A stretch of 45,127 nt of DNA from Burkholderiales bacterium (GTDB taxonomy: Bacteria > Pseudomonadota > Gammaproteobacteria > Burkholderiales > Burkholderiaceae_E): positions 1-45,127 of the forward strand of contig JAFKGG010000376.1 in NCBI GenBank assembly GCA_017307915.1. Reading direction: 5' to 3'. The position numbers were made by a program, and so were the translations under genes. Within the stretch, counting starts at the first letter, position 1, and each line of letters opens with the position of its first letter. The notes below the pieces were generated by a model. It was not told where the DNA came from. It made no database searches and saw only the letters and a program-made list of their open reading frames with translations. Shown piece after piece: positions 1-45,127 of the stretch.

Positions 1-653
1 AAGCACAGCCAGTGCAGCGCGTCGGCGCTGCTGAAGTCGGCGTGCAGGCTCACCCAGAGCGTCGGCGCCAGCAGCAGCGGCGCGGCGAACACCAGGGCCC
101 AGCAGATCGTCTGCCAGCCGCCGAGTTCGCGCGCCAGTCGGCCGCCCCATGCGTAGCCGATCGCACCGGTAGCCACCGCGCCGAGCATCGCCAGATCACC
201 GGCGCTGAGCGTGCCCGCGCCGTTGCGTAGCGCGAAGCCGATGACGATGGCGCTGCCGGCCAGCGCGGCAGCCCAGAAGCGCCGGCCCGGCCGTTCGCCG
301 GCGATGCGCGCGGCGACGATCGCGGTGGCCAGCGGCAACAGGCCGACGATGACCGCGCCGTGCGCGGCATCGGTGGTGCGCATGGCGATGGACGAGAGCA
401 AGGGAAAGCCCAGCACCACGCCGAACGCGACGCCACCCAGCGCCGGCCAATGACGCCGGGCCGGCCAGCGCTGGCCGGTGGTCCACAACACGATGCCGGC
501 CAGCACCGCCGCCACCTCGGCGCGCGCCAGCGCCAGCCAGTAGGCGTCGATGCCGGCCACCGCCACGCGCGTCAGCGGCAGCGAGAGTGAAAACATCAGC
601 ACGCCGGCCAGGCCGAGCAGCATGCCGCGGGTGGTGCGTGAACGGTCGAGCAT
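1..653 (-). CDS. EamA/DMT-family transporter, 3' end outside window
   Basis: Reading the complement from the ATG at 651-653 gives an open frame that runs off the left edge without a stop, so the C-terminus is missing. About 217 residues are visible. They form successive hydrophobic helices in the first EamA repeat (segments such as GMLLGLAGVLMFSLSLPLTR, then AEVAAVLAGIVLW and GGVAFGVVLGFPLLSSIAM) and the start of the second. This is the layout of drug/metabolite transporter superfamily exporters, which act in the inner membrane, usually as ten-helix proteins of about 300 residues. The gene is divergent from a MocR-type PLP-dependent regulator across an 82-base gap holding a palindromic operator. 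That suggests the regulator controls this exporter, possibly for an amino acid or amine, but nothing seen fixes the substrate. Confidence 0.8.
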   Translation of the reverse strand, partial: MLDRSRTTRGMLLGLAGVLMFSLSLPLTRVAVAGIDAYWLALARAEVAAVLAGIVLWTTGQRWPARRHWPALGGVAFGVVLGFPLLSSIAMRTTDAAHGAVIVGLLPLATAIVAARIAGERPGRRFWAAALAGSAIVIGFALRNGAGTLSAGDLAMLGAVATGAIGYAWGGRLARELGGWQTICWALVFAAPLLLAPTLWVSLHADFSSADALHWLC

Positions 654-667
654 GAGTGAAGTGTAAT

Positions 668-696
668 TTGAGTTGCATGTACAGTACCGGTACACT
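668..696 (+). promoter_or_regulatory. sigma-70-like promoter of the mocR gene with embedded operator
   Basis: TTGAGT at 668-673 and TACACT at 691-696 are 17 bases apart, a good -35/-10 pair for the plus-strand regulator. The spacer and -10 are filled by GTACAGTACCGGTACAC, which contains the 10-base perfect palindrome GTACCGGTAC (684-693) and the wider inverted pair TGTAC/GTACA (678-694). A bound regulator would cover this promoter and sit about 25 bases before the divergent exporter ATG. The site also rules out a translation start at TTG 673, because the promoter would lie inside the gene. Confidence 0.6.
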
Positions 697-735
697 AAAC
701 CAGATCACTTGTCGGACTGGCACGGTCCATTTGCC

Positions 736-2184
736 ATGACAGCTTGGTCGGCTCCTGTTTCCTTCCTCAGCCCGAAGAGCGACCGTACCCTGGTCGAGCA
801 GATCGTCGACTGGTACGCGGCGCGCATCGACGAGCGCGTGATCCGTGCCGGTACTCGCATGCCTTCAGTGCGCCAGTTCGCGGCCGAGCATTCGGTGTCG
901 CGCTTCACCGTGGTCGAGGCGTATGACCGGCTGATCGCGCGCGGCTATCTGGAGTCGCGGCGCGGTTCGGGGTTTTTCGTGCGAGAGCGGGGCGGCGGCG
1001 CTGCGCCGGCGGCCACGGCGCAGCGTGCCTGGGCCGAGGCGCCGGCCGCGCGCATCGACGTGGTCTGGCTGCTTCGCAACATGTTCAAGAAATTGCCGGC
1101 GCACGACATGCCCGGCTGCGGCGTGCTGCCGCCCGATTGGCTCGACGACGAGCTGATCGCCGGCAGCCTGCGTGCGCTGGGCCGGATGTCGGCCAGCGCG
1201 TTCCTGGACTACGGCCAGCCGCAGGGCTATCCGCCGCTGCGCCAGCAGCTTCAGTTGAAGCTGGCCGGGCTGGAAATCGCCGCGGCGCCGGAGCAGATCG
1301 TCACTACCAACGGGGTGTCGCAAGCGCTGGACCTGGTGTCGCAGCATTTCCTGCGGCCCGGCGACACCGTGCTGGTCGACGAGCCGTCGTGGTTCCTGAT
1401 GTTCGGTCGCTTCGCCTTGCTGGGCGCACGGGTGATCGGCGTGCCGCGCCTGCCCGATGGGCCGGATATCGAGCGTCTGCGCGCGCTGGCTGCCGAGCAT
1501 CGGCCCAAGCTGTTCATCACCGTGTCGGTGCTGCACAACCCGACCAGCACCTCGACCAGCGCTGCCCGAGCGTTCCAACTGCTGCGGCTGGCCGAGGAAT
1601 TCGACTTCATGCTGGTCGAAGACGACATCTATTGCGATCTGCATCCCGGCCCGGCCGTGCAGCCATGCATCAGGCTGGCGTCCATGGATCAACTGCGCCG
1701 GGTGATCTATCTGAGCGGATTTTCCAAGACACTGGCGGCCAACCTGCGTGTCGGCTTCATCGCTTGCGAGCCGGAGCTGGCGCGGCAGCTCACCGACCTG
1801 AAGATGCTGGTCGGGCTGACCAGCCCCGAGTTCGGCGAGCGCATCGTCTACCGGGTGCTGTCGGAGGGGTATTATCGGCGCCATCTCGACCGGCTGCGCG
1901 AGCGGCTGGCGGCGGCGCACGAGCCGATGCTGCGTTTGCTCGAACGGCTCGGGCTGCGGCCGTTTGCCACGCCTGGCGTGGGCATGTTCGTATGGGCCGA
2001 CGCCGGCGTCGATACCAATCCGGTGGCGCAGGCGATGCTCGACCGCGGCTACCTGATGGCGCCAGGCAGCCTGTTTCTGCCCGACCAGCGGCCCAGCAGC
2101 TGGATGCGGCTGAACATCGCCACCAGCACGAATCCGGCGATGATCGAGCAGTTGGATGCGAGCCTGCAGCGTGCACGCGGGTGA
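736..2184 (+). CDS. MocR-family (GntR-wHTH/aminotransferase-like) PLP-dependent regulator
   Basis: The 482-residue protein has an N-terminal GntR-type winged helix, about residues 15-85, with the recognition region MPSVRQFAAEHSVSRFTVVE followed by the GYLESRRGSGFFV wing. After a linker comes a fold-type-I aminotransferase-like domain from about residue 120 to the end. The PLP lysine is in SGFSKTLAANLRVGF (Lys331 from this start). The NPT motif (LHNPTSTST) and VEDDIY, which supplies the PLP-binding Asp, are also present. MocR proteins use PLP or a PLP-amino-acid adduct as effector and usually control a neighbouring transporter or metabolic gene, here the divergent EamA exporter. ATG 736 is preferred over TTG 673 because the promoter/operator occupies 668-696. 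Whether it activates or represses is unknown. Confidence 0.88.
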   Translation: MTAWSAPVSFLSPKSDRTLVEQIVDWYAARIDERVIRAGTRMPSVRQFAAEHSVSRFTVVEAYDRLIARGYLESRRGSGFFVRERGGGAAPAATAQRAWAEAPAARIDVVWLLRNMFKKLPAHDMPGCGVLPPDWLDDELIAGSLRALGRMSASAFLDYGQPQGYPPLRQQLQLKLAGLEIAAAPEQIVTTNGVSQALDLVSQHFLRPGDTVLVDEPSWFLMFGRFALLGARVIGVPRLPDGPDIERLRALAAEHRPKLFITVSVLHNPTSTSTSAARAFQLLRLAEEFDFMLVEDDIYCDLHPGPAVQPCIRLASMDQLRRVIYLSGFSKTLAANLRVGFIACEPELARQLTDLKMLVGLTSPEFGERIVYRVLSEGYYRRHLDRLRERLAAAHEPMLRLLERLGLRPFATPGVGMFVWADAGVDTNPVAQAMLDRGYLMAPGSLFLPDQRPSSWMRLNIATSTNPAMIEQLDASLQRARG

Positions 2185-2228
2185 GGGAGGCGATCGCGTG
2201 CGGGGGCCTGACGATCGCCTGCGCGGGA

Positions 2229-2256
2229 CTTGAAATACGCGGCAGCGCCCCCACGT
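2229..2256 (+). promoter_or_regulatory. sigma-32 heat-shock promoter of htpG
   Basis: CTTGAAA at 2229-2235, a 13-base spacer, then CCCCACGT at 2249-2256. The family consensus for RpoH is CTTGAAA-N11-16-CCCCATNT, so the -35 element is perfect and the -10 matches in all but one defined position. It lies about 90 bases before the htpG start, where a heat-shock promoter is expected. Confidence 0.75.
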
Positions 2257-2347
2257 CGACGCGGCGCGGCGCCGTCCGATGCTCTTGTGCGAGGCGAGCG
2301 TGCTCGAACGAATACCTGGCAGACAACCTACGAACCAATAGACAGCA

Positions 2348-4348
2348 ATGGGAACGATGAAGGAAACCCTGGGATTCCAGACCGAAGTCAAGCAGCTCCT
2401 GCAGTTGATGATCCACTCGCTGTACAGCAACCGCGAGATCTTTCTGCGCGAGCTGATTTCCAACGCATCGGACGCCTGCGACAAGCTGCGCTTCGAGGCG
2501 CTCGATACGCCCGAGCTGTACGAGGGCGACGGCGAACTGCGCATCCGTGTCGACGTCGATGCGCAGGCGCGCACGATCACTATTTCCGACAACGGCATCG
2601 GCCTGTCGCGCGGCGAGGCGATCGAGCATCTGGGCACGATCGCGCGCTCGGGCACGCGCGAGTTCTTCGGCAAGCTGTCGGGCGACCAGGCGCGTGATGC
2701 GCAACTGATCGGCCAGTTCGGCGTCGGCTTCTATTCGGCGTTCATCGTGGCCGACCGCGTCACGGTGATTTCGCGCCGCGCCGGCCTGCCGGCCAATCAG
2801 GCGGTGCGCTGGGAATCCGACGGCAGCGGCGAGTTTTCAGTCGAAGACGCAGACAAGGCCGGCCGCGGCACCGACGTGATCCTGCACCTGCGGCCCAATG
2901 CGGAGGGCGGCGACGGCGCCAGCTTCGACGACCTGCTCGAGCGTTGGACGCTGAAGTCGATCATCAAGCGTTACTCGGACCATATCTCGCTGCCGATCCA
3001 GATGCACAAGGAGCAGTGGGACGCCGACGCCAAGCAGATGAAGGTGCTCGACGAATGGGAAACGGTGAACCAGGCCAGCGCGCTGTGGACGCGGCCCAAA
3101 TCCGAAATCAGCGACGAGCAGTACAAGAGCTTTTTCTCGAACCTGTCGTATGACGTGGGCGAGCCGCTGGCATGGACGCACAACCGCGTCGAGGGCCGCA
3201 CCGAATACACGCAGCTGCTGTGCATTCCGTCGAAGGCGCCGTTCGATCTATGGGATCGGCAGCGCCGCGGCGGCGTGCGGCTGTACGTGCGGCGCGTATT
3301 CATCATGGACGACGCCGAGCAATTGCTGCCGCCCTGGCTGCGCTTCGTGCGCGGCGTGATCGATTCCAATGATCTGCCGCTGAACGTATCGCGCGAGATC
3401 CTGCAGGAAAGCCGCGACGTGCGTGCCATTCGAGAAGGCAGCACCAAGCGCGTGCTGAGCATGCTCGAAGACCTGGCCGATAATCGCGCCGACGACTATG
3501 CCACCTTCTGGCGCGAGTTCGGCCAGGTGCTGAAGGAAGGTGCCGGTGAAGATGCGGGCAATCGCGAACGCATCGCCAAGCTGCTGCGCTTCTCGTCGAC
3601 CAGCGCCGATGGCGACGCGCAGACGGTGTCGTTCGCCGATTACGTCGGCCGCATGAAAGAGGGCCAGCAAAAGATCTATTACGTGACGGCCGACAACCTG
3701 GACGCCGCGCGCAACAGCCCGCACCTGGAAGTGTTCCGCCGCAAGGGCGTCGAAGTGCTGCTGCTCACCGACCGCGTCGACGAATGGCTGTTGAGCTCGC
3801 TGACCGAGTTCGACGGCCGCGAGCTGGTGTCGGTGGCGCGCGGCGGGCTCGACCTGGGCACGCTCGAAGACGAGGCCGAAAAGCAGGCCGCGCAGCAAAG
3901 CGCCGAGGAATTCAAGCCGCTGGTCGAGAAGATCAGCGCGGCGCTGGGCGATGCGGTGAAGGAAGTGCGCGTGACGACGCGGCTTACCGATTCGGCGTCG
4001 TGCCTGGTTTCCGACGAGGGCGACATCAGCGGCCATCTGGAACGGCTGCTCAAGCAGGCCGGCCAGAAGGCGCCGCCGCGCAAGCCGATCCTGGAGATCA
4101 ACCCGCAGCATCCGCTGCTGGCGCGGCTGCGCGAAGACGGCGCCGACGTGACCGGCTGGTCGCGGCTGCTGCTCGACCAGGCGGTGCTGGCCGAGGGCGG
4201 CCAGCTCGATGATCCGACCGGGTTCGTGCGGCGGCTCAATGCGATGCTGCTGGGCAAGCCGGCGGCTGCGTCGGGTGAATCGACGGCCGGCGCGCCTGCG
4301 GCCGCCGACGCAAGCGCGCAGTCTTCGCCGCCGGCCGAGCCAGCGTGA
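2348..4348 (+). CDS. htpG: Chaperone protein HtpG (bacterial Hsp90)
   Basis: Cytosolic ATP-dependent dimeric chaperone. The 666-residue product has the GHKL ATPase domain at its N-terminus with Hsp90 signatures [26 protein letters not shown] (metal/ATP site Asp), GTIARSG and [14 protein letters not shown] (glycine-rich lid). The middle domain carries the catalytic-loop region [20 protein letters not shown], and a C-terminal dimerisation domain follows. E. coli HtpG has 624 residues; the surplus here is mainly an Ala/Ser/Pro-rich tail after about residue 635 ([20 protein letters not shown] and on). An ATG at 2357 (MKETLGFQ) aligns slightly better with the family and has GGGAACG before it, so the true start may be nine bases later. 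A sigma-32-like promoter precedes the gene. The stop overlaps the next gene's GTG. Confidence 0.97.
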
Positions 4349-4848
4349 CGCGATCGGTTCCCGCGCGCCTGCAAGGCTTTGCGCCGGTCATCGCCGCCAC
4401 GTCGCGGCTGCTGGTGCTGGGCAGCTTTCCAAGCGAAGCCTCGCTGGCGGCGGGCAACTACTACGCGCATCCGCGCAATCAGTTCTGGCCGATCCTGTCG
4501 GCGGTACTCGGCCAGCCGCTCACCGACTGGCCATTCGAGCGCCGTTACGAAGCGGTACTTGCCGCCGGCCTGGCGATCTGGGACGTCTATGATGCCTGCC
4601 AGCGGCAGGGCAGCCTGGACAGCCAGATCCGCGACGCGGCGGCCAATGATTTCGAAGTGCTCGCCTCACTGGGGCCGCAGTTGCAGGCCGTGCTGTTCAA
4701 CGGTCGCGCCGCCGGTCGCTATGAACCGCAGTTTCGCGCACGCGGCTATCAGACGCGCGTGCTGCCTTCCACCAGTCCGGCGTTCGCCGGCATGCCGGCC
4801 TCGCGCAAGCTCGAATGCTGGCGTGAAGCCATCGAGACCTTCAGATGA
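4345..4848 (+). CDS. Hypoxanthine (deoxyinosine)-DNA glycosylase, UDG superfamily family 6-like
   Basis: The 167-residue protein has the family-6 signature [20 protein letters not shown] followed by QFWPIL (about residues 26-51), and near the C-terminus [11 protein letters not shown], equivalent to the second active-site motif of uracil-DNA-glycosylase folds. Family-6 enzymes excise hypoxanthine from deoxyinosine, the product of adenine deamination, and do not show the strong uracil activity of family 1. The GTG start at 4345 overlaps the htpG TGA (GTGA), so translation is probably coupled. The end overlaps the next ATG in the same way. Expression with a heat-shock chaperone would fit faster base deamination at high temperature, but that link is inference. 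Confidence 0.8.
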
Positions 4849-5609
4849 GCCTGAAACATCGCGATCCGCCGATTCTGTTGTCCGAAGAACGCGGCGTGCG
4901 TTATCTGCATTTTGGTTCGCCGTGGGTGCAGGGCGCCATGCGCATTGCACGGCCGTTCGACATCGAGATCGACTACGTGCGGCAGATGATGGCCTGGCTG
5001 CTGTTCCTCGATCCGCCGGCGCAGCTCTTGCAGCTCGGCCTGGGCGCAGCCGCGCTGACCAAGTTCTGCTGGCGCAAGCTGCCGCAGACGCGGCTGACGG
5101 CGGTCGATTCCAGTCGTGCCGTAATTGATTGCGCACGCAACCATTTTGCGCTGCCCGATGATGATGAACGCTTGCGGGTGGTGGCCGACGACGCCGGCCG
5201 CTTCGTCGCGCAGCCCGCGCAACGCGGCCGCTACGGCGTGATCCAGATCGACCTGTACGACCGCCATGCGCGCGGCCCGGTGCTCGACAGCCTGGCGTTC
5301 TATCGTGACTGCCATCGCGCGCTGGCGGCGCCCGGCGTCCTGGTGGTGAACCTGTTCGGCGAACCGGCCTCGTTCGAGCGCAGCGAAGCGCGGCTGGGCG
5401 AGGTGTTCGGCGCACGCACCTTGGCGCTGCCGCCGGTGCCGGCCGGCAACGTCGTGCTGCTGGCGTTCAAAGGGCCGCCGTTGGCGGTGAGCTGGGAATT
5501 GCTGGCGCGGCGCGCGCGCGAGGTCGAGCGGCGTTGGCGCCTGCCGGCGCGCGGCTGGTATGAGGCGATCCGCGCGCGGCAGAGCGGGTTCAGCGAATTT
5601 TTCGTTTGA
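4845..5609 (+). CDS. Spermidine-synthase-like Rossmann-fold protein
   Basis: The 254-residue product looks like the SpeE/methyltransferase-fold family. It has a nucleotide-binding strand-loop LLQLGLGAAALTKF near residues 60-73, an acidic residue ending the next strand (LTAVDSS), a third element VVADDAGRFV, and IQIDLYD in the position of the polyamine synthase catalytic-strand Asp. The canonical GGGDG loop of true spermidine synthases is replaced by LGLGAAA, and the N-terminal beta domain is short. It may therefore be a SpeE-like protein of unknown substrate rather than an authentic polyamine synthase. It overlaps the preceding glycosylase by ATGA, making it the third gene of the htpG unit, and ends three bases from the convergent hydrolase gene. 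Confidence 0.7.
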   Translation: MSLKHRDPPILLSEERGVRYLHFGSPWVQGAMRIARPFDIEIDYVRQMMAWLLFLDPPAQLLQLGLGAAALTKFCWRKLPQTRLTAVDSSRAVIDCARNHFALPDDDERLRVVADDAGRFVAQPAQRGRYGVIQIDLYDRHARGPVLDSLAFYRDCHRALAAPGVLVVNLFGEPASFERSEARLGEVFGARTLALPPVPAGNVVLLAFKGPPLAVSWELLARRAREVERRWRLPARGWYEAIRARQSGFSEFFV

Positions 5610-5612
5610 AGC

Positions 5613-6446
5613 TTACGCGGAACCGACCGTGTCGGTGGCCATGAAATCGACCAGCAGACGGTTGAACGCCTCGGGCTGCTCCAGGTAAAGCGCGTGCCCG
5701 CAGTCGTCGAGCGTGTGCACCTGGGCCTGCGGGCGCACTTGCGCGATCTTCAGCGTCGCTGCCGATGGCGTGATCACGTCCTTGCCGCCGAGGATGAATT
5801 GAACCGGCAGCCCGGCCGGTAGTTGCGCAAGGTCGTTCGCGGTGTCGGAAACCGACAGCAGCCGCACGGCCTGCGCGTAGCCGCTGGGAATGATGCGCGA
5901 CATGGTTTCGACTACCGCGTCGCGCACCGCGCTGCTTGCGCCGTCCGACACCAGGCGCGGCCCGCGGCGCTGCGCCATGCCGGCAGGGCCGAACTCGCGC
6001 AGATCATCCAGGCGTGCGTCGCGCAGGCGTATTCGCTCCTGCGGCGGTAGCGCGGCGTGGCCGGAAGAGGGCGCGGCCAGCGTCAGGCTCAGCAAGCGGT
6101 TTCCGGCATCGCGTGCAAAGCGCGTCGCAATGATGGCGCCCAGCGAATGGCCGACCAGGTGCAGGCGCTCGATACCCAGTGCGTCGAGCAGCAGCCGCAG
6201 CCGCTCGGCATAGTCGCTTGCGTCGGGCTGTGCCGCGGCCACCGGGCTCGATTGGCCGTAGCCCGGCGCGTCCCAGGCCACGACCTTGAACGCATGGCTC
6301 AGCCCCTTCAGCTGCCCCACCCAGGAGCGGGCGCCGGAGCCGACGCCGTGCAGCAGCACCAGGGCTGGCCCGTTGCCCCGCTGCAGATACGAGAAGGTCG
6401 CGCCGGCCGCGTCGATGGTCCTGGGCATCTCGAGTTCGAAGCTCAT
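5613..6446 (-). CDS. Alpha/beta-fold hydrolase (candidate N-formylmaleamate deformylase or ring-fission hydrolase)
   Basis: The 277-residue cytosolic protein shows the oxyanion HG motif (LLHGVGSG, residues 31-38), the nucleophile elbow GHSLG with Ser101, Asp223 in GGKDVITP and His251 in DDCGHALYLEQP: a complete Ser-Asp-His triad. No signal peptide is seen. AGGAG lies eight bases before the ATG. It is the last gene of the ABC-importer operon and lies near, but on the opposite strand from, the NicX-like dioxygenase. In the nicotinate pathway the enzyme after NicX is NicD, an alpha/beta hydrolase of similar length that removes formate from N-formylmaleamate, so this protein is a candidate for that step. 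The family is also used for C-C bond hydrolysis after meta-cleavage and for esters. The fold is secure; the reaction is inference. Confidence 0.85.
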   Translation of the reverse strand: MSFELEMPRTIDAAGATFSYLQRGNGPALVLLHGVGSGARSWVGQLKGLSHAFKVVAWDAPGYGQSSPVAAAQPDASDYAERLRLLLDALGIERLHLVGHSLGAIIATRFARDAGNRLLSLTLAAPSSGHAALPPQERIRLRDARLDDLREFGPAGMAQRRGPRLVSDGASSAVRDAVVETMSRIIPSGYAQAVRLLSVSDTANDLAQLPAGLPVQFILGGKDVITPSAATLKIAQVRPQAQVHTLDDCGHALYLEQPEAFNRLLVDFMATDTVGSA

Positions 6447-6459
6447 GATGCGTGCTCCT

Positions 6460-7266
6460 TCAGGCGTAATCCACGCCCAGCAGCGCGTGGATGCGTGTCG
6501 ACAGGCGCTGGAAGGCGGCCGTTGAACGCACGCTCGGATGCCGGGGGCGGGGCAGATCGACCGGCACTTCGGCGACGATCGTGCCGGGCCGGCCGCCCAT
6601 GACCAGCACGCGGTCAGCCAGGAAGATCGCTTCCTGGATGCTGTGCGTGATCAGCACGGTGGTCTTGCGCCGTTCTTCCCAGATCTTCATCAGCTCGACG
6701 TTCATGATGTCGCGCGACAAGGCATCCAGTGCACCGAAGGGCTCGTCCATCAACAGCAGCCGCGGATCGTGCACCAGTGCCCGGCAGATCGCTACGCGCT
6801 GTTGCATGCCGCCCGACAGTTCGCCGGGCCGCATCTTGGCGAAATCATCGACGCCGGCCAGTTTGAGCAGCGCCAGCGCTGTTTCGGTGTACTTGGCACG
6901 CTGCAATCCGAGGATCTCGATCGGCAGCAGCACGTTGTCCAGCACGTTGCGCCATTTGAGCAGGCGCGGCGACTGGAACACCATGCCGGCATCGGATCGC
7001 GGCTCCGTGACGGGTTCGCCGAACACTTCGACGCTGCCTTGGCTGGGCGGCATCAGCCCGGCGATGATCTTCAGGATGGTGGACTTTCCGCATCCGCTGG
7101 GGCCCACCACGGTGACGAACTCGCCGTCGGCCACGGTGAGGGACAGCGCGGACAAGGCGGTCACCTCGCCGCGCTTGGTGCGATAGGTCTTGTCGACGCC
7201 CGCCACCCGGACGGCGATCGGGCGTTCGGCCTGCGCCGGGTGCGCCATCTCGGGCACTGCGCTCAA
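6460..7266 (-). CDS. ABC importer ATP-binding protein, NitT/TauT (SsuB/TauB) family
   Basis: The 268-residue ATPase has Walker A GPSGCGKST, the Q-loop in MVFQSPRLLKW, signature LSGGMQQR, Walker B LLLMDEPFGALD and the switch His in VLITHS. The short, single-domain form and the LLKWRNVLDNVLLP stretch are typical of nitrate/sulfonate/taurine-type importers. Translation probably begins at TTG 7266, six bases after AGGAG, overlapping the binding-protein stop as TTGA; an ATG at 7248 is the alternative and has a poorer ribosome site. It energises the permease encoded two genes upstream. The alpha/beta hydrolase follows after 13 bases. Confidence 0.92.
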   Translation of the reverse strand: MSAVPEMAHPAQAERPIAVRVAGVDKTYRTKRGEVTALSALSLTVADGEFVTVVGPSGCGKSTILKIIAGLMPPSQGSVEVFGEPVTEPRSDAGMVFQSPRLLKWRNVLDNVLLPIEILGLQRAKYTETALALLKLAGVDDFAKMRPGELSGGMQQRVAICRALVHDPRLLLMDEPFGALDALSRDIMNVELMKIWEERRKTTVLITHSIQEAIFLADRVLVMGGRPGTIVAEVPVDLPRPRHPSVRSTAAFQRLSTRIHALLGVDYA

Positions 7267-8318
7267 GCCCGGCTCCTGGTCGGCCGCTGGTTGGGCTTGA
7301 CGAAGTCGTTCGAGTAGATCTCTTCGACCCGCACATTGCCTTTCAGTCCATAGAATTCACGCACGATGTCGAGCGTGAATGCCATTTTCTTCTGCGACAT
7401 CGGCCCGACGCCGTCGGCCTTGACCTCGTCGACCAGCAGGTGATCGACGGCGACGTCCAACTGCGCGCGCGCGATCTTGGGATTGGCCAGCGGATGATGC
7501 TTGACGAACATCTGTGTGGCCTCGTCACGGTTGTCGCAGGCGTAGATGATGCTCTGGACCATCGCCTGGTTGAACGCTCGCACCATGCCGGGATCCTTGG
7601 CGATCAGTGCGTCGCTGGCGATGATGCCGTTCGAGTACAGGTCCAGGCCGAAATCGGAGAAGAGCATCTGCACGATCTTCTCGCCGGTCTTCTCGGCCGC
7701 GGCTGCATAGACTGGCGCGAAGGCCGACAGGCCGAGAATGCCGGTGGCTTTCTTCGCCATCAGCACGGCCGGCTTGGCGGAGCCTTCGATGGTGACGATC
7801 TCGACCTTCTGCGCGTCGAAGTTGTTCATCTTGGCCAGGGCCGGCAGCGCGACGCGGGGAGCGTCGCCGGCGGTGGCCCCGAAGCTCTTGCCCATCATGT
7901 CCCTCGGATGGACGACCGGGTTCGACGCCAGCGTGACCACGTTGTTCATGGCCTTGTAGTGCACCATGAGAATCTGCTTGACGTTGGCGCCGTTGCCGCG
8001 TGCAAGAATGCTGGTGGGGGTGTCGCAGAAGCCGAAGTCGGCTGAACCCGCGGCGACCTTGATGGCGTTGTCGGCCGACCCTTTCGCCGCTTCGACGCTG
8101 ACGTCGAAGCCTGCTTCCTTGAAGAAGCCGCGATCGATGCCGGGATAGAACATCGCATGCTTGCCGTAGGCGCCGATATCGAGCAGAAAGGTGATCTTGC
8201 GGCGTCCCTGGGCAATGGCGGGCATGCCGATCAGACCACCCGCGACCGCGAGGGCCGAGCCGGTGGCGATATGGGCTCCGAACTTTCTGCGCGACGGGTT
8301 GGTGCGGGAGTTCATCAT
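7263..8318 (-). CDS. ABC transporter periplasmic substrate-binding protein, NMT1/THI5-like, Tat signal
   Basis: The 351-residue protein begins with a twin-arginine signal (SRRKFGAHIATG, then a hydrophobic stretch ending GMPAIAQG), so it is probably exported folded. The mature part has the NMT1/THI5 pattern: ITFLLDIGAYGKHAMFYPGI near the N-terminus, then AGFDVSVEAAKGSADNAIKV and GSADFGFCDT. These proteins feed NitT/TauT-type importers and bind small anions, sulfonates, pyrimidines or aromatic acids. Two ATGs are adjacent at 8318 and 8315, with AAAGGTG upstream. Neighbouring catabolic genes suggest the ligand is the substrate of the Rieske/NicX-like enzymes across the divergent promoter, which is inference. 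Confidence 0.88.
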   Translation of the reverse strand: MMNSRTNPSRRKFGAHIATGSALAVAGGLIGMPAIAQGRRKITFLLDIGAYGKHAMFYPGIDRGFFKEAGFDVSVEAAKGSADNAIKVAAGSADFGFCDTPTSILARGNGANVKQILMVHYKAMNNVVTLASNPVVHPRDMMGKSFGATAGDAPRVALPALAKMNNFDAQKVEIVTIEGSAKPAVLMAKKATGILGLSAFAPVYAAAAEKTGEKIVQMLFSDFGLDLYSNGIIASDALIAKDPGMVRAFNQAMVQSIIYACDNRDEATQMFVKHHPLANPKIARAQLDVAVDHLLVDEVKADGVGPMSQKKMAFTLDIVREFYGLKGNVRVEEIYSNDFVKPNQRPTRSRA

Positions 8319-8341
8319 CGAGAACACCTTTCGGGTTGGGG

Positions 8342-9124
8342 TTAGGCCTGCGGTACGGCGAAGAGCCGTTCGGACTCTTCGGTGCTCCAGGGGATCGTCA
8401 AGCGTTCGAGCACTTCGACCGCGCCGAACAAGGCCAATCCCATGCCGCATAGCATGATGAGCGAGACGAAAGACATCGCTACGTTCAACTCGGAGTTGGC
8501 AACGATGATCACGTGGCCCAGCCCCGCGTTGGCCGATACGAACTCGGCCACGATCTGGCCGATGACGGCCAGCGTGGCGGCGACCTTGAGGCCGGAGAAG
8601 ATGAACGGCAGCGCGTGCGGGAAGGCGACCTTGGTGAACTGCTTGATCCGGCCGCCGCGCAGCATGCGCACCAGGTCGAGCAGGTCGGCTTCGACCGACG
8701 ACAGCCCGACGACGGTGCTCATGACGACCGGGAAGAAGCTGACCAGCACCACCATCACGATCTGCGGCAGTGCGCCGTAGCCCAGCCAGATGATCAGCAG
8801 CGGAGCGATCGCGATCTTGGGCGCTGCCTGCAGCACGACGATGACCGGATAGAGGACGGCGCGCAGGCTTTGCGAGTAGACGATGATCGTGCCGATCAGC
8901 ACGCCGGTCACCGATGCGATGACGAAGCCGATCAGCACGCCGCGCAGCGACACCAGGAAGTTCGACCAGTAGATGCCGGGCCGCGACGCGAATTCCTGCC
9001 AGACGGCCGAGGGCGGCGGCAGCAGGAACGGTTGGATGTTCAGCAGCCGCACCAGGATTTCCCACAGCACCGCCGACACCAGCAGCGTCGCCAAACCGAT
9101 TGCCAGGGGCCGGGCTTCGATCAT
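8342..9124 (-). CDS. ABC importer permease, NitT/TauT (SsuC/TauC) family
   Basis: The 260-residue inner-membrane protein has about six hydrophobic segments and the binding-protein-dependent permease loop VRMLRGGRIKQFTKVAFPHA LPFIF, the EAA-type contact with the ATPase. Length and topology match SsuC/TauC proteins. The start is placed at ATG 9124 because GAGGAACGAA precedes it; the longer frame reaching 9175 adds a hydrophilic stretch without a ribosome site. It lies 90 bases after iclR and 23 bases before the binding-protein gene, so all four following genes are probably one transcript. Confidence 0.92.
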   Translation of the reverse strand: MIEARPLAIGLATLLVSAVLWEILVRLLNIQPFLLPPPSAVWQEFASRPGIYWSNFLVSLRGVLIGFVIASVTGVLIGTIIVYSQSLRAVLYPVIVVLQAAPKIAIAPLLIIWLGYGALPQIVMVVLVSFFPVVMSTVVGLSSVEADLLDLVRMLRGGRIKQFTKVAFPHALPFIFSGLKVAATLAVIGQIVAEFVSANAGLGHVIIVANSELNVAMSFVSLIMLCGMGLALFGAVEVLERLTIPWSTEESERLFAVPQA

Positions 9125-9214
9125 TTCGTTCCTCGATGGTTCGGAGCCAGCGACTGCGGAGCAGCGCCGTTGCAAGTCGATGCGAAACCGCTGGCGGCCG
9201 ACTTGCCCATGGGT

Positions 9215-10009
9215 TCAGGCCGCCTGCAGCGAGCCGCGCGCCGATGCGGACGCGGCCTGCGCGATCTGCTGCGCGGCGCGGCGCATCTGCGGCAAGGCTT
9301 TTTCCTGCACCGCATGCGTCAGTCGCACGCTCGGGCCAGCCAGGCTCAGCACGGCCAGCGGGTGCCCGTGGCGCGTATCGCGAATCACCGGCACGGCGAT
9401 CGAAGCGATGCCCGGATTGATCTCGTCGGCCGTGCGCGATGCGTCGTTGTCGCGCACCTGCTGCAGGTCGCGCAGATAGGCCTTGAGCGCACGCTGGGCT
9501 TCGGCCTTGGTCTTGCCGACGCGATGATCGCGTGCCGCGATGCGCTCCATGTCGGCGGGCGGCAGCATCGCCAGCAGCATCTTGGCGGCCGCGCCGGCGC
9601 GCAATGGCATCGGCACCATCTGGTTGTTGTAGACCCAGCGATGCGGATGCTGGCTCACCGCCTGTTCGAGCAGGACGCGACGCTCGGCGTACAGCACGTG
9701 CAGGCCGACGGTTTCGCCGGTCTGGTCGCGCGCGGCGGCCATCGGCGCTCGCGCATGGTGCAGCAGCGAGCGCCACGACAACTGTCCGGCGCTGAGCTCT
9801 TCGACCAGGCGGCCAACCGAATAGACGTCGCCCTCGGGACCGCGATGCACCGAGAGCAGGCGCAGCTTGACCAGGCTTGCCACCAGACGGTGCGCGGTGC
9901 TCTTGGGCAAGCTCATCGCTTCACCGAATTCACGCACCGTCAACTCGCCGCGCAGGGCGGCCAGCGTGACCATGTCCATCGCCTTCTGAAGTGAGCTTGC
10001 TTCCGACAT
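9215..10009 (-). CDS. IclR-family transcriptional regulator
   Basis: The 264-residue protein has an N-terminal winged helix-turn-helix (LTVREFGEAMSLPKSTAHRL VASL, about residues 23-46) and the C-terminal IclR effector domain, with GETVGLHVLYAERRVLLEQA, PLRAGAAAKMLLAML, and the late EINPGIASIAVPV region. IclR regulators bind small aromatic or organic acids and control catabolic genes. It is divergent from the Rieske/NicX-like pair and in line with the ABC importer, so it probably regulates both. Two similar palindromic 11-mers, CCGACATTCGG over its own start codon and CCGAAATTCGG in the divergent promoter, exactly 100 bases apart, are the likely binding sites. Confidence 0.9.
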   Translation of the reverse strand: MSEASSLQKAMDMVTLAALRGELTVREFGEAMSLPKSTAHRLVASLVKLRLLSVHRGPEGDVYSVGRLVEELSAGQLSWRSLLHHARAPMAAARDQTGETVGLHVLYAERRVLLEQAVSQHPHRWVYNNQMVPMPLRAGAAAKMLLAMLPPADMERIAARDHRVGKTKAEAQRALKAYLRDLQQVRDNDASRTADEINPGIASIAVPVIRDTRHGHPLAVLSLAGPSVRLTHAVQEKALPQMRRAAQQIAQAASASARGSLQAA

Positions 10010-10041
10010 TCGGTACTTCTTTGTCCAATCAGATGGGACAA
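10003..10041. promoter_or_regulatory. Candidate IclR autoregulatory sites
   Basis: CCGACATTCGG (10003-10013) is a near-palindrome that covers the iclR ATG and is followed by TACTT. It is close in sequence to the second copy at 10103. Just upstream of the gene, TTGTCC (10021-10026) and GGACAA (10036-10041) form a perfect 6-base inverted repeat with a 9-base spacer. Either element could be an autoregulatory operator; binding has not been shown. Confidence 0.45.
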
Positions 10042-10095
10042 ATCTTAGGTTTGATGTCGAATTCGAGTCAACAGATTATTCGACTTTCTTCGTAT

Positions 10096-10124
10096 TTGAG
10101 TCCCGAAATTCGGTATTGTTAAGT
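10096..10124 (+). promoter_or_regulatory. Putative promoter/operator of the Rieske-NicX operon
   Basis: TTGAGT (10096-10101), 17 bases, then TTAAGT (10119-10124) is a plausible sigma-70 promoter for the plus-strand oxygenase genes. The perfect palindrome CCGAA-A-TTCGG (10103-10113) lies in the spacer, where a bound repressor would block RNA polymerase. The rest of 10010-10262 is more AT-rich than its surroundings, as expected for a divergent promoter region, and leaves a leader of about 130 bases before the Rieske gene. Confidence 0.45.
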
Positions 10125-10262
10125 GTCGTTTACTGGGATAGCATTGGTCGTCTCTGCCATCCATGCTCGCCAGTTGACGGTATGGGCCGACGCATTTCGG
10201 GCGCGTAAAGGCACGCAAGCAGTGTTCGTGCCGGCGGCGTTCGTTGCTGAACGGAGTGTTCG

Positions 10263-11546
10263 ATGTTGACGGAAGAGATGAACCGGCTGCTGACCGAAGT
10301 CGGGCCCGGTACCCGAATGGGCGATCTGCTGCGCCGTTATTGGCATCCGATCGCCGGCGTCAGCGAGTTCGACCAGCGCAGCACCAAGCCGATCCGCCTG
10401 TTCGGCGAAAACCTCGTGCTGTTCAAGACGCGCGACGGCCGCTTCGGCCTCATCGATCGACGCTGCGCGCACCGCGGTTCCGATCTGAGCTTCGGCATCG
10501 TCGAAGACGACGGCATCCGCTGCAGCTATCACGGCTGGCAGTACGATCTTGCCGGCGCCTGCACGCATCGTCCGTTCGAGGAAACCGGCGACCGCCGGCC
10601 GGGCAAACCGGTGCAGCTCGCCGCCTATCCGGTGCGCGCCAAGGCGGGCATGCTGTGGGCCTACATGGGGCCGCAGCCGGCGCCCGAGCTGCCCGATTGG
10701 GAAACCTTCAACTGGCCGAACTGCTTCGCGCAGGTAGTGATCGCCGAGATTCCATGCAACTGGCTGCAGTGCCAGGAAAACACCGTCGATCCGGTGCATT
10801 TCGAATGGATGCACAACAACGCGCCCAAGCGCCGCGCCGGCGACCCGGGGCCGTATTCACCGAAGACGCTCGAGATGCGCGTGGACGATGCCGAGTTCGG
10901 CCTGATCTCGCGCCGCTATCGCGAAGGCACCAACGAATCGACGCCGCTGTGGAGCATCGGCCGAGCCATCCTGTGGCCCAACGGCTGGTACTTCGGGCAC
11001 CACTTCGAATGGAAGGTGCCGATCGACGACGTCAACACGCTGTTCATCACCTGGAGCGTGCTGCACGTGCCCACCGAGTGCGAGCCCTACGTGCAGCCGG
11101 TGATCCCCACCTGGCATGCGCCGATCAGGGATGAAAACGGCGAATGGATCGTGAGCCACGTCGGCAACCAGGACATCGTGGCCTGGATCAGTCAGGGCCC
11201 GATCGCCGATCGCACGCGCGAGACCTTGAGCGCCAGCGACCGCGGCGTGGTGGCACTGCGCCGCCGCCTGATCGAAGACCTGGATGCAGTTGCTGCCGGC
11301 AGCGACCCGCGCGGCATCATCCGCGACCCGGCGCGCAACGTGAACCTCGTTTTGCCCTGTATTGCGCGAGACGAGCTGATGAATGGCTTGCCGAGGGCGC
11401 AGATGCTCAAGCACCCGGTGATGGGGCCGTTCCTGCACGACTACTACTCGATGGCCGGCCAGCCGGATTCGGTCAGGCTGGCGTTCGAGCAAGCCATGCA
11501 AGTCGAGCAGAGCAGCTTCGACGTGCACAGCTTCGTTCCGCAGTAG
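10263..11546 (+). CDS. Rieske [2Fe-2S] aromatic-ring-hydroxylating oxygenase, large subunit
   Basis: The 427-residue oxygenase has the Rieske motif C68-x-H70 (RCAHRGSDL) and C87-x2-H90 (CSYHGW) and the mononuclear iron site ENTVDPVHFEWMH, with His179, His184 and the bridging Asp176. The layout fits single-component-alpha enzymes of the phthalate 4,5-dioxygenase/vanillate demethylase group, which hydroxylate or demethylate aromatic acids. GGAG lies six bases before the ATG. It is followed after about 50 bases by the NicX-like gene, so the two act in one pathway. No ferredoxin or flavin reductase for electron supply is encoded anywhere in the window, so the reductase must be elsewhere or shared. 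The substrate is unknown. Confidence 0.9.
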   Translation: MLTEEMNRLLTEVGPGTRMGDLLRRYWHPIAGVSEFDQRSTKPIRLFGENLVLFKTRDGRFGLIDRRCAHRGSDLSFGIVEDDGIRCSYHGWQYDLAGACTHRPFEETGDRRPGKPVQLAAYPVRAKAGMLWAYMGPQPAPELPDWETFNWPNCFAQVVIAEIPCNWLQCQENTVDPVHFEWMHNNAPKRRAGDPGPYSPKTLEMRVDDAEFGLISRRYREGTNESTPLWSIGRAILWPNGWYFGHHFEWKVPIDDVNTLFITWSVLHVPTECEPYVQPVIPTWHAPIRDENGEWIVSHVGNQDIVAWISQGPIADRTRETLSASDRGVVALRRRLIEDLDAVAAGSDPRGIIRDPARNVNLVLPCIARDELMNGLPRAQMLKHPVMGPFLHDYYSMAGQPDSVRLAFEQAMQVEQSSFDVHSFVPQ

Positions 11547-11598
11547 CCGCTGCACCGCGTCCCCGGTTCATCGCCGATCACCAAGGAAAGTGCCAACC

Positions 11599-12666
11599 AT
11601 GAGCAAGCAACTGATCAACCCCGCGCGTGTCCCGGGGCTGTTTCGCCGGCAATTCGAACTGTGCTGCGTGCGCGCCGGCGAGACGGTCGTGCTGCTGACC
11701 GACGGCAGCACGCCTCGCGACTACGTGCAGGCTGCGCAGGTCGCAGCCGAGGATCTCGGCGCCAGCGTCTATGAGCTGGGCATCAGCAGCTCGCCGGCCT
11801 GGCTGCACATCGGCGTCGACGTGCTCGGACAGGCCAAGGGCCTGATGGAGGCATTGTGCGCGGCCGATCTGATCTGCGTGTTCCATCCGCCCAATTTCAC
11901 GGGCTGGCAGCGGCGAGTGCGCGATGCCGGGGCACGGGTGCTGTCGATCGCCGATTCGCCTGACGTGCTGGCGCGGCTGCTGTCGCCGCCGGGTCTGAAG
12001 GAAGCCGTGCAGCTTGCGTCAGCGCTGTGGGGCAAGGCCAGGCACATTCGCTTGACCTCGAAGGCGGGCACTGACCTGAGCTGGACGCGCGGCGAGTTCA
12101 AGGTCAAGGAGCAATACGGCTTTGCCGAAGCGCCGGGCCGTTTCGATGCATGGGGCGCCGGCCACATCACCAATTTCCCCGACGAAGGATCGAGCAACGG
12201 TGTCGTCGTGCTGCAGCCCGGCGACATGTGGATCCTGCCGTACATCCGCGCGATCGAGAATCCGGTGCGGCTGGTGATTCGCGATGGCTTCATCCGCGAG
12301 GTGGAAGGCGGGCTCGATGCGAAGGCATTCCGCTACTGGCTCGATTCGAACAAGCGCTCGGCCGACGACATGGATCCGTATGCGGTGTCGCATCTGGGCG
12401 TGGGGCTGCATCCGGGCGGCAAGTGGGATCAGATCATGCGCCACGGCAACAGCTTCGAGCACCTGCACATCATGGCGCGCGTGTTCGCCGGCAATTTCCT
12501 GTTCTCCACCGGGCCGAACACCGACATGGGCGGCAAGCGCGATACCAAGGGCCACATCGACATGCCGATGTGCGACTGCACCGTGCTGCTCGACGGCGAG
12601 CCGCTGATGCAGGAGGGCCGCTTCGTCGACGAGCGGCTCAATGTGAAAGAGGCACCGGTTCGCTGA
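11599..12666 (+). CDS. NicX-like 2,5-dihydroxypyridine 5,6-dioxygenase (M29-type fold)
   Basis: The 355-residue protein belongs to the group related to thermophilic M29 aminopeptidases that includes NicX, the Fe(II) enzyme opening 2,5-dihydroxypyridine to N-formylmaleamate. In Pseudomonas putida NicX, His265, His318 and Asp320 are the reported essential iron ligands in a 350-residue protein. Here His265 (AVSHLGVG), His319 and Asp321 (KGHIDMP) lie at almost the same positions. ATG 11599 follows AAGGAAAG. It is the second gene after the Rieske oxygenase and its 3' end overlaps the convergent aconitase-like gene by 29 bases. Uncharacterised relatives of the same fold exist, so a different ring or an amide substrate is possible. 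Confidence 0.72.
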   Translation: MSKQLINPARVPGLFRRQFELCCVRAGETVVLLTDGSTPRDYVQAAQVAAEDLGASVYELGISSSPAWLHIGVDVLGQAKGLMEALCAADLICVFHPPNFTGWQRRVRDAGARVLSIADSPDVLARLLSPPGLKEAVQLASALWGKARHIRLTSKAGTDLSWTRGEFKVKEQYGFAEAPGRFDAWGAGHITNFPDEGSSNGVVVLQPGDMWILPYIRAIENPVRLVIRDGFIREVEGGLDAKAFRYWLDSNKRSADDMDPYAVSHLGVGLHPGGKWDQIMRHGNSFEHLHIMARVFAGNFLFSTGPNTDMGGKRDTKGHIDMPMCDCTVLLDGEPLMQEGRFVDERLNVKEAPVR

Positions 12667-14653
12667 CGGGCCGGTGCGGCAACTGCTCGGGCCCCGCGAT
12701 GCAGCCCATCACCGCCGACGCCGCCACCACCTTCGGATTGGCCAGATAGGCATCGCCATCGCCCATGCGCCCCGGCATGTTGCGGTTGGTGGCCGAGATC
12801 GCCGCCTGCCCGCGGCGCGGGCCGCCGGGGCCGGCGTTGACGCAGGCGCCGCAGCCGGGCTCGGTGATCACGGTGACGCCGGCAGCGGCAAGCACTTGAT
12901 GCAGGCCCAGCCGCTGCGCCGCCTGCATCACGTCGCGCGAACCGTATTGCACATAGGTGGGAACGCTGACGCTGCGCCCTGCCAGCACTTCGGCGTACAT
13001 GGCGATGCTGCCCAGGTCGCCGGCAGTGCATGAACCGCCATAGGCCAGATCGATCGGCGTACCACGCACCTGATCCAGCGCCACGCCGTTGCCGGGGTGG
13101 CCGGGCAGGGCGACCAGCGTTTCCACATCGGCCAGATCCAGCGCCAGACGCTGCTCGTAGACGGCATCTGCGTCGGGCTGCACGCACAGGGCTTGGATCG
13201 CCGGATGCGTGAGTCCGCGCTGGCGTGCCAGGTAGTCGAGCATCGCCGGCGTGGGTTCGCAGATCGCGGTCAACGCGTTGCATTCGACCGCCATGTTGGT
13301 CAGCACCGCCTGTTCGTCGAATGCCAGCGAAGCCAGGCCGGCGCCGCCGAATTCGATCACCCGGCCGGTGAACAGGCCGCTGGCCTTGCCCAGCCGGGCC
13401 AGGTGCAGCATGACGTCTTTGGCGGTGCATGACGGGCGCAGCGCACCGAGCAGTTCCACGCGCACGGTGGCCGGCACGCGCGCGCTGACGCAGTTCCACT
13501 CCCACACCGCGGCGATCTCGCTGTTGCCGATGCCGTAGGCCAGGCAGTTCAGCGCACCGGCCGAACAGGTGTGCGAATCGGTGCCCAGCACGACCTGGCC
13601 GGGCAGGGCGATGCGTTCGCGCACCACGGTGTGGCAGATGCCGTCGGCGCTGCCCGACGGGTCGGCGTGCCAGTGCATGCCGGTGCGCGCGGCCAGCGTC
13701 TGCTGCGCCTGGCGCAGATCGGCGATGCCGGCCAGCGCCTCGGCGCTGACGCCGGGCTGCGCATGGGCCAGCGACAAATGATCGGGAAAGCAGTGCATGG
13801 CTTGCGGCTGGCGCACCTGCACCGGCCGGCTCAGCGCCGTCTCGGCCGCGGCCGCGGCCGGTGCCGTCGTGTAGTCGTGCGAGAACGCCGCGTCGACGCG
13901 CAGAAAGCCGTGGTCGCCGGGGCGCACGGCGCCATGCTGTGTGCTCATGTGGGCGGCGATGATCTTCTCGGCGAGGGTCATCGGGCGCGGCGGCGTCGGC
14001 ACCGGCGCGTCGGGCTCCTGGCCGGCTTCGCGCGCAAGCATGAAGGCGAACAGGCCGCCGCGCAGCAGGATGCGTACCGATAGCGTATCCAGCCCGTCGG
14101 CCAGCTCGGCCACCGGCACGGTATCGCCGGCGGCCAGGCGCCGTGCCAGCGCTTCGTCGGTGATCGGGAACATGCCGTTGTTGATCAGGTTCTGCCGGTG
14201 GATCGGCGCGATCGACGGTGCATACACCGCGCCGATACCGGCCAGGCGCAGCGCCAGCGCCGCCACCTCGCGCGAGCTGCCTTCGCCCCAGCCTTCGCCG
14301 GCCATCAGCAGGCCGAAGCCGCCGTCGGCGATCTCGCCCGGCTCGACGTAGCCGCCGTTGCCCAGCGAGCGCAGCACGAGCCGGCCCAGGCGTTCGTCGT
14401 AGTAGTAGCAATCAGGGTTGGCCTTGATGATCGCGTCGGTGGAGACGTGGCCGTACAGTTCTTCGATCGCCGGCGCGCTGTCGAGCGGATGGCCGGCGAG
14501 CTGGCGGCGCAGGCGTGCAGCGTCGGCGGTCAGGTACAACACGCGGCCGGCCAGGCGGATCGCGGTGGCGCAGCCCTGGGCGTCGAGCAGCGCGCTGACA
14601 TGGCCGATGCGGCGTTCAGCCGGTGAGGGGGCGTTCGGGGCGTCGGGCAGCAT
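12638..14653 (-). CDS. Single-chain aconitase-superfamily hydro-lyase with N-terminal swivel domain (LeuD-LeuC order)
   Basis: The 671-residue protein starts with a LeuD/aconitase swivel domain (residues about 55-200; GEGWGEGSSREVAALAL is the family signature) and continues with the catalytic LeuC-like domains. These carry GTDSHTCSAG (substrate site), the cluster ligand Cys542 in GGSCTAGD, and Cys601/Cys604 in PGCGACVNAG, so a [4Fe-4S] cluster is expected. Isopropylmalate dehydratase uses two separate chains with the reverse gene order, and AcnB has swivel first but with an added HEAT domain that is absent here. The reaction is a reversible hydration/dehydration of a 2- or 3-carboxy acid. Next to the NicX-like gene, maleate hydration to malate is an attractive possibility, but isopropylmalate, citraconate or methylcitrate-type substrates cannot be excluded. 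No strong ribosome site marks the start. Confidence 0.82.
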   Translation of the reverse strand: MLPDAPNAPSPAERRIGHVSALLDAQGCATAIRLAGRVLYLTADAARLRRQLAGHPLDSAPAIEELYGHVSTDAIIKANPDCYYYDERLGRLVLRSLGNGGYVEPGEIADGGFGLLMAGEGWGEGSSREVAALALRLAGIGAVYAPSIAPIHRQNLINNGMFPITDEALARRLAAGDTVPVAELADGLDTLSVRILLRGGLFAFMLAREAGQEPDAPVPTPPRPMTLAEKIIAAHMSTQHGAVRPGDHGFLRVDAAFSHDYTTAPAAAAAETALSRPVQVRQPQAMHCFPDHLSLAHAQPGVSAEALAGIADLRQAQQTLAARTGMHWHADPSGSADGICHTVVRERIALPGQVVLGTDSHTCSAGALNCLAYGIGNSEIAAVWEWNCVSARVPATVRVELLGALRPSCTAKDVMLHLARLGKASGLFTGRVIEFGGAGLASLAFDEQAVLTNMAVECNALTAICEPTPAMLDYLARQRGLTHPAIQALCVQPDADAVYEQRLALDLADVETLVALPGHPGNGVALDQVRGTPIDLAYGGSCTAGDLGSIAMYAEVLAGRSVSVPTYVQYGSRDVMQAAQRLGLHQVLAAAGVTVITEPGCGACVNAGPGGPRRGQAAISATNRNMPGRMGDGDAYLANPKVVAASAVMGCIAGPEQLPHRPVSEPVPLSH

Positions 14654-14840
14654 CTGTAGTGAGGGCGTATAGCCGGATCGCGATATGGGCAGTCTACGCG
14701 CCGCCGTCTCGGCCCTGAACCCCGCCTGCTCATCCGACCGCCCATCTGCCCCACCGTTCGACCCGCCGTTCGATCCGCCGCAGCCCCCGTCCATCCGCGG
14801 CCGGCGGCGGCGGCACACCGTCCCCTGCTAGCCTGCCCGC

Positions 14841-16652
14841 ATGAACGCGCGTGCGGACTCCGCAATCATTTCGCCGGCCGCGATGGCGCCGCTCGGCCAG
14901 CCAGGCCGGCGGGTATCGGTTGAAGACCTGCTGCCGGCGCTGGTGACCGACGGCATGCTGGCCCAGTCGGATGCCGATTCGATCGCGCAATACGCGCGGC
15001 TGTCCAACGCCGACCAGCACGCGCTGGTGGCGATCGCGCGGCGGCGGCTCAAATCGCCGGGTGGCCAGCGCACGCTCGACCTGGACACCCTGTGCCCGTG
15101 GTTCGCGCAGCGCGTCGGGCTGCCGTTCGTGCACATCGATCCGCTGAAGGTTGACCTGGCCAAGGTCGCCGATGTGATGTCGAGTCAGTATGCGACGCGT
15201 TTCAAGATTCTGCCGATCGAGGTCAAGCCCGGCGAAGTGACGATCGCCACCGCCGAACCGTTCATCACCGACTGGGTCGATGAGCTGCGCGGGCTGTTGC
15301 GGCGCGATATCCGCCGCGTGATCGCCAATCCGCAGGACATCACCCGTTACATCGTCGAGTTCTTCACGCTGGCGCGCACCGTGCGCAGCGCGCAGAAGAG
15401 CGGCGGCGCGGCGACGCAGAACAACTTCGAGCAACTGGTCGAGCTGGGCCGCAGCGGCAAGAATCTCGACGCCAACGACCAGCACATCGTCACCATCGTC
15501 GACTGGCTGTGGCAATACGCGTTCGACCAGCGCGCCAGCGACATCCACATGGAGCCGCGCCGCGAGATCGGTTCGATCCGCTTTCGCATCGACGGCGTGC
15601 TGCACAACGTCTATCAGGTGCCGACCTCGGTGCTGGCGGCGATGACCAGCCGCATCAAGCTGCTCGGCCGCATGGACGTGATCGAGAAACGCCGCCCGCA
15701 AGACGGCCGCATCAAGACGCGCAACGCCGAGGGCCGCGAGATCGAGCTGCGCCTGTCGACCTTGCCGACCGCCTTCGGCGAGAAGCTGGTGATGCGCATC
15801 TTCGATCCCGACGTGCTGGTGCGCGATTTCGCCGAGCTGGGCTTCTACGACGACGACCTGGAAGTCTGGGAATCGATGACCTCGCGGCCCAACGGCATCG
15901 TGCTGGTCACCGGCCCGACCGGTTCGGGCAAGACCACCACGCTGTATACGACGCTGAAGCTGCTGGCCACCGAGGACGTCAACGTCTGCACGGTAGAAGA
16001 CCCGATCGAGATGGTCGAACCCGCGTTCAACCAGATGCAGGTGCAGCACGGCATCGATCTGAGTTTTGCCGACGGCATTCGCGCGCTGATGCGGCAGGAT
16101 CCCGACATCATCATGGTCGGCGAAATCCGCGACCTGGAAACCGCCGAGATGGCGATCCAGGCAGCGCTGACCGGCCACCTGGTGCTGTCCACACTGCATA
16201 CCAACGATGCGCCGTCGGCCATCACCCGGCTGCTCGATCTGGGCGTGCCGCCGTATCTGTTGAATGCCACGCTGGTCGGCGTGATGGCGCAGCGGCTGGT
16301 GCGTACCTTGTGTGAGTCGTGCAAGGAACAGGTTGACGGGTTTTCGCAGGACGAATGGGCGGCGCTGATCAAACCCTACCGCGCGCAGAAACCGCAGCGT
16401 ATCTACCGCCCGGTCGGTTGCCTGGAATGCCGGATGACCGGTTACCGTGGCCGCTCGGGCCTGTATGAACTGCTTCCGCTCGACAATGAGTTGCGCGCCT
16501 TGATCCACGACAAGCCCGATCTGCCGGCGATCCGTCGCCGCGCGATGCGCGCCGGCATGAAGCCGCTGCGGCTGGCCGGGGCGCAGAAGATCGCCGCCGG
16601 CCTGACGACTTTCGAGGAAGTGCTGAAGGCGGCGCCGCCGATCTTCGATTGA
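14841..16652 (+). CDS. Standalone GspE/PilB-type secretion ATPase
   Basis: The 603-residue protein has an N-terminal GspE/PilB (N1E-like) domain, then the hexameric ATPase core with ASDIHMEP, Walker A GPTGSGKTTTLY near residues 355-366, the Asp box, Walker B DIIMVGEIRD and the His box LVLSTLHTND. A zinc tetracysteine follows (CESC about residue 491 and CLECRM about 527). Such ATPases drive polymerisation of type IV pili or type II pseudopili on the cytoplasmic side. No secretin, platform or prepilin-peptidase gene is adjacent, so it is an orphan copy. The minor-pilin operon 18 kb away makes a pilus role possible. It is divergent from the aconitase-like gene. Confidence 0.9.
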   Translation: MNARADSAIISPAAMAPLGQPGRRVSVEDLLPALVTDGMLAQSDADSIAQYARLSNADQHALVAIARRRLKSPGGQRTLDLDTLCPWFAQRVGLPFVHIDPLKVDLAKVADVMSSQYATRFKILPIEVKPGEVTIATAEPFITDWVDELRGLLRRDIRRVIANPQDITRYIVEFFTLARTVRSAQKSGGAATQNNFEQLVELGRSGKNLDANDQHIVTIVDWLWQYAFDQRASDIHMEPRREIGSIRFRIDGVLHNVYQVPTSVLAAMTSRIKLLGRMDVIEKRRPQDGRIKTRNAEGREIELRLSTLPTAFGEKLVMRIFDPDVLVRDFAELGFYDDDLEVWESMTSRPNGIVLVTGPTGSGKTTTLYTTLKLLATEDVNVCTVEDPIEMVEPAFNQMQVQHGIDLSFADGIRALMRQDPDIIMVGEIRDLETAEMAIQAALTGHLVLSTLHTNDAPSAITRLLDLGVPPYLLNATLVGVMAQRLVRTLCESCKEQVDGFSQDEWAALIKPYRAQKPQRIYRPVGCLECRMTGYRGRSGLYELLPLDNELRALIHDKPDLPAIRRRAMRAGMKPLRLAGAQKIAAGLTTFEEVLKAAPPIFD

Positions 16653-16721
16653 GCCGGCATTCCTTCTGAAACCGTCGCCCGGCCTCCTGCTGAGCCGGCG
16701 CCTCTTCTGAAGCCATCGCTT
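16650..16721 (+). repeat. Imperfect 30-base direct repeat after the ATPase gene
   Basis: TGAGCCGGCATTCCTTCTGA at 16650 and TGAGCCGGCGCCTCTTCTGA at 16691 begin two related 30-base units spaced 41 bases apart with about seven mismatches. The first copy includes the stop codon of the ATPase gene. No function is evident; a local duplication that has drifted is the simplest reading. The remaining bases to 16888 hold only the ribosome site of the next gene. Confidence 0.5.
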
Positions 16722-16888
16722 CATCGAGCGTGGTGTCGATGCTCGGCGCCACTCGGGACAAGCCCGCATCGCCCGGCTTTTTGCGCCGTGCCATAATCCG
16801 CGCGCTACCGGCCCGCCCGCTGCGTGCGGCCGGCCGTTTGCCGCCGGGTATCGGCCCGCCGGCTGGGTCATTCATTCGAGGAGGCCTC

Positions 16889-17884
16889 ATGTCGCTGATC
16901 AAGACATTCCTGACTCAACAGGTGCCCGCCATTGCGTTGGCGTGCGCCGCTTTCGGCATGGCCGCGCCGGCCGGCGCGCAAACCGAAGTCAAAATCGGCT
17001 ATGCGCTGGCGGTGAATTCGCACTACGGCGCCGGTGCCAAGGCCTGGGCCGATTCGGTGGAGCAGGCCACCGGCGGCAAAGTGAAGTTCAAGCACTTCCC
17101 CAACAGCGCGCTGGGCGGCGAGCGCGAGATGGTCGAAAGCGTGCAACTGGGCACACTCGAGGCGGTGATCGTCTCCAGCGGCACGCTGAGCAACTTCGTG
17201 CCCGAGGTCGGCGTGGCCGACATCCCGTTCCTGTTCCGCGACCTGGCGCACGCGCGCAAGGTGCTCGACGGCCCGATCGGGCAAGACCTGCTGGCCAAGT
17301 TCCGGTCGCGCAACCTGATCGCGCTGGCCTGGGGCGAGCAGGGCTTTCGCCATCTGACCAACAGCAAGCGCGCCGTCAACGGCCCCGCCGACATGAAGGG
17401 CCTGAAGATTCGCACGATGGAAAACCCGGTGCACCTGACGGCCTTCCGCACGCTGGGTGCGGCGCCCACGCCAATGGCCTGGCCCGAGGTGATCGGCGCG
17501 CTGCAGCAGGGTACGATCGACGGTCAGGAAAACCCGATGTCGGTGATCGTGTCGGCCAAGCTTGCCGAAGTGCAGAAGCACCTGACGCTGACCGGCCACG
17601 TCTATTCGCCGGCCGCGCTGCTGGTCTCGACCAAGCTGTGGAACAGCCTGGATGACGCCGGCAAGAAAGCGTTGACCGACGGTGCGCGCACCGGCGTGGT
17701 GGCGATGCGCGCCTACGTCGATGACGTCGAGCGCCGCGGCGTCGAGGCGGTGCGTGCCGCCGGCATGCAGGTGATCGAGCTGCGCGATCGCTCGGCGTTC
17801 CAGAAGGCGCTCGAACCGGCCTACAAGCAGTATTACAGCCGCTACGACAAGGCGCTGATCGACTCGATCGCCAATACGCGCTGA
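16889..17884 (+). CDS. dctP: TRAP transporter solute-binding protein, DctP family
   Basis: The 331-residue periplasmic protein starts at ATG 16889, preceded by GAGGAGG. It has a Sec signal (hydrophobic stretch ending APAGAQT) and the DctP fold: KIGYALAVNSHYGAGAKAWA at the mature N-terminus, the conserved GLKIRTMENPVH region carrying the carboxylate-binding Arg, and the GTIDGQENP segment. DctP proteins capture organic acids and deliver them to a Na+-driven DctQM permease, whose genes follow directly. A longer frame from 16730 adds a non-signal-like extension and is not supported. The ligand is unknown; sialic acids, C4-dicarboxylates or aromatic acids are all handled by the family. Confidence 0.92.
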   Translation: MSLIKTFLTQQVPAIALACAAFGMAAPAGAQTEVKIGYALAVNSHYGAGAKAWADSVEQATGGKVKFKHFPNSALGGEREMVESVQLGTLEAVIVSSGTLSNFVPEVGVADIPFLFRDLAHARKVLDGPIGQDLLAKFRSRNLIALAWGEQGFRHLTNSKRAVNGPADMKGLKIRTMENPVHLTAFRTLGAAPTPMAWPEVIGALQQGTIDGQENPMSVIVSAKLAEVQKHLTLTGHVYSPAALLVSTKLWNSLDDAGKKALTDGARTGVVAMRAYVDDVERRGVEAVRAAGMQVIELRDRSAFQKALEPAYKQYYSRYDKALIDSIANTR

Positions 17885-17913
17885 GCGTTCTTGGGCGTCA
17901 CCGCACACCCATC

Positions 17914-18438
17914 ATGCGTTCGCCGCTGGACCGGATCGAACGAGCCTTCGTCGCCGTCAACCGCTGGCTGCTGATCCTGCTGCTGGCGGTGATGGCCTGC
18001 ATCGTCTTCACCAACGTCGTGCTGCGCTACCTGACCAACGAGTCGCTGTACTGGGCCGAAGAGGTGGCGCGTCATCTGATGGTTTGGCTGACCTTCGTCG
18101 GCGCCGGCCTGGTGCTGCGTTTCGGTGGCCACATCGCGATCGAGAATCTGCACAACGTGCTGCCGGGCCGTACCGGGCAATGGCTGCGTGCGGTGATCGC
18201 GGCCGGCTTGATCGTGTTCTTCTCGGTGATGGCCTGGCAGGGCGCGGTCTACGCCAACCTGATGCGCTTCCAGACCACCTCGGCCACCGAGATCTCGTTC
18301 GGCTGGATCTATCTGGCACTGCCGCTGGGTTTCGGGCTGCTGATCGTGCACCTGTTGCTGGTCGTGCGGCGCTACGTGATCGAGCGGCGTTTCATCGAAT
18401 CCTCCGAAATGGACGCCGAAGCGGCGGCAACGCTGTGA
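17914..18438 (+). CDS. dctQ: TRAP transporter small permease, DctQ family
   Basis: The 174-residue membrane protein has four hydrophobic helices (WLLILLLAVMACIVFTNVV, LMVWLTFVGAGLVLR, AVIAAGLIVFFSVMAW, LALPLGFGLLIVHLLLVV) and the family motif EEVARHLMVWLTFVGA. It starts 29 bases after dctP and ends about 60 bases before dctM. It forms the small subunit that scaffolds the DctM channel in the inner membrane. Confidence 0.92.
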   Translation: MRSPLDRIERAFVAVNRWLLILLLAVMACIVFTNVVLRYLTNESLYWAEEVARHLMVWLTFVGAGLVLRFGGHIAIENLHNVLPGRTGQWLRAVIAAGLIVFFSVMAWQGAVYANLMRFQTTSATEISFGWIYLALPLGFGLLIVHLLLVVRRYVIERRFIESSEMDAEAAATL

Positions 18439-18499
18439 GCGGTGCCGGCGCACGCCTTCGCTGCAAGGGCGTGAGCACTCTCATGGCAGGCGGCCATCC

Positions 18500-19786
18500 A
18501 TGGCGCTGACGCTGTTCATCGCCGGCATCGTGCTGCTGGCCATTGGCGTGCCGATCGCCTTCGCGCTGGCGATGGCCGCGTCGATCGCGGTGGCGGTCGG
18601 CGGCCGCTATCCGCAGATCGTCGTCTTCAAGGAAATGTTCACCGGCCTGGACAGCTTCCCGCTGATGGCCGTGCCGTTCTTCATCCTGGCTGCCGAGCTG
18701 ATGAGCGGCGGCGCACTGACGGCGGTGCTGTTACGCTTCGCGGCGCAGTTCGTCGGCCATCTGCGCGGCGGACTGGGCTACGCCAACGTGCTGTCGCTGA
18801 CGATGTTCTCGGGTATCTCGGGCTCGGCGATGGCCGACGTGGCCGGCCCCGGCGCGATGATGACGCGGATGATGGAAAAAGCCGGCTACGACCGCGACTA
18901 TGCGGCCGCGCTCACCGCCAGTACGGCGATCGTCGGTCCGATCATTCCGCCATCGATCATCATGATCATCTACGCGCTGCAGGACGAGCGCGTCTCGGTG
19001 GGCGCGCTGTTCATCGCCGGCTTCGTGCCCGGCGCGCTGATCGCGCTGGCGATGTCGGCCACCAACTGGTGGATCTGCCGGCGTCGCAACTATCAGTCGA
19101 CCGAGCCGCGTCCGTCGGCGCGCGAAATGCTGATCAACACCTGGCGTGCGCTGCCGGCACTGCTGTTGATCGTGCTGATTCTGGTCGGCATCCGTTTCGG
19201 CTTGTTTACGCCCACCGAGGCCTCGGTGGTGGCGGTGTTCTACGCGCTGATCTGCGGCAAGTGGATCTACCGCACGCTGAAGTGGCAGGCGGTGCCGTCG
19301 ATCCTGGCGCGCTCGGCGCTGCTCACCTCGGCCGTGCTGCTGATCGTCGGTGCCTCGGCTGCGTTCGCCTGGGTGTTGACGATCGAGCGCATTCCGCAGT
19401 TTCTGGCCGAAACGCTGGTGAGCTGGCAGATGTCGCCGCTCGTGTTCATGTTCGCGGTGAACGTGCTGCTGCTGCTGTTCGGCATCTTTCTGGAGCCGCT
19501 GCCCGGTGTGATGATCCTGGTACCGATCCTGGCGCCGATCGCGGGATCATTGGGCATCGACGCGCTGCATTTCGCGATCGTGGTGATCTTCAACCTGACG
19601 CTGGGCATGATCACGCCACCGGTCGGCGGGCTGTTGTTCGTCACCTCGGTGACGACCAAGGTCGGCATGACGGCGCTGGTGCGGCAATTGCCGCCGTTCC
19701 TGCTCGCGCACTTGCTGGTGCTGGTGTTGCTGACGCTGTTCCCGATCTTGTCGAACGGCTTGCCGCACCTGCTGGGCTTCAAGTAA
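18500..19786 (+). CDS. dctM: TRAP transporter large permease, DctM family
   Basis: The 428-residue polytopic protein has the DctM pattern: a first helix beginning MALTLFIAGIVLLAIGVP, FFILAAELMSGG, the conserved FSGISGSAMADVAGPGAMM loop, a second half with GPIIPPSIIMIIYAL, and LGMITPPVGGLLFV late in the protein. It is the Na+-coupled channel subunit completing the dctPQM operon. It is convergent with the gamma-glutamyltransferase-family gene, separated by 65 bases. The transporter may supply a carboxylate to the neighbouring catabolic operon, although it lies on the opposite strand. Confidence 0.93.
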   Translation: MALTLFIAGIVLLAIGVPIAFALAMAASIAVAVGGRYPQIVVFKEMFTGLDSFPLMAVPFFILAAELMSGGALTAVLLRFAAQFVGHLRGGLGYANVLSLTMFSGISGSAMADVAGPGAMMTRMMEKAGYDRDYAAALTASTAIVGPIIPPSIIMIIYALQDERVSVGALFIAGFVPGALIALAMSATNWWICRRRNYQSTEPRPSAREMLINTWRALPALLLIVLILVGIRFGLFTPTEASVVAVFYALICGKWIYRTLKWQAVPSILARSALLTSAVLLIVGASAAFAWVLTIERIPQFLAETLVSWQMSPLVFMFAVNVLLLLFGIFLEPLPGVMILVPILAPIAGSLGIDALHFAIVVIFNLTLGMITPPVGGLLFVTSVTTKVGMTALVRQLPPFLLAHLLVLVLLTLFPILSNGLPHLLGFK

Positions 19787-19851
19787 TCAACAGGCGCTCG
19801 TTCGGGATCGGCGCTTCGCTGCCGGTGGAGCGACAGGGGGCCGATCGCGTC

Positions 19852-21396
19852 TCAGCATGCGAACGCGACGGCCTGGCGGCGCGCATCGGCAGCCGCCTCG
19901 ATGAAGCCGGCCGGGGTCTGCCGCGCCAGCTTGGCCGAACCGAAGTAGAACTCGTGCATCGAGTTTTCCACCACTGCCATCCCGTGCTGGCGCAGGCTTT
20001 CGGCCACCGCCGGTGACAGACCCGCTTCGAGCAGCACTTCGCCATCGCGGCTCAGGCTCCAGCGCGGCCGCGCCACGACTTCGCCCAGCGGTACGCCGGG
20101 ATCGGCGCAGGCCGCCAGAACCTGCACGCCGGTGGTGGTCTGGCTGACGCCGCCGGGCGAGACGCCGGCCAGCCAGCAGCCGTCGGCTTGCTGCACCAGA
20201 TACGGATTGAGCGTATGCGATGGCCGCTTGCCCGGCGCGATGCAATTGACCGACCCAGGCTCGGTCGAAAAATCGAAGGCCCGATTGTTCATCAGAATGC
20301 CGGTGCCCGGGTCGACGCAGCCGCTGCCGAATGGCTGGAACACGCTTTGCAGCATGGCCAGCGCATTGCCTTGCGCGTCGATCGCGACGATACCGCTGGT
20401 GTCGCCCGGCTCGACACGGACGCTGGCCGGCGAGACCGGCGCGCGATCGAGATGCCCGGATTCGAGCAAGGTCGGATCGACGGCGCCATGCTCCGGATCG
20501 CCGATCTCGTTCTTGAGCCGGCCGATCACCTCGGCGGCGATCCGGATGCGTTGCACCGTAAGCAAGGCCTCGTCATCGCCGGCCGTGCGCGGCAGCCGGG
20601 CCGCTGCGGCGAGCTGTGCCAGCATCAGCACGCCAACGGAATTCGGCGGCATCACATGCACGCTGCGGCCATCGAAGCGCTGGCTGCGTGGCGCCGACCA
20701 ATCGGCCTGCGCGGCAGCGAAATCGTCGGCGCTGAGCAGGCCGTCCTGGGCCCGAGCGAAGTCCAGCAAACTAGCCGCCACCGGGCCGCGATAAAAGCCG
20801 TTTTCGCCTTGCGCGGCGATGATCCGCAAGACCTCGGCGATGCGCGGCTGCGCGAAACGTTCACCGCAGCGCAGCGGCTGTCCGCCGGGCAGGAATGCCT
20901 GCGCAAATCCCGCCTGCTTGAGCAATTGGGCATCGGCGCCGGCCAGATTGCGCGCCAGCTCTTCAGCGACCACGCCGCCGTCGGTGGCGCAGTCGATCGC
21001 TTCATCGAACAAGGTGGCCCATGGCAGGCGACCGAAGCGCTCGTGCGCGCGTGCCCAGCAGCGCACCAGCGTCGGCGTGACCCAGGCTCGTGCGCCGCGC
21101 CGCGGCATGCCGGTCTCGAATAGCGCCGGATCAGCGGCGAGCGGTGCTCGGCCGCTGCCATTCAAGGCCCACAGGCCGCCCGACACAGCGTCGCGATAGA
21201 GCAGCATGCCGCAGCCGCCCAGCGAAGTGGCATGGGGCAGTGCCACCGTGAGCACGGCCGACGCGGCAATCGCGGCGTCGACCAAACCGCCGCCGCGCTG
21301 CATGGTCTGTATCGCGGCCCAGCTTGCGCGATGATGGCCGGTGGCAAACGCGAAGCGAGTGCCGAACTGGCTGCGCGGGCGCTGCGTGAAGCTCAT
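19852..21396 (-). CDS. Gamma-glutamyltransferase-family Ntn hydrolase (cytoplasmic, possible amidohydrolase)
   Basis: The 514-residue protein has the GGT fold: an early FATGHHRASWAAIQTMQRGG stretch, GGCGMLLYRD, and the autocatalytic cleavage/nucleophile site EPGDTSGIVAIDAQGNA, with Thr333 in the place of the N-terminal threonine of the mature small chain. The late GGVSQTTTGVQ motif is also present. No signal peptide is visible, unlike classical periplasmic GGT, so it probably works in the cytosol like YwrD/HpxW-type members, of which HpxW is an oxamate amidohydrolase. It is the last of nine genes in the catabolic operon, four bases after coxG. Hydrolysis of an amide produced by ring opening is the inferred role. 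Confidence 0.83.
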   Translation of the reverse strand: MSFTQRPRSQFGTRFAFATGHHRASWAAIQTMQRGGGLVDAAIAASAVLTVALPHATSLGGCGMLLYRDAVSGGLWALNGSGRAPLAADPALFETGMPRRGARAWVTPTLVRCWARAHERFGRLPWATLFDEAIDCATDGGVVAEELARNLAGADAQLLKQAGFAQAFLPGGQPLRCGERFAQPRIAEVLRIIAAQGENGFYRGPVAASLLDFARAQDGLLSADDFAAAQADWSAPRSQRFDGRSVHVMPPNSVGVLMLAQLAAAARLPRTAGDDEALLTVQRIRIAAEVIGRLKNEIGDPEHGAVDPTLLESGHLDRAPVSPASVRVEPGDTSGIVAIDAQGNALAMLQSVFQPFGSGCVDPGTGILMNNRAFDFSTEPGSVNCIAPGKRPSHTLNPYLVQQADGCWLAGVSPGGVSQTTTGVQVLAACADPGVPLGEVVARPRWSLSRDGEVLLEAGLSPAVAESLRQHGMAVVENSMHEFYFGSAKLARQTPAGFIEAAADARRQAVAFAC

Positions 21397-21400
21397 CGAT

Positions 21401-22015
21401 TCAGCGCAGCCACAGGGCGGCGAAGGCGCCCAGGAAGGCGCCGATCGCCGAGGCCAGCATTAGCCGCCACGGCGAGGCGCCGTGGGACGCGGAAGGAGCG
21501 GCAAGTCGATCGATGTGGGGGGCATGCGCGCCCGCAACGGCCGCCCCCGTGGCGCTTGCAGGCTTGCCGGCCGCGCCTTCGGCGAGCAAGCGCGACGCAT
21601 TGCTGAAGAACTCTTCCGAAAAGCGTCGGGCCGTGCTGTCGATCAAGCGCGTGCCCAGTTGCGCAAGCCGGCCGGTGATTTCCGTCTGCGCCACATAGTT
21701 CAGCTGCGTGCCGCCGGGTAGATCTTCGAGCGTTACGTTGACCACGCCGCTGGCCGAGCCGATCGCGCCGGCACTGCCGCCGCCGTGCAGCGACCAGGCG
21801 CGGCCTTCGATGACGTCGCGCTTTTCAAGTTGAACGTCGAAGCCGGCACGGATCGGACCCAGCGAGGTGGAGATGGTTGCCTCCAAGGCCTGCGGCGAAC
21901 GTTCGACGAGCCGGCTGCAGCCCGGAATGGCGCGTTGCAGGAATGCCGGGTCGTTCAGCGCTTGCCATACCGTCTGCCGATCGGCAGCGATCGTCTTGCT
22001 GCCTTCGATGTTCAT
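21401..22015 (-). CDS. CoxG-like SRPBCC protein with C-terminal membrane anchor
   Basis: The 204-residue protein begins with the CoxG/SRPBCC ligand-binding fold (MNIEGSKTIAADRQTVWQAL, then DPAFLQRAIPGC and DVQLEKRDVIEGRAWSL). A low-complexity linker of Ala, Gly and Pro leads to a single C-terminal hydrophobic helix WRLMLASAIGAFLGAFAALW. CoxG proteins accompany molybdenum hydroxylases, notably aerobic CO dehydrogenase, where they link the enzyme to the membrane and quinone pool. The same partnership is expected with the three-subunit hydroxylase encoded in this operon. ATG 22015 overlaps the preceding monooxygenase stop (ATGA). Confidence 0.85.
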   Translation of the reverse strand: MNIEGSKTIAADRQTVWQALNDPAFLQRAIPGCSRLVERSPQALEATISTSLGPIRAGFDVQLEKRDVIEGRAWSLHGGGSAGAIGSASGVVNVTLEDLPGGTQLNYVAQTEITGRLAQLGTRLIDSTARRFSEEFFSNASRLLAEGAAGKPASATGAAVAGAHAPHIDRLAAPSASHGASPWRLMLASAIGAFLGAFAALWLR

Positions 22016-23160
22016 GCGTGCGCCTCGTCCAGAGAAATGCCGGCCAGTCGCAGCCCGCGATCGGCCACGCGCATGCGATCGTTCAGGAAGCGCAGCCGGC
22101 CGAAGCTCCAAGCCACCAGGGGCCGCGCGAAATCGAGCTGCGTCGGCCACTGGCGCGTGAACCAGTCGTAACGGCACGACCAGCTCTGCGTGCGGTCGCT
22201 GATGAAGCGCACGCGTGTTTCCCATTCCCGCAGCGCCGATTCGATGCTGTTGCTGTGCCGCAGAAAATGCGCCAGCGCATAGGCATTGATCAGCGTCAGC
22301 CCGGCTCCCTGGCCCAACGTCGGCGGCAATCCGTGCGCGGCGTCGCCGAGGATCGCTACCCGGCCCATCGACCATTTCTCGCAATCGACCACGCCATAGT
22401 TGTATTGCGTCGATTCGGCTTGCGCCAGCACCTGGAACAGCGGTGCCAGCAGCGGAAAGCGGGCGCTCCAGTCGGCGACGTCGAGCGGCAGCTTGCAAGC
22501 TGCTGTGTCGGCCTGCGGCGCCACCATGTAGACGTAAGTGTGCTGCGGGCCGCTGGGCGTGACGCCGATCCTGCGGTTGCCGGACCAGTGCTCGACCGTG
22601 CGCGGTTCACGCGTGAACTCGCGCGATTCGATCAGGAAGCGGTCGATGATGGTCGGCAGCAAGCGGAAGCCAGAGCGCATCGGCAGCGAACCGCGCACCG
22701 CCGACGAGACACCATCATCGGCGGCGACGATCAGGTCGGCGCGATAGTGGCTGCCGTCGGTGAGTTTCAAACCGCCGTCGGGCGTGGCCGATTCCACCGT
22801 CGAGCGCGTGCGCACGTCGACGCCCGCAGCTAGCGCAGCGTCGCGCAGCGCTTCGATCAATACCTGGCGTGGAAACACATGCACGCGCGACAAACCGGTC
22901 AGCGCACGGCGTTGCTTGACCGAACCGTCGGCGAACTGGATTTGCGCGTAGTCGAGCTGGGTGCCATATGGAATCAAGCCATCGAAGACGCCGAGCTGTT
23001 CGAGTACCTCGATGCTGTTGTTCTTGATGTAGATGCCGGCGCCGATCTCGCGAATCTCGGCGCTGCGCTCATGCACGCGCACGCTCCAGCCGTCGCGCGC
23101 CAGCAGCGTCGCGATGGCCAGGCCGCCGATGCCGCCGCCGGCGATTTCCGCGGTTTTCAT
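22012..23160 (-). CDS. FAD-dependent aromatic monooxygenase (UbiH/salicylate-hydroxylase type)
   Basis: The 382-residue flavoprotein has the Rossmann GxGxxG (EIAGGGIGGLAIATLLARDG), the Glu ending strand two (VHERSA), the DG motif region ADLIVAADDGVSSAVR and the GD motif GRVAILGDAAHGLPPTLGQG. This is group A monooxygenase architecture, using NAD(P)H and O2 to place a hydroxyl on an activated ring. NicC, 6-hydroxynicotinate 3-monooxygenase, is of the same family and length, but I cannot assign that specificity. GGAGGT is three bases before ATG 23160, so the longer frame upstream is not used. Position between ridA and coxG in the operon suggests the second hydroxylation before ring cleavage. Confidence 0.87.
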   Translation of the reverse strand: MKTAEIAGGGIGGLAIATLLARDGWSVRVHERSAEIREIGAGIYIKNNSIEVLEQLGVFDGLIPYGTQLDYAQIQFADGSVKQRRALTGLSRVHVFPRQVLIEALRDAALAAGVDVRTRSTVESATPDGGLKLTDGSHYRADLIVAADDGVSSAVRGSLPMRSGFRLLPTIIDRFLIESREFTREPRTVEHWSGNRRIGVTPSGPQHTYVYMVAPQADTAACKLPLDVADWSARFPLLAPLFQVLAQAESTQYNYGVVDCEKWSMGRVAILGDAAHGLPPTLGQGAGLTLINAYALAHFLRHSNSIESALREWETRVRFISDRTQSWSCRYDWFTRQWPTQLDFARPLVAWSFGRLRFLNDRMRVADRGLRLAGISLDEAHA

Positions 23161-23171
23161 GCGACCTCCGT

Positions 23172-23663
23172 TCATTCCAGTTCGACGACGGCTTCCAGCT
23201 CGATCGGCATCGCGAACGGCAGCGAATTGAAGCCGACCGCGCTGCGTGCATGCACGCCGCGTTCGCCGAACACGGCGGTGAGCAGATCGGAAGCGCCGTC
23301 CATCACCTCGGGTTGGCGCGTGAAGTCGGGCGTGCAATTGACCATGCCGAACACGCGCACGACACGCTTGACGCGCGACAACTCTCCGATCTCGGCCTTC
23401 AGCGAAGCCAGCGCGCTGATCATCGCGGTGCGTGAAGCGTCCTTGCCGGCCTCGACGTCGACGTCGGCGCCGAGCTTGCCGCGATGCGTCTGCTCGGTGC
23501 CGCGAAACGGCCCATGGCCGGCGATGAACACCAGCTTGCCGGCCGTGACGGCGCCGGTGTAGTTGCCCACCGGCTTGCGTTTGGGCGGCAGCTCATGGCC
23601 GAGCTCAGCCAGGCGTTCTTCGGGCGTCTTGCCGGCCAGGGATGCGAAGGTGCTCAGGGACAT
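23172..23663 (-). CDS. RidA/YjgF-family protein (enamine/imine deaminase type)
   Basis: The 163-residue protein has the chorismate-mutase-like RidA fold signatures: GKLVFIAGHGP, the late HARSAVGFNSLPFAMPIELE with an Arg in the usual carboxylate-binding place, and IELEAVVE at the C-terminus. RidA members hydrolyse enamines and imines; several catabolic operons carry specialised ones such as 2-aminomuconate deaminase. The length is above the usual 125-130 residues because of an N-terminal extension (KTPEERLAELGHELPPKRKP). AGGAG precedes the ATG. In this operon it could release ammonia from the nitrogen-containing ring-fission product. Confidence 0.85.
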   Translation of the reverse strand: MSLSTFASLAGKTPEERLAELGHELPPKRKPVGNYTGAVTAGKLVFIAGHGPFRGTEQTHRGKLGADVDVEAGKDASRTAMISALASLKAEIGELSRVKRVVRVFGMVNCTPDFTRQPEVMDGASDLLTAVFGERGVHARSAVGFNSLPFAMPIELEAVVELE

Positions 23664-23676
23664 GGAGGTTCTCCTT

Positions 23677-24795
23677 TCAATGATTTTGTGCGGCTGACGC
23701 GCCGGCGCCGGCTTGCGCCTTGCGAGCGATCTCGACCTGTGTACGTGCACCGGCGGTGAGCAGCGCATGGATGCCGAAGGCGTCGCGCAACGCGGCTTCG
23801 TCGAGTGCCACCAGCGCGCTGCGCTCGTCGGCATCGAGCCGGAACTGATCGCAGAAGGCGGCGGCGTCTTCGACGAAGCGCCGTGCATCGGCGGCACTGG
23901 TTCGCAGCCGATAGACGGCCTCGACCAGCGGCACGCGCCGCGCCGGCAGCGCTGGATAGATCAGTGCTTGCCCTTCATCGACCGGTGGCGTGTCGAGTGA
24001 CCAGGCCAGCGTCGCGTAGGTGTGGTGCCATGAAGGTTCGAACTGAGCGGCAAACGGCACGCGCTCGCCGACCACTGCGGCCAGCATCAGCGTGGCGCGC
24101 AGTTCCAGGTTGCCGGTGACGTCGAGCTGGCGTTCGCTCAAGCCGAGCAACTGGCGCAGGTCGCCGGCTTTCATGCGCTCGAACAGCGCCCGGTCGGTGT
24201 CCACGTCGGGGTGCGGGTAGTGGCGGGTGCCCGGGTAGTGCGACATGCCGCCGCTGGCGATCAACACGGCGCGCCGGCCTAGCGAGCGCAGCGCGCGGTC
24301 CAGTGCCTGGCCGAACGCATAGCAGCGCCGTCCGCTGGGTTGGGGCGGTACGTAGGCATTGACGAAGATCGCCGTCATCGGCGTTTCGCGCGTATAGCCC
24401 ATGAATTCGTAAGGGATCGTGAACGCAGTCGGCAGCTTGGCGCTCAGCGTATAGGCCAGGTCGAAGCCCTGCGTTTCCAGCTCGGGTACCAGCGCATAGG
24501 CCAGGTCGGGGTCGAGTGCCCAATCGCCGCGATGCTTGTGCATGCCGTCGGCGCGGTCGGCGGCGTGTACGCAGAAGGCCGGTACGCTGTGCGTGACGAA
24601 GTGATCGCCATGATCGTTCGACACCACGATGATCGTATCGGGATTGCGTGCGCGGAAGTCTTCGCCGATGGCGGCCAGCTGCTGCCTGACGCGCTCGACC
24701 TGCTCGAGGTCTTCAGTCGCCGGGCGGGACAGGAATTGCGGTGCGTGCGGCACCGCCGCTGCGGCGATGATGCCGGTCTGTCGGGTCGTGCTCAA
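23677..24795 (-). CDS. LigB-LigA fusion class III extradiol ring-cleavage dioxygenase
   Basis: The 372-residue protein contains a LigB domain (residues about 8-280) with the iron ligands His17 (VPHAPQF), His62 (SNDHGDHF) and probably Glu231 (TGNLELR), and the catalytic His186 (SGGMSHYPG). A LigA-like helical domain follows (about 288-355; VEAVYRLRTSAADARRFVED and LVALDEAALRDAFGIHALL). One-chain LigB-LigA enzymes include the gallate dioxygenases. The start is taken as TTG 24795, which follows GAGGAG by seven bases and clears the upstream gene; the ATG at 24840 would overlap it by 31 bases. In an operon with a molybdenum hydroxylase and RidA the substrate may be a dihydroxypyridine-type ring, as for the mimosine-pathway PydA dioxygenase, or a carbocyclic catechol acid. 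Confidence 0.83.
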   Translation of the reverse strand: MSTTRQTGIIAAAAVPHAPQFLSRPATEDLEQVERVRQQLAAIGEDFRARNPDTIIVVSNDHGDHFVTHSVPAFCVHAADRADGMHKHRGDWALDPDLAYALVPELETQGFDLAYTLSAKLPTAFTIPYEFMGYTRETPMTAIFVNAYVPPQPSGRRCYAFGQALDRALRSLGRRAVLIASGGMSHYPGTRHYPHPDVDTDRALFERMKAGDLRQLLGLSERQLDVTGNLELRATLMLAAVVGERVPFAAQFEPSWHHTYATLAWSLDTPPVDEGQALIYPALPARRVPLVEAVYRLRTSAADARRFVEDAAAFCDQFRLDADERSALVALDEAALRDAFGIHALLTAGARTQVEIARKAQAGAGASAAQNH

Positions 24796-24809
24796 GGGCT
24801 TGCTCCTCG

Positions 24810-25301
24810 TCAATCGATGCTTGCGACATTGGCTGGGCACGGTTCGGCATGGCGCGCTGCCACGTCGAGTACTGCCTCGACCATGCCCTGGTAGCCGGTG
24901 CAGCGGCAGATGGAGCCGGCCAGCCGTTCGCGCACTGCCGTTTCGTTAAGCGCATTGCCTTCGCACAGCAGCTCGTAGGCGGCCGCGAATACGCCGGGCG
25001 TGCAATAGCCGCATTGCAGCGCGTGGTGGCGATTGAAAGCGTCGCGCAAGGCATCGGCAAGCTCGTCATGCAGGCCGTCGATCGTGCGTACTTCGGCGCC
25101 GGCACAGGCCTTGGCCAGCATCAGGCACGAGCGGCTGCATGCGCCGTCGACCAGCACATTGCATGCGCCGCACACGCCGTGCTCGCAGCCCAGGTGCACC
25201 GAATTGACCCCTTGCGCGCGCAGGAAGTCGCCCAGCGTTTCGCGGTCTTCACCGGCGATCGGGCACGCCGTGCCGTTGATGACGATGATCGGTTCGGTCA
25301 T
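24810..25301 (-). CDS. Molybdenum hydroxylase small subunit, two [2Fe-2S] clusters
   Basis: The 163-residue protein has the plant-type ferredoxin cluster C-x4-C-x2-C (GCEHGVCGACNVLVDG, with a further Cys at about 58) and the second helical-domain cluster QCGYCTPG and ICRCTGYQG. This is the standard small subunit of xanthine-dehydrogenase-family hydroxylases, passing electrons from the molybdenum site to FAD. ATG 25301 overlaps the medium-subunit stop by ATGA, ensuring stoichiometric expression. The 15-base gap to the dioxygenase gene keeps it in the operon. Confidence 0.93.
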   Translation of the reverse strand: MTEPIIVINGTACPIAGEDRETLGDFLRAQGVNSVHLGCEHGVCGACNVLVDGACSRSCLMLAKACAGAEVRTIDGLHDELADALRDAFNRHHALQCGYCTPGVFAAAYELLCEGNALNETAVRERLAGSICRCTGYQGMVEAVLDVAARHAEPCPANVASID

Positions 25302-26170
25302 GCGTGGGTCCCATGCAAGGCTTGCTCGGCGGCATCGACCAGGTTCTCGGCGTGCCGCAGCAGCGGTATCGGCGCTTCGTCGGGCAGCGCGCGGCGCAGA
25401 TCCATCAGCGCGGCTTCCACGTAGCGGGCGCGTTCGCCGGTCGAGGAGGGCCGTGCCGCGGCGCTGTCGCTTTGCCTGTTCAGCTCGGCCGCCAAGCTGG
25501 GCGCAGTCACCGGCGCATCGCCGAGCGCGCCGGCCCAGCAGTCGAAGCCATCGGTGCGGCGCACGACGACGGCCGAGGCCAGCGCATATTCGCCGGCGCG
25601 ATGGCACAGCTTGCTGCGGCCGAAGCTGAGCAAGCGCGCACGCAGCTCGGGCACCTGCACTTCGCTGACCAGTTCGTCGACGGCGCGATCGACCTCCAAC
25701 GGGCCGCGGATGAAGCGGCGCATCGGCACCTGGCGCGAGCCGCGTACGCTGTCGAGTCGCAACTGCGCATCCAGGGCGCAGAACAGCAGCGGCCAGTCGC
25801 CCTTCGGATCGGCCAGCGCCAGGCTGCCGACCACGGTGCCTTGCTGGCGGATCGGCCGGAACGCGATGCCGGCGGCATGCCTGCGCAGCAGCTCGACGAT
25901 TGGCCGCGCCGGCGTGGGCGGCAGGTCTTCGAGCTGGGCGTGGCGCACATTGGCGCCGATGCGCAAGGTGCCATCGAGGACCAGCGTATCCAGGTCGGCC
26001 ACCTTGCCGATGGCCAGCAGCACGCTGGGCCGGACCACGCGATAGCGCATCCAGGGCAGCAGCGTCTGGCCGCCGGCGAGAATGCGGCAGTCGCTGCCCA
26101 GTGCCGACAATTGCGCGAGCACGTCGGCCTGCGTGGCGCCGATGCGCAGATCGAAGGAGGGCAGTTTCAT
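25298..26170 (-). CDS. Molybdenum hydroxylase medium subunit, FAD-binding
   Basis: The 290-residue subunit has the FAD-binding signatures of the CoxM/NdhF type: AGGQTLLPWMRYR (the usual AGGTDLLP motif) near residues 36-48 and QQGTVVGSLALADPKGDWP in place of the TIGGNIANASPAGD motif. It accepts electrons from the iron-sulfur subunit and passes them to an external acceptor, here possibly the quinone pool through CoxG. Start ATG 26170 overlaps the large-subunit stop; the very long upstream frame is antisense-like read-through in the wrong frame of the large subunit. Confidence 0.92.
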   Translation of the reverse strand: MKLPSFDLRIGATQADVLAQLSALGSDCRILAGGQTLLPWMRYRVVRPSVLLAIGKVADLDTLVLDGTLRIGANVRHAQLEDLPPTPARPIVELLRRHAAGIAFRPIRQQGTVVGSLALADPKGDWPLLFCALDAQLRLDSVRGSRQVPMRRFIRGPLEVDRAVDELVSEVQVPELRARLLSFGRSKLCHRAGEYALASAVVVRRTDGFDCWAGALGDAPVTAPSLAAELNRQSDSAAARPSSTGERARYVEAALMDLRRALPDEAPIPLLRHAENLVDAAEQALHGTHA

Positions 26171-28554
26171 GATGAGGTCGATGAGCGTGCGCGCGCGTCG
26201 CTGATCCGTGCCAGCAGGTCGTCGGGGGAGATCGGCGTGCGGTCGATGTCGATGTCGAACTGGCGCAGCGCCTGGCGCACGGCATTGGCGATCGCCGCCG
26301 GCGGACCAACGCAGCCGCCTTCGCCCATGCCCTTGATGCCGAACTCGGAGATCGGCGAGGGTGTGCACAGATGGACGATGTCGATGCGCGGTACTTCGAT
26401 CGGACTGGGCAAGGCATAGTCGCCGAAGGTGACGCAAAGGGGCTGCCCCTGGTCGCTGTAGCGCATCTGTTCGAGCAGTGCCTGGCCGATGCCTTGCGCT
26501 ACGCCGCCGCGGATCTGGCCGTCGACGATCAGCGGATTGACCAGCGTGCCGCAATCCTCGGCCACCACGTAGTGAGTGAGCTTGACGAGCCCGGTGCGCA
26601 GATCGACGCAAACGCGCGCCGCATGCACGCCATATGAGAAGGTGCCGGTCTCGACGGCCGGCCGGTAGACGCCTTCGACGGTCATGCCGGGGTCGATGTC
26701 GCGCGGCAGCCGTTGCAGCTCGACCAGCGACAAGCGCGCGATGGCCCCGTAGCTGATCGATCGGCCGTCGGGGGCATGGAACGCGTCGCCGATACGCATC
26801 AGTGCCGAAGTTTCGCAATCGAGTGCGGCGCCGGCGATCCGGCGAGCCTTTTCGAGCAAGGCGCGGGCGGCCACGGCAACCGCGCCGCCGCCCATCACGA
26901 TCGAGCGCGATGCGACCGAGCCCATGCCGTAGGGCGCGCGGCTGGTGTCGCCTTGGCGGATGCGGATCGAGCCGACGTCGATGCCGGTGATCTGCGCCGC
27001 GATCTGCGCCAGCGACGTGAAATGGCCCTGGCCATGACTGAGCGTGCCGACCTCGATGACCAGGGTGCCATCGAACGACAGGCTGGCGCGTGCTGCTTCG
27101 TGGCCGTAGATCGTTGGTGAGCCGCGGCGATGCCATTCTTCGGCGCCGTGCGCGGCTTGTTCGACGTACATCGCATAGCCGATGCCGAAGCGATAGCGGC
27201 CAGTGTCTGTGCCCGCCGCGCCATCGGCTGGCGCAGGCGGCCAATGTTCGCCAACGAAATCGCGCGCCGCGCACAAGGCCTGGTCGTAGTTGCCCGAATC
27301 GTAGAGCTGCCCCGCTGCCGTGCGATACGGAAAGCGATCGGCGCTGATCGCGTTCAGGCGTCGCAGTTCGATCGGGTCGCGCCCCAGCGTCAACGCCACT
27401 TCGTCGATGATGCGCTCCATCGCGAAGCAGGCGGCCGGACGGCCCACGCCGCGGAACGGCCCGACCGGGGTTTTGTTCGTATAGACGCCGATTGCCTCGA
27501 AGCGGTAGTTGCGGATGTCGTACGGACCGAGCATGACCGTGGCAGCCATGTTCGCTTCGATCGTGCCGGTCGAGGTCTTGGCCGAATAGGCGCCGCCGTC
27601 CACCACGATCTTGGCGTCGATCGCGTGGATGCGGCCGCTGTCGTCGAACCAGGCGCTGATCTCGTGCTCGTGCTCGCGACTGTGGTTGGAGGCTACGAAG
27701 TGCTCGTACCGGTCTTCGATCCAGCGATGCGGACGACCGGTCTTCAGCGCCATCGCCGCGACCACCAGTTCTTCGGGATACAGGTTGCTCTTGGTGCCGA
27801 AGCCGCCGCCGACGTCGGGCACGATGACGCGGATATCGGATTCGGCTATCCCTACCAAATGCTCGGCGACGAAGCTGCGCAGCAGGTGCGGGCGCTGATG
27901 CGAAACGCGCAGTACCAGCTCACCGGTGGCTTGATCGACGTAGGCCAGGCAGCCGCGGCCTTCCAGCGGCGACGCTAGCAGGCGTGCCATCGAGAAACGC
28001 CGGGTCAGCTTGCGCAAGCCCTGGCTGCCCTCGAACACCGCAGCATCGCCAAATTGCCGCGCGGTGCGCATGATGACGTTCGAACTCAGGCCGGCGTGGA
28101 TCGGCGCGCTGCCTTGCTGCACTTCACGCCAGGCGTCGAGCACCACCGGCAGCGCGTCGATGTCGGGGGTCAATTCCTCGACGATGTCTTCGGCGGCGGC
28201 GCGCGTGGGGGCCGTCACGGCGGCGATCGCCTCGCCGACGTAGCGCACGCGGTCGGTGGCCAGCAAGGGCATCGGCGCGGCGTTGAAACCCTCACGCAGC
28301 AGCCGCCCGACGATCGGCACGGTCAGCGGCGCGATCTCGGCGGCGCTCCATACCTGGCTGCGATCGATCCAGGCCGGCACGTCGATGCCGAGCAGGCGGC
28401 CATGCGCCACCGGACTACGCAGGAACGCGACTTCGACGCATCCGGGCATCGTCGCGTCGGCGACGAAGCTGGAACGCCCGGCGAGGTGTCGCGCATCCTC
28501 GAGACGGGGCAGGGCTTGGCCGATCACCTGATCGGCCGGAACAGCGGCGGTCAT
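26167..28554 (-). CDS. Molybdenum hydroxylase large (molybdopterin) subunit, xanthine-dehydrogenase family
   Basis: The 795-residue catalytic subunit has the family signatures VGEAIAAV, GGGFGTKSNLYPEE (molybdopterin loop), TPVGPFRGVGRPAACFAMER and the catalytic Glu in GIKGMGEGGCVGPPAA. The active-site loop is not the AYRCSFR loop of form I CO dehydrogenase, so this is a substrate hydroxylase rather than a CO-oxidising enzyme despite its CoxG partner. Family members hydroxylate carbon next to ring nitrogen (nicotinate, quinoline, isoquinoline, purines) or aldehydes. Gene order large-medium-small differs from the cox order M-S-L. The start is 38 bases after the Bug receptor gene; no strong ribosome site is seen. 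Confidence 0.92.
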   Translation of the reverse strand: MTAAVPADQVIGQALPRLEDARHLAGRSSFVADATMPGCVEVAFLRSPVAHGRLLGIDVPAWIDRSQVWSAAEIAPLTVPIVGRLLREGFNAAPMPLLATDRVRYVGEAIAAVTAPTRAAAEDIVEELTPDIDALPVVLDAWREVQQGSAPIHAGLSSNVIMRTARQFGDAAVFEGSQGLRKLTRRFSMARLLASPLEGRGCLAYVDQATGELVLRVSHQRPHLLRSFVAEHLVGIAESDIRVIVPDVGGGFGTKSNLYPEELVVAAMALKTGRPHRWIEDRYEHFVASNHSREHEHEISAWFDDSGRIHAIDAKIVVDGGAYSAKTSTGTIEANMAATVMLGPYDIRNYRFEAIGVYTNKTPVGPFRGVGRPAACFAMERIIDEVALTLGRDPIELRRLNAISADRFPYRTAAGQLYDSGNYDQALCAARDFVGEHWPPAPADGAAGTDTGRYRFGIGYAMYVEQAAHGAEEWHRRGSPTIYGHEAARASLSFDGTLVIEVGTLSHGQGHFTSLAQIAAQITGIDVGSIRIRQGDTSRAPYGMGSVASRSIVMGGGAVAVAARALLEKARRIAGAALDCETSALMRIGDAFHAPDGRSISYGAIARLSLVELQRLPRDIDPGMTVEGVYRPAVETGTFSYGVHAARVCVDLRTGLVKLTHYVVAEDCGTLVNPLIVDGQIRGGVAQGIGQALLEQMRYSDQGQPLCVTFGDYALPSPIEVPRIDIVHLCTPSPISEFGIKGMGEGGCVGPPAAIANAVRQALRQFDIDIDRTPISPDDLLARISDARARSSTSS

Positions 28555-28591
28555 GGCAGCTTGAAGCGGCGGCGAGTCGGCAGATGGCCGC

Positions 28592-29578
28592 TCAGTTCAC
28601 GCTGATCTTGGCGCCGCGGATGATCGCGCCCCACTTGCCCGAATCCTGCCGCATACGGTCGAGCATTTCCTGCGTGCTGCCGCCGGTGGGGGCCATGCCG
28701 AGTTCGAGCAGCCGGGTACGCACGTCGGCTTGTTTCAGGATGGCGTTGATGCGCTGATTCAGATCATTGACGATGGCGTCGGGGGTCGCCGCCGGTGCCA
28801 TCAGCACGAACCAGCTCGACAGGTCGACGCTGGGCAGGCCGGCCTCGGCCAGCGTCGGTACGTCGGGCAGCGACGGAAAGCGTTGCGGCGCGGCGATCGC
28901 CAGCACGCGCAGGCGGCCGGCCTGCATCTGGCCGCGCGCCGGGCCAAGGTTTTCCATGCCGAAATCGACTTCACCGGCGGCCAGGGCCGTGACTGCCGGG
29001 CCGCTGCCCTTGTAGGGAACGTGCGTGGCTTCGAAGCCGGCATTGGCGCGCAGCCATTCGCCGGCCAGATGCAGCGTGCTGCCGGCACCGGCCGAACCGA
29101 AGTTCAAGCCATTGCTCCGGCTGCGGGCAGCCTGCAGGAACTCGCGCGTGTTCTTCGCCTTGACGCTGGGGCCGACGATCAGCAATGCCGGAACGTCCAC
29201 CAGCGGGGCTACCGGCCGCAGATCGCGCGATGCGTCATACGGCATCGACGAGTTCAGGTGTACGTTGTTGATCAGCGAAGTGGTGCCCAGCAACAGGGTG
29301 TGGCCGTCGGGCGCCGAGCGGATCACGTACGAGGTGCCGATCTGCGTGCTGGCACCCGGTTTGTTTTCCACGATGACCGCTTGTTTCAGGTCTTCGGACA
29401 GCTTCTGGGCGATCAGGCGTGCGGTGATGTCCGAGCCGCCGCCGGCTGCGAAGGGCACGACGATCGTGATTGGCTTGGCTGGGGATAGCGTCTGCGCAAA
29501 GGCTGCCGGACAGACGGCGCAGGACAGCAAGGAAACAAGCGCGGCGGTGAATTGCCTCTTGGGAAGTGTGATCGACAT
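28592..29578 (-). CDS. Bug/TctC-family periplasmic binding receptor
   Basis: The 328-residue protein has a Sec signal (FTAALVSLLSCAVCPAAFAQ) and the Bug family pattern: KPITIVVPFAAGGGSDITAR, VENKPGASTQIGT and the THVPYKGSGPAVTALAAGEV segment. Bug receptors, greatly expanded in Burkholderiales, bind carboxylates such as citrate, nicotinate, terephthalate or other aromatic acids and either feed tripartite TctAB transporters or act as sensors. No TctA/TctB genes are near, so it is an orphan receptor. It is the first gene of the nine-gene operon, with GGAG upstream, and is the best single clue that the operon substrate is a carboxylic acid. Confidence 0.93.
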   Translation of the reverse strand: MSITLPKRQFTAALVSLLSCAVCPAAFAQTLSPAKPITIVVPFAAGGGSDITARLIAQKLSEDLKQAVIVENKPGASTQIGTSYVIRSAPDGHTLLLGTTSLINNVHLNSSMPYDASRDLRPVAPLVDVPALLIVGPSVKAKNTREFLQAARSRSNGLNFGSAGAGSTLHLAGEWLRANAGFEATHVPYKGSGPAVTALAAGEVDFGMENLGPARGQMQAGRLRVLAIAAPQRFPSLPDVPTLAEAGLPSVDLSSWFVLMAPAATPDAIVNDLNQRINAILKQADVRTRLLELGMAPTGGSTQEMLDRMRQDSGKWGAIIRGAKISVN

Positions 29579-29606
29579 CAGACTTTCTCCATGAAGATTA
29601 TCAGTT

Positions 29607-29622
29607 ATAAAGTATACTTTAT
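29607..29622. promoter_or_regulatory. Perfect 16-base palindrome, probable GntR/FCD operator
   Basis: ATAAAGTATACTTTAT is a perfect 16-base palindrome. FadR/FCD-type GntR proteins bind short inverted repeats with a GT-N-AC core, which GTATAC provides. It lies between the Bug-receptor gene and the divergent gntR gene in a markedly AT-rich stretch, at or just after the predicted transcription start of the catabolic operon. Confidence 0.65.
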
Positions 29623-29629
29623 TAAATCT

Positions 29630-29659
29630 AATTTATCAGTGCGGTATGCTTGCCGTCAA
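29630..29659 (-). promoter_or_regulatory. Putative sigma-70 promoter of the nine-gene catabolic operon
   Basis: On the minus strand, TTGACG (29659-29654), 18 bases, then TAAATT (29635-29630) form a reasonable promoter. The palindromic operator starts about seven bases downstream, so a bound GntR regulator would hinder initiation. The predicted leader to the receptor ATG is about 45 bases. Confidence 0.5.
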
Positions 29660-29738
29660 GAACCTCATTCCCCGATAGTCAGGGTCGTACGGCCGGAGCG
29701 CCTTGCCGGCCGCATCGATCCCTCTGAAGAGCCCAGAC

Positions 29739-30479
29739 ATGGAGCGAGACGCAGTCTCCAACATCCGCCTGCTGCCGCAGGCTCTGCCCGCACAGAACCT
29801 GCCGACGCAGGTGCAGAACGTGTTGTTCGACGCGATTCTCACCGGCATGCTGGCGCCGGGCGAACGACTGCTGGTTGATGAAATCGCCGAGCATTTCGGC
29901 ATCAGCAAGATTCCGGTGCGCGAAGCGCTCAAGGCGCTCGAAGTCAGCGGCTGGGTGCAAAGCCTGCCCCGGCGCGGCACCTACGTGACGCCGCTGACCT
30001 GGACCGAATTGCGCCAGGCCTTCGAGATGCGCCGTGTCATCGAACCCTACATTGCGCGGCGCGCTGCCGAACGCCGCTCCGAAGCGCATCTGGTCGAGCT
30101 GGAGCAACTGGTGCTCGACGGCATGGAGGCGATCCGCCGCGGCGACATCGTCGCCACCACGGCGATCAACAGCCGCTTCCATTCGGTGATCGCACAGACG
30201 GTCGACAACACGATGCTCGGCGACACGGTGCGCGACCTGGAGTTCCGGTTACGCCGCTATTTCGTTGCGGTGGAGTGGCAGCAGCGGCGCGAATCGATAT
30301 CGCAGCACCAGGCGATCTTCGAAGCGATTCGCGACCGTGACGCGGCGCGCGCCGAACGATTGACGCTGGAACACCTGGATCACACCGAATCGCTGGCGCA
30401 CGAGTCGGTCGCCCGCCATCTGGAGCCGGCCGACGCCGCCAGCAGCGAGTTCTCGTTGAACCAGGCGCCCAATCCCTGA
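29739..30479 (+). CDS. GntR-family regulator, FCD (FadR) subfamily
   Basis: The 246-residue protein has a winged helix with ERLLVDEIAEHFGISKIPVR EAL (about residues 45-67) and RRGTYVTPL wing, followed by the all-helical FCD domain, with the metal-site elements FEMRRVIEP, the NSRFHSVIAQ His and ISQHQAIFEAI His. FCD regulators sense organic acids through a bound metal and usually repress a divergent catabolic operon until the ligand appears, here the hydroxylase/dioxygenase operon. ATG 29739 is preferred over TTG 29703 because of its position after GAAGAG and family length. Confidence 0.9.
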   Translation: MERDAVSNIRLLPQALPAQNLPTQVQNVLFDAILTGMLAPGERLLVDEIAEHFGISKIPVREALKALEVSGWVQSLPRRGTYVTPLTWTELRQAFEMRRVIEPYIARRAAERRSEAHLVELEQLVLDGMEAIRRGDIVATTAINSRFHSVIAQTVDNTMLGDTVRDLEFRLRRYFVAVEWQQRRESISQHQAIFEAIRDRDAARAERLTLEHLDHTESLAHESVARHLEPADAASSEFSLNQAPNP

Positions 30480-30536
30480 GCGGCCGAGGCGCTGGCTGCG
30501 CCCTCGTTGCCGTTCGCGCGCGGGCGGGCTGTGCCG

Positions 30537-31712
30537 TTACTTCGACAGCTCGCGCATCGCCCGCTCCAGCCCCTGCAGCGTCACCGGGTACATCCGGTTG
30601 TGCACGATCTGCCGGATCACGCCGATCGACTGCCGGTATTCCCAGACGCCCTCGGGCTCGGGGTTCAACCAGGCGTGCTTCGGAAAGCGTTCGAGCAGGC
30701 GGCGCAGCCAGACGGCGCCGGGTTCCTCGTTGTTGTATTCGACCGAACCGCCGGGTTGCAGCACTTCATACGGGCTCATCGTGGCGTCGCCGACGAAGAT
30801 CAGCCGGTAGTCGGGGTTGTACTTGCGCAGGATGTCCCAGGTCGGGAAGCGTTCGGCGTGGCGGCGGCGGTTGTTCTTCCACAGGAAATCGTAGACGCAG
30901 TTGTGGAAGTAATAGAACTCGAGGTGCTTGAACTCGGTCTTGGCCGCCGAGAACAGTTCCTCGGTCTGCTTGATGTGATCGTCCATCGTGCCGCCCACGT
31001 CGAGCAGCATCAGCACCTTGATCGTGTTGTGCCGCTCCGGCACCATGCGGATGTCGAGATAACCGGCATTGCGCGCCGTCGACGCGATCGTGTCGTCCAG
31101 ATCCAGCTCTTCGGCGGCGCCTTCGCGCGCGAACTTGCGCAGCCGGCGCAGCGCCACCTTGATGTTGCGCGTGCCCAGTTCGATCTGGTCGTCGTAGTCG
31201 CGATAGGCGCGCTGCTCCCACACCTTCACCGCAGTGCGGTTGCCGGCCGAGGGGCCACCGATGCGGATGCCTTCAGGGTTGTAGCCGCCGTTGCCGAACG
31301 GCGAAGTGCCGTTGGTGCCGATCCATTTGCTGCCCCCCTGGTGGCGTTCCTTCTGTTCTTCGAGCAGTTGGCGCAGGCGCTCCATCAGCTTGTCCAGCCC
31401 GCCCATGGCCTCGATCGCGGCTTTTTCCTCGGCAGTGAACTCGCGCTGCAACTGGCGTTTCAGCCATTCCAGCGGCAGGTCGATGTCGATGCCCTGAATC
31501 GCCTGCACGCCCTTGAAGTAGCCGGCGAAGGCCTTGTCGAACTTGTCGAAGTTGCGTTCATCTTTGACCAGCGTGGCGCGCGACAGATAGTAGAACTCGT
31601 CGATCGACGCGCCGATCACGTGTTCGCGCATCGCTTCGAGCAACAGCAGGTATTCCTTGATCGACACCGGCAGCTTCGAGTGGCGCAGATGCAGGAAGAA
31701 ATCGATCAGCAT
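30537..31712 (-). CDS. VWA-domain protein, CoxE-like, with degenerate MIDAS
   Basis: The 391-residue protein starts with the conserved MLIDFFLHLRHSKLPVSIKE segment of CoxE/YehP-type proteins and ends with a von Willebrand A domain. The MIDAS Asp-x-Ser-x-Ser motif is present only as VLMLLDVGGTMDD, so two serines are replaced by glycine and the Thr retained: metal binding may be altered. Partner MoxR ATPase lies two genes upstream. CoxD-CoxE pairs insert sulfur and copper into CO dehydrogenase, and related pairs remodel other metalloenzymes. The pair is widespread in betaproteobacteria, so a link to the neighbouring molybdenum hydroxylase is only suggestive. Confidence 0.83.
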   Translation of the reverse strand: MLIDFFLHLRHSKLPVSIKEYLLLLEAMREHVIGASIDEFYYLSRATLVKDERNFDKFDKAFAGYFKGVQAIQGIDIDLPLEWLKRQLQREFTAEEKAAIEAMGGLDKLMERLRQLLEEQKERHQGGSKWIGTNGTSPFGNGGYNPEGIRIGGPSAGNRTAVKVWEQRAYRDYDDQIELGTRNIKVALRRLRKFAREGAAEELDLDDTIASTARNAGYLDIRMVPERHNTIKVLMLLDVGGTMDDHIKQTEELFSAAKTEFKHLEFYYFHNCVYDFLWKNNRRRHAERFPTWDILRKYNPDYRLIFVGDATMSPYEVLQPGGSVEYNNEEPGAVWLRRLLERFPKHAWLNPEPEGVWEYRQSIGVIRQIVHNRMYPVTLQGLERAMRELSK

Positions 31713-31730
31713 GGCGTCGCCTTCAATCGG

Positions 31731-32342
31731 TTACGAGCGGGCGCCGGCGCGCGGCTGCTCCAGTTTCCAGCGCAGGTTCGAGCGAACCGCCGGCCACTCG
31801 GCCGCCACGATGCTGTACACGCAGGTGTCGCGCAGCGAGCCGTCGGGCGCGATCTGGTGCTGGCGCAGAATGCCGTCGAGCTTGGCGCCGAGCCGCTCGA
31901 TGGCGCGCCGGCTGGCCTGGTTCATGAAATGGGTGCGCAGTTCGACGGCGATCGTGTTCAGCGTCTCGAACGCATGGCCCAGCAGCAGCAGCTTGCATTC
32001 GGTGTTCAGCGCCGAGCGCTGCGCGCTGGCCGAATACCAGGTGTGGCCGATTTCCAGCCGGCGGTGCCGTGTCTCGACGTTGAAGTAGCGCGTGCAGCCG
32101 ACGATGCGATCGTCGGACAGGCGCCGCACGGCGAAGGGCAGCGCGCCGGTCTCATCGCGCATGCGCAGCGCATTGGCTACGTAGTCGTCGATCTGATCGG
32201 GGTGCGGGGCGCTGGTATACCACAGCCGCCACAGCTCGCCGTCATGCGCCGCTGCCGCCAGTGCCGGCGCATGCGAGGCGGCCAGCGGTTCGAGCTGTGC
32301 GTGCATGCCGCGCAGCGTGATCGGTTCGATCCAGTGGGTCAT
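31731..32342 (-). CDS. GNAT-family N-acetyltransferase (RimJ/RimL type)
   Basis: The 203-residue protein has the acetyltransferase fold: an N-terminal LEPLAASHAPAL, IVGCTRYFNVETRHRRLEIG and TWYSASAQRSALNTECKLLL, the acetyl-CoA-binding region, then HAFETLNTIAVELRTHFMNQ ASRRAIERLGAK. This pattern is that of the RimJ/RimL/SAT branch, which acetylates protein N-termini or small amines. It sits between the moxR-like and coxE-like genes with gaps of 43 and 18 bases, so it is transcribed with them. Substrate unknown. Confidence 0.83.
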   Translation of the reverse strand: MTHWIEPITLRGMHAQLEPLAASHAPALAAAAHDGELWRLWYTSAPHPDQIDDYVANALRMRDETGALPFAVRRLSDDRIVGCTRYFNVETRHRRLEIGHTWYSASAQRSALNTECKLLLLGHAFETLNTIAVELRTHFMNQASRRAIERLGAKLDGILRQHQIAPDGSLRDTCVYSIVAAEWPAVRSNLRWKLEQPRAGARS

Positions 32343-32385
32343 CGTGTGCGTGCCGTGCAGTGAGCGCTGCCTGCCGCCGGCAGCT

Positions 32386-33228
32386 TCAGCGGTTGTGCCG
32401 TGCCATGAAGATCAGCCGTTCGAACAGGTGCACGTCTTGTTCGTTCTTCAGCAGCGCGCCGTGCAGCGGCGGGATCACCGCCTTGCTGTCCTGCGAGCGC
32501 AGTGCCTCGGGCGGGATGTCTTCGGCGACCAGCAGCTTCAGCCAGTCGAGCAGCTCGGACGTCGACGGCTTCTTCTTCAGCCCCGGCAGCTCGCGGATCT
32601 GGAAGAAGGCTTCGAGCGCTTCCTTCAGCAGCTGCTTTTTCAGGTTCGGGAAGTGGACGTCGACGATCGCCTGCATCGTCTCTTTGTCGGGAAACTTGAT
32701 GTAGTGGAAGAAGCAGCGACGCAGGAACGCGTCGGGCAGTTCCTTTTCGTTGTTCGACGTGATCATCACCACCGGCCGGTGGCGCGCGCGGATCAGCTGC
32801 CGCGTCTCGTACACGTAGAACTCCATGCGGTCGATTTCGCGCAGCAGATCGTTGGGGAACTCGATGTCGGCCTTGTCGATCTCGTCGATCAGCAGCACTA
32901 CCGGCCGCTCGGATTCGAAGGCCTGCCACAGCACGCCTTTGACGATGTAGTTGTGGATGTCCTTGACGCGCTCTTCGCCCAGTTGCGAATCGCGCAGCCG
33001 CGACACCGCATCGTATTCATACAGGCCCTGCTGCGCCTTGGTGGTCGATTTGATGTGCCACTGCAGCAGCGGCATGTCGAGCGCGGCGGCCACTTCCTCG
33101 GCCAGCATCGTCTTGCCGGTGCCGGGCTCGCCCTTGATCAGCAGCGGGCGTTGCAGCTGGATCGCGGCGTTGACGGCGAGCTTGAGGTCGTCGGTCGCGA
33201 CGTAGGAATCAGTACCCTGGAATCGCAT
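32386..33228 (-). CDS. MoxR-family AAA+ ATPase (CoxD-like)
   Basis: The 280-residue AAA+ protein has Walker A GEPGTGKTMLAEE, Walker B VVLLIDEIDKAD, sensor 1 (VVMITSNNEKELPDAF) and the arginine-finger region AFLRRCFFHYI. MoxR ATPases act as chaperones for metalloprotein maturation together with a VWA partner, encoded downstream. The start is set at ATG 33228 (MRFQGTDSYVATDDLKLAVN), which is where homologues begin; the frame is open to 33276. It is the first gene of the moxR-GNAT-VWA unit and faces away from the cytochrome genes. Confidence 0.9.
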   Translation of the reverse strand: MRFQGTDSYVATDDLKLAVNAAIQLQRPLLIKGEPGTGKTMLAEEVAAALDMPLLQWHIKSTTKAQQGLYEYDAVSRLRDSQLGEERVKDIHNYIVKGVLWQAFESERPVVLLIDEIDKADIEFPNDLLREIDRMEFYVYETRQLIRARHRPVVMITSNNEKELPDAFLRRCFFHYIKFPDKETMQAIVDVHFPNLKKQLLKEALEAFFQIRELPGLKKKPSTSELLDWLKLLVAEDIPPEALRSQDSKAVIPPLHGALLKNEQDVHLFERLIFMARHNR

Positions 33229-33615
33229 GATGTCGGTCTTCGCTGTGATCGGGCGAGTATACGGGAAGGGCGGCAACGGCGGCCCTGCGGGCGGGCTCTC
33301 GCCGGTGCGGCGCGAGGGGCGCGACTGGACGCCGCGGTGGCCTCTCCGATAGAATCAAAACTTTTATTAGAAAACAAGTACTTGACGGGCTAGGCTGAAG
33401 GGCTGGATTGAGGGCCGGGCCAGGGCTGCAAGAAGCCGTATGGAGGGAGGGGCGCCTGGCAGGCAGATACAGGCCAGGCGAAAATGGGGCTACAGCCTGG
33501 GGCTACAGCCCGCCCTCATGAAATGCCATCCGTGGAACGCCTGCGTCCGTGCGGGGGCTGATCCGGCCGGCACTGCGCCGTCAATGCTTTCCGATTTCCA
33601 TCACGTCAGAACGCC
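33229..33615. other. Intergenic region between moxR and the cytochrome genes
   Basis: 387 bases without a supportable gene. It holds divergent promoters by position. A weak plus-strand candidate is TGGACG followed by TAGAAT near 33352, and TTGACG occurs at 33382-33387 without a convincing -10. An 8-base perfect inverted repeat, CGCCTGGC/GCCAGGCG (33453-33480, 12-base loop), and a tandem 13-base duplication follow. Open frames crossing it lack ribosome sites and family features. Confidence 0.5.
33485..33510 (+). repeat. Perfect 13-base tandem duplication
   Basis: TGGGGCTACAGCC occurs twice in direct succession (33485-33497 and 33498-33510), just after the inverted repeat at 33453-33480 and about 105 bases before the first cytochrome gene. 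Slipped replication is the simplest origin; the second copy is followed by CGCC. Function unknown. Confidence 0.8.
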
Positions 33616-33933
33616 ATGTCCAACAAACTGCTGTCCGCCATCGGCCTGGCTGCCGCGCTGCTTCCATTGGCCGCCGCGGCCCAGGGCAATGCCGACGCCG
33701 GCAAAACCAAGATCTCGATGTGCATCGGCTGTCATGCCATTCCCGGGTACAAGTCGTCGTTTCCGAGCGTCTATCAGGTGCCGATGATCGCCGGCCAGAG
33801 CGGCCCTTACATCGCCGCCGCGCTGCAGGCCTACAAGAAGGGCGATCGCAGCCATCCGACCATGCGCGCCATTGCCGGCAGCTTGAGCGATGCCGACATC
33901 GCCGATCTGGCCGCGTACTACGGAAGCAAGTGA
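33616..33933 (+). CDS. Small class I cytochrome c
   Basis: The 105-residue protein has a Sec signal (LLSAIGLAAALLPLAAAAQG) and one haem motif CIGCH at residues 36-40. The distal Met is likely in HPTMRAIAG. The remainder, YKSSFPSVYQVPMIAGQSG, resembles the c4/c5-type monohaem family. It works in the periplasm as an electron carrier. The next cytochrome gene starts inside its stop (TGATG), so the two are co-translated. ATG 33616 comes 14 bases into an open stretch after TCAGAACGCC; the ribosome site is weak. Confidence 0.9.
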   Translation: MSNKLLSAIGLAAALLPLAAAAQGNADAGKTKISMCIGCHAIPGYKSSFPSVYQVPMIAGQSGPYIAAALQAYKKGDRSHPTMRAIAGSLSDADIADLAAYYGSK

Positions 33934-34295
33934 TGAGCTCGTTCGGATCAAAGATGATGCAAATCTCCCCCAAATTCCTCGTGGCGGCCGCGCTGGGCGC
34001 GCTGCTGGCCATGCCGCTGGCGCAAGCCGCCGATGTCGAGCAGGGCCGCCAGAAGGCCGAGCAGATCTGTGCGAGCTGCCACGGCAAGGACGGCAACACG
34101 CCGATCGACCCCACTTATCCGCGCCTGGCCGGCCAGCATCGCGACTATCTGCGCCACGCGCTGATCGACTACCAGACCGACCAGCGCAAGAACCCGATCA
34201 TGGGCGCAATGGCCAAGCAGCTGTCGCGCGCCGACGTCGAAAACCTGGCCGCCTTCTACGAGAGCCTGCCGGGCACGATGTCGCATCGCCGCTGA
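33933..34295 (+). CDS. Class I cytochrome c, c4-domain type
   Basis: The 120-residue protein has a signal peptide (FLVAAALGALLAMPLAQA) and the haem motif CASCH at residues 46-50, then KDGNTPIDPTYPRLAGQH, which is typical of the domains in cytochrome c4, and a distal Met in NPIMGAMAKQL. With the preceding gene it makes a split two-cytochrome pair that could serve as a c4-like periplasmic carrier to a terminal oxidase. An ATG at 33957 would give a shorter signal and is possible; 33933 is preferred for the overlapping TGATG. Confidence 0.9.
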   Translation: MSSFGSKMMQISPKFLVAAALGALLAMPLAQAADVEQGRQKAEQICASCHGKDGNTPIDPTYPRLAGQHRDYLRHALIDYQTDQRKNPIMGAMAKQLSRADVENLAAFYESLPGTMSHRR

Positions 34296-34675
34296 TTCGC
34301 GGCGGATGCAATCGGGGCGCATAGCCTTGGCATAGTCCTGTATGGCCTGAGCGGCGGCCTCGGCGCTGTGGCGCCGCCGCTGGTCGCTGGCATGGCGGCC
34401 GTGCGATTTGAGCCGCTTTCATGCCTGTTTTCACGCCGACGGCACCGCGACGCAGCGGTACCGTCGGCGTTTCCATTTCGGCTGCCCATCCGAGTCGGCC
34501 ATCTGATCTGAGCTGGCCGTTGCGCGCACCAGTCGGCCGCGTGCGCCGGTCCACATCGACCGTTGGAGTCTTCGATAGCGACTTTCGTCGCCCGCCGCCT
34601 GCCTTTCGTCGTGCCGCCTTAGCCGCTTGCTGAAGGCGACCGATAGATTCGCATTTGAACGAAAGGATCGGTTCG
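34296..34675. other. Intergenic region between the cytochromes and the pilus operon
   Basis: 380 bases with no supportable gene. A 70-residue frame at 34421-34633 shows only Arg/Pro/Ser-rich composition. It contains a GGCGC-TGTG-GCGCC hairpin (34362-34375), nested in the longer pair GCGGCGGC/GCCGCCGC, and the large hairpin at 34433-34470. The region from about 34560 to 34675 should hold the pil promoter; I see no element good enough to place it. Confidence 0.5.
34433..34470 (+). terminator. Long stem-loop, likely terminator after the cytochrome genes
   Basis: ACGCCGACGG (34433-34442) pairs with CCGTCGGCGT (34461-34470). Inside, after one C-A mismatch, ACCGC pairs with GCGGT around the loop GACGCA, giving 15 of 16 paired positions. 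TTTCC ATTTC follows, a poor but present U-rich tail. A rho-independent terminator for the cytochrome transcript is the first reading; a regulatory hairpin is the alternative. Confidence 0.6.
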
Positions 34676-35098
34676 ATGCAGCGAAGACAAGCGGGCTTCA
34701 CGTTGATCGAGCTGATGATCGTGGTGGTGATCGTCAGCTTGCTCGCGGCGGTGGCCTATCCCAGCTATACGGCACACGTCACACGGTCGGCCCTGAACGA
34801 CGGCTTTGCCGCGCTCAGCGATTGGCGCATCCGGATGGAGCAGTTCTATTTCGACCGGCGCACCTACCAGAACAGCGGAGCCTGCGGCATCGCTGCGCCG
34901 GCGGCTACCGGCTATTTCAGCTTCAGTTGCTCGGCGCCGACCGCCAATACCTATACGTTGACCGCGACCGGCAATGCAAGCAGCACCACCGGTTTCGTCT
35001 TCACGCTGAACCAGGCCAACGTGCGCGCCACCACCGCAACGCCGAGCCGTTCGCCGTGGAGCAGCCGCACCAGCACCACCGAGTGGATTTCCAAGTAG
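34676..35098 (+). CDS. pilE: Type IV minor pilin, PilE-like
   Basis: The 140-residue prepilin has a short basic leader MQRRQAG, the cleavage/methylation site G-FTLIE with the assembly Glu5, and a 20-residue hydrophobic helix (IVVVIVSLLAAVAYPSY). The globular part has two Cys (SGACGIAAP and FSFSCSAP) that may form the usual pilin disulfide, and the SDWRIRMEQFYFDRRTYQNS segment typical of PilE/ComP-like minor pilins. ATG 34676 follows GAAAGGA by eight bases; the frame is open from TTG 34655. It is the first of six pilus genes, processed by PilD and placed in the pilus priming complex. Confidence 0.85.
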   Translation: MQRRQAGFTLIELMIVVVIVSLLAAVAYPSYTAHVTRSALNDGFAALSDWRIRMEQFYFDRRTYQNSGACGIAAPAATGYFSFSCSAPTANTYTLTATGNASSTTGFVFTLNQANVRATTATPSRSPWSSRTSTTEWISK

Positions 35099-35106
35099 GC
35101 GGCAGC

Positions 35107-35670
35107 ATGACTAGCGCCCGGCGCCAGAGCGGACTGACCCTTGTCGAGATGGCGATCACGATGCTGATCTTCGCCATCCTGGTGGCGGCTGCCGCGCCGA
35201 GTTTCACCGGCTTCCTGGCCAACACGCAGATCCGCTCGGCCTCAGACAGCCTGCGCAACGGACTGCGCGTGGCACAGATGGAAGCGATCAAGCGCAATCG
35301 TCCGGTCGAGCTGGTGCTCACCGACAGCGCCCCCACCAGCAGCACCGTGACCGCTTTGGCGACGGGCCGCAACTGGGTGATCCGTACCGCGCGTATTGGC
35401 GGCGGCTTCGATCTGTTGCAGGGCTTTGCCGGCGCTAGCCAGGTCCCGCGCGTGACACTGAGCGCCGACCGCAGCATCTTTGCCTTCGACGCCTTCGGCA
35501 GGTTGACTGCCGATTCGGCCGGCAATGCGGCACCGGCCGCCGATCTGGCGGTGGCGATCACCGATAGCGACAGCAAAGGGCGGCCGCTGCGCGTGGTGGT
35601 GCGCACCGGCGGGTCGAGCATCAGTTGTGATCCGAACGCCACTGCAGGGACGCCATTCGCATGCAGTTGA
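35107..35670 (+). CDS. fimT: Minor pseudopilin, FimT/FimU (GspH) family
   Basis: The 187-residue prepilin has the leader MTSARRQSG, cleavage site G-LTLVEM with Glu5, and a hydrophobic helix (MLIFAILVAAAAPSFTGFLA). It then has the GspH/FimT feature RSASDSLRNGLRVAQMEAIK, followed by a beta-rich C-terminal domain containing VTLSADRSIFAFDAFGRLT. It starts nine bases after the preceding stop and overlaps pilV by ten bases. FimU/FimT is one of the minor pilins that prime assembly, and some members bind DNA in natural transformation. Confidence 0.85.
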   Translation: MTSARRQSGLTLVEMAITMLIFAILVAAAAPSFTGFLANTQIRSASDSLRNGLRVAQMEAIKRNRPVELVLTDSAPTSSTVTALATGRNWVIRTARIGGGFDLLQGFAGASQVPRVTLSADRSIFAFDAFGRLTADSAGNAAPAADLAVAITDSDSKGRPLRVVVRTGGSSISCDPNATAGTPFACS

Positions 35671-36092
35671 TCCGACAACAACAGGGTTCGGCCTTGATCG
35701 AGGTGCTGATCGCAGTGGTGCTGTTTGCGATCGGCGCGCTGGGCTTGCTGGCCTTGAACGCGTCGATGGTGACGCGCGGCAAGGCATCGGCCGACCAGAC
35801 GGTGGCGGCTGCGCTGGCGAGCGAGTTCCTGAGCATGGTGCGCGCTGACGGCGAGCGGCAGCTGGCAGGTGGCGGGACCTTCGCGCTGAACACGACGCTG
35901 GTCAGTGATCTGACCGCGCAGGTGCAGGAAACCTTGCCGGGCGGCACCGTCACCGTCACGGCACAGACTTTCACGGTGCAGCCGGGAGCGACGCCCCTGC
36001 TTGCCAACTCGGTCGACGTCGAGATCGGCTGGCAGGGGCCGAACGATCCCGACGCGCGCGTTTATCGTACCTCCACGGCGTTTCACCGATGA
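35661..36092 (+). CDS. pilV: Type IV pilus minor pilin PilV
   Basis: The 143-residue prepilin has the leader MQLIRQQQG and G-SALIEVLIAVVLFAIGALG, with the assembly Glu5 and the SALIEV motif that marks PilV. The rest includes GKASADQTVAAALASEFLSM and a beta-rich domain. ATG 35661 lies inside the fimT gene and its stop overlaps the pilW ATG. PilV, PilW and PilX form the tip complex that carries PilY1. Confidence 0.87.
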   Translation: MQLIRQQQGSALIEVLIAVVLFAIGALGLLALNASMVTRGKASADQTVAAALASEFLSMVRADGERQLAGGGTFALNTTLVSDLTAQVQETLPGGTVTVTAQTFTVQPGATPLLANSVDVEIGWQGPNDPDARVYRTSTAFHR

Positions 36093-37294
36093 TGCAGCGA
36101 CGCGCCTCCGGTTTCTCGCTGGTCGAGCTGCTGATCTCGGTAGTGATCGGCGCGATCGCGCTGTTGGCGATGGTGCAGACGCTGGGATTGCAGGACGCCA
36201 ATCGTCGCGCCGTCGTCGGCGGCAACGATACCGCGCAGGTCGGCGCTTATTCGCTGTACCTGTTCGACGATCTGGCGCGCAGCGCGGCGTCGAACGTACA
36301 GCAAGGCGGCATCGCGGAAGGCATCACGACGCTGAGCGTCGGTACGCCGACCTCGTATGGCTGCGAATTGCGCGGAACGCTGCCGTCGGGCGGAAGCTTC
36401 GGCGCGCTGGCGCTGGCCGCGCCTTTCGATACGCTGCCGGTGGGCGGCACGATGCGGCTGTCGCCGGTGCTGCTGCAACAGACGGCGGGCAGCAATTCGC
36501 ATCGGCTCGCGCTGCTGCGAGGTTCGGTATCGGTGCTCGGCACGACGATTGTGGTCAGCGCCGAGTCGGCGCCGGGCGTGCTCGAGGTGCCGTCCACGCT
36601 CGGGCTCAGAGCCGGCGAATGGTTGCTCGGCGTCGAGAGCAGCGGGCTGTTCGGCCGCCCGTGCACGATTGCGCGGATCGCCGATGCGCCCGACGTTCGA
36701 ACGCTTGCCAACCGCGACAACTCGCTGCTGGTCAGGCTGGCTAGCGGCACCACCTTCGGCTGGACGGTGGGTGAAGAGCCCGGCACCTTGTCGAGCCTGG
36801 GGCCGGCGCCGCAGTTCGATCTGTACGCGGTTGACGATACTTCGCGCCGACTGATGGCTCTGGATCTGTTCCAGGCAGCGCTTACGCCGCGGGTGGTGGC
36901 CGAGAACGTCGTCGTGCTGCGCGGCATGTACGGCATCGACGACGGCGCGGCGGGCGGATCTGTCGATCCCGACGGCATCGTCGATCGCTGGGTCCTGCCT
37001 ACCGACGATTATGCCTACGAAAGCCTGACCGACGGTTCGGGGCAGGCCGCCGATCGCATTCGCCGCATCGCGGCGGTGCGCCTCGGGCTGGTGCTGCGTC
37101 AGCCGATGCGTCAGGGCCAGGATTCATCGGCCACGCCAACGGCATCGCTGTTCGGCGGCCTGCCCGGCGTGACCGCCGAGGACTATACGGTCACCGACAC
37201 GCTGTATCGCGCGCGCGCGATCGAATTCACGTTGCATCTGCGTAGCGCCGCGCTGGCCGGCTCGACGTTGCCGCTGATGAAGGCCATACGCTGA
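36089..37294 (+). CDS. pilW: Type IV pilus minor pilin PilW
   Basis: The 401-residue prepilin has the leader MMQRRASG and G-FSLVELLISVVIGAIALLA with Glu5. PilW proteins are the largest minor pilins, and the length fits. The globular part includes the family features GGNDTAQVGAYSLYLFDDLA, EQPGTLSSL-type core strands, and the C-terminal RIRRIAAVRLGLVLR stretch. Its start overlaps the pilV stop and its TGA overlaps the pilX ATG (TGATG), so expression is translationally coupled. Confidence 0.88.
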   Translation: MMQRRASGFSLVELLISVVIGAIALLAMVQTLGLQDANRRAVVGGNDTAQVGAYSLYLFDDLARSAASNVQQGGIAEGITTLSVGTPTSYGCELRGTLPSGGSFGALALAAPFDTLPVGGTMRLSPVLLQQTAGSNSHRLALLRGSVSVLGTTIVVSAESAPGVLEVPSTLGLRAGEWLLGVESSGLFGRPCTIARIADAPDVRTLANRDNSLLVRLASGTTFGWTVGEEPGTLSSLGPAPQFDLYAVDDTSRRLMALDLFQAALTPRVVAENVVVLRGMYGIDDGAAGGSVDPDGIVDRWVLPTDDYAYESLTDGSGQAADRIRRIAAVRLGLVLRQPMRQGQDSSATPTASLFGGLPGVTAEDYTVTDTLYRARAIEFTLHLRSAALAGSTLPLMKAIR

Positions 37295-37962
37295 TGCAGA
37301 CCGCTATGCATTCGAGTCATCAGGTCGGCCACCGGCAACGTGTCCCGACGCAGCGGCGGCCACGGCACGCGCAGCGCGGCGCCACCATCCTGATCGCTTT
37401 GATCCTGCTGCTGGCGCTGGCGATTGCCGCGGTGGCCGTGGTGCGTTCGTCGGACAGCTCGGTGCTGGTGGCCGGCAACGTGGCGGTGAAGATCGATGCC
37501 GTGAACCAGGCCGAACTCGGCGTGGCGGCCGGCATCGAGATGGCGCGTGAGCACTTGCGCGGCACCCTGGCCAACAGCGATCAAACGGCGCGCAACTACG
37601 TGGCGGCGCCGCTGGCGTCCAACGCCGGCGGCATTCCCGATGTGTTGAATGATGCCGCGGCCACGCCGTTCAATTCGGCCACCTTCCGCAGCACCTATAC
37701 GGCGCCGGCGGTGCCGACGCGCAACAACGTCGTCGTCAATTACCTGGTCGAGCGAATGTGCGATCCGCTGGTGCGCAACCAGGCGGCCTCTCGCCAGTTC
37801 TGCCACGTGGCGCTCGACCTGAACACCATATCGGGCTCGACCAACCCCGAATCCAGCGGGGCGATGTTCGATGAGCCGGTGGTGTTCCGCGTGACGGTGC
37901 GCGTCGATCAGCCGAACCAGTCGGCACCGACGTTCGCCCAGGAATATTTTTCAGTCTATTAG
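37294..37962 (+). CDS. pilX: Type IV pilus minor pilin PilX
   Basis: The 222-residue protein has an unusually long basic N-terminal leader (about 33 residues, many Arg/His) before G-ATILIALILLLALAIAAVAV. Glu5 is absent, as in GspK/PilX tip subunits, which fits a cap position at the top of the pilus. RSSDSSVLVAGNVAVKIDAV and ELGVAAGIEMA follow, typical of PilX. Four Cys in the C-terminal half may form a disulfide. An internal start closer to the pilin helix would give a more usual leader, but no better ribosome site is seen. Confidence 0.85.
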   Translation: MQTAMHSSHQVGHRQRVPTQRRPRHAQRGATILIALILLLALAIAAVAVVRSSDSSVLVAGNVAVKIDAVNQAELGVAAGIEMAREHLRGTLANSDQTARNYVAAPLASNAGGIPDVLNDAAATPFNSATFRSTYTAPAVPTRNNVVVNYLVERMCDPLVRNQAASRQFCHVALDLNTISGSTNPESSGAMFDEPVVFRVTVRVDQPNQSAPTFAQEYFSVY

Positions 37963-37975
37963 GGCGGGAGTAACC

Positions 37976-40900
37976 ATGGGTGCCGCTTCGAGTCGTACCG
38001 GCCGTTTCACTGCCCTGGCCACGATACTGGCAATGCAGCTGCAATGGCTGCCGCCGGTATACGCCGCCAACCCGTCGACGCCGACGGCCTTGGGCAACGC
38101 GCCGTTGACCACCGAGAACAATTTTCCGGGCAACGTGCTGCTGACGCTGTCGGTGGAGTTTCCAACCGGCATCACGCATGCCTATAGCGACGAAGGGCCG
38201 TTCACGGGTGCCTCAGGCACCGGTTGCCCGGGCACTTTGTCGAGCCGCAGCGTCTGCTATTTCCACGCCCGCACTTACCAAGGTTACTTCGATCCGACCA
38301 AGTGCTACACCTATAGCACCGGTGCGGATGGCGGTCGCGGCGCTTTCGTGCCGGCGCGAATTCCGAATGTGGGGCAGCCCGCCTCGTGCAACGGCGCCAA
38401 CAGCGAGTGGAGCGGCAACTTCCTGAACTGGTCGACCGGATCGGCGCTGGACAATTTTCGCAAGACGCTGACCGGCGGCACGCGCAGCCTCGATACCACC
38501 AGCGAAACCTTCCTGGTCAAATCGAATAGCGATCGCGATTCGTACTTCCCGGTCAAGCGCATCTCGTCGAGCAACCTGACCGTCAGCGGCTCCACGATTC
38601 CGGCCAATACGATCGCTTCGCTGGCCGGCACGGCGGCGGTGCCGAAGCCGTCGAAGGTGTCGACTTCGAACCTGTACGTGAAGGTGGGCGGCGGCGGAAC
38701 ACGCGTGCAGTTCGCATTCGGCAACAACAATTTCGACGACAACTCGTTCGAGTCGAACTGGCAAACGATCAACAGCACCAAGGTGCTCAATGCCCGGGTG
38801 GCGGTTCAGGTGTGCAGCCCCTCGGTGGGGCTGGAATCGAACTGCAAGGCGTATGGATCGGGTGTCGGCACGACCTACAAACCGATCGGCCTGGTCCAGG
38901 AATACAGCGAGCGGCTGCGCTTCGGCGTCGTCGCCTATGTGAACGACAGCGACAGCGACAAGCGTGACGGCGGCGTGCTGCGCGCCCGGATGAAATCGGT
39001 GGGGCCGCAAATTCCGATCAACGGCACGTCGCCGCTGAACGCGGTGGCCCTGGTCAACCCCAATACCGAATGGAATGCGACCACCGGCATCCAGAACAGC
39101 AACCCCGACACGACCGATGCCAGCGCCTCGTCGGTGACCCGTAGCGGCGTCATCAACTATCTGAACGAGTTCGGCAACAACAACTTGCGCGCCGACGGCA
39201 CGTCCAGCGGCGATGCCTACAAGTCGTACGACTGGTTCTCCGAGATGTATTACGAGGGCCTGCGTTACCTGCGCGGCAAGAAGGCGCCGGTGGCCAACTA
39301 CGTGGCCAACGTGACGGCGTCGATGAAGGATGGCTTCCCGGTGATCACGAGCTGGGACGATCCGATCATCAATCGCTGCCAGAAGAACTTCACGATCAGC
39401 ATCGGCGACTCGTCCACCTGGCGCGACACGAACCTGCCGGGGATGGGCGACACCACCGGCAAGCCGGCGATGCCTGCGGAAGTGAGCGGCGATTCCGGCA
39501 CGGTCAACGCGCAGGCCTGGATCAACAAGCTCGTGGGGCTGGAAGGCGACGTCACGCGCTTCATGTCGAGCGCCTCGCAGCAGGGCAGCCTGGGTGCCGC
39601 GGGGCTGGCCTATTGGGCCAATACGACCGATATCCGGCCTGACCTGACCGGCAAGCAGACGGTGCGCAGCTACTTCGTCGACGTTCGCGAGCCCGGCAGC
39701 TGGGACGGCAAGAATCAGTACTGGCTCGGCGGCAAATACGGCGGCTTCGATGACGTCAACGACAATGGCGTGCCGGCGAACAAGTTCGTCTGGGACGCCA
39801 ACAACGACGGCGACCCCGACAACTATTTTCGCGGCAGCCGGCCCGATCTGATCGACAAAGGCCTGCGGCAAGCCTTCGTCGACATCATCCGGCAGATCCA
39901 GTCGGGTAGCCGGGCGACGTTCACGTCGGCGACGATCAGCAGCGATACCGCGGTTTTCCAGTCGCGCTTCAATTCGCACGATTGGAGCGGCAACATCGTG
40001 ATGTCGAAATCGGAGATCGACGCCAGCGGCAACCTTACGTTCACGCCGGTACCGAACTGGCTGGCGCTCGATGCGCAGGTGGCCGGCAACGGCTGGGATA
40101 CGGGGCGCAAGGTCTTCACCGCCAAGCCGCTCACCGATGGCGACAGCACGGTGAGCGGAGTACCCTTCCGGCTGAATCAACTGAGCACCTATCAGCTGAA
40201 CACGCTGGGCGGCAACACGACCGATCGCACCGACGTGCTGCGCTGGCTGCGTGGCGACATGGCGGTGGCCGATGCGTCGAAGAACGCCAACGCGGCGCTG
40301 TATCGGCCGCGCACCTCGGTACTCGGCGACATCGTCAACGCCAGCGGCGTGCTGTCGTCGAAGCGCAGTCTCGGGCTGAGCGACAAATACAATCCGGGCT
40401 ACAAGGATTTTGTGGCTACCAAGGCGGCGCGCAAACAGGTGCTGTATGTGGCGGCCAACGACGGCATGCTGCATGCCTTCGATGCCAGCTCGATCGTAGC
40501 CGGCGGCGGGCGCGAGTTCTGGGCCTATATACCCAGCGCCTTGTTCGACGGGCCGTCGCAACCGTCGACACCGTCGGTCGACGGTTTGCGTGCCTTGGCG
40601 CTGGCTTCGTATGAACATCGCTATTACGTCGATGCGACGCCGACGCTGTGGGACGTCGACATGTCGCGGACCGGCGGCGATCCTGCTGCGGTGGACGCGT
40701 CCACGAGCGATTGGCGCACCATCCTGGTCGGCGGCCTGGGCAAAGGCGGGCGCGCGATCTATGCGCTCGACGTCACGCAGGCCGACAGCATCACCAGCGA
40801 AGCCGAGGCGGCCGGGCAATTGCTGTGGGAGTTCACCGATCCCGACCTGGGCTTCGTCTACGGCAGGCCGATCGTCGCCAAGACGGTTGCTCACGGCTGG

Positions 40901-41923
40901 GTCGTGATGGTGGCATCCGGCTATAACAATCTGCTCGATCCGACTACCGGCGACGAGCGTGTCGGCGGCCGCATCATCGCCAGCGAAGGCAGCGGCCGCG
41001 GTTACCTGTTCGTGCTCAACGCGAAGACCGGCGCGGTGCTCGAGAAAGTGGCGCTGCCCGGCGGCAGTCGCACCAGCCCGGTCGGCTTCGCGCACGTGCG
41101 TGGTTTCATTCCGAACCTGGAAAGCGGCCTCGTCACCGAAGTGTATGGCGGTGATCTGAACGGCAAGCTGTGGCGCATCGACACGTCGAAGTCCACCAGC
41201 GCGTTCGCGTCGCCGAGCGCGCCGTTCGCGCAGCTCGAAGTGGGGGGCGCGCCGCAGCCGGTCACGAGCCGTCCGTACATCGTGGCTGAGCCCTTGACGA
41301 CGCGGCGATGGGTATTCGTCGGCACCGGCCGGCTGCTGCACGCCAACGACAAGTCGAGCGCGCAGACGCAGACTTTGTATGCGATTCGTGATGGCCGCGC
41401 GGCGCGCCGATGGGACACCACGGCTGAAACGGGCGTGTCGGAAGCGCTGCCCAGCGGCACCACCTTGCCGGTGACGCGTGCGAAGATGCTGGCCGTGAGC
41501 AGCCTGCTGAGCGGCGGGCAGATGAGCAGCACCCAATTGGGTTGGTATTTCGACCTGCCCGACAGCGGTGAACGCGTGCTGGCCGAGATCAGCGGTGAAC
41601 GCGACTACGTGACCTGGACCGGCACGATGCCCGGCATCAGCGGTTGCGAGAACGTGTTCGAGACCAATACCTATGCGATCACCGTGCGGCCGACCGGCAC
41701 CGTCGGCAAGACGGTGATTGCCGATGCCAGCGGCAATCCGATCCAGGGGTATCGCAGCAGCACCACCGGCAGCCAGATCGTGGCGGTGAACGGCAAGATG
41801 GTGGTGTTGACCAGCGGTGCCAATGCGACCGGCGCAGGCGCTTCGGTGGGACAGATCGGCGGTTTGCCGCCGGGCTCGACGATCAACCCGGGACTGAACT
41901 GGCGTACGCTATCGCAGCGCTGA
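37976..41923 (+). CDS. pilY1: Type IV pilus tip adhesin PilY1/PilC
   Basis: The 1315-residue secreted protein has a signal peptide (LATILAMQLQWLPPVYA) and starts its mature part with NVLLTLSVEFPTGITHAY, where a VWA domain would carry its metal site; the serine motif is not there. A middle region with CQKNFTISIGDSST, and a probable calcium loop DANNDGDPD near residue 607, precedes the C-terminal seven-blade propeller (from about residue 800: KQVLYVAANDGMLHAFDASS, GGLGKGGRAIYALDVTQ, EVYGGDLNGKLWRID). PilY1 sits at the pilus tip and acts in adhesion, retraction control and surface sensing. GGGAG precedes ATG 37976, 13 bases after pilX. Confidence 0.92.
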   Translation: MGAASSRTGRFTALATILAMQLQWLPPVYAANPSTPTALGNAPLTTENNFPGNVLLTLSVEFPTGITHAYSDEGPFTGASGTGCPGTLSSRSVCYFHARTYQGYFDPTKCYTYSTGADGGRGAFVPARIPNVGQPASCNGANSEWSGNFLNWSTGSALDNFRKTLTGGTRSLDTTSETFLVKSNSDRDSYFPVKRISSSNLTVSGSTIPANTIASLAGTAAVPKPSKVSTSNLYVKVGGGGTRVQFAFGNNNFDDNSFESNWQTINSTKVLNARVAVQVCSPSVGLESNCKAYGSGVGTTYKPIGLVQEYSERLRFGVVAYVNDSDSDKRDGGVLRARMKSVGPQIPINGTSPLNAVALVNPNTEWNATTGIQNSNPDTTDASASSVTRSGVINYLNEFGNNNLRADGTSSGDAYKSYDWFSEMYYEGLRYLRGKKAPVANYVANVTASMKDGFPVITSWDDPIINRCQKNFTISIGDSSTWRDTNLPGMGDTTGKPAMPAEVSGDSGTVNAQAWINKLVGLEGDVTRFMSSASQQGSLGAAGLAYWANTTDIRPDLTGKQTVRSYFVDVREPGSWDGKNQYWLGGKYGGFDDVNDNGVPANKFVWDANNDGDPDNYFRGSRPDLIDKGLRQAFVDIIRQIQSGSRATFTSATISSDTAVFQSRFNSHDWSGNIVMSKSEIDASGNLTFTPVPNWLALDAQVAGNGWDTGRKVFTAKPLTDGDSTVSGVPFRLNQLSTYQLNTLGGNTTDRTDVLRWLRGDMAVADASKNANAALYRPRTSVLGDIVNASGVLSSKRSLGLSDKYNPGYKDFVATKAARKQVLYVAANDGMLHAFDASSIVAGGGREFWAYIPSALFDGPSQPSTPSVDGLRALALASYEHRYYVDATPTLWDVDMSRTGGDPAAVDASTSDWRTILVGGLGKGGRAIYALDVTQADSITSEAEAAGQLLWEFTDPDLGFVYGRPIVAKTVAHGWVVMVASGYNNLLDPTTGDERVGGRIIASEGSGRGYLFVLNAKTGAVLEKVALPGGSRTSPVGFAHVRGFIPNLESGLVTEVYGGDLNGKLWRIDTSKSTSAFASPSAPFAQLEVGGAPQPVTSRPYIVAEPLTTRRWVFVGTGRLLHANDKSSAQTQTLYAIRDGRAARRWDTTAETGVSEALPSGTTLPVTRAKMLAVSSLLSGGQMSSTQLGWYFDLPDSGERVLAEISGERDYVTWTGTMPGISGCENVFETNTYAITVRPTGTVGKTVIADASGNPIQGYRSSTTGSQIVAVNGKMVVLTSGANATGAGASVGQIGGLPPGSTINPGLNWRTLSQR

Positions 41924-41944
41924 CGCGCCGCGAGTCTCCTTGTT

Positions 41945-41974
41945 GCGGCCGGCGCCTTCACGGTGCCCGGCCGC
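41945..41974 (+). terminator. Hairpin after pilY1
   Basis: GCGGCCGG (41945-41952) pairs with CCGGCCGC (41967-41974), with GCC/GGT pairs possible within the loop. It lies about 20 bases after the pilY1 stop and before the next gene. No U-run follows, so termination may need Rho; the position is the main support. Confidence 0.4.
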
Positions 41975-42033
41975 TGTCGCGTGTGCGATGATGATGAATC
42001 GTCGTCATTGCCGACACGTTTCAGAGATCGATC

Positions 42034-42552
42034 ATGAGCACTGCTGCCACCCCTTCGGCCTTCGCCACCACCGACATGTGCGATGCGCACGAGGCCAGGC
42101 TGGTCTCAGGCGAGCTGCACGTGCTGCACCCGGCCTTCCGTCCATTCGGGCGCCGTACCCGCTTCGCCGGGCCGGTGGCCACCGTGCGCTGCTTCGAAGA
42201 CAACTCGATGGTCCGAGCCGCGCTCGAAGAGCTGGGCCGCGGACAGGTGCTGGTCGTCGACGGCGGCGGCAGCCTGCGCTGCGCGCTGGTCGGCGGCATG
42301 CTGGCGGTACTGGCGCAACGCAATGGCTGGGCGGGCGTCGTCGTCAATGGTTGCGTGCGCGACGTGGCCGAGATCAACGAGTGCGACATCGGCGTGCGCG
42401 CGCTGGCCTCGCATCCGCGCCGCAGCGACAAGCGCGGCGGCGGTTCGCGCGGGCAGGCGGTGGAAATCGCCGGCGTGCGAATTGCGCCGGGGAACTGGTG
42501 CTATGCCGATGAAGACGGCATTCTGATCAGCGATACCGCGCTGCACGGCTGA
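42034..42552 (+). CDS. RraA-like / HMG-CHA aldolase family protein
   Basis: The 172-residue protein has the family core [20 protein letters not shown] and the [16 protein letters not shown] strand-loop. The motif G-X20-R-D-X2-E is complete (Gly in VGGMLA, Arg-Asp in CVRD, Glu in VAEI). Literature on the family describes G-X20-R-D-X2-E/D as the hallmark of 4-hydroxy-4-methyl-2-oxoglutarate/4-carboxy-4-hydroxy-2-oxoadipate aldolases, while E. coli RraA, an RNase E inhibitor, lacks aldolase activity. This argues that the protein can be an aldolase that releases pyruvate. It is monocistronic, with RraA or oxaloacetate decarboxylase as alternative roles. Confidence 0.82.
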
Positions 42553-42620
42553 AGCTAAAGCTGGAGCGGCGAGCGGCGCGGCTGCTCCCGCTTCGCATCG
42601 CACGGCTGGATCACCCCGGA

Positions 42621-42644
42621 CCCTGCGCCGGCCCCGGCGCGGGG
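42621..42644. terminator. GC-rich inverted repeat between convergent genes
   Basis: CCCTGCGCCGG (42621-42631) pairs with CCGGCGCGGGG (42634-42644) with one T-G pair and almost no loop, so the inner pairs must open. It lies between the convergent rraA-like and moeA genes and could terminate both. No U-tract is seen on either strand. Confidence 0.4.
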
Positions 42645-42666
42645 ACGATCGTAGGGTGAACACGCC

Positions 42667-43938
42667 CTAGATCAGGCCCTCGAATGCCACGCAGTCCACG
42701 ATTTCACCGGCAGCCACCGCACCGCGTTCGTGCGCCAGCACGACGATGCAGTTGGCCTCCGACATCGAACGCAGGACACCCGAACCCTGATAGCCGGTGA
42801 GCCGTACTTCGGCGCGGCCGTCGTTGCCTGTGCTCAGGCAAGCGCGCAGGTATTCGGTGCGGCCGGCTCGCTTGCGGATCGGCTCGACCGCGCGCGCGGC
42901 GATGGTCGGCAGCGGCCGCGGCTCGGCGCCGGCCAGGTGCAGCAGCGCATCGCGCACCACGAAGTAGAAAGTGATCATCACGGCCACCGGGTTGCCGGGC
43001 AACCCGAAGTAGCAGGCGCGGCCGATGCGGCCGAAGGCCATCGGCCGTCCGGGACGCATGGCCAGCGACCAGAAGCGCACTTCGCCGAGCTGCGCCATCA
43101 CCTGGCGCGTGTAGTCGGCATCGCCGACCGAGACGCCACCCGACGACACGATCGCATCGGCGCAGTTGGCGGCGTCGTTCATGGCCGTTTGCAGCGCCGA
43201 CGGCGAATCGGGTACGACACCCAGGTCGATGACGTCGACACCCAGCCGCTGCAGCATCGCCCACAGCGTGTAGCGGTTGCTGTCGTAGACCTGGCCTGCG
43301 CGCAGCGGTTCGCCGATCGAGCGCAGTTCGTCGCCGGTGGAGAAGAATGCCACGCGCGGGCGGCGCAGCACCGGCGCTTCGGCAACGCCCAATGAAGCGA
43401 GCAGGCCCAGGTCGGCGGGCGTGAGCCGGCGCCCGGCTGGTAGCGCCGTCGTGCCGGCGCGCAGGTCTTCGCCGCGGCGACGCAGGTGCTGTCCCGCCTG
43501 CTGGCCCGGCGGTACGAGCAGCAGCGCGTCTTCGGTGCGGACCAGTTCCTGCGGCACGATGGTGTCGGCGCCCTCCGGCAGCACGGCACCGGTCATGATG
43601 CGCACGCTTTCGCCGGGGGATAGTGCCGCTGCCAGCGGCGCGCCGGCGCGTGCCGCGCCGGCGACGCGCAGCCTGGTTTCGCCGTCGGGCGACAGATCGG
43701 CAGCGCGCAGCGCATAGCCATCCATCGCCGAGTTGTCATGCGCGGGCACGTCGATCGGCGAAACCACGGCGCAGCCCAGCACGCGGCCCAGCGCGCTGCG
43801 CAGCGCGACGTGCTCGATGCCACGCACCGGTTCGATGAAACGCGTGATGGCGGCGCGCACCTGTTCGACCGGCAAGGTGTCGTCGCTCGCGCCGGCCAGG
43901 CAGCTATCGAGATCGGCGAAGGAGGGGGCGGCCGTCAT
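42667..43938 (-). CDS. moeA: Molybdopterin molybdenumtransferase MoeA
   Basis: The 423-residue protein has the MoeA domains: N-terminal domains I-II with SPIDVPAHDNSAMDGYALRA, GESVRIMTGAVLPEGADTIVP, and domain III with the MPT-binding loop STGDELRSIG, DSNRYTLWAML and the signature SSGGVSVGDADYTRQVM. The C-terminal domain IV includes GLPGNPVAVMITF. MoeA inserts molybdate into adenylylated molybdopterin, completing Mo-MPT for further use by MobA or MocA. Its ATG overlaps the stop of the broken mobA remnant (ATGA), the usual coupling in the intact locus. Confidence 0.94.
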   Translation of the reverse strand: MTAAPSFADLDSCLAGASDDTLPVEQVRAAITRFIEPVRGIEHVALRSALGRVLGCAVVSPIDVPAHDNSAMDGYALRAADLSPDGETRLRVAGAARAGAPLAAALSPGESVRIMTGAVLPEGADTIVPQELVRTEDALLLVPPGQQAGQHLRRRGEDLRAGTTALPAGRRLTPADLGLLASLGVAEAPVLRRPRVAFFSTGDELRSIGEPLRAGQVYDSNRYTLWAMLQRLGVDVIDLGVVPDSPSALQTAMNDAANCADAIVSSGGVSVGDADYTRQVMAQLGEVRFWSLAMRPGRPMAFGRIGRACYFGLPGNPVAVMITFYFVVRDALLHLAGAEPRPLPTIAARAVEPIRKRAGRTEYLRACLSTGNDGRAEVRLTGYQGSGVLRSMSEANCIVVLAHERGAVAAGEIVDCVAFEGLI

Positions 43939-44079
43939 GGCGAGAGGGACTCCGTCAGTTGCTGCGGGGTATTCAGATTGGCGAAGGCTTGCGCGCCGTC
44001 GAATTCAGCCGGCGCATGCGGCAGCGCGCACGATGCCGGTCACCTGCACCGCGGGAATGGGCGAGGGCGCGCACGGCAT
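43935..44079 (-). pseudogene. mobA: mobA remnant: both ends kept, centre deleted
   Basis: Only 145 bases lie between moaA and moeA, where an intact mobA (about 600 bases) is usual. From ATG 44079 the frame reads MPCAPSPIPAVQVTGIV, which matches a MobA start (VTGIVLAGG is the expected continuation), then RAAACAG and a stop at 44005. In another frame the last codons before moeA read PAEFDGAQAFANLNTPQQLT ESLSP and stop at 43935, overlapping the moeA ATG; F-N-NTP is the characteristic MobA C-terminus. The length, 145, is not a multiple of three. An internal deletion of roughly 450 bases with a frameshift is the simplest explanation, or an assembly error. MobA makes the guanine dinucleotide cofactor. 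Confidence 0.72.
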
Positions 44080-44083
44080 CGGC

Positions 44084-45127
<1,044 letters not shown>

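Follow-up and report, generated by a model that had tools for sequence, protein, structure and literature searches.

A putative operon for the aerobic breakdown of a pyridine-type ring in a Burkholderiales bacterium, with a GGT-fold protein as candidate amide hydrolase

Which ring is attacked by the nine clustered genes described here, and how is its nitrogen set free? Plants, spores, tryptophan breakdown and agrochemicals are all sources of pyridine carboxylates. The well-known aerobic routes for these compounds, nic and pic among them, meet at 2,5-dihydroxypyridine, the ring of which is opened by NicX-type cleavage. The genes belong to a Burkholderiales bacterium (GCA_017307915.1, contig JAFKGG010000376.1); the whole stretch of DNA analysed, 45,127 nt, is termed the window. 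It is tentatively proposed, with a confidence that falls somewhat short of even, that they form an aerobic catabolic operon in which a pyridine-type ring would be degraded via an N-oxalyl enamide, the likeliest substrates being pyridine-2-carboxylates, picolinate for example. The ring nitrogen is probably released through an amide intermediate, which an unusual relative of gamma-glutamyltransferase (GGT) would cleave. Such a scheme predicts the conversion of the ring to oxalate and ammonia. If true, it would add a further logic to aerobic pyridine catabolism, through vicinal-diol cleavage, and would provide a function for an unnamed LigB group of many Proteobacteria as well as for GGT-fold proteins currently annotated as gamma-glutamyltransferases.

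The operon and its divergent regulator

Nine co-directional genes occupy positions 19852-29578 of the minus strand, and Pfam confirms the family of each (Table 1). Their 5'-3' order is the Bug receptor, the large, medium and small subunits of a Mo hydroxylase (MoL, MoM, MoS), LigB, Rid, a flavin monooxygenase (FMO), CoxG and GGT. The intergenic gaps calculated from the gene coordinates are 37, 14, 13, 11 and 4 bases, while MoL/MoM, MoM/MoS and FMO/CoxG overlap by ATGA. Thus, the tight nine-gene operon claimed by the sequence-only reading is borne out, with matching coordinates and no gap above 37 bases, and the genes are presumably transcribed as a single unit. As the order recurs in other genera, the arrangement is more than chance.

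Table 1. Features of the operon and its upstream region
Feature	Position	Strand	Evidence
Bug/TctC-type periplasmic solute receptor	28592-29578	-	PF03401 4.1e-65
Mo hydroxylase large subunit (MoL)	26167-28554	-	Pfam; nearest solved structure quinoline 2-oxidoreductase
Mo hydroxylase FAD (medium) subunit (MoM)	25298-26170	-	PF00941 1.3e-32
Mo hydroxylase 2x[2Fe-2S] (small) subunit (MoS)	24810-25301	-	PF01799 9.3e-23, PF00111 2.3e-05
LigB-family (class III) extradiol dioxygenase, C-terminal LigA-like domain	23677-24795	-	PF02900 6.9e-28
Rid (YjgF/RidA superfamily) protein, candidate enamine/imine hydrolase	23172-23663	-	PF14588 6.3e-23, PF01042 3.6e-11
Flavin monooxygenase (FMO), FAD_binding_3	22012-23160	-	nearest solved structure 2-methyl-3-hydroxypyridine-5-carboxylate oxygenase (MHPCO)
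CoxG-like protein, hydrophobic C-terminal stretch	21401-22015	-	PF06240 1.1e-21
GGT-fold N-terminal-nucleophile hydrolase	19852-21396	-	PF01019 1.5e-96
Perfect 16-base palindrome ATAAAGTATACTTTAT, GTATAC core, candidate GntR operator	29607-29622	.	also in locus L043
FCD-type GntR regulator, divergent	29739-30479	+	PF07729 5.9e-26, PF00392 4.6e-16

A divergent GntR gene and an operator had also been claimed. The former is found with its Pfam matches, and a perfect palindrome is a candidate for the latter. Of 5000 base shuffles, 11 contained a palindrome of this length. The identical 16-mer occurs in one related locus (L043) and a variant in another (L041), and the GTATAC core was observed in all seven regions with a divergent GntR gene, or in 8 of the 11 regions inspected altogether. 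A promoter-like -10 element (TATACT) on the operon strand sits within the palindrome. The GntR protein may act as a repressor at ATAAAGTATACTTTAT and control the operon.

Two other neighbours deserve mention. A NicX-type gene, unmentioned in the first reading, lies at 11590-12666 of the window, outside the operon and about 7 kb past the end of the GGT gene. A MoxR-VWA (CoxD/CoxE-like) pair at 30537-33276 was considered as a source of Mo-enzyme maturation factors; it had no match (E up to 1e-8) in the best 80 of 149 related loci and is, therefore, taken as an unrelated neighbour.

The enzymes of the operon

QoR-type Mo hydroxylases, named here after quinoline 2-oxidoreductase (QoR), oxidise the ring carbon adjoining nitrogen. 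Among solved structures, MoL is closest to QoR itself (1t3q_B, 491 bits), followed by CO dehydrogenase (371 bits). Its GMGEGG and PFRGVGRP segments align with GMGESA and AYRGVGFT of QoR; the active-site Glu, to which we assign the catalytic role, is kept, and the Cys motif that we take as the Cu-binding mark of form I CO dehydrogenase is absent, so that MoL is of the QoR type. CoxG is a candidate membrane anchor of this hydroxylase, a role with precedent in the available part of PMC11962113. The nearest solved relative of FMO, by 197 bits, is MHPCO of vitamin B6 degradation (3alm_A), the next other enzyme being tropone 2-monooxygenase at 75 bits. In the alignment, FMO has no counterpart of MHPCO Tyr82, presumably a substrate contact. 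MHPCO hydroxylates and opens the ring by itself, whereas the operon encodes a separate dioxygenase, LigB.

LigB is the candidate ring-cleavage enzyme. Its gene starts with TTG, and an alternative GTG at 24840 is possible. The predicted structure (pLDDT 88.9) has the LigB fold, with the gallate dioxygenase DesB as the top Foldseek match and LigAB, MhpB and 2-aminophenol dioxygenase likewise at probability 1.00. Of the earlier LigB-LigA label, the first half holds; the LigA part is weak by sequence, as PF07746 stays below its cut-off (E=0.0051), and likewise in the ortholog of locus L047 (E=0.0005), but the model does align to DesB across both domains. The rmsd is 21 A, which indicates that the domain arrangement differs. 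Residues H20, H65, H189 and E234 are present in 20 of 20 aligned sequences, its own included; through the alignment, and partly by presumption, H20, H65 and E234 form the 2-His-1-Glu metal site and H189, in SGGxSH, is the catalytic His. By sequence, LigB is nearest to MhpB, a dihydroxyphenylpropionate dioxygenase. The position of MhpB His115, which we take to be the second active-site His, holds Thr126 here, and 18 Thr and 2 Tyr across the 20 sequences. In a plasmid collection, 59 records match LigB (E up to 1e-10), each below 60% identity and none with 80% coverage.

The GGT-fold protein is, in turn, the candidate hydrolase of the ring-cleavage amide. Its model (pLDDT 85.6) matches the GGT fold, and the nucleophile Thr333 is shared by all 11 sequences aligned, its own among them. 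Instead of the PLSSM motif of canonical gamma-glutamyltransferases, whose two Ser residues presumably bind the gamma-glutamyl group, it carries PSHTLNP, with H394 and T395 again in 11 of 11. The NCBIfam model g_glut_trans scores 248 bits, under its cut-off of 357.85. The nearest solved relative by summed bit score is entry 5hft, titled 'Crystal structure of HpxW' (chains 95.9 and 89.4, in sum 185 bits vs 154 for 2nlz and 147 for E. coli GGT), the large chains being about 30% identical; a fold search of the model does not favour HpxW, which ranks 45 and 49, its chains being split. HpxW, of uric acid degradation, is an oxamate amidohydrolase according to the available text of PMC5270733, and it differs from the proposed role in acting on free oxamate rather than on a ring-cleavage product. 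HpxO had a sole match (E up to 1e-100) among 369 genomes of the class, in locus L120, and no GGT match lay beside it within 19.9 kb. As for Rid, its score of 23.6 bits against NCBIfam TIGR00004 (cut-off 106.25) places it outside the archetypal RidA group.

Conserved gene neighbourhoods

The comparison covers the best 80 of 149 confirmed loci from public genomes; cultured carriers include Variovorax soli NBRC 106424, Verticiella sediminum DSM 27279 and Paracandidimonas soli DSM 100048. The top 13 (L037-L049) were set apart by a cut chosen after it was seen that GGT ends there. Genes were picked from six-frame ORFs by means of phmmer/hmmsearch and a simple picker based on codon composition, a procedure that may overlook genes of small size or unusual make-up. 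Nor are the loci independent: L044, L045, L046 and L048 are close relatives, and L099 and L105 are almost identical.

The search for this neighbourhood in other genomes, a check suggested by the sequence-only reading, turned out in its favour: eight of the 13 closest loci keep the order Bug-MoL-MoM-MoS-LigB-(Rid)-FMO-CoxG-GGT. All 13 top loci have a GGT-family gene no further than 2.3 kb from LigB, the L042 copy being of another, remote lineage. When all 17 loci with at least 51% LigB identity are taken, GGT is found in 13; among the other four, one contig ends at LigB, and L050 still has Mo hydroxylase, LigB and FMO. Rid-family genes occur within 8.2 kb of LigB in 10 of the 13 (the P0006-type Rid adjoining LigB in two, a shorter type nearby in eight). 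A FAH gene occurs within the same distance in 8 of the 13; none was found in the present window. In L040 and L047, a Rieske oxygenase, a reductase and a Gfo/Idh dehydrogenase replace the Mo hydroxylase and FMO, while LigB and GGT are retained, as expected if both entry routes make the same diol.

In a distant clade, LigB is accompanied by an aldehyde dehydrogenase, a separate GGT lineage and an aspartate dehydrogenase. Among the best 80 of 149 loci, the last is present in 6 of 6 full-flank loci with GGT vs 3 of 23 without. Iminosuccinate is the substrate of aspartate dehydrogenase, and in this clade N-oxalyl aminofumarate may be split into oxalate and iminosuccinate, upon which that enzyme would act. 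These partners hint at a picolinate-type ring.

The neighbourhoods also bear on the view that the operon does degrade an N-heteroaromatic, with GGT and Rid unrelated to the ring-cleavage product and the true hydrolase encoded elsewhere. The GGT-less L050 would fit it, as would L124, where a GGT-family gene adjoins a Bug-type receptor in another context. However, no other gene accompanies LigB as constantly as GGT does in the top loci, and the distant clade carries its own GGT lineage; this view is considered unlikely.

The proposed route and its alternatives

In the favoured N-oxalyl route, the carboxylate would be bound by the periplasmic Bug receptor, and the QoR-type hydroxylase, held at the membrane through CoxG, would hydroxylate the carbon adjoining the ring nitrogen. 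The MHPCO-type FMO would then hydroxylate the adjacent carbon to give a vicinal diol of the 2,3-dihydroxypyridine type (in the case of picolinate, 5,6-dihydroxypicolinate). LigB is predicted to cleave the C-C bond on the far side of the diol, by which the former ring nitrogen becomes an oxalic acid amide, an N-oxalyl enamide (substituted oxamate). The GGT-fold enzyme may split this into oxalate and an enamine; its nearest solved relative, HpxW, hydrolyses oxamate. Rid would turn the enamine into ammonia and a 2-oxo acid, which from picolinate is 2,4-dioxobutanoate, and a FAH-family hydrolase, encoded beside the operon in other genomes, could convert the latter to pyruvate and formate.

The first reading had assigned the operon to an N-heteroaromatic, with amide cleavage and ammonia release; the nearest solved relatives and conserved neighbourhoods support this general idea, the exact substrate being putative. 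Of the two ring types it had offered, pyridine- or pyrimidine-type carboxylates, pyridine-2-carboxylate is judged the likelier substrate. The oxalate step was examined through oxalyl-CoA decarboxylase (TIGR03254), searched in the own genome and in the genomes that carry L037-L041, L043, L044 and L046-L050. It was above cut-off in 2 of these 13 genomes vs 7 of 61 relatives, and absent above cut-off from the own genome. Thus, no such oxalate sink is linked to the loci, which counts against this step. Further points against the route are the low identity to HpxW and its poor rank in the fold search, the Thr in place of MhpB His115, the missing counterpart of MHPCO Tyr82, the rarity of the P0006-type Rid next to LigB, the lack of an FAH gene in the window, and the four of 17 loci in which GGT was not found.

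The pic route begins in a similar way, with a ring hydroxylase (PicA, a Mo enzyme) and then a monooxygenase for the second hydroxyl. In Alcaligenes faecalis JQ135 and Bordetella bronchiseptica RB50, the dehydrogenase PicA yields 6-hydroxypicolinate and PicB adds the second hydroxyl; unlike in the operon, 3,6-dihydroxypicolinate is then decarboxylated to 2,5-dihydroxypyridine, followed by a 5,6-dioxygenase, a deformylase, an amidohydrolase and an isomerase, as far as the available text of PMC10142695 goes. The operon has LigB, Rid and GGT and none of the later pic enzymes. The nic/pic marks (NicX-type 2,5-dihydroxypyridine dioxygenase, deformylase, maleamate amidase, maleate isomerase) are absent among the nine genes. 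The contrast drawn earlier with nic and pic, where cleavage is of the NicX and not the LigB type, holds for those two routes; a LigB-family pyridine-diol dioxygenase has, however, already been proposed, namely PydA. A literature search of incomplete coverage found no characterised pathway matching the operon.

PydA suggests another course, in which LigB would open 3,4-dihydroxypyridine, or a carboxylate of it, next to the nitrogen; the product would be an N-formyl imine or amide, and the GGT-fold enzyme would serve as deformylase. This is regarded as quite unlikely: QoR-type hydroxylation beside nitrogen would give a 2-hydroxypyridine, and the similarity to HpxW favours an oxalyl over a formyl amide. 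The PydA/PydB and kpi pathways both concern 3,4-dihydroxypyridine. PydA of Rhizobium sp. TAL1145 is annotated as a 3,4-dihydroxypyridine dioxygenase of PF02900, the Pfam family of LigB; the kpi route has a FAD monooxygenase, a hydrolase and a FAH protein proposed for the final step (PMC7356986, available text). The same text describes one MopB pseudogene and neither an intact Mo hydroxylase nor a GGT-fold hydrolase; the amide cleaved is N-formyl, and KpiC is an amidohydrolase-family protein.

An equally low probability is given to a bicyclic substrate, where a quinoline-type compound would become a 2-oxo-quinoline, LigB would cleave the benzene ring once this had been hydroxylated, and the GGT-fold enzyme would open a lactam or side-chain amide. 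The relatedness of MoL to QoR and of LigB to MhpB agrees with it; the nearest solved relative of FMO, far ahead of the next, is an enzyme for a monocyclic pyridine, and the hydratase and aldolase of later steps are absent among the nine genes.

The N-oxalyl route itself can be carried further in a possible but rather doubtful form: GGT-fold hydrolases may have been recruited at least twice, in the operon lineage and the distant LigB clade, to free oxalate after LigB diol cleavage, followed either by Rid/FAH (oxo acid and ammonia) or by aldehyde and aspartate dehydrogenases (L-aspartate), with picolinate passing via 5,6-dihydroxypicolinate and bypassing 2,5-dihydroxypyridine.

Finally, a carbocyclic, 2-aminophenol-like substrate, which LigB would open to 2-aminomuconic semialdehyde with Rid as 2-aminomuconate deaminase, is very improbable despite the 2-aminophenol 1,6-dioxygenase among the fold matches of LigB, as the nine genes lack an aldehyde dehydrogenase, a decarboxylase and a hydratase, and the conserved GGT-fold hydrolase and QoR-type hydroxylase would be left unexplained. 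The amn pathway differs in its carbocyclic substrate, and neither a Mo hydroxylase nor GGT is described for it in the available text of PMC6742747; the likeness lies in its dioxygenase, a fold relative of LigB, and in AmnE, the Rid-family 2-aminomuconate deaminase of the modified meta-cleavage pathway.

The operon and its recurrence

The window makes up one entire contig (C156, 45,127 bases) of a genome of 6.1 Mb in 521 contigs. The sequence-only reading had claimed a nine-gene operon with a divergent GntR gene and an operator, and this is borne out by the window itself. The genes encode, in order, a Bug receptor, the large, medium and small subunits of a Mo hydroxylase (MoL, MoM and MoS), a LigB-type dioxygenase, a Rid protein, a flavin monooxygenase (FMO), CoxG and a GGT-family protein (see the table). 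The intergenic gaps, taken from the coordinates, are 37, 14, 13, 11 and 4 bases, with none above 37, and an ATGA overlap is present at three junctions. The GntR/FCD gene is indeed divergent, and the operator candidate is a perfect 16-base palindrome, equalled in length in 11 of 5000 base shuffles of the same 182-base region. It contains a promoter-like -10 box for the operon. The identical 16-mer recurs at the equivalent place in Bordetella genomosp. 4 (locus L043), and L041 has a closely similar one. All seven regions having a divergent GntR (the window, L037, L039, L040, L041, L043 and L047) contain the GTATAC core, as do 8 of the 11 regions examined overall.

Features of the window and of two related loci (strand given where reported)
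Feature	Position	Strand
Nine-gene run, Bug receptor to GGT-family protein	29578 to 19852	-
Perfect 16-base palindrome ATAAAGTATACTTTAT	29607-29622	
GntR/FCD gene, divergent from operon	29739-30479	
ABC importer genes (ATPase, NMT1-type receptor) and alpha/beta hydrolase, divergent to the Rieske/NicX-like pair	5613-9776	-
Rieske oxygenase	10263-11546	+
NicX-like gene after Rieske oxygenase	up to 12666 (pair spans 10263-12666)	+
TfpB-type pilus assembly ATPase	14841-16652	+
TRAP transporter (DctP, DctQ, DctM)	16730-19786	+
VWA gene (CoxE-like)	30537-31712	-
AAA ATPase gene	32386-33276	-
PilY1/PilC-type pilus tip protein	37976-41923	+
moeA	42667-43938	-
moaA	44084-45127	-
L040: Rieske oxygenase, reductase and Gfo/Idh dehydrogenase beside LigB and GGT	12818-16617	
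L047: same set beside LigB and GGT	4252-8111	

A search for the same neighbourhood in other genomes had also been suggested, and the gene order does recur. A two-clade LigB alignment was scanned against 84,980 species genomes, and the best 80 of 149 confirmed loci were analysed. The closest 13 (L037-L049; LigB identity 52-72%) belong to Variovorax, Verticiella, Hydrogenophaga, Achromobacter, Paracandidimonas, Nitratireductor, Bordetella, Pigmentiphaga and relatives, Caballeronia and Pusillimonas. Eight of them (L037, L038, L041, L043, L044, L045, L046 and L048) preserve the order Bug-MoL-MoM-MoS-LigB-(Rid)-FMO-CoxG-GGT; of these, L044, L045, L046 and L048 are mutual close relatives. Neither MoL nor Bug was seen at the operon position in L039; L049 has a different MoL, CoxG, LigB and GGT, with FMO absent, and L042 has LigB, an FAH hydrolase, a remote GGT and Rid. 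Rid of the operon's own kind comes after LigB in just two of the 13, L043 and L047, while another, shorter Rid is close by in eight further loci. The system is patchy, because a LigB relative (E up to 1e-40) occurs in 14 of 399 genomes of the taxonomic order, own genome included, yet is missing from all 17 same-genus and all 19 same-family genomes examined. The operon is real and conserved.

Beyond GntR lie a VWA gene, slightly under the Pfam cut-off, and an AAA ATPase gene, neither of which has a match in the best 80 of the 149 LigB loci. The complete TRAP transporter is convergent with the operon and lies 65 bases from the GGT stop. In the own genome, LigB-family matches were found at 16 places (L002-L008 among them); the stretch matched on contig C432 (L003) holds five TGA stops.

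Putative ring oxidation and ring cleavage

The operon probably serves an N-heteroaromatic compound. The nearest solved structure to MoL is quinoline 2-oxidoreductase (491 bits; CO dehydrogenase is next with 371), and the alignment retains the active-site Glu of that enzyme. Genes for molybdenum cofactor synthesis, moeA and moaA, share the window. FMO is nearest to 2-methyl-3-hydroxypyridine-5-carboxylate oxygenase (MHPCO; 197 bits against 75 for the next other enzyme), which acts on a 3-hydroxypyridine carboxylate. Its Tyr44, Arg197 and Tyr209 are invariant in 10 of 10 aligned sequences and align with the substrate contacts Tyr54, Arg211 and Tyr223 of MHPCO; Tyr82, another contact, has no counterpart in the alignment. 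LigB is distant from every solved enzyme, MhpB being its best sequence match, and its predicted structure (pLDDT 88.9) matches class III dioxygenases, DesB best. All 20 aligned sequences share the metal-site and catalytic residues, but Thr or Tyr occupies the position of the second active-site His of MhpB.

A putative oxalyl-amide route

If the ring carried hydroxyls on the carbon beside N and on the next carbon, a distal extradiol cut would, on chemical grounds, leave N as an oxalyl amide. Such cleavage would account for an HpxW-like hydrolase being LigB's most constant companion. All 13 top loci carry a GGT-family gene no more than 2.3 kb downstream of LigB; against the operon GGT profile, 12 of these genes exceed 780 bits, and the one in L042 reaches only 159. 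The operon protein scores under the NCBIfam GGT cut-off, is without the PLSSM motif, and by summed chains (95.9+89.4 bits) is nearest to 5hft, titled 'Crystal structure of HpxW'. One publication describes HpxW as an oxamate amidohydrolase (PMC5270733). Just two matches to the operon GGT (E up to 1e-10) exist in the own genome.

LigB and GGT are also retained at L040 and L047, where a Rieske oxygenase, a ferredoxin-type reductase and a Gfo/Idh dehydrogenase are present, and Mo hydroxylase and FMO were not found at either locus. Such a set of oxygenase, reductase and dehydrogenase forms a diol in phthalate degradation. Further, 8 of the 13 top loci have FAH, and 10 have Rid, no further than 8.2 kb from LigB, which would fit acylpyruvate cleavage and ammonia release. 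Among full-flank loci of the best 80 of 149, FAH is found in 7/12 and Rid in 9/12 of the top group vs 1/29 and 3/29 elsewhere, a descriptive comparison as the group border was chosen after the GGT result was known. Acylpyruvate-type cleavage has been put forward for 3-formylpyruvate of the kpi pathway (PMC7356986).

Several observations stand against the oxalyl-amide reading. Identity to HpxW is ~30%, and its chains rank 45th and 49th in a fold search with the GGT model, low ranks that arise because the chains are split. GGT was not found in L050, L051, L052 and L054 (LigB identity 51-53%; the L052 contig stops at LigB), and L050 has Mo hydroxylase and FMO; therefore, the GGT step is not universal. 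Oxalyl-CoA decarboxylase is above the cut-off in only 2 of 13 genomes (the own, which is negative, and 12 carriers) and in 7 of 61 relatives, and the window holds no match to FAH, aldehyde dehydrogenase or aspartate dehydrogenase. The oxalyl-amide mechanism is testable, and the oxalyl step, if shown, would set the pathway apart from the known kind. The operon is, as far as found, uncharacterised: among the papers listed from the open-access literature, where absence is weak evidence, none was recognisable by title and opening of the abstract as dealing with its gene set or with 5,6-dihydroxypicolinate cleavage. The neighbouring known systems are pic (PMC10142695), PydA and kpi (PMC7356986), NicX (PMC7910607) and amn (PMC6742747).

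The second LigB clade and a further cluster

A second-clade LigB, ~40% identical, is found mainly in Alphaproteobacteria. In L077, L099, L104, L105, L110, L112 and L114 the genes after it encode an aldehyde dehydrogenase and a GGT-family protein; in L081 and L089 an aldehyde dehydrogenase comes next, with no GGT match; the majority of the remaining distant loci, among the best 80 of 149, have neither. In a tree of 25 GGT sequences, six second-clade GGTs and the 11 of the operon lineage fall into two distinct groups, each with 100/100 support; the L042 protein and E. coli Ggt sit on long branches whose placement is uncertain. Three aspartate dehydrogenase genes were scanned, all above NCBIfam cut-offs. 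Such a gene lies near six of the seven LigB-aldehyde dehydrogenase-GGT runs (L112 is on a short contig), and within 10.5 kb in 6/6 full-flank loci with GGT vs 3/23 without (Fisher p 0.00018, L099 and L105 being near-identical). Aspartate dehydrogenase reduces iminosuccinate, and in this clade N-oxalyl aminofumarate would be split into oxalate and iminosuccinate. These runs represent a probable related pathway with L-aspartate as the end product. Since N-oxalyl aminofumarate requires the ring carbon beside N to carry a carboxylate, picolinate may be guessed as the substrate, by analogy with the related clade and not from the window's own genes.

The region of the Rieske oxygenase, the NicX-like gene and the ABC importer seems to be another N-heteroaromatic cluster of the window, separate from the operon. 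The NicX-like gene has no Pfam or NCBIfam match at E 0.001; its best solved match is a NicX-type 2,5-dihydroxypyridine 5,6-dioxygenase (175 bits, E 1.3e-50). The window also encodes a PilY1/PilC-type pilus tip protein and a TfpB-type pilus assembly ATPase.
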